Shown here piece after piece: positions 1 to 39,878 of a stretch of DNA of 39,878 nucleotides. The DNA is from Fibrobacterota bacterium. GTDB taxonomy: Bacteria > Fibrobacterota > Fibrobacteria > UBA5070. The stretch is from NCBI GenBank assembly GCA_029557215.1, contig JAKPQQ010000222.1:82481-122358 (forward strand). The letters run 5' to 3'. The translations under genes were made by a program, and so were the position numbers. A model generated the notes under the pieces. The model saw nothing but the letters and a program-made list of their open reading frames with translations, ran no database searches and was not told the origin of the DNA. Numbering within the stretch: the first letter of the stretch is position 1; each line of letters begins with the position of its first letter.

Positions 1-2
1 CC

Positions 3-350
3 TGTCGCATCCTCGTCGAGAGCACCGGAACCTCCAGGCTTCTTCGCCTGGAAGGCTCGGATTTCCTCCCGGCCCAGCAAGCGGAATTCCGCGCCATCTT
101 CCGGGAACTCCTGCAGACCCCCAGCGGCGTTCCCGTGCTCATCGACACCACGATGCTCGGACTGGTGGGCTCGTGCTGCCTTTCTTCCGTGATCGAGCTG
201 GCCATGCTCTGCCACAAGCAGGGCGTGCCGGTCGGCATCATCGAGACGCGATCGAGCACCCTGGATGTCTTCGACGTGGTGAGCATCCACTCCATCGTTC
301 CCGTGTTTCTCACTGCCGACGAAGCCGTCGGCGCCCTGAAAAACGGCTGA
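3..350 (+). CDS. STAS-domain protein (anti-sigma-factor antagonist type), 5' partial
   Basis: The reading frame is open from the left edge of the window, so the start lies outside. The visible 115 residues have the STAS pattern: a strand ending in 'VLIDTTMLGLVGSCCLSSVI', where a hydrophobic strand and an acidic residue lead into a helix, then 'LAMLCHKQGVPVGIIET' and the closing strand/helix 'VVSIHSIVPVFLTADEAVGAL'. STAS proteins of this size usually switch anti-sigma factors or act in partner-switching signalling. The Ser/Cys-rich loop sits where the phosphorylatable serine of SpoIIAA-like proteins lies, but I cannot assign the exact residue. No partner kinase is visible. It ends about 50 bases before the rplS promoter. 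The fold call is fairly firm; the role is inference. Confidence 0.7.
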   Translation, partial: CRILVESTGTSRLLRLEGSDFLPAQQAEFRAIFRELLQTPSGVPVLIDTTMLGLVGSCCLSSVIELAMLCHKQGVPVGIIETRSSTLDVFDVVSIHSIVPVFLTADEAVGALKNG

Positions 351-397
351 TTCCCGGCTTTTTTCGCGCAGCGGATCAATTTCCTCGATCCGGGGGC

Positions 398-425
398 TTG
401 GTTCTTGCGCTCAAGTATGTATAAT
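398..425 (+). promoter_or_regulatory. sigma-70-type promoter of rplS
   Basis: A -35 box TTGGTT (398-403), a 16-base spacer and a perfect -10 box TATAAT (420-425) lie 31 bases before the rplS start codon. The ribosome binding site GGAGAG is at 445-450. This is the clearest promoter in the window. Confidence 0.75.
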
Positions 426-455
426 TCACCGCCTTACGAATTTCGGAGAGACTAA

Positions 456-833
456 ATGTCCATCAACCTCCAGACCATCCAATTTCAGAACCTTCGCACC
501 GATCTGCCCAATTTCCGGGCCGGTGACACGGTTCGCGTCAACTACAAGATCGTCGAAGGCGACAAGGAACGCATCCAGCCGTTCCAAGGCGTCGTGATCC
601 AAGTTCGCGGCGAAGGCATCTCGACCATGTTCACCGTCCGCAAGCTCAGCGGCACCGTGGCGGTCGAGCGCATCTTCCCGATGCACTCGCCCCGCATCGC
701 CTCCCTCGAGGTTCTGCGCGAAGGTCTCGTCCGCCGTGCGCGCATCTTCTACATGCGCGAGCTCACCGGCAAGGCTTCCCGCATCAAGGATCGTTCCTCC
801 AAGGACACCCGCAAGACCGTCAAGAAGGCCTGA
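456..833 (+). CDS. rplS: 50S ribosomal protein L19
   Basis: A 125-residue protein with the typical L19 features: the N-terminal '[18 protein letters not shown]' stretch, the basic core '[16 protein letters not shown]', '[20 protein letters not shown]' and '[20 protein letters not shown]' near the C-terminus. L19 sits at the 30S-50S interface of the ribosome. Family length is about 115-125 residues, so the protein is complete. The start is fixed by the GGAGAG ribosome binding site 5 bases upstream. In many bacteria rplS closes an rpsP-rimM-trmD-rplS operon. Here it has its own promoter directly upstream and a terminator directly downstream, and appears to be a single-gene transcript. Confidence 0.97.
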
Positions 834-875
834 TTTCCGGTCCAACCGGTTTCCATCGCTGGGCCACCCAATGAG

Positions 876-902
876 GGGAGATCTTCGGATCTCCCTTTTT
901 CC
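876..902 (+). terminator. rho-independent terminator of rplS
   Basis: A perfect 8-bp stem (876-883 with 888-895) is closed by a cUUCGg tetraloop (884-887), one of the most stable RNA loops, and is followed at once by five T residues (896-900). It lies 43 bases after the rplS stop codon. The rest of the 834-1123 gap shows nothing else that I can support. Confidence 0.85.
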
Positions 903-1123
903 GTTGGTGCCGATCCGCGACGGGGCCACCCACGAATCCGGGCGCGATCGCGCGACCTCGTCGCCGCCCATCGCGTTCGCGATCCGTTTGTCGATTTCCG
1001 TCCAACCCTCCTCGTCGACGGAAATCCGTCCAGGCGAGATCGCCGCCCCACCTGCACGCGCCCGGGAATCATGCCGCCACGGTGGCCGCCCGTTGACGGA
1101 TTCCTTCCCGCTGGGCCGGTGTC

Positions 1124-2020
1124 ATGGCTACCTTTCGACCGATGCCCGTAAATCATCCATTCGACTGGGAATATCTGCAGTGGCACCTCGATCCGGTGGC
1201 GGTCCAGCTCGGTCCGATCGCCGTGCGGTGGTACGGTCTCATGTACGCCGTCGCCTTTGGACTCGCCTACTGGCTGGTCATGCGCCGGCTCAAGCACGAA
1301 ACCTGGGAGATCAGTCGCGACCACATCGATCGCGTCCTCACCTGGCTGGTGGTGGGCGTGCTCGTGGGTGGTCGGCTGGGGTACGTGTTCTTCTACGGAT
1401 GGGGCCACTTCAGCAAGCATCCGCTGGAGATCATCTTCCCCTTCGCGCCCGATCCCGAAGGCAACTGGCGGTTCACCGGCATTTCCGGCATGAGCTACCA
1501 CGGCGGCCTGATCGGATTCGCCGTGGCGCACATCTGGTTCTGCCTGCGGGAACGGCTGTCGCCCATGCGACTCGGCGACCTCATCGTTCCAGCCATCCCC
1601 ATCGGGTACATGTTCGGGCGTATCGGGAACTTCCTCAACGGCGAGCTCTGGGGCCGCGTCACCGACGTCGCCTGGGCGCTGCGCTTTCCCGCCGACCCGG
1701 CGGGCGATCCGCTGCGAGGGATCCCGCCGCCGCTGCGCCATCCCAGCCAGCTCTACGAAGCGTTCGGCGAAGGCTTGTTGCTCTGGGCGATCCTTTGGAG
1801 CCTCAAGAACCGCAGGTTCTTCAAAGGACGCATGTTCGCCTTCTACGTGTTCGGTTACGGTCTCATCCGGTTCGTGGTGGAATACACCCGCGAGCCGGAC
1901 GCCCAACTCGGGTTCGTTCTGGGTTCCCTTTCGATGGGGCAAGTGCTATGCTCTGTCATGATCATGAGCGGAATCGTCCTGATGTTCTTCCCTGCCCGGG
2001 AGGTGCCCGTCCGGGCCTGA
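1124..2020 (+). CDS. lgt: prolipoprotein diacylglyceryl transferase
   Basis: 298 residues with several membrane segments (for example about 36-55 and 72-91). Lgt moves a diacylglyceryl group from phosphatidylglycerol to the lipobox cysteine of prelipoproteins in the inner membrane, the first step of lipoprotein maturation. The catalytic HGG motif is seen in 'SYHGGLIGF' (His126). The family signature is in 'GRIGNFLNGELWGR' (165-178), and 'HPSQLYEA' follows. The length is normal for the family. An alternative start lies six codons downstream, and neither has a strong ribosome binding site. It is the first gene of a packed run: its stop is one base from the sigma factor start at 2022. Confidence 0.95.
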   Translation: MATFRPMPVNHPFDWEYLQWHLDPVAVQLGPIAVRWYGLMYAVAFGLAYWLVMRRLKHETWEISRDHIDRVLTWLVVGVLVGGRLGYVFFYGWGHFSKHPLEIIFPFAPDPEGNWRFTGISGMSYHGGLIGFAVAHIWFCLRERLSPMRLGDLIVPAIPIGYMFGRIGNFLNGELWGRVTDVAWALRFPADPAGDPLRGIPPPLRHPSQLYEAFGEGLLLWAILWSLKNRRFFKGRMFAFYVFGYGLIRFVVEYTREPDAQLGFVLGSLSMGQVLCSVMIMSGIVLMFFPAREVPVRA

Positions 2021-2021
2021 A

Positions 2022-2867
2022 ATGACCAATCTCAACGAACAGCTCTACATCCGAGACCTGCATCGCCATCCGGTGCTCACTCCGGAGGAGGAGAAGGCCT
2101 ACATCCGTCGGCTCAAGGTCGACCCGGAAGACAAGGACGCCCAGGACAAGCTCATCACGGGCAACCTGCGCTTTGTCGTTTCCGTGGCGCGACGCTACCA
2201 GAACCGAGGCCTTTCGCTGCTCGAACTGATCTCCGAAGGCAACATCGGACTGTTCAAGGCGGCCCAGCGGTTCGACGAGACCAAGGAAGTCAAGTTCATC
2301 TCCTACGCGGTCTGGTGGATCCGCCAAGGCATCCAGAAAGCCTTGTTCGACCAGGTCGGCACCGTGCGCATCCCGCCCAACAAGCTGGCACTGGCGCATC
2401 GCTTCAAGCGCGCACTGGCCAAAAGCGGCGGCGACTACGCCAAGACCATCGAAAGCCCCGAGTTCAAGGACTACGCGGACGAAATCCCCGAACTCCTGGA
2501 AAAGATGGAAGAGATCTCGCTGAACTCGCCGATCGGCGGCTCCGACGACGGCGAGAACGCCACCACGTTGCTGGACATGCTGGGCACCGACGGCGAGCAG
2601 GAAATCGAATCGGAGATGGCCGAGCTCAAGAAGATGCTCGACAAGGTGCTGGACGGCCTGTTGACCGAGCGCGAAGCCAAGGTCCTGCGCATGTACTACG
2701 GGATCAACTACAGCAAGGAATTCACCTTCGACGAGATCGGGCGCGAACTGCGCCTGACCCGCGAACGGGTGCGCCAGATCAAGAACAAGAGCTTGAACAA
2801 GCTCCTCAAGAACAAGAACTCGAGCGAAATCCTCTTCCCGTTCCTTTCCGGAGGGCCCCAGGACTGA
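2022..2867 (+). CDS. RNA polymerase sigma factor, RpoD/SigA type without region 1.1
   Basis: 281 residues. Region 1.2 starts at the N-terminus ('LHRHPVLTPEEEKAYIRRL'). Region 2 follows (about 44-108) with the core-binding and -10-recognition segment 'GNIGLFKAAQRFDETKEVKF', then 'SYAVWWIRQGIQKAL'. Region 3 runs to about residue 185. Region 4 (about 205-270) has the helix-turn-helix 'RLTRERVRQIKNKSLNKLL' for -35 binding. The long region 1.1 and non-conserved insert of E. coli RpoD are absent, as in compact group 1/2 sigma factors. It could be the housekeeping factor of this organism or a group 2 paralogue; the sequence alone cannot decide. It follows lgt with a single-base gap, and the next gene appears to overlap its stop codon. 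Confidence 0.9.
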   Translation: MTNLNEQLYIRDLHRHPVLTPEEEKAYIRRLKVDPEDKDAQDKLITGNLRFVVSVARRYQNRGLSLLELISEGNIGLFKAAQRFDETKEVKFISYAVWWIRQGIQKALFDQVGTVRIPPNKLALAHRFKRALAKSGGDYAKTIESPEFKDYADEIPELLEKMEEISLNSPIGGSDDGENATTLLDMLGTDGEQEIESEMAELKKMLDKVLDGLLTEREAKVLRMYYGINYSKEFTFDEIGRELRLTRERVRQIKNKSLNKLLKNKNSSEILFPFLSGGPQD

Positions 2868-4540
2868 ACACGAAGAGCCCGAACACCAAGTTCTGGAAAA
2901 ACAAGAAGCTTGCGGGGTACGTCGCTGGCCTTGCCTTGCTATGCGGCGTGGTGTATTTCGCCTGGAACCGGGCGGCCGGCGGCGCGCTTCGCCCCGCGAA
3001 CGTCCCGCTGGGATTCGTGGGCGACACGCTCCTGTTCAAGGGCCGATCCGTCGAGCTTCCCGGTGATCTCGACCAGGCCAAACCCGCCGATCGAAGCCTC
3101 TTGCTGCGGGCCATCGAAACCGAACATTCCGGAGGACGCGACCGCGCCATCGAAATGGCCGAAGAAGTCGTGCGCCGCAGTCCCGATCTGCCCGAAGCCT
3201 GGTTCTACGCCGCGGCTTGGCACCAGGCCAAGCGCACCACCGCCGATTCCCTCAAGGCCGACAGCCTGATCGCCAAAGGGCTGGGCAAGGATCCCGGCCA
3301 CCCGTGGCTTCTGCTGTTGCAAGCACGCCGCCAGGCGCAGCAAGGCAACACCAAGGACGCTCGCGAAACGCTGGTCAAGGCGTTGGATTTCGCACCCACC
3401 TTCCGCCAAGCCATGGAAGAACTCGCGTCCATCGAGCTGCGCATCGGCGATCCACTGCGCGCCCAGCGCCTGGCGCAATTGGCCGTGTCGATCGCCAAAC
3501 GCCCGGACGCCCGCTACGATCTTCTCGCGGAAATCCTCTTCGCGCGCGAGCGCGACGATTCGGCTCGCGAAGCCGTCAAGATCGGATTGGAATCCAATCC
3601 TTCCGAACCCCGCTACCTCTGGATCCGCGGGCTTCTGGCCGAATCGCACGGCGACACCACGTCGGCCCGCAAGGATTACGAATCCGCCCTGGCCAAGGGA
3701 AGCCTTCCGCAAGCGGAAGAAGCCCTCCGTACGCTGGGACTCAAACCCATCCACGGCCGCAGCCGCATGGGATCGGCGTTCGGCGGACAAAACCCCATCC
3801 AGACCGGATTCGCGGTGGAGCTGCTCACGCCGCTGGTCCGCACCTACCCCCGATCGGCCCCGCTCCTGTACGCCCTGGGCCGCTCCCTGCAGGAACAAGG
3901 CTATTTGGCCCAAGCCGACGAAACCTACCACAAGGCTTTGGCGATCGATTCCACCGTTCCCGGACTGGTGGAATGGGCCCGCGAAAACCGCAAGCAGCTC
4001 GACGCCAAGGCCAAGGTGTTCGCCGCCGCGCGGCTGGATACTTCCGGGAACAGGATCTCGGAGGACACACGCTGGTACGATCTGGGCCACTACCGGTTCG
4101 CCTGGAGCGTGTCGCGCGACCAGTTCATCGCGCAATTTCCGGCAGGGCGGTTCGAGAAATCCACCCCCAACACCTTGCAGGAGCGGCGTTCCATGTGGGG
4201 GATCGAACACGTCCACACCGCAAGGTTCGACACATCCGGCCTCTGGAGCGTGCACGTGGTGCTGCTGGACGCGGGCAAGTCGAACGTTGACCTCCTGGAA
4301 GAAGGCATCCGGCTCAACGCCTTGCAAGCCGGGTCGGGCACCTTCAACGAAGCCAAATTCTGCCAAGGCTGGGGCCAGATCGAATCCGTCTGGTGGGAAA
4401 CCGCCGACACCTACGAGTTCATGGCTCTGCGCCCCGCCAAACCCCAGTTCCTCGGGCTGATCCGTTTGCGCAAGGATCGCATCCCCGATGGCGGCATCTG
4501 CTCGCTGGCTCCCCTGGCATTGGATTCCACCCTGAAATGA
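2864..4540 (+). CDS. membrane-anchored tetratricopeptide-repeat protein, probable CTG start
   Basis: About 558 residues. A short basic N-terminus (with KFWKNKK) is followed by one membrane segment 'LAGYVAGLALLCGVVYFAW', then TPR-like helical pairs through the middle, such as 'LPEAWFYAAAWHQA', 'HPWLLLLQARRQAQQGN' and 'APLLYALGRSLQEQGYLAQA'. The C-terminal 150 residues are not TPR and I do not recognise them. It should sit in the inner membrane with the TPR part in the periplasm. There is no in-frame ATG, GTG or TTG between the sigma factor region and the membrane segment. The only good start is CTG at 2864, overlapping the sigma stop as CTGA, with GGAGG at 2850-2854. It ends in an ATGA overlap with the next gene. 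The function is unknown. Confidence 0.75.
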   Translation: MNTKSPNTKFWKNKKLAGYVAGLALLCGVVYFAWNRAAGGALRPANVPLGFVGDTLLFKGRSVELPGDLDQAKPADRSLLLRAIETEHSGGRDRAIEMAEEVVRRSPDLPEAWFYAAAWHQAKRTTADSLKADSLIAKGLGKDPGHPWLLLLQARRQAQQGNTKDARETLVKALDFAPTFRQAMEELASIELRIGDPLRAQRLAQLAVSIAKRPDARYDLLAEILFARERDDSAREAVKIGLESNPSEPRYLWIRGLLAESHGDTTSARKDYESALAKGSLPQAEEALRTLGLKPIHGRSRMGSAFGGQNPIQTGFAVELLTPLVRTYPRSAPLLYALGRSLQEQGYLAQADETYHKALAIDSTVPGLVEWARENRKQLDAKAKVFAAARLDTSGNRISEDTRWYDLGHYRFAWSVSRDQFIAQFPAGRFEKSTPNTLQERRSMWGIEHVHTARFDTSGLWSVHVVLLDAGKSNVDLLEEGIRLNALQAGSGTFNEAKFCQGWGQIESVWWETADTYEFMALRPAKPQFLGLIRLRKDRIPDGGICSLAPLALDSTLK

Positions 4541-5580
4541 GCTCCACGCGCTACCAAGGTGTCGATGCGACGCGCGGGTTGGCCATGGTCCTCATGACCT
4601 CCACCCACGCCTTGCGCGCATTGGCCCCGGAACGCTCCCCCGAATTCGGACAGTGGCTGATGCGGATCGAACCGATCATCCCCACCCTGTTCTTCATGGT
4701 GGCCGGCTGGGGATTGGCTCGCTCCCGCCACAGATCCCAAAACGCCCCCGGCTGGACCTTGCGCCACGCCAAGCGCGCGACAGTGCTCTGGTTGCTTTCC
4801 GTGGTGCTGTTCTTCGCCTATTCCGGTCCGCAGTGGCCGGAAATCGCCACCTCCACCGGGGTCCTGCAGTGCCTGGCCATCTCCATCCTGGTGGGGCTTT
4901 GCCTGAACGACGCCTGGAAGTCCGCTGCGGGAGCCATCGTTTCCGGAGCGGCCTTCGTCTGGATGGACGCCCATCAAATCCGGATCGACGGGATCAACAA
5001 CGGAAGCTTCCCGCTGTTCCCCTTCCTGCCCATCTTCCTGGCCGCCCAGGCGATCGAGCGGCCGATGCGCCAACGCTCCTGGCTCCAACCGGCGATCGCC
5101 ACCGCCGGCGGAGCGCTCGTGCTCGTGCTGTCGGCAAAAATCGGATTCCGCAATCTTTGGGGTGATTGGGGCATGACGAACACCTTCCAGGAATTCGTCC
5201 GGACTCCGGGCAGCGGATACAACGGATTCGCGCTCGCCAAAGACCTGATCGCCGGCGTCCCCGCCCAAACCTACCAGGTCTCGTTCTGGTCCACCCTGCC
5301 GCGCCTGGTCCCCGTGGTGGTCGCCCTGAGCGGTCTGGCCGCTCTGTTCCTGTGCGCCGTCGCCGATCGATTCCCCAACCGTCTGCGCCCGTTGTCGCTT
5401 TTGGGACGCCACGCGCTCCCCTACTATTTCGGGCATCTGGCCCTGCTCGCCATCCTCAGCCAGACTCTTCCCCCCTCGATCCGAAGTCTTTCCTGGAGCT
5501 GGCTGTTCGCCACCCTGGGCGTCATCGGACTGGGGATCGCCTGGAGCCTGTGGCGCGAATCCCGTGGAGCACGAACATGA
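4537..5580 (+). CDS. multi-pass membrane acyltransferase-like protein (DUF1624/HGSNAT-like)
   Basis: 347 residues with about ten hydrophobic segments. The N-terminus 'RYQGVDATRGLAMVLMTSTH' matches the opening of the membrane acyltransferase families (R-x-x-G-x-D-x-x-R-G, then a first helix ending in His). 'IIPTLFFMVAGWGLARSR' follows, and the C-terminus has 'RHALPYYFGHLALLAIL'. In these families the conserved Arg/His residues take part in moving an acetyl or acyl group onto sugars or other envelope molecules at the inner membrane. The substrate cannot be inferred. The start ATG overlaps the previous stop (ATGA), and the same arrangement links it to the next gene, so the three genes are probably translated in a coupled way. 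Confidence 0.6.
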   Translation: MSSTRYQGVDATRGLAMVLMTSTHALRALAPERSPEFGQWLMRIEPIIPTLFFMVAGWGLARSRHRSQNAPGWTLRHAKRATVLWLLSVVLFFAYSGPQWPEIATSTGVLQCLAISILVGLCLNDAWKSAAGAIVSGAAFVWMDAHQIRIDGINNGSFPLFPFLPIFLAAQAIERPMRQRSWLQPAIATAGGALVLVLSAKIGFRNLWGDWGMTNTFQEFVRTPGSGYNGFALAKDLIAGVPAQTYQVSFWSTLPRLVPVVVALSGLAALFLCAVADRFPNRLRPLSLLGRHALPYYFGHLALLAILSQTLPPSIRSLSWSWLFATLGVIGLGIAWSLWRESRGART

Positions 5581-6242
5581 GCCAATCCTACCGACTGCAG
5601 GACGACCTGACCCAGGAACAGCTGGACGCCTGGCTGGCCCTTCCCGAAATCGCCGTCGACACCGAACTCCACGGATTGCGCCTGGTCCGCGACCAGGTCC
5701 TGCTGGTGCAGGTCGGCGACCACCTGGGCAACGTCGCCCTGGTGCGCACCGCCGGCCGCAGCGACTGTCCTCCGCGCCTCAAGACGCTGCTGGAATCCCC
5801 CAAAGTGCTCAAGCTGTTCCACTTCGCGATCTCCGACCTCGCGTTCCTGCGCGCGAGCCTGGGCGTGAAGGTCGCGCCGTTCTTCTGCACCCGCACCGCC
5901 AGCCGCCTGGTCCGCACCTACACGCAGTCGCACGGCCTCAAGGACCTGGTCCGAGAATTCCTGGGCGTGGAGCTCGACAAGCAGCAGCAGCAGACCGACT
6001 GGTCGCGCGCCGACCTTTCTTCCGAACAGCTCAAGTACGCGGCCAACGACGTGATCCACCTGGTCGCGCTCTACCGCCACCTGATGAAGATGATCGAATC
6101 GCGCCCCACGCTTCCGGGCGGATTCAGCGCCCGCGAGATCGCCGATCGCGCGATGCAGGCGCTGGAAATCCACGTCGAGCTGATCCTCGCCGGTTACGGC
6201 GCGGGCGACGGCTGGCGCGTAGATCTGTTCGAGCACGTCTGA
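5577..6242 (+). CDS. RNase D-like 3'-5' exonuclease without HRDC domain
   Basis: 221 residues of DEDD-type exonuclease fold. Exo I is 'AVDTELHGL' (Asp28, Glu30), Exo II 'LFHFAISDLAFL' (Asp87) and Exo III 'YAANDVIHL' (Tyr154, Asp158), the DEDDy set. RNase D trims the 3' ends of tRNA and other small RNAs. E. coli RNase D is about 375 residues with two C-terminal HRDC domains. This protein stops soon after the nuclease domain, as in many shorter ribonuclease D family proteins. Gln139-141 ('KQQQQTDWSRADL') is the usual family stretch before Exo III. The ATG overlaps the preceding stop. It is the last gene of the lgt run; the 142 bases after it carry only a short hairpin (6268-6283) without a T tract. 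Confidence 0.85.
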   Translation: MSQSYRLQDDLTQEQLDAWLALPEIAVDTELHGLRLVRDQVLLVQVGDHLGNVALVRTAGRSDCPPRLKTLLESPKVLKLFHFAISDLAFLRASLGVKVAPFFCTRTASRLVRTYTQSHGLKDLVREFLGVELDKQQQQTDWSRADLSSEQLKYAANDVIHLVALYRHLMKMIESRPTLPGGFSAREIADRAMQALEIHVELILAGYGAGDGWRVDLFEHV

Positions 6243-6384
6243 GCGCTTGGAATGGGGGAGTAGGCTGGATCGACTCTTCGATCGGCGAGGCTCTATCAGC
6301 TTGTTGCAGGTTGAATTGTCGCTCAGCCTCGTTCCCATACCGGAGCGATCACCAAGGGTCCACCACCTCCGAAAGGTTTGAACC

Positions 6385-7122
6385 TTGAACATCGACTTGT
6401 CGGCTCCAAAGCGCATTGTCCAAGCAGCTCGCGCTCAGGTTCCTCCAGCACTGATCCACGCGGGCGGGAGAGCCTTGTACTCACCCGTCGACTCCCTCAC
6501 GGATGGGTCGGGCTTCTATTTCCTGGGAGCGAACCCCCGCGAAGCGCCAGACCAGAGCCATCTGCACTCGGTCATGACCGTGGATCAGGATCTCCAGAGA
6601 ATCGAAAAGGGAGAATCCATCGAGCACGCCTACCTCGATGAAACCTGGAAGCATTACCCGCCGGGCAAAGCCAAGCTCCAAGTCCACGGCCAGCAGCTAT
6701 TCGCGATCTTGGCTGGCGGCTCCATCGAGGCTGGGATCGAGCTGCTCCGCAGGACGCCGACCAGCAATTTCATCTTGCGAAGATCCGTCGATCAGAAATC
6801 CCTCGAGATCCAGACCGGACAGACGTTGGCGCAGCTCGCGAAGGCATATTGGCCATTCCACCAGCAGGTGATCCACGAAACGAAGTGTCGGGCGTTGATC
6901 ACCCATGCCGTCGAAGTCGCCCGGGTGCTCGCGAAGGCGATGAACTGGGGTGAACCGGAGATCCGGCCATCCGGATGGGGAGGAACGCTTTGCAACTGCT
7001 ACATCTGGCGCATTCCCCGTGGCCCCGTGTTGATCGCCCTGCCAAACCTGTCGCGGTACAGTCCGGACGGAATCCGGCAGGAAGCGCTTTCGAAAATCTT
7101 CGAGGAATTTCTTCCTCGCTGA
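6385..7122 (+). CDS. unknown protein, possible uracil-DNA-glycosylase-like fold
   Basis: 245 residues, read from a TTG start preceded by an AAAGG ribosome binding site. I do not recognise it with certainty. Several points fit the uracil-DNA-glycosylase-like superfamily: 'GFYFLGANPREAP' near residue 45 resembles its first motif (a strand ending in G-x-N-P), 'TSNFILRRS' lies in the middle, and 'VLIALPNLSRYSP' near the C-terminus sits where the last motif (P-S/N-x-x-R) lies. It has no membrane segment or signal peptide. It opens the accessory block with hsdM 225 bases downstream on the same strand, so a defence or repair role is possible, but that rests on position only. Confidence 0.5.
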   Translation: MNIDLSAPKRIVQAARAQVPPALIHAGGRALYSPVDSLTDGSGFYFLGANPREAPDQSHLHSVMTVDQDLQRIEKGESIEHAYLDETWKHYPPGKAKLQVHGQQLFAILAGGSIEAGIELLRRTPTSNFILRRSVDQKSLEIQTGQTLAQLAKAYWPFHQQVIHETKCRALITHAVEVARVLAKAMNWGEPEIRPSGWGGTLCNCYIWRIPRGPVLIALPNLSRYSPDGIRQEALSKIFEEFLPR

Positions 7123-7346
7123 CCTGGTGCGCTGACTCGAGGCGGATCGGCCACAGCCTCGAACTCGTGGCCATCCACTCCATTGTTCCGGCGCAAGCCA
7201 CCCCCGCTTCCTGGAGCTAATTTCCTCACTCCGGAGCCTCTTCTCGCCCTTTCCGCGGCACGAATCCTCCCACACCCCCGGGTGACAGCCACCCGAGACC
7301 AAGTCCGCCGGCCAGTCATCCCGGCGCGCCCCAGGAGCCCATACCA

Positions 7347-9827
7347 GTGGCAGTCAAGAAATCCGACCTCTATTCGTCCATCTGGGCCTCGTGCGACCAG
7401 CTCCGGGGCGGCATGGATGCCAGCCTGTACAAGAACTACGTGCTGTCGCTTTTGTTCATCAAGTACGTCACCGACAAGTACGGGAACAGCGACGACTTCG
7501 ACCCCCTGGTGAAGATCCCCGCCGGTGCCAGCTTCCACGACATGAAGGCGCTCCGAGGCAAGAGCGACATCGGCGACAAGATCAACACCCAGGTCATCCA
7601 GCCGCTGATCGATGCCAACCCCAAGTTGTCGCGCAACGACTTTCCCAACTTCAACGACCCGAACCTTCTTGGCGAAGGCCAGAAGATGGTCGAGACTCTC
7701 AGCAACCTGATCTCCATCTTCGCGAAGCCGGAACTGGATTTTTCGAACAATCGCGCCGAGCACGACGACCTGTTGGGCGATGCCTACGAATACCTGATGC
7801 GCCACTTCGCGACGGAAAGCGGCAAGAGCAAAGGGCAGTTCTACACCCCCTCGGAAGTCAGCCGCGTTGTGGCCAAAGTGCTCGGGATCTCGCCGGAAAA
7901 ATCGGTGACAGGCACTCGCGTCTACGATCCGACCTGCGGTTCGGGATCGCTGCTTCTCAAGGTGGCCGCCGAGGCGGGAAAGCACATCACCCTGGAAGGC
8001 CAAGAGCAGGACGTGACCACCGCGGGATTGGCCCGCATGAACATGATCCTCCACAACTTCCCGACCGCCACGATTTTGTCGGGTGACACGCTCAACGAAC
8101 CCAAGTTCAAGATGGGTGAGATGCTGCGCGTCTACGACTATGTGGTGGCCAATCCGCCGTTCTCCGCCAAGGCTTGGAGCACAGGCATGGCTCAGCCCAT
8201 CCGGGAGAAGGATCCGTACCAGCGCTTCGCGTGGGGCGAGCCACCCGCCAAACAGGGCGACTACGCCTTCCTGCTGCACATCATCCGCTCCATGAAGGGG
8301 ACAGGCAAGGGTGCCTGCATCCTGCCCCATGGCGTTCTGTTCCGCGGCAATGCCGAAGCGGAGATCCGCGAGAATCTGGTGAAGTCCGGCATCCTCAAAG
8401 GAATCATCGGCTTGCCTGCCAACCTGTTCTACGGCACAGGAATTCCGGCCTGCATCCTGGTGCTGGACAAGGAGAACGCCGCGGCCCGCAAGGGCATCTT
8501 CCTGATCGACGCATCGAAGGGCTTCATCAAGGACGGCCCCAAGAATCGGCTTCGCGACCAGGACATCCACAAGATCGTGGACACGTTCCATCGGCAAGTC
8601 GAAATCCAAGGCTTCTCGCGGATGGTTCCCTTCGACGAGATCGCCAAGAACGCCTACAACCTGAACCTTCCGCGCTACATCGACTCCAGCGATCCGGAAG
8701 ACCTCCAGGACATCGAAGGACATCTCAAGGGAGGCATTCCCGAGCGCGACCTCGACGGATTGTCGGCCTACTGGACGGAATTCGCCGACATGCGCTCCAT
8801 GCTGTTCGAGGCAGGCGACCGCCCCGGTTACGCTCGCTTGGGCGTTGCCGTTTCCCAAGTGAGAGCGGCCATCTTCGAACATCCGCACTTCAAGGCCTTC
8901 CACGCCAAGGTCAACCGGATCCTGGATGGATGGAAAACCGCCAATCGCCCCTTGCTGGTTGGCTTCCCGCTGGGAGGGCACCCCAAGGAGCTGATCGCCG
9001 AGTTGTCGGAAAGCCTGTTGGATTCCTTCCGGTCGGCCCCGCTCCTCGACGCCTACGACGTATACCAACGCCTGATGGACCAGTGGAACGACTCCATGCA
9101 GGACGACGCCTACCTGATTTCCGCCGATGGCTGGGTCAAGGGCGCGCAGCCGCGTGAAATCGTCCAGGTCAAGAACAAGGACAACAAGCCGGTCTGGCCG
9201 GAGAACCACGACTACCTCATCGGCAAACGCCGCTTCAAGTCGGATCTTGTCCCGGCTGCACTCCTGATCGACCGCTACTTCCCCTCCCAGCGCGATACCT
9301 TGGCGGAACTTGAAGGACGCATCGCCAACCTTGAGCAGCAGATCGAGGAGATGCGCGAAGAACACACCGGCGAAGACGGATTGCTCAACGAAGTGGTGGA
9401 AGGCGAAGGCGACAAGCTGAAGATCACGGCCAAGGGAGTGAAGGACCGCCTCAAGGCCATCGCGAAGGATCGCGACGCGGCCGATGAGCGCGAAGTCCTC
9501 AAATCGTATCTCAAGCTGTTGGAGGATCTTTCGGACGCGAAATCCGACCTGAAGGAATCCCAGGAAGAGCTGAATGCTCTGGTCCACGCCAAGTACCCCA
9601 CCTTGACCGAGTCCGAGGTCAAGACCCTGGTTGTCGACGACAAGTGGCTTGCACGCCTGTCGGCGGCGGTGCAAGGCGAACTCGACCGCATCTCCCAGCA
9701 GCTCACACGCCGCGTGAAGGAGCTGGCCGAGCGCTACGAGACCCCGCTGCCAAAGCTCAACGAGCGCGTGAGTGACTTGGAAGCGAAGGTCGCGGCGCAC
9801 CTCGCCAAGATGGGATTCACCCCGTGA
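7347..9827 (+). CDS. hsdM: type I restriction-modification system, methyltransferase (M) subunit
   Basis: 826 residues. The N-terminal HsdM helical domain (about 1-140) begins 'LYSSIWASCDQLRGGMDAS'. The N6-adenine methyltransferase domain follows, with AdoMet motif I 'DPTCGSGSLL' (about 194-203) and catalytic motif IV 'NPPF' (269-272), plus the family stretch 'GQFYTPSEVSRVV'. It methylates adenine in the site chosen by HsdS, and is also needed for restriction. Usual HsdM proteins have about 500 residues. This one carries some 300 more, ending in a charged, likely coiled-coil region (about 645-826). The GTG start at 7347 has AGGAG 9 bases upstream. Its stop overlaps the fic start as GTGA. Confidence 0.95.
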   Translation: MAVKKSDLYSSIWASCDQLRGGMDASLYKNYVLSLLFIKYVTDKYGNSDDFDPLVKIPAGASFHDMKALRGKSDIGDKINTQVIQPLIDANPKLSRNDFPNFNDPNLLGEGQKMVETLSNLISIFAKPELDFSNNRAEHDDLLGDAYEYLMRHFATESGKSKGQFYTPSEVSRVVAKVLGISPEKSVTGTRVYDPTCGSGSLLLKVAAEAGKHITLEGQEQDVTTAGLARMNMILHNFPTATILSGDTLNEPKFKMGEMLRVYDYVVANPPFSAKAWSTGMAQPIREKDPYQRFAWGEPPAKQGDYAFLLHIIRSMKGTGKGACILPHGVLFRGNAEAEIRENLVKSGILKGIIGLPANLFYGTGIPACILVLDKENAAARKGIFLIDASKGFIKDGPKNRLRDQDIHKIVDTFHRQVEIQGFSRMVPFDEIAKNAYNLNLPRYIDSSDPEDLQDIEGHLKGGIPERDLDGLSAYWTEFADMRSMLFEAGDRPGYARLGVAVSQVRAAIFEHPHFKAFHAKVNRILDGWKTANRPLLVGFPLGGHPKELIAELSESLLDSFRSAPLLDAYDVYQRLMDQWNDSMQDDAYLISADGWVKGAQPREIVQVKNKDNKPVWPENHDYLIGKRRFKSDLVPAALLIDRYFPSQRDTLAELEGRIANLEQQIEEMREEHTGEDGLLNEVVEGEGDKLKITAKGVKDRLKAIAKDRDAADEREVLKSYLKLLEDLSDAKSDLKESQEELNALVHAKYPTLTESEVKTLVVDDKWLARLSAAVQGELDRISQQLTRRVKELAERYETPLPKLNERVSDLEAKVAAHLAKMGFTP

Positions 9828-10915
9828 GTCTCCCTCTCTTCCCGTTGCCCCACGACATCGAGACCAAGGCGGTGCTCAAGAAGGCCGCCCGCGCCCACCA
9901 GGCCCTGGCCGAACTCAAGGGCGTGGTGGCCAGCATCCCCAACCAGACAATCCTTGTCAACACGCTCTCGCTGCAGGAAGCCAAGGACAGCTCGGCCATC
10001 GAGAACATCGTGACCACCCACGACGACCTCTACCGGAGCGACGTCGCGGCCCGACACTTTGTGACCGTGGCCGCCAAGGAAGTCCACAACTACGCCGCCG
10101 CCTTGCGCGAGGGCTTCGAGAGGGTCAAGCAGACCGGGCTCCTCACCGTCAACGACATCCTCAAGATCCAGGAACGCATCGAGGAGAACCGCGCCGGGTT
10201 CCGCAAGCTTCCCGGCACCACCCTCAAGAACGACGCCACCGGCGAAGTCGTCTACACACCGCCGCAGCACCCAAACGATATCGTGGCGCTCATGGCGAAC
10301 CTCGAGCGCTTCCTCAACGAGCCAGCGTTGTGCGATTGGGATCCGCTGGTGCGCATGGCGGTGGCCCACCACCAGTTCGAGAGCATCCATCCCTTCTACG
10401 ACGGCAACGGCCGCACGGGGCGCATCCTCAACATCCTCTACCTGGTCCAGCAAGACCTGCTGGGCAGTCCCATCCTGTACCTCAGCCGGTTCATCAACCA
10501 GAACAAAAGCGACTACTACCGCTTGCTCCAAAGTACCCGCGACACTGGCGCGTGGGAGCCGTGGCTTCTGTTCATGCTCGAGGGTATCGAGCAGACCGCC
10601 CAACAAACCACCGCACTGGTGAAGGGCATCCAAGTACAGATGCTTTCCACCAAGCACCGACTGCGCGACGAACTGCCCAAGATCTACAGCCAAGACCTCA
10701 TCAACAACCTGTTCCGGCACCCCTACACCAAGATCGAGTTCCTGATGGAGGAGCTCGGCGTGACGCGCAAAACCGCTTCGAAGTACTTGGAGCAACTGGT
10801 CGCGATCGGCGTGCTCTCCAAGCACAAGCTCGGCAAGGACAACTACTACCTCAACACCGCCCTGTTCGACCTCCTCCACGGCGCGGGATCCCGCCTTTCG
10901 GGAGCTTCGACATGA
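9824..10915 (+). CDS. Fic-domain protein (AMPylase-type) within the hsd locus
   Basis: 363 residues. The catalytic Fic motif 'HPFYDGNGRTGR' (189-200) is intact, including the His, the Asp that binds the metal, and the final Arg. Fic enzymes usually transfer AMP from ATP to a protein hydroxyl. The N-terminal 'SSAIEN' (56-61) matches the inhibitory (S/T)-x-x-x-E-(G/N) helix, so it should be a self-inhibited class II Fic protein. The C-terminus (about 285-363) contains a winged-helix-like segment with 'MEELGVTRKTASKYLEQLV', which could bind DNA. The GTG start overlaps the hsdM stop, so the two are probably translated together. Fic genes are seen inside type I loci elsewhere; the target here is unknown. 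Confidence 0.9.
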   Translation: MSLPLFPLPHDIETKAVLKKAARAHQALAELKGVVASIPNQTILVNTLSLQEAKDSSAIENIVTTHDDLYRSDVAARHFVTVAAKEVHNYAAALREGFERVKQTGLLTVNDILKIQERIEENRAGFRKLPGTTLKNDATGEVVYTPPQHPNDIVALMANLERFLNEPALCDWDPLVRMAVAHHQFESIHPFYDGNGRTGRILNILYLVQQDLLGSPILYLSRFINQNKSDYYRLLQSTRDTGAWEPWLLFMLEGIEQTAQQTTALVKGIQVQMLSTKHRLRDELPKIYSQDLINNLFRHPYTKIEFLMEELGVTRKTASKYLEQLVAIGVLSKHKLGKDNYYLNTALFDLLHGAGSRLSGAST

Positions 10916-11211
10916 GCACAAAACCGCTCTTTCTTGGGCATGAGCCCCCTCTCATGCGTAAATTTCTCGATTTTTTACGCACGTTCTGCGCGACATGGGT
11001 AGAAAATCGGTGTTTTGGAGGCATGACAAATCAGGGCGCCCCCCTGACGGGTCGGGCTGCCCCTTCGATACGCCGCCTTCGGCGGCTACTCAGGGCAAGT
11101 CCGGGCTCCGCTGCCGCGTCGGCCCCTAGCGGGGCTGGCGTTGCCACCCTCCGCATCCCTGGCGCGAAGCGCAATCGAACTGTCCCTGGCGCGTTTGGAG
11201 ATCGGTCGTGA
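10912..11211 (+). other. hairpin-rich spacer between fic and hsdS carrying a bridging 99-codon ORF
   Basis: An ORF of 99 codons starts with ATG overlapping the fic stop (ATGA) and ends with TGA overlapping the hsdS GTG start (GTGA). Its first 40 codons read like protein ('MRKFLDFLRTFCATWVENR'). The rest is Arg/Ala/Pro/Ser-rich and looks like translated non-coding DNA. The DNA folds into several hairpins: 10956-10962 with 10974-10980 (AT-rich loop), 11072-11077 with 11081-11086 (GC-only arms) and 11122-11126 with 11131-11135. It may be a leader or spacer that keeps ribosomes moving from fic to hsdS, a mobile palindromic repeat, or a real small gene. I see no family match. Confidence 0.45.
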
Positions 11212-12461
11212 GCACGGAGACGGTGCCCAAGGGCTACAAGCGGACCGAAGTGGGAGTGATTCCGGAGGAGTGGGAAGTAAAGCCTGTTAATGAATTTGGA
11301 ACCATCAAAACGGGCCCCTTCGGTACGCTGTTAAAAGCTTCTGAATACACCGAACATGATGGCGTTCCCTTGATTTCTGTCGGCGAAGTTAGAAATGGAT
11401 TTTTCCGAATATCAGACGAAACGCCTCGAGTTTCGGAGCAGGTAACTCGTCGACTCCCTCAATACATTCTGAAGACAGGTGACATTGTTTTTGGTCGCAA
11501 AGGCGGCGTTGATCGATCTGCGATGGTTCGCGAGAATGAATACGGATGGTTTCTGGGGTCCGATGGCATTGCAATTCGTCCATCCAAAGAATTGGCTCAC
11601 GAATATCTAGGCCACCAATTCCAAGGTAGCACAACAAAGAATTGGCTGCTCCAAAATGCAATTGGTTCAACAATGCCTTCATTGAACCAAGAAATACTCG
11701 GGCGAGTGATCATTGCAATTCCGCCCACCGTTGCCGAGCAACAAGCCATCGCCACCGCCCTTTCAGATGCAGATGCCCTGATCGAGTCGCTGGAGCAGCT
11801 CCTCGCAAAGAAACGCCAGATCAAGCAGGGAGCCATGCAGGAGCTGCTGACGGGCAAGCGCCGCCTCCCCGGCTTCGAAATTTTTCCCGGATTCAAGCAA
11901 ACGGAAATCGGGGCTATACCAGAGGACTGGAAGCTAATCGCTGTTGGCGAAGTAGCGAAAATCGGACGCGGACGAGTAATTAGTCACAAAGAAATCGCCA
12001 AATCAACAAGCTCAATGTATCCGGTCTACTCATCTCAAACATCAAATGATGGAGTGATGGGCTATCTAGATAGCTTTGACTTTGACGGGGAATATGTGAC
12101 ATGGACCACTGACGGCGCAAATGCCGGTACGGTATTTTATCGTAGCGGCAAGTTTAACTGCACCAATGTTTGCGGTACAATTAAGCTGGAATCTGATGAT
12201 CCAAGATTTGTTTCGCTAGCATTGGGCATTCGTACATATGGGTATGTATCGCGACAACTTGGAAATCCGAAATTGATGAATGATGTGCTCAAACAAGTGA
12301 AGGTTTCGATGCCCCCCCTCCCCGAACAAACCGCCATCGCCGCTGTCCTCTCCGACATGGACGCTGAGCTCGAAGCTCTCGAGGCCAAGCTCGAGAAGGC
12401 CCGGCAGGTCAAGCAGGGGATGATGCAGCAACTCCTCACGGGAAAGGTCCGGCTGGTATGA
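11208..12461 (+). CDS. hsdS: type I restriction-modification system, specificity (S) subunit
   Basis: 417 residues in two similar halves. Each opens with a conserved stretch ('KRTEVGVIPEEWEVKPV'; 'KQTEIGAIPEDWKLIAV'). A variable target recognition domain follows (about 25-175 and 245-365). Each half closes with a conserved helix ('EQQAIATALSDADALIES'; 'EQTAIAAVLSDMDAELEA') and a 'MQELLTGK'-type end. The two recognition domains read the two half-sites of the DNA target, and the helices set the spacing between them. The DNA of both recognition domains is clearly more AT-rich than the conserved parts and the neighbours, a sign of domain exchange. Its GTG start overlaps the preceding ORF; hsdM lies upstream and hsdR downstream. 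Confidence 0.95.
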   Translation: MSTETVPKGYKRTEVGVIPEEWEVKPVNEFGTIKTGPFGTLLKASEYTEHDGVPLISVGEVRNGFFRISDETPRVSEQVTRRLPQYILKTGDIVFGRKGGVDRSAMVRENEYGWFLGSDGIAIRPSKELAHEYLGHQFQGSTTKNWLLQNAIGSTMPSLNQEILGRVIIAIPPTVAEQQAIATALSDADALIESLEQLLAKKRQIKQGAMQELLTGKRRLPGFEIFPGFKQTEIGAIPEDWKLIAVGEVAKIGRGRVISHKEIAKSTSSMYPVYSSQTSNDGVMGYLDSFDFDGEYVTWTTDGANAGTVFYRSGKFNCTNVCGTIKLESDDPRFVSLALGIRTYGYVSRQLGNPKLMNDVLKQVKVSMPPLPEQTAIAAVLSDMDAELEALEAKLEKARQVKQGMMQQLLTGKVRLV

Positions 12462-12506
12462 GGCGCCCGAGATTAATTCTACAAGTGGAACCGAAGGGAG
12501 GCAATC

Positions 12507-12734
12507 ATGACGCCGAATGAGCAAAGCATGCGGTTTCTGGAAGAGCACATCCCCGACCTGGCGGCGTCGGCGCTCACCCAGGCGTATTGGCAGACCCTGG
12601 CTTCGGGGAACAGCGTGTTGGAAAGCGACAACGGGATCATCTACGAAGTCCTTCCCGACGGCACGCGCAAGGTGGTCAAGACCAGCGTGCCGCCATCGGT
12701 GGTGCAGGCTGGCGCGCGTCGCGTGATCCCATGA
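12507..12734 (+). CDS. small protein, putative antitoxin of the adjacent zeta-type toxin
   Basis: 75 residues with an excellent ribosome binding site (GGGAGG, 6-7 bases before the ATG). It has a helical N-terminal half ('RFLEEHIPDLAASALTQAYW') and a strand-rich end ('GIIYEVLPDGTRKVVKT'). It stops inside the start codon of the zeta-type toxin gene (ATGA overlap), the usual layout of a toxin-antitoxin pair with the antitoxin first. It does not look like the three-helix epsilon antitoxin of the classical epsilon-zeta system. The antitoxin call rests on size, order and overlap, not on a recognised domain. Confidence 0.6.
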   Translation: MTPNEQSMRFLEEHIPDLAASALTQAYWQTLASGNSVLESDNGIIYEVLPDGTRKVVKTSVPPSVVQAGARRVIP

Positions 12735-13474
12735 CCGACACCCCGCGCCTACGCATGTTCGCCGGTCCCAACGGATCGGGGAAGAGCACCATCAAATCGG
12801 TGATCCGTCCCGAATTGCTGGGGGTCTACATCAACCCCGACGAGATGGAAAAGGACATCCGACAATTTTCGTTCCTGGACCTCGCGGCCTACGGCGTGCG
12901 AACCACCAAGGACGAGGTGTTGGGGTTCTTCAAGGCGTCGACGTTGCTCTCCAAGGCCGACTTGTTGGACGAGGTCGAAGCTCTGCGATTCTCCGACGAG
13001 AAACTGGACTTCTTCGAAGTCGAGGTCAATTCGTACTTCGCGTCGGTAGCGTCAGATTTTGTCCGACAGAAATTGCTGCAATCGGGAGCGTCGTTCACCT
13101 TCGAGACCGTGATGTCTTCGCCCGACAAGATCGACCTGTTGCGAACCGCCCAAAAGCGCGGGTTTCGCACCTATCTGTACTACGTCGCGACCGACGACCC
13201 CATCATCAACCTCTCCCGGGTGCGCAGTCGCGTCCGCATGGGTGGGCATCCCGTCCCCGAAGACAAGGTCGTGGCCCGCTACGCGCGATCCCTGGATCTG
13301 CTGGTCGATGCGATCAAGCACACTCACCGGGCCTACATCTTCGACAACTCCGGTCATTCCCAGGTGTGGCTGGCCGAAATCACCGATGGACACGAATTGA
13401 CCATGAGGACCGATCGGATGCCGGGCTGGTTCCGCACCGCGCTTTGGGACAAGCTCGAAGACGAAGGCACGTAG
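12731..13474 (+). CDS. zeta-type toxin, P-loop kinase (UDP-sugar kinase family)
   Basis: 247 residues. The Walker A loop 'GPNGSGKST' (12-20) is intact. 'YINPDEME' follows, with the Asp at the catalytic position of zeta toxins, then 'FTFETVMSSP', and the arginine-rich segment 'RVRSRVRMGGHPVPEDKVV' that contacts the nucleotide in this family. Zeta toxins phosphorylate UDP-N-acetylglucosamine and so block cell-wall synthesis; related proteins use other UDP-amino sugars. The ATG overlaps the stop of the small upstream gene. The pair sits between hsdS and hsdR, so disturbance of the restriction locus could free the toxin; that is inference. About 100 bases separate it from hsdR. Confidence 0.85.
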   Translation: MTDTPRLRMFAGPNGSGKSTIKSVIRPELLGVYINPDEMEKDIRQFSFLDLAAYGVRTTKDEVLGFFKASTLLSKADLLDEVEALRFSDEKLDFFEVEVNSYFASVASDFVRQKLLQSGASFTFETVMSSPDKIDLLRTAQKRGFRTYLYYVATDDPIINLSRVRSRVRMGGHPVPEDKVVARYARSLDLLVDAIKHTHRAYIFDNSGHSQVWLAEITDGHELTMRTDRMPGWFRTALWDKLEDEGT

Positions 13475-13573
13475 AATCTTGAGCGTAGATCCCACATTTT
13501 CCCACCGGTTCACGGGTAAGCTGTCCGGAACCGAGAACATCTCCGCGGCGCAGCACCGCGAGAAACACCGATC

Positions 13574-16500
13574 ATGTCCGACAGGCCCCGTCCGGAACGA
13601 TTGACCCAAAACCGCGTGATCGGGTTGTTCACCGACCCCACGCGCCCCGACAACCTCGGTTACCACTACCTGGGCGACTGGAGCCGTCGCGAGACCAACC
13701 GCTGCGTCGAGCCGGAATTCCTGCGGGAGAACCTTCGGGCTCGCGGGTATGGCGACGCCCAGATTTCGGCAGCCCTCCTGCATCTCCAGGCGGCGATCGA
13801 AACCACCGGGGTCACCTCGTACCAGGCGAACCTGCGCACCTACCAACTGCTGCGCTACGGCATCCAGGTCCAAACCACCGTGGAACGCCCCCACGACACC
13901 GTCCACCTGATCGATTGGGACCACCCCGAACGCAACGATTACGCCATTGCTGAGGAAGTCACTCTCAAGGGCCAACACGACCGCCGGCCCGATATTGTCC
14001 TCTACATCAACGGCCTCGCCGTCGCGGTTCTGGAGCTGAAGCGCGCGTCGGTGGATGTCGTGAACGGAATCCGTCAACTGGTCACCAACCAGGAAGAGAT
14101 CTTCCACCAGGGATTCTTCAGTACGGTCCAACTGGTGCTGGCGGGAAGCGACTCCCAGGGCTTGCGGTACGCCACCGTGGGGTCTCCGGAGCAGTTCTTC
14201 GTGGAGTGGAAGGAAGACTCCTCGACCGATCCGGCACCCCGGGCACCTGGGGCTCTGCTCGACGGGCCGTTGTCCAAGATGTGCGACAAGACCACGCTCC
14301 TGGATCTGATCCGAAACTTCGTGATCTTCGACGCGGGCCGCAAGAAGGTGCCGCGCCAGCACCAATACCACGCCATCAAGGCGGCTCAAGTCCGTATTGC
14401 CAAACGCGAAGGCGGCGTGATCTGGCACACCCAGGGAAGCGGCAAAAGCATCCTGATGGTCCTCCTGGCCAAGTGGCTGATCGAGCACGACCCGGACGCC
14501 CGCATCCTGATCGTCACCGACCGCGACGAACTGGACAAGCAGATCACCGGAGTCATGCAGAACACCGGCCTTGTGGGTCCCAATTCCCCTTCACCGCGCA
14601 TCACCCGGCGCGCCGAATTCCTGCAGAAGATCGGCGACAGCACACCGCAGCTCCTTTGCGCCCTGCTGCACAAGATCGACCCTTCCGATCTGAACGGCCC
14701 TCCGCCGCGCATCCACGGGAAGTTCTACGTGTTCGTGGACGAATGCCACCGCACCCAGGGCGGCGACATGAACCGGCAGCTCAAGCGTTGGTTCCAAGGG
14801 GCCATCTTCGTAGGGTTCACCGGAACCCCATTGCTGCGCAAGGACAAGACCACCACCCGCGAAGTCTTCGGGACTTACATCCACACCTACAAGTTCCACC
14901 AGGCGGTCGCCGACGGCGTGGTGCTGGATCTGAAGTACGAACCGCGCGACGTTCCCCAACGAATCACGTCCCAGGCCATGATCGACAAGTGGTTCGAGCA
15001 GAAGACCCGCAATCTGAACAACTTCCAGAAGGCCCTGGTGCGCAAGCGCTGGGCGACCATGGAAGAGCTCATGAGTTCGGCCGAGCGGAAACAGCGGATC
15101 ATGGCCAGCATCATCGACGACTTCGGGCTCAAGCCGCGGCTGAACAACGATCGCGGCACGGCGCTTCTGGTGACGGCCTCGATCTACGACGCTTGCCACT
15201 ACTTCCGCCTGTTCCAAAATACGTCGTTTGGACGCCATTGCGGGATCGTCACCTCGTTCGAGCCAAACGCCAGCGCCATCGCCCAGGAGCCACAAAACAG
15301 CGACAAGCGCTACATGTTCGACACCTACACCAAGCACGTCCTCAAGCCCGGGCAGTCCACCGCGCAGTACGAGGAGCAAGTCAAGCAGCAGTTCATCGAC
15401 GAACCGGCCAACATGAAGCTCCTCATCGTGGTGAGCAAGCTTCTGACAGGATTTGACGCACCCAGCTGCACCTACATCTACCTGGACAACGAGCTGCGCG
15501 ACCACAACCTGTTCCAGGCGATCTGCCGCACCAACCGGCTCGATGGCCCCGACAAGGACTACGGCTACATCGTCGACTTCAAGGAGCTCTTCGGGAAGGT
15601 GGAGCAGGCCATCGCCGTCTACAGCTCCGACGAACTCGACATCGACAGCGACGAATGCCCCGGCGACGGCAATGTCCACATGAAGAACTGGGTCGCCGAA
15701 GGGCGCCACAAGCTGGACGAATTCCGCGAGGCGTTGCACTACCTGTGCGAGCCGGTGCCGCAGCCTCGCGAGGTGGAGCAATACCTGCAGTACTTCTGTG
15801 GCGACGCTTCGGATCCGGACGCGCTGCTGAACACCGAACAACTGCGCGTCTCGTACTACAAGACCGTCGCGCAGTTCGTGCGGGCCTTCGCCGACATCGC
15901 ACAGAATCTGTCCGAAGCGGGCTACACCGACGCCCAGATCGCCGAGCTGCAACGGGAAATCGATTTCCATGTCGAGATCCGCTCGGCCATCAAGAAGCAC
16001 TCCGGCGAAGAGCTCGACATCAAGCCCTACGAAGCCGACATGCGGCACCTCATCAACACCTACATCCAGGCCGATCCGGCCCAAGGTTTGGGAAATCTGG
16101 GAGAGTTGCCGCTCACCGATCTGATCATCAAGACGGGGATCCACGACGCCATCGCGAAAAAGCTGAACTCGCAGGGGAAACTGTCCCGCAAGTCCATCGC
16201 CGAAGGTGTCATCAACAACATCCGCAAGACCATCATCCGCGATCAGCTCACCGATCCGCGGTTCTACGATCGGATGTCCAAACTGCTGGAGGATCTGATC
16301 CGGCAGAGTCGTCTGGACACAGCAGCCTACGAGCAATTCCTTCGCGATGCCGAAGCACTGGTGAGGCAACTTGCCAACAAGGAATTGGACAAGGGAATTC
16401 CAGCGATCCTGCATGGGAAACCCCAGGCGATCACCTTATTCAACAACCTTCCCCAGATCATGGATCCGGCACGCTTGGACGCTTCGGAACCAACCATCGA

Positions 16501-16690
16501 TGAAACGGAGAGGTTCGCGAAACTGGCACTGGATCTGGACCGGGCCGTGCGCGAGCACGCGCCGTCGGGCTGGCAAGGCGATCCGACGCGCGAAGCGCAT
16601 CTGCGCAACGAGCTGTACCGCGTACTCGACAAGAATCGTCAAGCCACTTTGGCGATCTTCGAGATCATCAAGAACCAACCGGGGTATTGA
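13574..16690 (+). CDS. hsdR: type I restriction-modification system, restriction (R) subunit
   Basis: 1038 residues. The N-terminal nuclease domain has a PD-(D/E)xK site: Asp140 in 'RRPDIVLYI', then 'VLELKR' with Glu154 and Lys156. The superfamily 2 translocase motor follows with Walker A 'TQGSGKS' (286-292), the DEAD-type box 'VDECHRT' (Asp389-Glu390-Cys391-His392), 'FTGTPLL', and later '[16 protein letters not shown]' and 'AICRTNRL' for the second RecA-like lobe. The enzyme pulls in DNA with ATP and cuts far from the unmodified site. It is full length and intact. It ends in a TGATG overlap with the metallopeptidase gene. Confidence 0.95.
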
Positions 16691-17394
16691 TGGGCGAATC
16701 GTTCCGCCTGGGTGAAACCACCATCGCGGTGACCCGCAAGGACGTGAAGAACGTCCACTTGTCGGTGCATCCACCCGATGGGCATGTCACCCTCGTGGCC
16801 CCCAGTGGAACGCGCCTGGAGGTGGCTCGGGCATTCGCCATCACCAAGCTCCGCTGGATCCACCAGCAACAAGCCAAGCTGCGGGGCCAGGCACGCGAAG
16901 CGCCTCGCAGATATGTCGAACGCGAAACCCACTACCTGTGGGGGCGCAACCATCTTCTGACCGTTCAGGAAAAGGAAGCCAAGCCATCCGTCAAGCTGGA
17001 TCACCTGCGCATCACGCTCGTCGTGCGCCCTGGAAGCAACTTGGCGAAACGGGAGGAGGTCCTTCACGAGTGGCATCGGGAACTGCTGCACAAGGCCGTT
17101 CCTCCACTGGTGCGCAAGTGGGAACGCAAGCTGGGCGTGAACGTCAACGGCTACTTCCTGCAGCGCATGAAGACCAAGTGGGGAAGCTGCAACCACCGAG
17201 CGGGCAACATCCGTCTCAACACCGAGCTGGTGAAAAAACCCCGCGACCTGCTGGAATACGTCATCGTCCACGAAATGATCCACCTGCTGGAGCCCACCCA
17301 CAGCGAACGGTTCCAAGCGCTGATGGACCAGCACTACCCCACCTGGCGGGAAGCGCGCACGGAGCTCAATGAACTGCCGTTGGGGGCGGTGTGA
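16690..17394 (+). CDS. YgjP/SprT-type zinc metallopeptidase domain protein (DUF45)
   Basis: 234 residues. The zinc site is 'VIVHEMIHLLEPTHSERF' with HEMIH at 194-198 and a further His at 204, the DUF45/YgjP pattern. 'YFLQRMKTKWGSCN' (155-168) is the conserved stretch just before it. The ATG shares its A with the hsdR stop codon (TGATG), so translation is probably coupled. A TTG codon directly before it is a less likely start. Genes of this family are often found at the end of type I restriction loci. The substrate is unknown; a role in processing or turning over the restriction subunits is only an idea from position. Confidence 0.85.
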   Translation: MGESFRLGETTIAVTRKDVKNVHLSVHPPDGHVTLVAPSGTRLEVARAFAITKLRWIHQQQAKLRGQAREAPRRYVERETHYLWGRNHLLTVQEKEAKPSVKLDHLRITLVVRPGSNLAKREEVLHEWHRELLHKAVPPLVRKWERKLGVNVNGYFLQRMKTKWGSCNHRAGNIRLNTELVKKPRDLLEYVIVHEMIHLLEPTHSERFQALMDQHYPTWREARTELNELPLGAV

Positions 17395-17453
17395 TGCCTA
17401 TTACGACAATTTGTAATGAATCGCCCCGGCTTTCATCGGCTGATTCACGCATC

Positions 17454-17495
17454 AAAAAAGGCCGGGATCCCGCTATTTTTCTGGGATTTCCGGCC
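17454..17495 (-). terminator. rho-independent terminator downstream of tRNA-Ser
   Basis: Arms 17460-17471 and 17483-17495 pair over about 12 bp with one bulge and one G-T pair. Read on the minus strand the hairpin is followed by six T residues (17459-17454). It lies 31 bases past the 3' end of tRNA-Ser. It could also stop plus-strand transcripts from the restriction locus by the hairpin alone, but there the T tract is missing. Confidence 0.75.
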
Positions 17496-17525
17496 GTTGC
17501 AGGATTTTTTCGGACTCTAGCGAAA

Positions 17526-17608
17526 CGGAGGGGGTGGGACTCGAACCCACAAGCCCTTGCGGGCGGCGGTTTTCAAGACCGCTGACTTAGCCATTAGCCT
17601 ACCCCTCC
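17526..17608 (-). tRNA. tRNA-Ser (UGA)
   Basis: The minus strand folds as a class II tRNA. The acceptor stem GGAGGGG (17608-17602) pairs with CCCCTCC before a G discriminator base. The anticodon loop CTTGAAA gives UGA, a long variable arm CGCCCGCAAGGGC-type hairpin follows, and the T arm has TTCGAGT. UGA reads UCN serine codons. CCA is not encoded. Confidence 0.9.
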
Positions 17609-17665
17609 CGAAATCGCGGGAGTCGCTCCGGAGCGCGGCTCCGAGAGCGGGTAAAGATAATCGCA

Positions 17666-17686
17666 GATCCTGTCCGGAACAGGATC
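17666..17686 (-). terminator. possible terminator after comF
   Basis: A perfect 8-bp stem (17666-17673 with 17679-17686) with a 5-base loop lies 5 bases past the comF stop on the minus strand. The downstream sequence is only mildly T-rich, so it could be a weak terminator or an RNA-stabilising hairpin between comF and tRNA-Ser. Confidence 0.4.
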
Positions 17687-17691
17687 CGGAC

Positions 17692-18351
17692 TCACGCCTC
17701 CCCGGCCCAAAGGACGCAGATCGCCCGCACTTCGGGGCATCCCGCGGCGAGCAGAGCGGAAGCGCAGGCCGACAGCGTGGATCCGGTCGTGAGCACGTCG
17801 TCCACCAGCACCACGGGAACGTCCTTGCGAAACCCCTTCCCCACCGAGAACGCGCCCGCGAGGTTCTCGCGACGCTTGTCGGCGTCCAGCTTGGTCTGGG
17901 TCCGGGTGTCGGTCCTGCGGACCAGGAAATCCTCGCGGACCTCCCGAGACAGGATCCGGCTCCAGTGCCGCGCCAACAGCGCGCTCTGGTTGTAGCCGCG
18001 CTCGCGGCGGCGGTGCGGATGCACCGGCACCGGGACCAGCACGCAACCGACCGGACAAAAATCGTTTGGAATGGACGGCGCGGCCAGGCGGACCAGATCG
18101 AAGGCGGCGCGCCTGTGCCCCTCGTACTTCAGGCCGTGGACCAGCGCCCGGGCGGCGTCGCCCACCAGCGGCCCGCAGGCGACCGAATCGATCCCGGGCG
18201 GCGCGGTCGGATGCGACGGCGTCGCCGACGCCGACGCGAAACAGCGCCCGCAAAGCTCCGCTCCCCGATCGGCCATCCTGCCGCAGCCTGCGCAGACCCG
18301 GGGGAAGACGAAGCTCGCCAGCCAGGACCCGGCCTCGGCGACGAACCTCAA
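17692..18351 (-). CDS. comF: ComF-type phosphoribosyltransferase-domain protein
   Basis: 219 residues. The N-terminal zinc finger has Cys20, Cys23, Cys34 and Cys37. The phosphoribosyltransferase domain has 'VPVPVHPHRRRERGYNQSA' (106-124), the ComF signature, and the PRPP-binding loop 'VDDVLTTGST' (183-192). ComF proteins act in the cytoplasm during DNA uptake in naturally competent bacteria, and related proteins occur in bacteria not known to be competent. The start is taken as TTG at 18351, overlapping the rodA stop (TTGA). No ATG fits between there and the zinc finger, so the start is likely but not certain. It is the last gene of the mre operon. No other competence gene is in view. Confidence 0.85.
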   Translation of the reverse strand: MRFVAEAGSWLASFVFPRVCAGCGRMADRGAELCGRCFASASATPSHPTAPPGIDSVACGPLVGDAARALVHGLKYEGHRRAAFDLVRLAAPSIPNDFCPVGCVLVPVPVHPHRRRERGYNQSALLARHWSRILSREVREDFLVRRTDTRTQTKLDADKRRENLAGAFSVGKGFRKDVPVVLVDDVLTTGSTLSACASALLAAGCPEVRAICVLWAGEA

Positions 18352-19574
18352 CGATCGTCGCCCAGACGCATGTGGAGCAGGAATCCCACCAGGATCATGC
18401 AGGTGATCACGAACGATCCGCCGTAGGACAGGAACGGGAGCGGCAATCCCGTGACGGGCATGAGCCCCAGGGTCATGGCCACGTTCACGATGGTGTGGAA
18501 CGAGAAGATCGTCACCGCCCCCACGATCACCAGGTTGCGGAATCTGTCCGATTCGTCGAAGCACATCTGCAGGCAGCGGATCAGGAAGGCCAGCAGAAGC
18601 CCCAGCACCACCACGCACCCGACGAACCCGAACTGCTCGGACAGGACCGCGAAGATGAAGTCGGTGTGTTCTTCCGGCAGGAACTGCAGATTGCTCTGGC
18701 TCCCTTGCCCGAACCCCTTGCCAGTGAGTCCGCCCGACCCGATGGCCACCTGCGATTGCAGCACCTGGTAGCCGGCGCCGGCCGGGTCGCGCGTCGGATC
18801 CAGGAAGGTCAGGATGCGCGAACGCTGGTGGGGTTTCAGGACCTGGTTCCAGGCGATCTGCGACACGAGCCCGGCCATGAGGATCGACAACCCGAACACC
18901 ACCGCCACCTTGCCGGAAAGCCGGGACATCCGCCAGCGCTGGAACAGCACGAACCAGGCGAGGATGTTGTAGACCGCCCACCAGGTGAACTCGAACGAAA
19001 GCCCCACCGAGATCAGGGGGCTGGCCAGGATCAGGAGATCGAGGATGGTGAATCCGCTCCAGAAGAGCATGGTCGTGAAGACCATGGCGACAGAAAGTGC
19101 CGTCGACAGATTGGGCTGCTTGAGGATGAGAATGAAGGGCACGAAGAACATGACGAACGGAGCCACCAGGGGCTTGAGGTTGTTCAATCCCACGCGTCGA
19201 TCGGAGAACAGTCGCGCCAACGCGAGAAGCACCCCCAGCTTGGCGAATTCGCTGGGCTGGAAGTGGAACCCCCCAAGGGCGAACCAACGCTCGGCTCCTT
19301 TCGCGGAAGCGGAAACGAACGCCAAGGGCAGGATCAGGATCCCGTACAGGAAATACGACGCCTGGTACCAGAACCGCCGTGGCAGGATGGTCACACCCAC
19401 CATGGCCCCCAACCCGATGCCGTACCACAGGATCTGCTTTTTCCAGTACTCGGCCTGCTGCGGCGCGGAAGAGATGGAATACAGCAACGCGACGCTGATG
19501 CATCCCAGCACGCAAACCAATCCGAACAGGAGGGTGTCGAACCGGGCCTTGAGATCGTCCTGCGATCGGTTCAT
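18348..19574 (-). CDS. rodA: RodA, SEDS peptidoglycan glycosyltransferase
   Basis: 408 residues with about ten membrane segments. SEDS family marks include 'GGFHFQPSEFAKLGVLLALA', 'LKQPNLSTALSVAMVF', 'QVAIGSGGLTGKGFGQGSQ' and the C-terminal 'GLPLPFLSYGGSFV'. RodA polymerises lipid II into glycan strands during side-wall growth, working with PBP2 and MreBCD. The Asp in the 'FLPEEHTDFIFAVLSEQFG' loop region is the catalytic-site neighbourhood of the family. The ATG overlaps the mrdA stop (ATGA), and comF overlaps its stop. The order mreB-mreC-mreD-PBP2-rodA is the classic elongasome operon. Confidence 0.95.
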   Translation of the reverse strand: MNRSQDDLKARFDTLLFGLVCVLGCISVALLYSISSAPQQAEYWKKQILWYGIGLGAMVGVTILPRRFWYQASYFLYGILILPLAFVSASAKGAERWFALGGFHFQPSEFAKLGVLLALARLFSDRRVGLNNLKPLVAPFVMFFVPFILILKQPNLSTALSVAMVFTTMLFWSGFTILDLLILASPLISVGLSFEFTWWAVYNILAWFVLFQRWRMSRLSGKVAVVFGLSILMAGLVSQIAWNQVLKPHQRSRILTFLDPTRDPAGAGYQVLQSQVAIGSGGLTGKGFGQGSQSNLQFLPEEHTDFIFAVLSEQFGFVGCVVVLGLLLAFLIRCLQMCFDESDRFRNLVIVGAVTIFSFHTIVNVAMTLGLMPVTGLPLPFLSYGGSFVITCMILVGFLLHMRLGDDR

Positions 19575-21457
19575 CTCCGGCCTTTCTGGGCGGCGAGGAC
19601 GGAATCCGGCGGAAGCCTCCCGGTCTTGTGGAAGTACTGCTTGAGAAGCTTCGCCGCGATGGGGCCGGCGACCGCGCCACCACCGCCGGCGTTTTCCAGG
19701 ATCACCCCGATCGCGATTTCGGCCGAATCCATGGGTGCGGCGCACACGAACAAGGCATGGGTCTTTTCGCCATGGGGGTTTTCCGCCGAACCGGTCTTGG
19801 CTCCCACGCGGATGCCAGGCAACCGCACCGCCCTTCCGGTGCCGCGCATCCCGTTGACCACGCTGTCCATCCCGCCATGGATCGCATCGACGATCTTGGG
19901 GCTCCAATCCAGGGCGTGCAGGACGTTGTTCTCGCTCTCGCGCAGGATCCTGTTCGATTCCGGCTCCAAAACCGCCTTCATCAGGTGCGGCCGCATGACG
20001 CGATCGCCGTTGGCGATGCCTCCGACCATGGTCGCAAGCTGCAACGGCGTGACGAGCTGCCCTTGCCCGATGGCCAGGTTCAGGATCAGACCGCGCGCCC
20101 ATTTCCAGCCCAGACGCTTGTTCCGCCGCTCGTGGATCGCCGAATCCACCAGCAGCCCGGGTTTCTCGTTGGGGAGATCGACCCCCGTCTTGCTTCCCAA
20201 GCCCAAGGTGGCAGCCGTGCTGTTGATGGGCTCCATCCCCAGAAGCAACCCCAGTTGGTAGTAGTAGACGTCGCAGGATTGGGTCAGCGCTCCGTACATG
20301 TCCAGATTGCCGTGGTAAGGTGGCTTGTCCAGCCAGCAGCGCTGGTACCGCGCACCGAACCGGAATCCGCCGCGACAGGTCGCCGGGAATCGCGCATGCG
20401 CCCCCCATTGGCCCGTGAGGAGCCCCGCCAACGAGGTCACGAGCTTGAACGTCGATCCGGGTTCGTAGAGTCCCTGGATCGCCCGGTTGTTCAAGGGACG
20501 CCGCGAATCCAGCGCCAGTTTGGCCCATTCCCGCGCCCTCCTACGCCCCGGCAGGGCGAAGATGTTGGGATCGATCCGAGGCGAACTCGCCATCGCGAGG
20601 ATTTCTCCCGTCCGCGGATCCAGCGCCACGACCGATCCGTTCAAGCTGTCCGGCAACGCCTCTTCCGCCACTTTCTGGAGATCGAGATCGATCGTGGTGC
20701 GCACATGCTTGCCTGGAACCGGCTCGGTGCTGGGCATGTCGTCGGGAACGCCGACGATGCGCCCCTTGGCATCCACTTCGATCCAGCGGATTCCGTCCTT
20801 GCCGCGCAGATCGCTTTCGTACTGCTGCTCGAGTCCCATCTGGCCGATCAAATCGCCCAGCCGGTAGCCTTGGGTCTGCAGCGACTCCAGGCGTTCCTCG
20901 GGAACCTCGCCGGTGTACCCGAGCACGTGCCCCGCCAGCGTGCCGTAAGGGTATTCCCGACGCATCGCGACTTCCAGCAGGATGCCCGGCAACCTGTACT
21001 GGTTTTCCGCGAACAGGGCCATTTCTTCGGGAGACGCGTCTTCCAGCAGCACGGGCCTCTGCGACGGCGTGAGCCTCGCCTGCCGGAACAGTCGCTTGAT
21101 GAACGTCGAATCGAACAGCTGGTTGCCTTCCGCATCCTGGAACTGGACGAGCAGCGCCAGCAACTCCTTTTCGTGGCGGCGAACCCCCGCCGGATCGATG
21201 ACCAGGTTGCGCGAAGGCCGGTTCTGGACCAAGGCGCGCCCCTCCCGATCCACGAGCAGGCCGCGAGGAGCCTGTACCGGATCTTCCCGCAGGCGGTTGG
21301 CTTCCGATTCGCGCAGCAGCATGTCGCCCTGGACGATCTGCAGCCACGCCAGCCGCCCCGCAAGGACAAGAAACGCCACGCAAAGAAGAACGATCAGGAT
21401 CCAGGTGCGCTCGTTGCGCTCGATCTGGTCGCTCTGCTCGCTGGCTCCGATCACCAA
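19571..21457 (-). CDS. mrdA: penicillin-binding protein 2, elongasome transpeptidase
   Basis: 628 residues. It has a short cytoplasmic N-terminus, one membrane anchor (about 19-38) and the PBP dimerisation region with 'APRGLLVDREGRALVQNRPS' (63-82). The transpeptidase domain has SxxK 'STFK' (335-338), a second motif SCD (394-396) in place of SxN, and KTG (554-556). Asp at the third position of the second motif is seen in PBP2/PBP3-type class B enzymes. It crosslinks peptidoglycan during side-wall growth with RodA. The start overlaps the mreD end by 7 bases, and the stop overlaps the rodA start by 4. Confidence 0.95.
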   Translation of the reverse strand: MVIGASEQSDQIERNERTWILIVLLCVAFLVLAGRLAWLQIVQGDMLLRESEANRLREDPVQAPRGLLVDREGRALVQNRPSRNLVIDPAGVRRHEKELLALLVQFQDAEGNQLFDSTFIKRLFRQARLTPSQRPVLLEDASPEEMALFAENQYRLPGILLEVAMRREYPYGTLAGHVLGYTGEVPEERLESLQTQGYRLGDLIGQMGLEQQYESDLRGKDGIRWIEVDAKGRIVGVPDDMPSTEPVPGKHVRTTIDLDLQKVAEEALPDSLNGSVVALDPRTGEILAMASSPRIDPNIFALPGRRRAREWAKLALDSRRPLNNRAIQGLYEPGSTFKLVTSLAGLLTGQWGAHARFPATCRGGFRFGARYQRCWLDKPPYHGNLDMYGALTQSCDVYYYQLGLLLGMEPINSTAATLGLGSKTGVDLPNEKPGLLVDSAIHERRNKRLGWKWARGLILNLAIGQGQLVTPLQLATMVGGIANGDRVMRPHLMKAVLEPESNRILRESENNVLHALDWSPKIVDAIHGGMDSVVNGMRGTGRAVRLPGIRVGAKTGSAENPHGEKTHALFVCAAPMDSAEIAIGVILENAGGGGAVAGPIAAKLLKQYFHKTGRLPPDSVLAAQKGRR

Positions 21458-21948
21458 TTCCTCGCTTGGCGAGGAGGGCGGACCGCGAACAGGATCGCTC
21501 CGACCAGCATGGTGTACAACGCACCGGGAAGCGACACCTTGGCGACGAACCCGGCAAGCGAATCGCCGCCGTGGCGGGAGGCCATGTGCCAGACGGTATC
21601 GTGCAGCAGCGTCGCGAGCCCGAGGAGCACGACCCGCAGCAGGTAGCCCACGTGCACCCTGCGCTCATGGAGCTGTCCGACCAGGAACCCCACGAGGGAC
21701 ATCGCCAGCGCGAACGCCCCCGCGGCTCCGGAAGCGTACGTGTCCAGAAGCAACCCGCAGCCGAACCCCATCCAGATGGAAGCCAACGGGCCGCTGCGGA
21801 AGGCGAACAGCACGAACACCGCCAGCAGGACCGACGGCTGGATGCCGAAAATCGACAACAACGGAGCGATCGTGACCTGGGCGGCCAGCGCGACCGGCAC
21901 GTACAGCGCGCGCACGAACGAATAGGACGTTTCGGAAGACATGCTCAT
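21451..21948 (-). CDS. mreD: rod shape-determining protein MreD
   Basis: 165 residues, almost all hydrophobic with five or six membrane segments, for example 'FVRALYVPVALAAQVTIAPL' and 'MGFGCGLLLDTYASGAAGAF'. The G-x-x-x-G-x-L-x-D stretch in the second is typical of MreD. MreD belongs to the MreBCD complex that places cell-wall synthesis along the side wall. Its sequence is weakly conserved in general, so position between mreC and mrdA is part of the evidence. The ATG at 21948 overlaps the mreC stop (ATGA); a second ATG lies two codons later. Confidence 0.85.
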   Translation of the reverse strand: MSMSSETSYSFVRALYVPVALAAQVTIAPLLSIFGIQPSVLLAVFVLFAFRSGPLASIWMGFGCGLLLDTYASGAAGAFALAMSLVGFLVGQLHERRVHVGYLLRVVLLGLATLLHDTVWHMASRHGGDSLAGFVAKVSLPGALYTMLVGAILFAVRPPRQARNW

Positions 21949-22805
21949 GGAACCAATCCCCTCGAGGGTTCGGCGGCGAACAGCGAATCGCCTCCGCCCA
22001 CGCGAAGGATCGGCGGCCTCAACAGCACGAAGACGTCCCTGACCTGCCAAGGATCCTGGAACGGTTCGATCCTGGCTTGGCGCATGATGCCGGTGGTGCC
22101 TGTCTTGCGGATCTCGACGACACGCCCGACAGGCAACCCGCGCGGGAAGATCCCCCCGGCCCCCCATGTGACCAGGCTGTCGCCCACGCGGATATCCGAC
22201 GTCGCCCCGTATTCGACGAACACCCCCGAACCTTCCGGGGAGTGGATGATCCCCGGATTGCGGCTGCGCACCGACATGACCGCGACCCTGCAATCGGGAT
22301 CCGACAGGCTCTGCATCTGCGAATAGCCGCCGGTCGACGCCAGGATCCGACCGACCACGCCTTTCGACGAGATCACGGCCATGCCTTCCTGGATCCCTTT
22401 GCGACCACCTTCGTCGAGGATCCAGATCCCGCCCAACCTCACGGGGTCGCGCGAAATCACGCGAGCGCCGATGAACGGGAACTCGAGCCGGGGACGCACC
22501 CCTTCGAATTCACCGATGGTCGAGCGGATGTCGGCGAGCTCGGAAAGCTTGGCGTTTTCCGCGATCAGCCGGGCGTTGTCCCTGCGGATCTCGCGCAGTT
22601 CCTTCTCGATTCCCCAACGGACATGGAGGTGTTCCACGACCAGATGCACGGGAAGGAAGACGGTCGTGGCGAAGCCCTTCCGCCACCCTTTCTGGATGGC
22701 TTCGGGTCGACTGGAAAGCCACAGACAAAATCCGAACACGAAGAGGATCGAAAGGATCTCTCGCCCCTTGAACGCCTGCGACGCAAGCCAGCGGAGGATC
22801 AGCAT
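21945..22805 (-). CDS. mreC: rod shape-determining protein MreC
   Basis: 286 residues. It has an N-terminal membrane anchor (about 16-31), then a coiled coil (about 60-95, 'GIEKELREIRRDNARLIAEN') and the double beta-barrel periplasmic domain with 'FIGARVISRDP', 'GMAVISSKGVVGRI' and 'DSLVTWGAGGIFPRGLPVGR', the family's best-conserved parts. MreC links MreB and MreD to the periplasmic synthases and activates PBP2. The length is normal. It starts 9 bases after the mreB stop and ends overlapping mreD. Confidence 0.92.
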   Translation of the reverse strand: MLILRWLASQAFKGREILSILFVFGFCLWLSSRPEAIQKGWRKGFATTVFLPVHLVVEHLHVRWGIEKELREIRRDNARLIAENAKLSELADIRSTIGEFEGVRPRLEFPFIGARVISRDPVRLGGIWILDEGGRKGIQEGMAVISSKGVVGRILASTGGYSQMQSLSDPDCRVAVMSVRSRNPGIIHSPEGSGVFVEYGATSDIRVGDSLVTWGAGGIFPRGLPVGRVVEIRKTGTTGIMRQARIEPFQDPWQVRDVFVLLRPPILRVGGGDSLFAAEPSRGLVP

Positions 22806-22814
22806 CGGAGGTCC

Positions 22815-23855
22815 TCAGCGGGTGCTGTTGATCAGCACCTTGCGGTAATGGTCCAGGTTTTCGACGATCTTGGCGGTGCCCATGCAGACGCACTGCAGAG
22901 GATTGTCGATGACGTTGACGGGCAGGTTCGTCTCCTGGCGGATGCGCTCGTCCAGGTTGCGCAGCTGCGCCCCGCCGCCGGTCATCACGATGCCCTTGTC
23001 CAGGATGTCGGCGGAAAGCTCGGGTGGAGTCTGCTCCAGCGCCGACTTCACCGCCTGCACGATCGCCGAGACGCATTCTTCCAGGGACTCGCGGATTTCG
23101 GTGGAGGTGATGCGCATGGTGCGGGGGATGCCCGCCGCCACGTCGCGTCCCTTGACTTCCATCGACAATTCCTGCGCCAGCGGGAAGGCCGATCCGATCT
23201 GGATCTTGATCTGTTCGGCGGTCGAAAGCCCGACGAGCAGGTTGTAGTTCTTCTTGAGGTAGTTGACGATCGCCTCGTCCATCTCGTCGCCGCCGATGCG
23301 CACCGATGTGTCGCAGACGATGCCGTAGAGCGCGATCACGGCGATTTCCGACGTGCCGCCGCCGATGTCGATGACCATGTTGCCCGAGGGCTCTTCGACA
23401 GGGATTCCCATCCCGATCGCCGCCGCCATGGGTTCCGACACCAGGTACACCTCGCGGGCCCCGGCCAGCTGGGCCGATTCGATCACGGCACGGCGTTCGA
23501 CTTCGGTGATTCCGCTGGGTACGCCGATGACGACACGCGGACGTCCGAACAAACCTCGCCACAATGGGCTGTGGCTGTGCAGCTTGTCGATGAAATGCTT
23601 GATCATCTCGCGAACCAAGTCGAAGTCGGCGATCACGCCGTCCTTCATGGGTCGAATCGCGAGGATCTCGCCGGGTGTGCGACCCAACATGCGTTTGGCT
23701 TCCGTGCCGAAGGCCTGGACTCGGCCGGTCCGGCGCTCGACCGCCACCACCGAAGGCTCGTCGATGACGATGCCCCGCCCTTGGACATGGACCAAAGTGT
23801 TCGCCGTTCCGAGATCAATCCCGACGTCGTTCGAGAAGAGGGAAAAGAGTCCCAT
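22815..23855 (-). CDS. mreB: actin-like rod shape-determining protein MreB
   Basis: 346 residues. Actin-fold nucleotide motifs are clear: phosphate 1 '[10 protein letters not shown]' (11-20), phosphate 2 '[15 protein letters not shown]' and the adenosine motif '[15 protein letters not shown]'. The N-terminal '[14 protein letters not shown]' is the usual membrane-binding start. MreB polymers on the inner membrane steer side-wall synthesis. The ATG at 23855 was chosen because GGAG lies 6 bases upstream. A TTG ten codons earlier would add residues that MreB proteins lack. It is the first gene of the elongasome operon. The 57 upstream bases before the next terminator contain an AT-rich TATATT (23906-23901), but I found no matching -35 box. 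Confidence 0.96.
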
Positions 23856-23902
23856 GAAGGCTCCAAAAGTGGTTGGAGGGTACAAACCTCGAGGCGATCA
23901 AA

Positions 23903-23932
23903 TATAGCGAAAGAGGCGCCCTTGGGCGCCTC
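23903..23932 (-). terminator. rho-independent terminator of the beta-barrel gene
   Basis: A perfect 8-bp GC-rich stem (23913-23920 with 23925-23932) with loop CTTG is followed on the minus strand by a T-rich stretch (TTTCGCTATATTT). It lies 27 bases past the stop of the outer-membrane protein gene and separates it from mreB. Confidence 0.65.
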
Positions 23933-23958
23933 CGAAAGTCAACAATCGCTTGACAGAA

Positions 23959-25227
23959 TCAGAAACTGTAGCTGGCCGAGATCCTGCTCAGGATGTGGTC
24001 GGTGGGACCACCCAGCAAAGCGCCGCCGGTGTAGAGGATGTCCTTGGCCATCACCGCGTCGACCTTGAGCTTGTCTTCGATGTTCAGACCGAAGCCGAAC
24101 GAGACCAGGTCGTTTTCCGGATCGCCACCATTGGGGTTGGTCACGATTCTGGAATTGTCCTCGGTATTTTTCGAATAGTCGCGATTGGCGATGACCTTCT
24201 GGCCACCGACACGGATCACGAACCAGTCGGTCCAGATGTTGCGTTCGATGCCGAACGAGACACGAAGTCCATTCTCTGTGACCGACGTGACATAGTCTCC
24301 TATGGCGATATCGGCGGAGGATGGGGTGTTGGGCAAAGTTTTGCCAAGCAAATTCTGGTCGAAGGCGTTGTTGAAATAATCGACGCCCATCCAGAAGAAG
24401 CCACGGTCCAGCGAAACGTTGGCGCCGGATCCGATCCGGAATTCCGTGCGCTCGAGACCGGGAGCTGTGATGGAGCGGAAGGAAACGGCCGGAACGATCA
24501 CGCCGAAGATCTGCGGGGCCGAGATGAACGTGCGGGCGCTGGCGCCGAAGCTGGGCTCGAACTCGCCGCCGTAGGATGTGCTGCCATCCTTGATCTTGGC
24601 ATCCAGGAAGGCCACCGTGGCGGTCGCTTCCAGGTCGACTCCCTGTCCGAGCGGAGCATTGACGCCGATCGTGTTCACGCTCATCACCGAGGTCACTTGG
24701 TCGTTGCCACTGCTGCTGTCGCCGTAAGCCAAACGGGTCCCGACGCCCACGAGCAGGCCATTGCCGAACGCGGCGCCCAGAAGACCGTCGAACTTCACCG
24801 GAGTCTCGGTGGCGAACGGAGTGGCGACTCCCTTGAGGGAGATCGCGCGGGGGAAGTAGGCATCCCACTCGCTACCGCGATTGAAGGCGCCGCCGATCAC
24901 GGCCTGGGGATAGCGGTTGCCTCCAGCCACGTCGGGCGAGAAGGACTTCGCGAAGATCGCACCGAACCAGGGATCCTTGGGGTCGCGATTGTAGCGCGAA
25001 AAACCCTTGTAGTTGGTCGTGTCTTCGGTGGAATTGCGCAGCGTGCCGAGCTCGCCGAGCAGGTAGTTGGGGTAGAGGTTCGCGTTGGCGGGGTTCGACC
25101 AGACGCTGACGTCGTCCATGAAATAGGTGGCGTGCTTGCCCATGGATTCGACGCGGGCGTTGGTGGCCAGGGCGGCGCCAGCCCCGAGAAGGACGATGCC
25201 TGAAGCCAGAGCGATGCGGTTACTCAT
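23959..25227 (-). CDS. outer-membrane beta-barrel protein (FadL/PorV-like)
   Basis: 422 residues. The signal peptide 'RIALASGIVLLGAGAALA' has a cleavage site near residue 22. The mature start 'NARVESMGKHATYFMDDVSV' followed by 'WSNPANANLYPN' fits the OmpP1/FadL and PorV pattern, in which a small glycine-rich segment leads to an N-P-A-x-L turn. Alternating aromatic and polar strands fill the rest, and the chain ends in 'RISASYSF', a terminal Phe as expected for insertion by the BAM machine. Substrate or partner is unknown. It has its own promoter and terminator and lies between the elongasome operon and the ExbB/ExbD operon. It could supply an extra barrel for the latter; this is inference from position. 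Confidence 0.75.
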   Translation of the reverse strand: MSNRIALASGIVLLGAGAALATNARVESMGKHATYFMDDVSVWSNPANANLYPNYLLGELGTLRNSTEDTTNYKGFSRYNRDPKDPWFGAIFAKSFSPDVAGGNRYPQAVIGGAFNRGSEWDAYFPRAISLKGVATPFATETPVKFDGLLGAAFGNGLLVGVGTRLAYGDSSSGNDQVTSVMSVNTIGVNAPLGQGVDLEATATVAFLDAKIKDGSTSYGGEFEPSFGASARTFISAPQIFGVIVPAVSFRSITAPGLERTEFRIGSGANVSLDRGFFWMGVDYFNNAFDQNLLGKTLPNTPSSADIAIGDYVTSVTENGLRVSFGIERNIWTDWFVIRVGGQKVIANRDYSKNTEDNSRIVTNPNGGDPENDLVSFGFGLNIEDKLKVDAVMAKDILYTGGALLGGPTDHILSRISASYSF

Positions 25228-25278
25228 TGGTCTCCTGCTTTGTGAAGGTAGAGGGTCACGAAATCTGTCTGTGCTACG

Positions 25279-25307
25279 AGTATACCTCAGATGTCACGGC
25301 TTGTCCA
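25279..25307 (-). promoter_or_regulatory. sigma-70-type promoter of the beta-barrel gene
   Basis: On the minus strand, TGGACA (25307-25302), a 17-base spacer and TATACT (25284-25279) lie 51 bases before the start codon at 25227. The ribosome binding site AGGAG is 4-5 bases before the ATG. Confidence 0.65.
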
Positions 25308-25424
25308 GCTCGAACCTGTAGGGAATTGTCTTGGACGGCTTCCGGCACCCCTTGTCCCGCGGCGTAACGGGCTTTCGCCCGTGTCCCCCGACACCAGCCT
25401 TCATGGCGGTTCCCGAAATCCAGG

Positions 25425-25461
25425 AAAACAAAAAACGACCGGAGGAAGGTTCCTCCGGTCG
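25425..25461 (-). terminator. rho-independent terminator of the ExbB/ExbD/AgmX operon
   Basis: A perfect 11-bp stem (25436-25446 with 25451-25461) with loop AGGT is followed on the minus strand by TTTTTTGTTTT. It lies 30 bases past the stop of the AgmX-like gene. No terminator of this quality is seen anywhere upstream to 36142, which supports one long transcript. Confidence 0.85.
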
Positions 25462-25490
25462 CGAAGTGTGTCGATCCGACGAAGCCGCGA

Positions 25491-26777
25491 TTACTGCTTG
25501 TCGAGAACGAACGCGTAGGTCACGGTCACGTTGCCCTTTTCGATCTGGTCGAACTTCATGCGACGCGCCTTGTCCTTGATCTCGTCGTCCAGTCCCGCGT
25601 CACCCGTGTTGGTGCTGACGATCGAAATCTGGATGATGTCGCCCGAAGGAGCGATGGTGAACTTGAGCGAGATCTTGCCGCCCAGGTTCGGGTTGTTGCG
25701 AAGGTACTTCTCGTAGGTGTAGCGGAAGCCGCCGATGTGCTGACGGATCACGCGCAGAATGGATTCCGGAGAGCGCGATCCCGCCTCGCCACCGAGTTCG
25801 ACGTTGGAAGGCTTGGGAGGAGCGATCTTCGCACGGGTCGCGACACCCGTTCCCGTTCCACCTGCACCCAGGGCCATCTTGCCCTGGCGCGTACCGCCGT
25901 TGCCCGTGCCGAAGCCCGCGCGACCGCCGGTTCCGAGACCGATGCCGCCGATGCCCGCCATGCGGTCACCGTCGCCACCAGCACCCTTGCCGCCGCGTTC
26001 ACCCTTCTTCATCGAGCCGCCGCCGCCCGCCAAGATCACGTCGATCATGTTGGCCTGGTTGGGGTCCACATCTTCGCCCAGAAGACCGTCGGTCGCGGTG
26101 TTGATCTTGTCCATCACCGAGTTCTGCATCACCGCCGAGGGCGACGAAGGAGGCCAGGCGACGGTACGGGTTTCGGTCGAACCGCCCTCGTTCGGATTGG
26201 TGGGCTTCTGGTCGGAAGCGCCACCGGCGTCTTCCTTGGGCTCCGGCTTTTCTTCTTCCTTCTTCTCTTCTTCCTGCTTCTCTTCGACGAGCTGCAGAAC
26301 GATATCCGGAAGAGCGTCGTCCTTGGGTCGCGGCTTGTGTTCCATCAGGATCATGCCGGCCATGGCCGAAATTCCGATGACCATCATTCCCGCCAGAACA
26401 CCCCAGCGCGTCTTGTTGGCGCTGTCACCAGGCTCGCGCCATCCCAGCTTGATGGCGAGCATCATGCGCTGGCGGGCCTTGTCCCAAAGCGTGGTTCGCA
26501 GCGGAGTGTCTTCGATGACCTCGATGACGAAGTTGCCCCAGGTGAACTGGAACGACTCGTCGCGATTGGAATTCATTCCGTTGCGGATGGTGCCGTCGGC
26601 TTGCAGGCAAGCGTATTGCCCCGAGCCTTCGACGACGGCCAGCTTCTCCGGGAAGGGAGGAGGAAGGACAACAGAGTTCTTGGGGTGCGCGCCGATCTTC
26701 AGGCTCGAAGCCCAAAGGGACCATTCGCGTCCGACCTTGTTGTTCTGAAGAAGTACGACTTTCCAGTGGTGGATCAT
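25491..26777 (-). CDS. AgmX/PglI- or TonB-like periplasm-spanning protein with FHA-like N-terminus
   Basis: 428 residues. The cytoplasmic N-terminus (about 1-120) resembles a degenerate FHA-type beta domain ('SLKIGAHPKNSVVLPPP'). One membrane segment follows (about 124-144). Next come a charged Glu/Lys/Pro stretch (about 160-185) and a very Gly-rich linker (about 250-310). The C-terminal domain (about 335-428, 'ILRVIRQHIGGFRYTYEKYL' to 'VTYAFVLDKQ') has the AgmX/PglI C-terminal pattern related to TonB. The layout matches Myxococcus GltG/GltJ-type gliding proteins, which link an ExbB/ExbD-type motor to the outer membrane. It is the last gene of the operon, 10 bases past the ExbD gene. The role is inferred from architecture. 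Confidence 0.75.
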   Translation of the reverse strand: MIHHWKVVLLQNNKVGREWSLWASSLKIGAHPKNSVVLPPPFPEKLAVVEGSGQYACLQADGTIRNGMNSNRDESFQFTWGNFVIEVIEDTPLRTTLWDKARQRMMLAIKLGWREPGDSANKTRWGVLAGMMVIGISAMAGMILMEHKPRPKDDALPDIVLQLVEEKQEEEKKEEEKPEPKEDAGGASDQKPTNPNEGGSTETRTVAWPPSSPSAVMQNSVMDKINTATDGLLGEDVDPNQANMIDVILAGGGGSMKKGERGGKGAGGDGDRMAGIGGIGLGTGGRAGFGTGNGGTRQGKMALGAGGTGTGVATRAKIAPPKPSNVELGGEAGSRSPESILRVIRQHIGGFRYTYEKYLRNNPNLGGKISLKFTIAPSGDIIQISIVSTNTGDAGLDDEIKDKARRMKFDQIEKGNVTVTYAFVLDKQ

Positions 26778-26787
26778 TTCGAATTCC

Positions 26788-27339
26788 TCAGTTCATGCCC
26801 TTGGCGGCAATCTTGATTTGTCGGAATCCGGCGTTGCCGGCGGATCGCATGACAGGCTTGAGAGTCGCGAAGGGAATGGCGCGATCCGCGTGGAGCAGGA
26901 TTTCGCCGTTGAATGGCTTGTTCGGATTGATGCGTTCGATGGCCTGGGCATTTTCCTTCACCTTGTCCAAAGCTTCCTTCAGAGGATGGATGAAGAATCC
27001 GGACCAAACGGAATCCGGAAAGTCGGGGTAGCCGTCCTTCGGATTGATGATGACAGGGCAGATCGGCTTGCCGTCGAGCAGGAGCATGTCCTTCGAAAGC
27101 GAAATCACCGAAACTTCCTTGGGCTTTTCCGACGTGATCAGAACCCTGGCCAATTCGATGTCCTTGGAGTTCGCCAACGTCGCCGGGTCGGCCGAGAAGC
27201 TCATCACCAGGTACACCACCAAGATCGTCATCATGTCGATCATGGGGGTCAGGTTGAGATGGACTTCCTTCTGGGTGCTGGCGCCGCCCCTGCCGAACTT
27301 GCTGCCCTTGACTTGTTGTCCGCCGCCACCTGCACTCAT
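26788..27339 (-). CDS. ExbD/TolR-family motor subunit (first paralogue)
   Basis: 183 residues. A basic cytoplasmic N-terminus with 'GGGGQQVKG' leads to the family motif 'LNLTPMIDMMTILVVYLVMS', a single membrane helix with the key Asp35 that carries protons in ExbD/TolR/MotB-like subunits. The periplasmic part ends 'FATLKPVMRSAGNAGFRQI', the normal ExbD fold end. It works with the ExbB-type protein to turn the proton gradient into motion or force. The ATG overlaps the stop of the other ExbD gene (ATGA). Confidence 0.88.
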   Translation of the reverse strand: MSAGGGGQQVKGSKFGRGGASTQKEVHLNLTPMIDMMTILVVYLVMSFSADPATLANSKDIELARVLITSEKPKEVSVISLSKDMLLLDGKPICPVIINPKDGYPDFPDSVWSGFFIHPLKEALDKVKENAQAIERINPNKPFNGEILLHADRAIPFATLKPVMRSAGNAGFRQIKIAAKGMN

Positions 27340-27890
27340 GGTACGTACACTCCCTTCATGGCAAGCCCCGGGAAGAGCCGCATGCTCTCCTTGAACTGAG
27401 GAACTTCTTCAAGAACCGCATCGGTGCCCGAGAAGGTCTTGGACTGATCGATGATCTGCGCCAATTTCTCGAGCGGCAGCGACGGATGGGGATCAAGCGC
27501 CATGCGTTCCTCGGTCGGGAACTTCTTCTTGATCTCGATGAGGATGCTGTGGAACTTGAGCACCTGCTCTTCCGTGTAGGACGACGAATCCTTGCGATCC
27601 GACGCATCCACGAAGAACTGAGGCGGACCGAGCGGGTCCTTGTTGTTGACGTAGATCTTGATCGAATCCTTCGGCACCATCACGACCAAGTCGAACGGAG
27701 GAGGCATTTTCACCTCCTGCATCCTCTCCGGAGGAATGGGAGTCGGGAGCTTTGCCTCCAAGACCACAACCGTGAAGAAGCTGGCTGTGAGCATAAGGAA
27801 AGGAATCAGCACAATCATCACATCCAAGAAGGGCGTCAGATTCAACGGTTCGTCGAAATCTGCGTCAACATTGAACTTTTTCTTTGCCAT
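27336..27890 (-). CDS. ExbD/TolR-family motor subunit (second paralogue)
   Basis: 184 residues. The membrane helix motif 'LNLTPFLDVMIVLIPFLMLT' holds the proton-carrying Asp23. The periplasmic part contains a proline-rich stretch after the helix ('LPTPIPPERMQ') and is unlike its neighbour beyond the membrane segment. The two were therefore probably kept for distinct jobs, as with the paired TolR-like AglQ and AglS of Myxococcus. It begins 77 bases after the exbB stop and ends overlapping the next ExbD gene. Confidence 0.85.
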   Translation of the reverse strand: MAKKKFNVDADFDEPLNLTPFLDVMIVLIPFLMLTASFFTVVVLEAKLPTPIPPERMQEVKMPPPFDLVVMVPKDSIKIYVNNKDPLGPPQFFVDASDRKDSSSYTEEQVLKFHSILIEIKKKFPTEERMALDPHPSLPLEKLAQIIDQSKTFSGTDAVLEEVPQFKESMRLFPGLAMKGVYVP

Positions 27891-27932
27891 GGATTGGCTC
27901 CGACCTCAGGAAAGATGTCGTCAAGATGGGAA

Positions 27933-27957
27933 CTGCCCAGGATCCGTTCCCGGGCAG
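27933..27957 (-). other. intercistronic hairpin between exbB and the ExbD pair
   Basis: Arms 27933-27941 and 27949-27957 pair over nine positions with one A-C mismatch and a 7-base loop. No T tract follows, so it should not stop transcription. Its place between the ExbB and ExbD coding parts suggests mRNA processing or stability control. Confidence 0.4.
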
Positions 27958-27967
27958 CAGGAATCTC

Positions 27968-28618
27968 TTACTTGGCGTTCTCGTGCAGCTTGCCGAACGC
28001 CTTGAGGGTCACCCAGTCCAGAGCTTCGGAGGAAGCGTGATCGAGTTCTTCGATCAGGTGGGCGGCCTTGGTGGCCAGGTAGGACTGCGCCATCATCATG
28101 AGCACGGCGATGAACAGGCCCTGGAAGGTGTTGTGAAGAGCGTGCGAGATACCCGAGGCCATCACGGTCTGCTTGGTGGCGGCGTCGACGTTGCCGAGGC
28201 CCTTGAACATCGAGATCATGCCCCAAACGGTTCCGACCAGGCCCATGAGCACCGCGACGTTGGCGATGAGGGACAGGTAGGGAAGACGGACGGCGATCTT
28301 GGGAACCACGGTCAGGTAGGCGGCTTCGACGTTCTGCTTGACGAGGGCTTCGTCGCAGCCGTAGCGCTCGACGGCAGCCTTCACCACGGCGGGCACGAGT
28401 CCCTTCTTCTGGTTGGCGCACAGGCGCAGAGCATCGTCGACGCGGTCGTCGACGAGGAGAGCGCGCACCTTCTTCATGAACACCTTGGTGTCCATCGAGT
28501 AGTCGCCCCAGTAGCGCCAGGCACGATCGACCACGATGCCCACGCCGAGGAATCCGACGAACAAGGTGACGAACATGAGGGCGCCGCCCGCGAGATAGAA
28601 TTCAGCCAATCCGTGCAT
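27968..28618 (-). CDS. ExbB/TolQ/MotA-family proton channel subunit
   Basis: 216 residues with three membrane helices at about 11-30, 113-137 and 155-180. The second contains the family mark 'LMGLVGTVWGMISMFKGLG', and the third 'ASGISHALHNTFQGLFIAV'. The Thr/Gly-lined pore helices and cytoplasmic loop fit ExbB/TolQ. It forms the stator channel with ExbD dimers in the inner membrane. The ATG at 28618 was chosen because AGAGG lies 8 bases upstream and the first helix follows at once; an upstream in-frame start would add 19 unlikely residues. Hairpins lie on both sides of the gene. Confidence 0.9.
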   Translation of the reverse strand: MHGLAEFYLAGGALMFVTLFVGFLGVGIVVDRAWRYWGDYSMDTKVFMKKVRALLVDDRVDDALRLCANQKKGLVPAVVKAAVERYGCDEALVKQNVEAAYLTVVPKIAVRLPYLSLIANVAVLMGLVGTVWGMISMFKGLGNVDAATKQTVMASGISHALHNTFQGLFIAVLMMMAQSYLATKAAHLIEELDHASSEALDWVTLKAFGKLHENAK

Positions 28619-28659
28619 GGAAGATACCTCTGAACTATGGGTTTCTTGGATGTGATCAT

Positions 28660-28681
28660 GTCGGGAAAAGACCATCCCGAC
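28660..28681 (-). other. intercistronic hairpin upstream of exbB
   Basis: A perfect 7-bp stem (28660-28666 with 28675-28681) with an 8-base loop lies in the 91-base gap before exbB. A second, weaker stem (28701-28706 with 28715-28720) spans the stop of the preceding gene. Neither is followed by a clear T tract on the minus strand. Confidence 0.4.
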
Positions 28682-28709
28682 CCTGGTTTCAAGCTTTCCT
28701 CAGCGAGAA

Positions 28710-29177
28710 TTATTTCGCTGAATCAGCCTTAGGTTGAGCCGTAATATGGGTGGTGTCCTTGTGAAAATCAACCGGTTTTTCTGCGCTCTTCACTTGGACG
28801 GCTTCACTTGCGGGCTTATTCGACTTCTTGGCAACCCCAGAGGTATCGCTCTTCGCGGGAGCAATCTCGTTTTTCTTCTGAGGAACGACTTCTTCCGTGT
28901 CCACGACCAGATTGAGGATCGGGGGACGGGCATTGGAATCGAGCTTCGCGGGTTCGACCCAACCTTGACGTCCCTTGCGATTGCGGATCTTGGTCAGTGG
29001 GGTTCCCCACTTCAGGACCTCGACGACTTCACCCTTCTCGAGGACGTAGAGCGGGCGCTCGTAGACGCGCCTCTGCTCGGTCGGATAGACATTGGCTGGA
29101 CCGCGCACCGTGACGATGGTTGCGGCGCCGACCAGTCCGGCGGCAAGCAGAATAGCACCAACGATTCGCCTGTTCAT
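28710..29177 (-). CDS. small SH3-like domain protein with N-terminal signal or anchor
   Basis: 155 residues. It has a hydrophobic N-terminus (about 5-22), then a bacterial SH3-like domain: 'ANVYPTEQ', 'VLEKGEVVEVLKWGTPLTKI' and 'RKGRQGWVEPAKL' carry the usual strand and Trp pattern. The last 65 residues are Lys/Ser/Glu-rich and probably disordered. SH3-like domains of this kind often bind peptidoglycan or peptide stems in the periplasm. A single base separates it from the stop of the large TPR gene. A role in anchoring the neighbouring complex to the cell wall is inference. Confidence 0.65.
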   Translation of the reverse strand: MNRRIVGAILLAAGLVGAATIVTVRGPANVYPTEQRRVYERPLYVLEKGEVVEVLKWGTPLTKIRNRKGRQGWVEPAKLDSNARPPILNLVVDTEEVVPQKKNEIAPAKSDTSGVAKKSNKPASEAVQVKSAEKPVDFHKDTTHITAQPKADSAK

Positions 29178-29178
29178 G

Positions 29179-32100
29179 TCAATTCCTCTTGAGTTTAGCC
29201 TTCAGTTCCTGGATTGCGGTCATCAGGTCTTGTTCGGTGCGCTGACCTTCGGTCTTCATGGCCTGGAGGGCGCGCAGCTTTTCTTCGCGATCGAGATTTC
29301 CTTCCGCGATTTCCTTCGCACGGGCCATGGCGCGGGCAAGGTCCTTGTCGGACTTGTCCTGAGGCGCTGCCTGGACGACGGCTTCCACGATCTGGGTCTC
29401 GAGAATCTTGTTGTCGGGGGTCAGTTCCTTGATCTTGTTCTTCAAGGAGTCCAACACGGGCCCCACGATCCCCATCTCGGCGGCCTTCTCGACACCGGGA
29501 ACATATCCCTTGTCGACCGACAGCTTCTGGAAGGAGATCATGTTGTCTTCCTTCTGGGCCTTGTGGTACTCGCATTCTTCGTTGTACTGGTCGGAGTTGG
29601 GCTTGGCCCTGGAAGGGCAGGGCTCTTCGAGAATCGCGTTGCCGATCTGTTCGAATCCTTCGCCGGTGAAGTAGAACGTCCTGAGGATGGACTGGCCCGC
29701 GGCACGGGTCTGTTCGTTCTGGATGCCCGCCTTGCGGGTCAAGGCCAGGAACGACTCGTACTGCTTGGCGGTACGCGACGCGAGGGTCGGGATGATTCCC
29801 TTGGCCACGCCCACGCGGAACAGGATGCGCTCCTGGATCGCCTTGAGGTTGGTGCCCTGGGGAGGTTCGATCGCCCTGGCATCCGTCAGCATCTTCATCT
29901 CGTTGGCGGCTTCCTGCTCGGCGGACTTGATGGTCCACTCTTCGATCAGGAGCTTGATCGAGTTGTCGAAGTACTCGTTGGTCTTCTTGATGGCCTCGGT
30001 CCGGGACTTGATGGCTTCCGCGATCTTCTTGACGTCGCTGGTCTGCGGCATCTTGATCTGGTTGATCGAGTCGGTGCGGATCATGCCCTGCCGGTAGTAG
30101 GCTTCGGCCGGAATGGAAGCGTCGATCGCGACGGCGTTCTTGCCTTCCTTGTAGTAGTTGATCAGCTTGGTATAGAGTTCGTCGGCCTTCTTGACGTTCT
30201 TGGTGCTGTCGTAGTACCAAGCCGCACGCAGGTAGGCCTTGGAAACCTTGGACTTGTCGTTCGGGTACTGGGTCGCGAAGATTTCGTAGGCTTCGGCCAT
30301 CTTGGCGCGATTGCCCTGCTTCTCTTCGATGATGGGCACCGAGAAGGCGGCTTCAGGCGCGTACTGGTGCTTGGGATACTGGGCGATCACAAGCCTGTAG
30401 ATGCGAACGGCCTCGTTCCACTGCTTGGCCTTTTCGTAGCTCAAGCCTGCGGTGTACAGAAATCCGGGAGTCTGCTCGTGCTTGGGGTAACGCGCATAGT
30501 AGATCTCGAGGGTCTTGGCCTTGTCGGCGTGGCGACCAGCACCTTCGTACAAGCTGGCGGCCTGCGAGATTCCCTTGAATGCCGCGGAATCCGAAGTGTT
30601 CGGGTAGTACCTGTACAAGCTGTCCAAGAGGATCGCCACACCGGCAACCGTGTCCTTGGCCTGACGGAACTGGTCGGCGGCAGCCTGGATGGCCATGATG
30701 CAAAGGCTGGACTTCCCGCGGTAGGTGCGTTCGAAGCCCATGTACTCCTGGGCGGCTTCGCGATGCCGCTTGGCGTTTTCCAGCGCGACAGCGGCACGGA
30801 AGGCGGCCGAGTCGGCGATGTTCAAGGTGGTGTATTCGCGGGCCAGACGACGGAAGTGGAACACGGCGGAATCGGTCTTGCCGGCCTTTTCCGCGTTTTC
30901 GGCCATGCGCCAGATGACTTCGCCGATGTTGTTGGTCATGGCGGCGTTGAGGGTGTCGCCCTTGGGCAACGCTGCGATGACAGCTCGGTATTCCCGTTCC
31001 GCTTCTTGGAATTTGCCCGACTGGGTGTACGCGTAACCCATGCGGGCGCGGGTGTCGTTGGCGAACTTGTAGGTGGGATAGTTCTTGACCAGGCGGTTGC
31101 CCGTGGCGATCGCGTTGGCCCAATCCTGCCCGTTGACCTGGAACAGGAACAAGTTGTAGGTCAGGTCCGGGGCATCCTGCGCCTTCGGGAACTTGACGAG
31201 ATAGTTTTCCACCGCAGCCATGTAACGCTTGGTGATGGGCTGGTTGTAGGCCTTGACTTGGTCTCCACCCTGCTTGGCGACTTCGCCCGCGGCGGCGAGC
31301 TGGAGTTCGACCACTGCATTGTAACCGGCATCCACAGGCTGGGTCAACTTGCGTTCGGCGATGGTCGGTTCGCGATACTTCTTGGGGTCGTTGACGTTCT
31401 CGCCGGACGCCCAGATGTAGACATCGGCGGCTTCCTCGTGGCGACCGACATAGGAGAGAGCGTCGGCCAGATAGATCTTGGCGCGATAGATGGGCCAGTT
31501 GCCTTCCGATCCGTACTGCTCGATGAAGCGCTGATAGTTCTGGATGCCCTTCTTGACCATGTTCGAGTCCCTGCGATCCTTGCCGGGGAAGTGCAGCTGC
31601 ATGGCAACTTCCAGCATGACGTCGCGGACGCGAATCTGGATCTGTTCCAGTTCCTTGCGGTCGATGTTGCGAGGCTTGCTCCACCATGGGCTGTTCTTGC
31701 CGAACTTCTGGACGAGCTGCTCGCGAGCCTCCTGGGCTTCTTCGATCTTCTTCTTCTTGTCCCAGACTTCGACAAGCTTGATCTGGGCGAGCGGTGCCTT
31801 GAAGTAGTCGGGGTAGTTCTTGAGGAAGTATTCGATGGCGGGAATGGCCAAGTCGTGCTGGTCGCGATCGGCGTGCTTGACCGCCAATTCGTAGAACAAG
31901 GTGTCTTCGTAACGACGTCCGCCCTTGGTTCCGAAGTACTTCTTGGCATCCTTGTAGGAATCGGGGAATTCTGCGAAGCAGGAACCCATGTAGAGAATGG
32001 CTTCCGAGCGCAGGTCACCGCGGATCTGGCCGCGATCGGCGCGCTCGACGTAGTCGAAGAAGGCATCCACGGCGGTCTGGTAGCGGGCCTTCTGGTAGAG

Positions 32101-32985
32101 GGCCTCGGCCTTGTGGTACAACGCCAATCCGAGCACGGCCTCGTTGCCGGGCATGTTGGGGTCGACCTTGTTGTAGTAGGCGATGGCCGAGTCGTACTTT
32201 TTGTCGACGAAGTAGAATTCGCCGATGCGGAGATTGGCCGGGCCGATCTGGCGCGACTGCGGGAAGTTGCGGGAAATTTCCATCAGAAGCGGGAAGGCTT
32301 CGGTGGAACGCCCCATGAGGTCGTAGATGAACGCGGTACGATAGAGAATCACGTCGCGACGACCACCCGCGGGAACTTCCTTGAGGTAGCGCTGGTGCGC
32401 GGCCAGCCCCTTGGCGTAGGAAGGCAGGCTCTGGCTCGGTTCCTTGCCGCGCTTGTCGTTTTCCTTCCAGCGTTCGTATTCGCGTTCGTACTTCTCGCGA
32501 TTGGCCAGATTCTGGCGCTGGTCCATCTGGTAGTTGATGTCGGCGATGTTGAACAGACCGTCTTCGCAGCGCTTCTGGTCACCCTTGGGGTTGCAGTTGT
32601 CCTTGGCCACCTGCTCGTACAGCGCCAGCGTCTTGATGATGTCCCCGGCGGTTTCCGGGCACAGCGCCTTGAACTTCTGGATGTCGTCGTTCAGTGGCGA
32701 GATCTTGGCCCCGATCGCCGCCACCTGGTTGCGCAGGGGCTTGAGTTCGTCCATGCAACGATCTTTTTTGGCGCCCGTCATCTTTTCGCAATCGGCCTTC
32801 TTCGACTTGCCCTGCTCGTTGAGCTTGTTGACCTGCTCCATGAGCTTGGCCTTGTCGGCCTGCGTCTTGTCCAAGGCGACGCAGTCCGCGTTGCGGCCCG
32901 CCGGAGCCGCATGCCCCAGCGTCGCAACCATGCCGGTGAGAAGGATCGTCGAGAAAAGAAACCTTGCGTTCATGATAGCGCTCAT
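29179..32985 (-). CDS. large periplasmic TPR scaffold protein, 1268 residues
   Basis: A signal peptide ('ARFLFSTILLTGMVATLGHA') is followed by a charged coiled-coil-like region (about 35-125) and then many TPR-type helix pairs, for example 'QIGPANLRIGEFYFVDKKYD', 'PDLTYNLFLFQVNGQDW' and 'TPGFLYTAGLSYEKAKQWNE'. The last 200 residues are again helical and charged. Two in-frame ATGs (32985 and 32973) are possible and neither has a strong ribosome binding site; the second puts the signal peptide nearer the start. Giant periplasmic TPR proteins (such as GltI/AgmK) are part of the Myxococcus gliding complex; similarity here is of architecture only. Confidence 0.8.
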   Translation of the reverse strand: MSAIMNARFLFSTILLTGMVATLGHAAPAGRNADCVALDKTQADKAKLMEQVNKLNEQGKSKKADCEKMTGAKKDRCMDELKPLRNQVAAIGAKISPLNDDIQKFKALCPETAGDIIKTLALYEQVAKDNCNPKGDQKRCEDGLFNIADINYQMDQRQNLANREKYEREYERWKENDKRGKEPSQSLPSYAKGLAAHQRYLKEVPAGGRRDVILYRTAFIYDLMGRSTEAFPLLMEISRNFPQSRQIGPANLRIGEFYFVDKKYDSAIAYYNKVDPNMPGNEAVLGLALYHKAEALYQKARYQTAVDAFFDYVERADRGQIRGDLRSEAILYMGSCFAEFPDSYKDAKKYFGTKGGRRYEDTLFYELAVKHADRDQHDLAIPAIEYFLKNYPDYFKAPLAQIKLVEVWDKKKKIEEAQEAREQLVQKFGKNSPWWSKPRNIDRKELEQIQIRVRDVMLEVAMQLHFPGKDRRDSNMVKKGIQNYQRFIEQYGSEGNWPIYRAKIYLADALSYVGRHEEAADVYIWASGENVNDPKKYREPTIAERKLTQPVDAGYNAVVELQLAAAGEVAKQGGDQVKAYNQPITKRYMAAVENYLVKFPKAQDAPDLTYNLFLFQVNGQDWANAIATGNRLVKNYPTYKFANDTRARMGYAYTQSGKFQEAEREYRAVIAALPKGDTLNAAMTNNIGEVIWRMAENAEKAGKTDSAVFHFRRLAREYTTLNIADSAAFRAAVALENAKRHREAAQEYMGFERTYRGKSSLCIMAIQAAADQFRQAKDTVAGVAILLDSLYRYYPNTSDSAAFKGISQAASLYEGAGRHADKAKTLEIYYARYPKHEQTPGFLYTAGLSYEKAKQWNEAVRIYRLVIAQYPKHQYAPEAAFSVPIIEEKQGNRAKMAEAYEIFATQYPNDKSKVSKAYLRAAWYYDSTKNVKKADELYTKLINYYKEGKNAVAIDASIPAEAYYRQGMIRTDSINQIKMPQTSDVKKIAEAIKSRTEAIKKTNEYFDNSIKLLIEEWTIKSAEQEAANEMKMLTDARAIEPPQGTNLKAIQERILFRVGVAKGIIPTLASRTAKQYESFLALTRKAGIQNEQTRAAGQSILRTFYFTGEGFEQIGNAILEEPCPSRAKPNSDQYNEECEYHKAQKEDNMISFQKLSVDKGYVPGVEKAAEMGIVGPVLDSLKNKIKELTPDNKILETQIVEAVVQAAPQDKSDKDLARAMARAKEIAEGNLDREEKLRALQAMKTEGQRTEQDLMTAIQELKAKLKRN

Positions 32986-33029
32986 CTAGAAAAAGTTGCA
33001 GGTCAACCGAAGGGGTGGATCTGACAGGA

Positions 33030-35186
33030 TCAGAATTCGGTACCGCCCGTGCCGGCACTTTCGAGACATTTCTTGGCGGTCGCCAAGGCGTAGGTCGCGT
33101 CCTTCTCGAGACGGGCCTTGTCCTTTTCGAACTTCTTCTGCTTGTTCACGATGTCCTGGAACTTGAAGAAGTCTTCCTTGGCGGTGGCGATGCGGTCGAT
33201 GTTCGGCTTGACCGCGGCGCGCTTGTCGAGCACGCGCTCCGAGGGCAGCTGCAGGGACAGTTGGTAGACCTTTTCCATGACTTCCGAGGAGTCCGCGGTC
33301 GCGGTCTGGTAGTCGGTGGTCTTCTTCTGGATTTCCTCGGCGGTGAGGAAGCCCTTGCCGATCATCTGCTGCACGGTTTCGAAGCTCTTCACCGCATTGC
33401 CGCAATCCTTGCGCGACAGCTGGCCGTATCCCTTGACCAGGTGGCCTTCGGGGATCAGGATCGAGGTGGGAGCCTTGTCCATGATGTTGTCGATGTGCTT
33501 GTTCGCGTCATCCCAGAACTTGGGGTTGGACGCGGCGTTGCGCACAAAGCACCAGGCGGCGGCAAGCTGGGCTTCGTCGTAGTAGCTGGAGTTGCTGGGG
33601 ACCTGGGTGTAAAGGTCCAGGGCGCGTGTCAGCTGAGGCTGGGGCAGCGAGTACAGAACGTGTCCAAGACGGACCGCGGCGGCTTCCTGGAGGTCCTTTT
33701 CGGACTTGTTGCGCGGCTGGCGGGTGAGCACGGCTTCGAAACGCTGCTGGGCCTCTTCGAGCTTGCCTTCGCGGGTCGCGATCTGGCCGAGGGTGTACTG
33801 GGCGTAGCCGTAGTTGGCGTCGTCCTTTCCGATGCTTTCCAGGAGCTGGCGGGATTCGGAATCCTTGCCCTGGGCGAAATAGGCCTGGCCCATGACGTAG
33901 TCGGCGTCGGACTTGATGTCGGAGCTCTTGTACTGGCTGGCGATGATGTTGTAGTTGTTCTGGGCTTCCGACCAGTTGCTTTCCTTGTAGGCGATGTTCA
34001 GCAGCTGGAAGTAGTACTTGGGCACGTAGGCCGAAGCGTCGTAGTTCTGGATGCCCGTCTGGTAGACCTTCTTGGCCACCGCGTTCATTTCCATGTTCTC
34101 CAGGCTCTTGCCCTGGTAGTAGGACGCGATGTCGGCCTTGCGGTAGGTGGGGTACTTGACCACCACGCGTCCGAAGGAGTAGGCCGATTCGAGGAAGCGG
34201 CGCTGGAGGTAGAGTTTCATGGCGGCCTGGAAGGCTTCTTCCGGCTCGCGGATCAGACGGGTGTAGCGCTTGGAGCCCTGGACTTCTTCGCGCGTGGGTC
34301 CGAACCGGCTGGTCAGCTTGACGTTCCAGAGCAGACCGCGCTTCTGGTCTTCCCAGGAAATGCCGTCGTGCGAGATGTCGAGCTCGATTTCGAAGTAGCG
34401 GATGATCGCCAAACGCTGGGCGTTGCCCGAGAACGAAAGCATGGGGAAGCCTTCGCGGGTGATCTTGCCACCAAGCGCCACGTTGGGCGACATGAAGTAG
34501 AGAGCACCGACAGCCCAGGCGTTCTGGGATTGGCCGGTGAAGTCGATCATGGAGAATTCGGCGCGGCCTTCGAGGGAGCGATCCAGTCCGAGCCAGTGCA
34601 CGCCAAGATTCACGTTCTGGGTGTTGTCGAATCCGGGCTGCTGGTAGGCGTTCTGGACCGATCCACCGATCTTGAGGAAACCGGTCTTGGAGTTCTGGAA
34701 CGGATTGAACAGGACGCCGACGTCGGTGGCGATGGGGTAGGTCTTGGCGTCGCCGAAGTTGTTGAAGTTGAGCACCTGGACGTTGGCGCCCAAGGTCATC
34801 CAATGGAAGACGCGGTAGCCGTAGCCCAGCAGGATGGCGTCCTTGCGCCAGGTCGTGCTGCCGGCATCGACCACGCCTTCGGTCTTGTCGACCGTGGCGC
34901 CGTTGATGAACACGGAGGCGCCGATGGTGTGGTTGTAGCCGATCGGGAACACGCCGGAGACGTATTCCAGTCCGGCTTTGCCGTTCACCGTGCTGTACAT
35001 GCCGAACATGACTTCGGTCTGGTCGGCGTCGGTGATGTTGCCCGGATTGATGAATGCAGCCGTGTTCGTGCCGAAATCGCCGAAGTAGTCGGTCTGCTGA
35101 TAACGGGTCTTGGAGTACTCGAGGGCCAGAGCGTTGCCGGAGAGCAGAAGCGTTGCGGCAAGGGCGGCGTTGCGTGCGTTGTTCAC
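33030..35186 (-). CDS. outer-membrane beta-barrel fused to a TPR domain
   Basis: 718 residues. The signal peptide 'MNNARNAALAATLLLSGNAL' has cleavage near residue 21. The mature N-terminus up to about residue 290 alternates in barrel-like strands, with a PorV/FadL-like opening ('FGTNTAAFINPGNIT') and later 'GLLWNVKLTSRFGPTREEV'. From about 305 to the end there are TPR-type helix pairs ('AAMKLYLQRRFLESAYSFGR', 'YAQYTLGQIATREGKLEEAQ') and a charged helical tail. The protein should sit in the outer membrane with the TPR part in the periplasm, able to bind partners. Barrel and TPR in one chain is uncommon. It lies between the beta-helix and large TPR genes of the same operon. Confidence 0.75.
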   Translation of the reverse strand: MNNARNAALAATLLLSGNALALEYSKTRYQQTDYFGDFGTNTAAFINPGNITDADQTEVMFGMYSTVNGKAGLEYVSGVFPIGYNHTIGASVFINGATVDKTEGVVDAGSTTWRKDAILLGYGYRVFHWMTLGANVQVLNFNNFGDAKTYPIATDVGVLFNPFQNSKTGFLKIGGSVQNAYQQPGFDNTQNVNLGVHWLGLDRSLEGRAEFSMIDFTGQSQNAWAVGALYFMSPNVALGGKITREGFPMLSFSGNAQRLAIIRYFEIELDISHDGISWEDQKRGLLWNVKLTSRFGPTREEVQGSKRYTRLIREPEEAFQAAMKLYLQRRFLESAYSFGRVVVKYPTYRKADIASYYQGKSLENMEMNAVAKKVYQTGIQNYDASAYVPKYYFQLLNIAYKESNWSEAQNNYNIIASQYKSSDIKSDADYVMGQAYFAQGKDSESRQLLESIGKDDANYGYAQYTLGQIATREGKLEEAQQRFEAVLTRQPRNKSEKDLQEAAAVRLGHVLYSLPQPQLTRALDLYTQVPSNSSYYDEAQLAAAWCFVRNAASNPKFWDDANKHIDNIMDKAPTSILIPEGHLVKGYGQLSRKDCGNAVKSFETVQQMIGKGFLTAEEIQKKTTDYQTATADSSEVMEKVYQLSLQLPSERVLDKRAAVKPNIDRIATAKEDFFKFQDIVNKQKKFEKDKARLEKDATYALATAKKCLESAGTGGTEF

Positions 35187-35203
35187 GAGTCGTCTCCCCG
35201 GTA

Positions 35204-36142
35204 TTACTTGGAGTTGTTCTTGGACGTGTTGGACTTCTCAGATTCGGAATCCGCGGGTGGTGCCGCCGATTCTGAACTGGAAGCCGCTGGCTCGTCGGAT
35301 GCACTCGACGAACCGGCATCGGGGACGACGGTCGAGCCGTCGTAGAGCCCGATATCCACCTTGCCTTCACCTCGTCCCAGCATCGGGGATTCGTTCTTGC
35401 ATTTGAGATTCAGCGAGAAGGGCGATGCGGAGATGAACAACGGATCGAGCGACAGGTTGGTCTTGTTCACCTTCGCGTACTTGTTGAAGGGGTAGTAGTT
35501 GTGCCAGATGTTGTTGTTGTTGATCCGGACATCCATTTCCTTGTCGACGAACACGCCATACTCGTGGTTGCCCACGAAGATGTTGTTGCGCAAGTTGACG
35601 CGTCCAGGACCCAACGCGCTGATGCCGGAATAGCCGTTCCGGACGATCACGTTGTTTTCGATCCACACGTTCTGGGCGTTCACGCCGTAGAGCAGGATGC
35701 CCGACCAGCGGTTGCCGAAGATCACGTTGTTCTTGATGTGCGGCTGCGAGATGTACGCACCGATACCCGCACCGTGATTGTCCATGATGATGTTGTCATG
35801 GATCTTGGGTGTGGTGTTTTCGCAGAGGATGCCGTCGATGCCGTTGCGAATGGTGAATCCGTAGATTTCACCTTGGGCTTCGCCCAGCACGGTAGGCCCG
35901 CGGCGACCTCCGTCGATGATGGTCGTTGCTGGGTTTTCACCCGCAAGGACGACACCTTGGTTCAGTTTGACGTTCTCGTTGTAGACACCGGCTTTTACAA
36001 AGATGGTGTCTCCGAAGTCGACATTGCGGAATGCTTCCCGGATGGAAGGATACTGCGTCGGGACGACGACGGTCTTGGCGAAAACAGCGGATGTAAGGCC
36101 CGCTAGGCCCAGGGCGAAGCCGAGGGACACGGAGTGCTTCAT
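35204..36142 (-). CDS. secreted parallel beta-helix repeat protein
   Basis: 312 residues. The signal peptide is 'MKHSVSLGFALGLAGLTSAV' with cleavage near residue 22. A short pectate-lyase-like opening ('VPTQYPSIREAFRNVDFGDT') follows. Right-handed beta-helix coils with regular asparagine turns, such as 'GFTIRNGIDGILCENTTPKI' and 'IENNVIVRNGYSGISAL', run from about 60 to 215. The tail (273-312) is Ser/Ala/Glu-rich and disordered. The fold is that of polysaccharide-binding or -cutting proteins, but I see no catalytic set. The ATG at 36142 has AGGA 7 bases upstream; a start 18 codons earlier is less likely. It is the first gene of the operon and may bind sugar outside the cell or on the envelope. 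Confidence 0.75.
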   Translation of the reverse strand: MKHSVSLGFALGLAGLTSAVFAKTVVVPTQYPSIREAFRNVDFGDTIFVKAGVYNENVKLNQGVVLAGENPATTIIDGGRRGPTVLGEAQGEIYGFTIRNGIDGILCENTTPKIHDNIIMDNHGAGIGAYISQPHIKNNVIFGNRWSGILLYGVNAQNVWIENNVIVRNGYSGISALGPGRVNLRNNIFVGNHEYGVFVDKEMDVRINNNNIWHNYYPFNKYAKVNKTNLSLDPLFISASPFSLNLKCKNESPMLGRGEGKVDIGLYDGSTVVPDAGSSSASDEPAASSSESAAPPADSESEKSNTSKNNSK

Positions 36143-36239
36143 GGCGATTCCTGGCTGGTGGTAAGGAAAACGGAGCACTGGAGTTAGAAACTGCACGGCG
36201 CAAATGGAAAGATGCCACAGTGTTGTGACACCGAGGGAA

Positions 36240-36266
36240 AGTATGGTTCTGCTGAGAACCAGTCAA
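36240..36266 (-). promoter_or_regulatory. candidate promoter of the envelope-machine operon with nested operator-like palindrome
   Basis: On the minus strand, TTGACT (36266-36261) and CATACT (36245-36240) are 15 bases apart. The spacer is filled by the perfect inverted repeat GGTTCTCAGCAGAACC (36260-36245, arms of 6 with a 4-base centre). The -10 box and short spacer are imperfect, so an activator or repressor acting on the palindrome is likely if this is the promoter. It lies about 98 bases before the start codon at 36142. Confidence 0.5.
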
Positions 36267-36529
36267 GCCGTTTTCATGCGTGGTGACGATTCCTGCCACA
36301 AAACAACGGCCTTCGATGCCCCAATCCCCCAAAAACGGGTCTGTTGGAGCAAGTCTCCGCCGCAGGCGCGCGCAGAGGGGTGGACACACAAGAAACCAAA
36401 CGGCGGATCTGACGCCCACCACCGCCGGCGATCGGAACATCCATGGCGGGGTTCCGGACGCGGCAAGGTCCGCACGGCGGAGACGATGCGGGCATCCACC
36501 GTCGCATCGCTGGACAAGCGGTGGCACAA

Positions 36530-36554
36530 CGAAAACGGCCCGCTCAGGCGGGCC
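36530..36554 (-). terminator. rho-independent terminator of the histone-like gene
   Basis: A perfect 7-bp GC stem (36537-36543 with 36548-36554) with loop TCAG is followed on the minus strand by GTTTTCGTTGT. It lies 40 bases past the stop codon of the histone-like gene. Confidence 0.7.
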
Positions 36555-36593
36555 TTGTCGTGGTTGGATCCGTATTTGGGTGCCTCGCGAAGA

Positions 36594-36791
36594 TTATTCG
36601 CCGAGCATCTCTTTTTGACGCTTGCGTTCTTGGATCGCTTCGCGGATTTCCTGGGCTCCGGACTTGATGTCCTGGAGAAGCTTGCGAGCTCGCGTTCCGG
36701 CGACCGCGTTGCCCTTGAGTTCGAACTTCTCGTACTCCGAGCGCAAAGAATCGATCAGGGAACGAAGTTCATCGATCTTTTCCAAACTCAT
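36594..36791 (-). CDS. Hc1-type histone H1-like protein
   Basis: 65 residues, strongly helical and charged. The segment 'FELKGNAVAGTRARKLLQDI' followed by 'EIREAIQERKRQ' matches the Hc1 family pattern (K-G-N-x-x-A-G-T-R-x-R-K), seen in chlamydial Hc1 and in short proteins of FCB-group bacteria. Such proteins bind DNA and pack the nucleoid. The long Lys-rich tail of chlamydial Hc1 is absent. The ATG at 36791 has GGAG 7 bases upstream. It follows tRNA-Asn by 29 bases on the same strand with no terminator between, so it may be transcribed from the tRNA promoter. A clear terminator follows. Confidence 0.8.
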   Translation of the reverse strand: MSLEKIDELRSLIDSLRSEYEKFELKGNAVAGTRARKLLQDIKSGAQEIREAIQERKRQKEMLGE

Positions 36792-36820
36792 CGAAGACTC
36801 CAAGGGACCTAGAAATGAAG

Positions 36821-36893
36821 CTGGCTGAGTAGGACTCGAACCTACGACCGGGCGGTTAACAGCCGCCTGCTCTACCGACTGAGCTATCAGCCA
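36821..36893 (-). tRNA. tRNA-Asn (GUU)
   Basis: The minus strand gives a complete cloverleaf of 73 bases. The acceptor TGGCTGA pairs with TCAGCCA before a G discriminator base. The D arm is GCTC/GAGC, the anticodon stem GGCGG/CCGCC has loop CTGTTAA (anticodon GUU), and the T arm is GTAGG/CCTAC with TTCGAGT. CCA is not encoded. Confidence 0.95.
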
Positions 36894-36904
36894 AGGGATG
36901 AGGA

Positions 36905-36932
36905 AATATAAAGCATCTTGGTGCGAAAGCAA
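36905..36932 (-). promoter_or_regulatory. promoter of tRNA-Asn and probably the histone-like gene
   Basis: On the minus strand, TTGCTT (36932-36927), a 16-base spacer and TATATT (36910-36905) sit just before the tRNA, giving a leader of about 5 bases. Confidence 0.65.
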
Positions 36933-36948
36933 GGGCCGAACAATGGCT

Positions 36949-38001
36949 TTAGCTGTTTTGTCGTGGATCCAGCAGCTCGATGTGCGAATGGGTGAGGATT
37001 CGCTGCACGCAATGGATGCCCGCTCCCAAGGCTTGATGGATGCGAAGACGCGCTTTGGGTTCCCAAACAACCGGATCGGGGATCGGGAGATGCGTTTGGT
37101 CTTCCCGACAGGCCGTGGCCATCCGCAACGGATTGCGGCGCTGGCACACGAGATCCAGGTCCACGCCATCGCTTGCGCCTCCAGCCACCAGGAACGCCGT
37201 ATCCGGATAGGATTCGAGGCAGGAGAGCACCCATCCCAGATCGCCCAACGCCGGATGCCGACTCGCGATGGGTTCGGCACCCGAGCCGTCTTGCGCCTGG
37301 AAGACGCGCGCGCAGCGTTCGCCCAGGGCTTGGACCGTCCGGGCGTCGGCGCCGGGAAGCGCCAGCCCCCACATGGGCCGTGCCCGCAGACGTTCTTCCA
37401 GAAGTCCGAGCAGGTGGTCGATCAACGCTTCCAGGCGATCGGGCGCGAACCACGCCACGCCTCCGGACGGAAGCTGTCCAACCGGCCGGACCGCGCCGAC
37501 GACCGCCGCGACGGAGGCCAGCCGCGACGCGGGAATCCGTTCGAGACCACCTCCGTTGGCGTCGAGCTCGACCACCAGCATGGATGCGGAATCGGAGCCG
37601 CCATCGACCACCACCAGATCGGCATCGGCCAGGATGGAACGCTGCGTGAACAGATCGAGGTGCCCGTCGCGAACCGCGAGCGACGCCTTGCCGTTGGCCG
37701 CGACAAGCCCCCACACCCCGCCTTCCAGGGCGTCCTGATCCAGCCGATCGGGCGATCCCGCCGTCGCGAGCGCGCCGTGGCGGACCAGGCCGATCCGGAG
37801 TTCGCCGGAAAGCTCTTTGGCCAACCGCCGCGCCAGAACGGAGTCGCCGCAGGATGGTTTCACGACGATCTCCAAGGGGTGGTAGCTCCAGCCCGAATTC
37901 CCGACGACACGCTCCTCGATCCGATTCGCCACCACCACCCTCCCCCCGATCAACCTGGGCGAGAATATACCCCGGTTGCGCGTGCGGGCTCGAAATGCCA
38001 T
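36949..38001 (-). CDS. MobB/MobA-like fusion protein (nucleotidyltransferase type), degenerate P-loop
   Basis: 350 residues. The C-terminal part (about 160-350) resembles the end of MobA molybdenum-cofactor guanylyltransferases: 'VCQRRNPLRMATACREDQTH' followed by 'VVWEPKARLRIHQALGAGIH' has the MobA order R-x-P-x-x-x-A-T-A, then W-E-P-K-A. The N-terminal part (about 45-150) resembles MobB, the P-loop partner: 'PLEIVVKPSCGDSVLARRLA' sits where Walker A should be but lacks the G-K-S/T core. The MobA N-terminal G-G-x-S-x-R-x-G loop is not visible either. It may be a diverged, non-catalytic or differently acting member. The start is uncertain: the ATG at 38001 lacks a good ribosome binding site and in-frame GTG codons follow. 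No other cofactor gene is nearby. Confidence 0.5.
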   Translation of the reverse strand: MAFRARTRNRGIFSPRLIGGRVVVANRIEERVVGNSGWSYHPLEIVVKPSCGDSVLARRLAKELSGELRIGLVRHGALATAGSPDRLDQDALEGGVWGLVAANGKASLAVRDGHLDLFTQRSILADADLVVVDGGSDSASMLVVELDANGGGLERIPASRLASVAAVVGAVRPVGQLPSGGVAWFAPDRLEALIDHLLGLLEERLRARPMWGLALPGADARTVQALGERCARVFQAQDGSGAEPIASRHPALGDLGWVLSCLESYPDTAFLVAGGASDGVDLDLVCQRRNPLRMATACREDQTHLPIPDPVVWEPKARLRIHQALGAGIHCVQRILTHSHIELLDPRQNS

Positions 38002-38094
38002 GTTGTCGACGATCGGACGCCCGCCAACGCGACCATGGATGAACTTCCATCCCGCGTTCGGGCACCAATGCTATTCCAACCCGGAGCACCGTCC

Positions 38095-39878
38095 ATGATT
38101 TCACTCGCTCTCGCCCTGGCCGGATTGGCCACCACCGGCGCATCGCGCAACGTCCTGGAGCTGGGATCCGGTCCCGGCGCCTGGTCCTACTCCTACGGAG
38201 GATCGACCAGCGGGAAAATCTCGTCGTCGGAGGAGGCCAAGCTGCTGACCTATTCCGGCGACGACAACGAGTATTCGGGGTGGACCTTGCACCTGCCCCA
38301 GTCGCTGGACCTGTCGGCGATCCGGGTTGGCGGCGCCTTGAAGCTGCGCGTCCAGGGCGACCGCGGGGGCGAAGAGATCTTCGTTGGCCTGATGGACGAC
38401 GAATCGGACGGTCCCGGCAGGAAGATCCAGGTGCGGGTTCCGCTGAAGAACTACGCGCCGCTGGACAAGAACTGGAAGAGCGTGACGATTCCGCTGGCCG
38501 ACTTCGAGGACCATGGTTCCTGGTGGGACGACAAGGCCAAGCAGGAGATTTCGGGTCGGTTCGACTGGACCAAGGTGGCCGAGGTCAGGATTTCGTCCAA
38601 CCGCGGCGCGAACAGGGCTCGCAGCGACTCGGCGGGGATCTTCAAGGTCGCGATCGACGAATGGACGATCGCGGACACCAGCGGGGTGTGGAACGCCGCG
38701 GCCTACTGGAAGCACTTCAAGAGCGACGCGCCGGACGACACCTTGGAGACGTTCGGGGGCGAAAACCCGCAATCGCGGTGGTTCCTTGCCGCCGACGACG
38801 CGTCGAAGCGCTCGATGAAGGCCGCCGACCCCAAGGACGGCCGCGCCCTGGAGTTTTCCTACACGATGGGGTCGTGGACGACCTTGGGCGCTTCGCTCGC
38901 CAACATCCCGGGCAAGACCCGAGGGAACTGGAGCCGCCACGGCGGAATGGCCGTGGAAATCTGGAGCCCGCGCAACGGCGTGGGGATTCAGGTGCAGGTG
39001 ACCGACAGCGGCAAGGAGCAATGGGTGAAGAACATCCATCTGGCCCCGGGTTGGAACTCCGTGGTGGTGCCGTTCAAGGCGTTCACGCGCAACGGAAATT
39101 GGCAACCGGAAGGCGCCGTCGCCAACGGACGGATGGACCTGGGAAGCGTCCAGACCCTGGGGTTCCAGCCCTTGGACCAGGGCGTGGCGACCACGCTGCG
39201 GCTCAAGGACGTGCGGTTGACCAACCATGCGCTGGACCCCAGGAAGGCGAAGCGACCCGACGAGATCCGCTGGAACCACCTGGGCTACGCGCCGCGGGCC
39301 ACCAAGCGGTTCGTGGTGGCGAACCCGACGGATTCCGTCTTCGAGGTGCTGGATGCCGAAGGCAAGGTCGCGCTGGGCGGCAAACTGGTGCGCGCGGGCA
39401 CATGGGAGCCGTCCGAAGAAGAAGTCGCGCAAGGCGATTTTTCCAGCCTGCGACGCGCCGGGACGTACAGCATCCGGGTCGGGAAGTCGAAGTCCCTGCC
39501 GTTCGGGATCGCCTCCGACGTGTACGGGAACACTCTGGTGGACGCCGCGCGCGCGTTCTATTTCCAGAGGGCGTCCACCGACCTCCAGGAAAAACACGCT
39601 GGAATCTGGCAACGCAAGGGCGGGCACCCCGACAAGGATCTGCCCCTGTTCGAGGCGGGCCGCCAAGGGAAATGGAGCGCTCCGGGCGGATGGTACGACG
39701 CGGGCGACTACGGCAAGTACGTGGTGAACGCGGGCATCAGCGCGAGCACGCTGCTTCTGCTGCACGAACTGTTCCCCGCCGGGCTGCCCGACGGCAGCCT
39801 CGGCATCCCCGAATCGGGCAACAAGCGCAGCGACCTCCTCGACGAGGTGCTGTGGGAGATGCAGTGGTTCGAGCGCAT
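38095..39878 (+). CDS. secreted glycoside hydrolase family 9 enzyme, 3' partial
   Basis: At least 594 residues; the gene runs off the window. A signal peptide ('MISLALALAGLATTGA') is followed by two successive jelly-roll, carbohydrate-binding-like modules (about 20-200 and 215-375). Both end in similar strands and have 'WKSVTIPLADFEDHGSWW' / 'WNSVVVPFKAFTRNGNW' as matching segments. An Ig-like CelD N-terminal module (about 388-475, 'RWNHLGYAPRATKRFVVANP') precedes the GH9 catalytic start, with 'GGWYDAGDYGKYVV' (catalytic-base Asp pair near residue 535). GH9 enzymes are mostly endoglucanases acting on cellulose or beta-glucan. The ATG has GGAG 9 bases upstream. It is divergent from the MobB/MobA-like gene, 93 bases apart. 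Confidence 0.9.
   Translation, partial: MISLALALAGLATTGASRNVLELGSGPGAWSYSYGGSTSGKISSSEEAKLLTYSGDDNEYSGWTLHLPQSLDLSAIRVGGALKLRVQGDRGGEEIFVGLMDDESDGPGRKIQVRVPLKNYAPLDKNWKSVTIPLADFEDHGSWWDDKAKQEISGRFDWTKVAEVRISSNRGANRARSDSAGIFKVAIDEWTIADTSGVWNAAAYWKHFKSDAPDDTLETFGGENPQSRWFLAADDASKRSMKAADPKDGRALEFSYTMGSWTTLGASLANIPGKTRGNWSRHGGMAVEIWSPRNGVGIQVQVTDSGKEQWVKNIHLAPGWNSVVVPFKAFTRNGNWQPEGAVANGRMDLGSVQTLGFQPLDQGVATTLRLKDVRLTNHALDPRKAKRPDEIRWNHLGYAPRATKRFVVANPTDSVFEVLDAEGKVALGGKLVRAGTWEPSEEEVAQGDFSSLRRAGTYSIRVGKSKSLPFGIASDVYGNTLVDAARAFYFQRASTDLQEKHAGIWQRKGGHPDKDLPLFEAGRQGKWSAPGGWYDAGDYGKYVVNAGISASTLLLLHELFPAGLPDGSLGIPESGNKRSDLLDEVLWEMQWFER

Follow-up and report, generated by a model that had tools for sequence, protein, structure and literature searches.

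A conserved Fibrobacterota gene cluster with the parts of a candidate proton-driven, envelope-spanning machine

We infer, with a probability of about 0.5, that an operon in a 39,878-nucleotide stretch of Fibrobacterota DNA (the window) encodes a proton-driven machine of the cell envelope whose task is to anchor or move adhesion complexes at the surface, perhaps together with MreB. The operon has already been seen in Fibrobacter succinogenes proteomics as FSU_2396-2404; reading it as one energized machine names testable parts and replaces two partial readings, TonB import (FSU_2400-2403; PMC6851124) and vesicle formation (PMC8092306).

Operon architecture

An eight-gene operon with small or overlapping gaps and a single strong terminator had been described in the initial annotation, and the open reading frames, gaps and terminator were all found. 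The run occupies the minus strand from 36142 to 25491, with all eight open reading frames at their annotated coordinates and successive gaps of 17, 44, 1, approximately 91, 77, −4 and 10 nt. Its extent needs amending: the run does end at the terminator, but the conserved unit continues past it to a PopA-like porin and mreBCD.

35204-36142, minus strand: secreted right-handed beta-helix protein (PF13229, 61 bits)
33030-35186, minus strand: PorV/PorQ-like outer-membrane barrel (approximately residues 25-300) joined to a TPR domain in the periplasm (TPR models, alignment)
29179-32985, minus strand: 1268-residue periplasmic TPR protein with a signal peptide and without a lipobox (TPR_6, 79 bits)
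28710-29177, minus strand: small SH3-like protein that has a single hydrophobic segment at its N terminus (TIGR04211, 24 bits; cut-off 65)
27968-28618, minus strand: ExbB/TolQ-type proton channel (PF01618, 84 bits)
27336-27890, minus strand: ExbD1 (PF02472, 43 bits)
26788-27339, minus strand: ExbD2 (PF02472, 52 bits), overlapping ExbD1 by 4 nt
25491-26777, minus strand: AgmX, a candidate force transducer with a transmembrane (TM) segment, a Gly-rich stretch and an AgmX-TonB tail (NF033768, 82 bits)
25435-25462, minus strand: intrinsic terminator closing the eight-gene run (12 bp, 8 G-C, T-rich tail), the sole strong terminator
23959-25227, minus strand: PopA-like outer-membrane porin (NF053618, 55 bits; cut-off 150), the conserved next gene
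22818-23855, minus strand: mreB (13-residue sequence motif), a conserved neighbour in class Fibrobacteria, with mreC, mreD and PBP2 next
21451-22293: MreD (TIGR03426, above cut-off)

Matches above the Pfam cut-offs were obtained for ExbB, for both ExbDs, for the TPRs in the 1268-residue protein and for the right-handed beta-helix. The ExbB frame opens at 28675 and the beta-helix frame at 36196; alignment places the conserved starts at 28618 and 36142, the latter probably being the true start of the beta-helix protein.

Conservation across the phylum

A profile of the barrel/TPR protein matches 154 of 168 Fibrobacterota genomes, most of which have a single core locus. All loci with the motor genes, irrespective of class, keep one order: beta-helix, barrel/TPR, TPR, ExbB, ExbD1, ExbD2, AgmX and PopA-like porin. 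The genes are thus not scattered in relatives, a possibility that was checked, and because their order is fixed across the phylum they cluster far more than expected by chance. Directly downstream lie mreB-mreC-mreD-PBP2 in class Fibrobacteria (24/24 loci); three loci from other classes (L078-L080) do not have this linkage. G002 (98% complete) and G012 lack the cluster as a unit: the former has no TPR, barrel or AgmX match, and in the latter these matches are weak only. In other classes a divergently oriented neighbour of the cluster resembled PorE at first sight but is a TolB-propeller/Omp85 protein.

On gene order and kinds of product, which are the same, the operon is orthologous to FSU_2396-2404 of F. 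succinogenes S85 (Fisuc_1891-1897 and the next gene), with the PopA-like porin gene as the counterpart of FSU_2404 by position. The identification follows from agreement in mass and pI between the proteins of close relatives and FSU_2396-2403: products of L133/L134/L043 have masses of 53.2, 83.7, 146.7, 23.0, 32.45, 18.24 and 32.45 kDa, and the published values are 53.24 (Fisuc_1891), 83.84, 146.67, 23.06, 32.44, 18.24 and 32.45 kDa. In F. succinogenes growth on cellulose raises the cluster proteins 1.2-1.7-fold, and both ExbDs as well as the TonB-like protein were detected solely in cells grown on cellulose (PMC6851124, PMC4619616); the eight-gene cluster is also strongly expressed in the rumen (PMC8092306). 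This species, a major rumen cellulose degrader, is reported to be non-motile and has neither a cellulosome nor known motility genes; its erosion of crystalline cellulose follows the fibre axis (PMC3079729). The phylum also includes flagellated and chitin-degrading lineages (PMC4704652), and the spread of the cluster over it makes cellulose unlikely as the sole purpose. A literature search for a mutant, structure or movement assay of the cluster returned none.

A putative proton motor with two unlike ExbDs

The proton-carrying membrane Asp is kept in all 29 ExbD2 copies in the alignment. ExbD1 has this residue in the window and its genus and lacks it in 28/28 operon copies outside that genus. 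Retention in one protein and loss in the other suggest that ExbD1 and ExbD2 form a mixed axle in which a single subunit works. Such near-universal loss bears on the question raised by AglQ and AglS, namely whether unlike ExbD-type proteins share a mixed axle; a conserved Asp is stated for both of those proteins (PMC9389320), unlike the ExbD1 of most operon members.

Transducer and outer-membrane parts

The AgmX/PglI tail of the transducer exceeds the NF033768 cut-off (82 versus 40 bits) and scores 27.5 versus 27.1 bits with the TonB C-terminal model TIGR01352; Pfam TonB_C is below cut-off. Its TM segment (residues 127-145) has no His, and His is likewise absent from this segment in 18 homologues.

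The 1268-residue TPR protein has homologues in approximately 50 relatives at E<1e-100, and the barrel/TPR protein is 36-40% identical across the class. Relatives' barrels score up to 43.9 bits with PorV_fam NF033709 (cut-off 90) and the window protein has no match, so that any relationship to the PorV-PorQ family appears to be remote only. In structures predicted from two sequences the TPR part was modelled and the barrel part had a pLDDT of approximately 20-30; PDB profile searches with the barrel and PopA-like proteins gave TPR matches only, or none. Relatives' beta-helix proteins carry an additional TSP3-like linker and, in nearly all, a C-terminal OmpA domain (PF00691), with the D..R peptidoglycan motif found in the OmpA-bearing members. 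The initial annotation saw no obvious counterpart for the beta-helix and barrel/TPR proteins in known systems; the OmpA anchor that most relatives carry and the PorV-like barrel argue that neither lacks one.

Proposed mechanism

We propose an envelope-spanning, Fibrobacterota-specific machine of the Tol/Exb/Agl kind. In the inner membrane, ExbB and an ExbD1-ExbD2 axle would use the ExbD2 Asp for protons. AgmX would relay the force of the motor by way of its periplasmic Gly-rich region and its TonB-like tail to a TPR layer, made up of the long periplasmic protein together with the TPR part of the PorV-like barrel protein, and in most members the beta-helix protein would tie the outer-membrane part to peptidoglycan. 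The output may be that complexes which bind polysaccharide fibres at the surface are held, loaded or moved, with MreB perhaps as a guide.

The suggestion that this is a related but distinct machine carrying force from inner membrane to surface is supported in part: it agrees with the anatomy, with the conserved gene order and with the lack of a TonB-dependent receptor among the nine cluster proteins. Complex formation, force transmission and function are all things that we infer, and surface movement is a possible output. As support for the adhesion-machine reading we counted the fixed order, the 154/168 genomes, the FSU masses and pI, the cellulose and rumen data, the published proposal of a complex of FSU_2396 and FSU_2397 with FSU_2078 and the cellulose-binding FSU_2502 (PMC8092306), the ExbD2 Asp, the OmpA motif and the MreB linkage; counted against it were the non-motility of F. 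succinogenes, the presence of the cluster in a phylum with flagellated and chitin-degrading lineages, the relatives without the cluster, the window's beta-helix protein without OmpA and the three loci without MreB linkage. A bolder version, in which a phylum-wide, MreB-scaffolded machine drives fibre-binding complexes through an obligate ExbD1-ExbD2 heterodimer axle with one working Asp, we consider doubtful; if true, it would help to explain the directional attack of Fibrobacter on crystalline cellulose.

Known systems and alternative explanations

Among known systems, the Agl-Glt/Nfs machines of Myxococcus xanthus have a core of AglRQS and GltC, D, E and G (PMC3169522). Shared with them are one ExbB-type (AglR-type) channel and a pair of ExbD-type proteins, a TM protein ending in an AgmX/GltG tail, TPR proteins within a single cluster and the MreB link. 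The operon differs in its PorV-like barrel and beta-helix-OmpA protein, in bearers not known to glide, and in scores far below cut-off for GltG (72 bits here, 112 at best in 20 genomes; cut-off 650), GltC (at most 36 of 450 bits) and GltE (20 of 225 bits). The same source (Luciano et al. 2011) reports an Agl-Glt-type core complex in F. succinogenes, for which FSU_2396-2404 is the likeliest locus. With Tol-Pal the operon shares a TolQ/TolR-type motor, CpoB-like TPRs and, in relatives, an OmpA-family anchor, but TolB and Pal are absent from the cluster. All genomes searched encode TolB-like proteins at other sites (a weak match in G266), in the window's genome next to an ExbB/ExbD pair on C186; a role in replacing Tol-Pal was therefore rejected. 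The operon appears to resemble Agl-Glt and Tol machines yet to fall outside the definitions of GltG, Tol-Pal, TonB transport and PorLM.

The most serious competitor, although an unlikely one, is envelope upkeep during elongation: the machine would pull or position the links between outer membrane and peptidoglycan along the elongating side wall in coordination with MreBCD-PBP2, and adhesion would be a by-product. A near-universal cluster, mostly at one core locus per genome, the direct mreBCD-PBP2 linkage in 24 loci and the OmpA peptidoglycan anchor of relatives all fit this proposal, but the rise of the cluster proteins on cellulose (PMC6851124), a separately encoded canonical TolB, some nearly complete genomes without the cluster and the lack of MreB linkage at the loci of other classes do not. 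We think it improbable that the operon instead supplies the energizing core for type IX secretion in Fibrobacterota, in place of PorL/PorM. SprA/Sov is above cut-off in 18/18 genomes and GldM/PorM was recognized in none of the 18 (the positive control, G229, gave 3e-108), and the operon offers a proton motor, a PorV/PorP-like barrel and a large TPR protein; however, it encodes no GldM-type protein, all its barrel and TPR matches to type IX models are below cut-off, the weak PorW/SprE similarity of its TPR proteins is at the TPR level, G002 and G012 have SprA without the cluster as a unit, and PorL/PorM may exist in forms that have diverged beyond the model.

Both published proposals seem to us very improbable. 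TonB-type cellodextrin import, proposed for FSU_2400-2403, would account for ExbB, ExbD and the TonB-like tail, the induction on cellulose and the porin-like neighbour. Plain TonB transport calls for a receptor partner, and none of the nine cluster proteins has a plug or TonB-dependent receptor domain in Pfam; nor did the original authors find a MalA-like receptor (PMC6851124). The transducer TM also lacks the His of TonB and TolA, the two ExbDs are unlike, and import leaves no obvious role for the TPR and OmpA parts. Outer-membrane vesicle formation, marginally less probable again, rests on strong rumen expression and on a proposed vesicle protein complex in which FSU_2396 and FSU_2397 join FSU_2078 and the 180-kDa cellulose-binding fibro-slime protein FSU_2502, a complex cited second-hand (PMC8092306). 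Abundant outer-membrane proteins would be expected in vesicles anyway, and the proton motor would be left without a role.

Features of the window's genus

An FHA domain had been assigned to AgmX, and this label is not supported: Pfam gave no FHA match at E<=1, the PDB profile matches included none, and the confidence of a single-sequence structure model was too low. The N-terminal region (approximately 115 residues), which is particular to the window's genus, amounts at most to a degenerate FHA-like domain. The SH3-like gene is present as described, but its model match is below cut-off and no counterpart was found at loci outside the genus. A second AgmX locus in the window's genome (C315) was rejected as an Agl-Glt core because no ExbB or TPR gene was recognized there. 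Compared with relatives, the genus thus has an extra SH3-like gene, an extra AgmX N terminus, a shorter ExbD1 that has the Asp, and no OmpA domain; in the window's beta-helix protein a Ser/Lys-rich tail stands in its place.

A conserved eight-gene cluster

As the initial annotation proposed, a minus-strand run of eight overlapping or narrowly spaced genes ends at a single terminator.

36142–25491, minus, eight-gene run
25462–25435, minus, 12-bp terminator closing the run
36820–36893, minus, tRNA-Asn, immediately upstream of the operon
17526–17608, strand not given, tRNA-Ser

Pfam and NCBIfam confirm ExbB, two ExbDs, two TPR proteins, a beta-helix protein and the AgmX/PglI tail of the candidate force transducer (AgmX); the product of the SH3-like gene matches TIGR04211 under the cut-off. 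The FHA label that had been given to the AgmX N terminus did not hold: Pfam returned no match at E ≤ 1, and no FHA structure appeared among the results of a profile search built from four paralogous N termini. A degenerate FHA-like domain is the most that this region could be in the window. The genome that includes the window, on its contig C90, measures 4.04 Mb and is 81% complete; its nearest relative is a Fibrobacteres MAG (81% identity across the TPR protein), which places the genome in Fibrobacterota.

The genes are not scattered in relatives. Every sufficiently long locus, among the first 17 from the class, those added later from the class and seven outside it, has the order beta-helix, barrel/TPR, TPR, ExbB, ExbD1, ExbD2, AgmX and PopA-like porin; the last was not recognizable in 2 of the first 17 (L050 and L057). 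Across the phylum, the barrel/TPR profile matches 154 of 168 genomes, including 84 of the 89 good ones, in 40 of 41 genera; about 50 of the 61 genomes of the class encode a homologue of the 1,268-residue TPR protein at E < 1e-100. Matches to both proteins are weak in a distant genome (G022, locus L058), and the cluster is absent from a few nearly complete genomes, such as G002. Among about 127 families sampled outside the phylum, one genome per family, G266 alone gave a full-length beta-helix match (E = 5e-161); its contig fragments also carry TPR, ExbB, ExbD and AgmX homologues in an order consistent with the cluster. The cluster is real and extends across the phylum as a variant of the Tol/Exb/Agl machine class; its function, discussed below, is an inference.

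Some Fibrobacter-like genomes have extra stand-alone barrel/TPR copies with no motor genes nearby (L086, L087, L088 and L089). A TolB-propeller protein whose C terminus is Omp85-like (L077:12337–15606, plus; L079:337–3597, minus) is encoded next to the beta-helix gene, and divergently from it, in other classes; similar matches are adjacent in a few further genomes.

Motor, anchor and barrel

A membrane aspartate carries the proton in ExbD, TolR and MotB. This residue is present in all 29 ExbD2 copies and is replaced in all 28 operon copies of ExbD1 outside the window's genus (Gly 13, Asn 10, Ser 3, Cys 1, Ala 1); many of the ExbD1 copies, not all, have an Asp at the membrane edge, six residues before. 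Most simply, this would mean that ExbD1 is under relaxed constraint and that ExbD1 and ExbD2 form a mixed axle. The window's genus has the ExbD1 Asp, and its ExbB and ExbD1 have very long branches, of 2.7 and 2.5 changes per site, implying that its motor was replaced or evolved fast; the Asp could be ancestral or could have arrived with that change.

The beta-helix protein of nearly all relatives continues into a linker followed by an OmpA domain (PF00691, E ~1e-25) with the HTD...R motif typical of peptidoglycan binders. In the window's genus they give way to a Ser/Lys-rich tail, and this genus alone has the SH3-like gene between TPR and ExbB, a pattern suggesting an anchor swap. Several relatives have a barrel part that resembles PorV/PorQ (at most 43.9 bits, below the cut-off of 90), and in one case it is PorP-like.

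On this anatomy, proton flow through ExbB and ExbD2 would turn the motor axle, AgmX would link the axle to the TPRs of the periplasm and outer membrane, peptidoglycan would be gripped by the OmpA domain and by the periplasmic domains of the ExbDs, and the barrel would convey the effect outward.

The Fibrobacter succinogenes counterpart

Published masses and pI of FSU_2396–2403 of F. succinogenes agree almost exactly with the products of Fibrobacter-like loci, and the mass listed under a further locus tag, Fisuc_1891, agrees with the beta-helix product that FSU_2396 matches. FSU_2396–2403 proteins are 1.2- to 1.73-fold higher on cellulose (PMC6851124); FSU_2396, 2401, 2402 and 2403 were listed as cellulose-only detections (PMC4619616), although Fisuc_1891 was detected on glucose as well. 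The eight-gene cluster FSU_2396–2404 is highly expressed in the rumen (PMC8092306). No motility genes were identified in the genome paper, which noted that cellulose breakdown proceeds along the crystal axis (PMC3079729). Luciano et al. (2011) report an Agl–Glt core complex in F. succinogenes (PMC3169522), which is probably this locus. The cluster was known piecemeal in one species and, in the literature found, was not recognized as a unit.

Possible outputs

The most likely output, at a probability of roughly one half, is surface adhesion complexes.

The Myxococcus Agl–Glt machine operates together with MreB, making it suggestive that mreB, mreC, mreD (identified in the window by TIGR03426) and PBP2 directly follow the cluster in all 24 class Fibrobacteria loci that reach that far. 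The linkage also fits a role in elongation, and envelope upkeep during elongation is a possible, clearly less probable output; mreB is not present past the PopA-like gene in the three other-class loci extending there (L078–L080). Energizing of the T9SS, which we consider unlikely, is raised by the finding of SprA/Sov in all 18 genomes examined and of recognizable GldM/PorM in none, in a search that worked on its positive control (G229); against it, two SprA-bearing genomes lack the cluster. Previously the F. succinogenes cluster was read as importing cellodextrins by a TonB mechanism or as forming vesicles (PMC6851124, PMC4619616 and PMC8092306), FSU_2396 and FSU_2397 being proposed vesicle partners of the cellulose-binding FSU_2502 (PMC8092306). 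We regard import as improbable and vesicles as slightly more so. Replacement of Tol–Pal is unnecessary, because TolB-type proteins are encoded outside the cluster in the genomes searched.

Transducer paralogues

The cytoplasmic N terminus of AgmX is variable: missing in groups f2 and f3, unique in the window's genus and, in other classes (for example, L077:1003–2307 and L082:758–2068), weakly similar to the ribosomal L7/L12 C-terminal domain (E = 0.001–0.06 overall, 0.001–0.01 for these two examples). The window's genus has a second locus (L062, G000:C315, 2062–7769; counterpart L106, G001:C367) that encodes a lipoprotein-like VIT/VWA protein, the AgmX tail of which shares 67% identity with the window's. 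This pairing of VWA with an AgmX tail is reminiscent of CglB, an adhesin, and of force transducers of the VWA type. The locus also encodes paralogues of AgmX (51%) and ExbD1 and a third protein sharing the same N terminus. Nearby, L062:13607–15055 (minus) encodes a fusion of an LRR protein with a protein-kinase domain. Fibrobacterota have an expanded set of AgmX/GltG-type tails (G036, G028, G060 and others), with up to 12 GltG-model matches per genome in many architectures.
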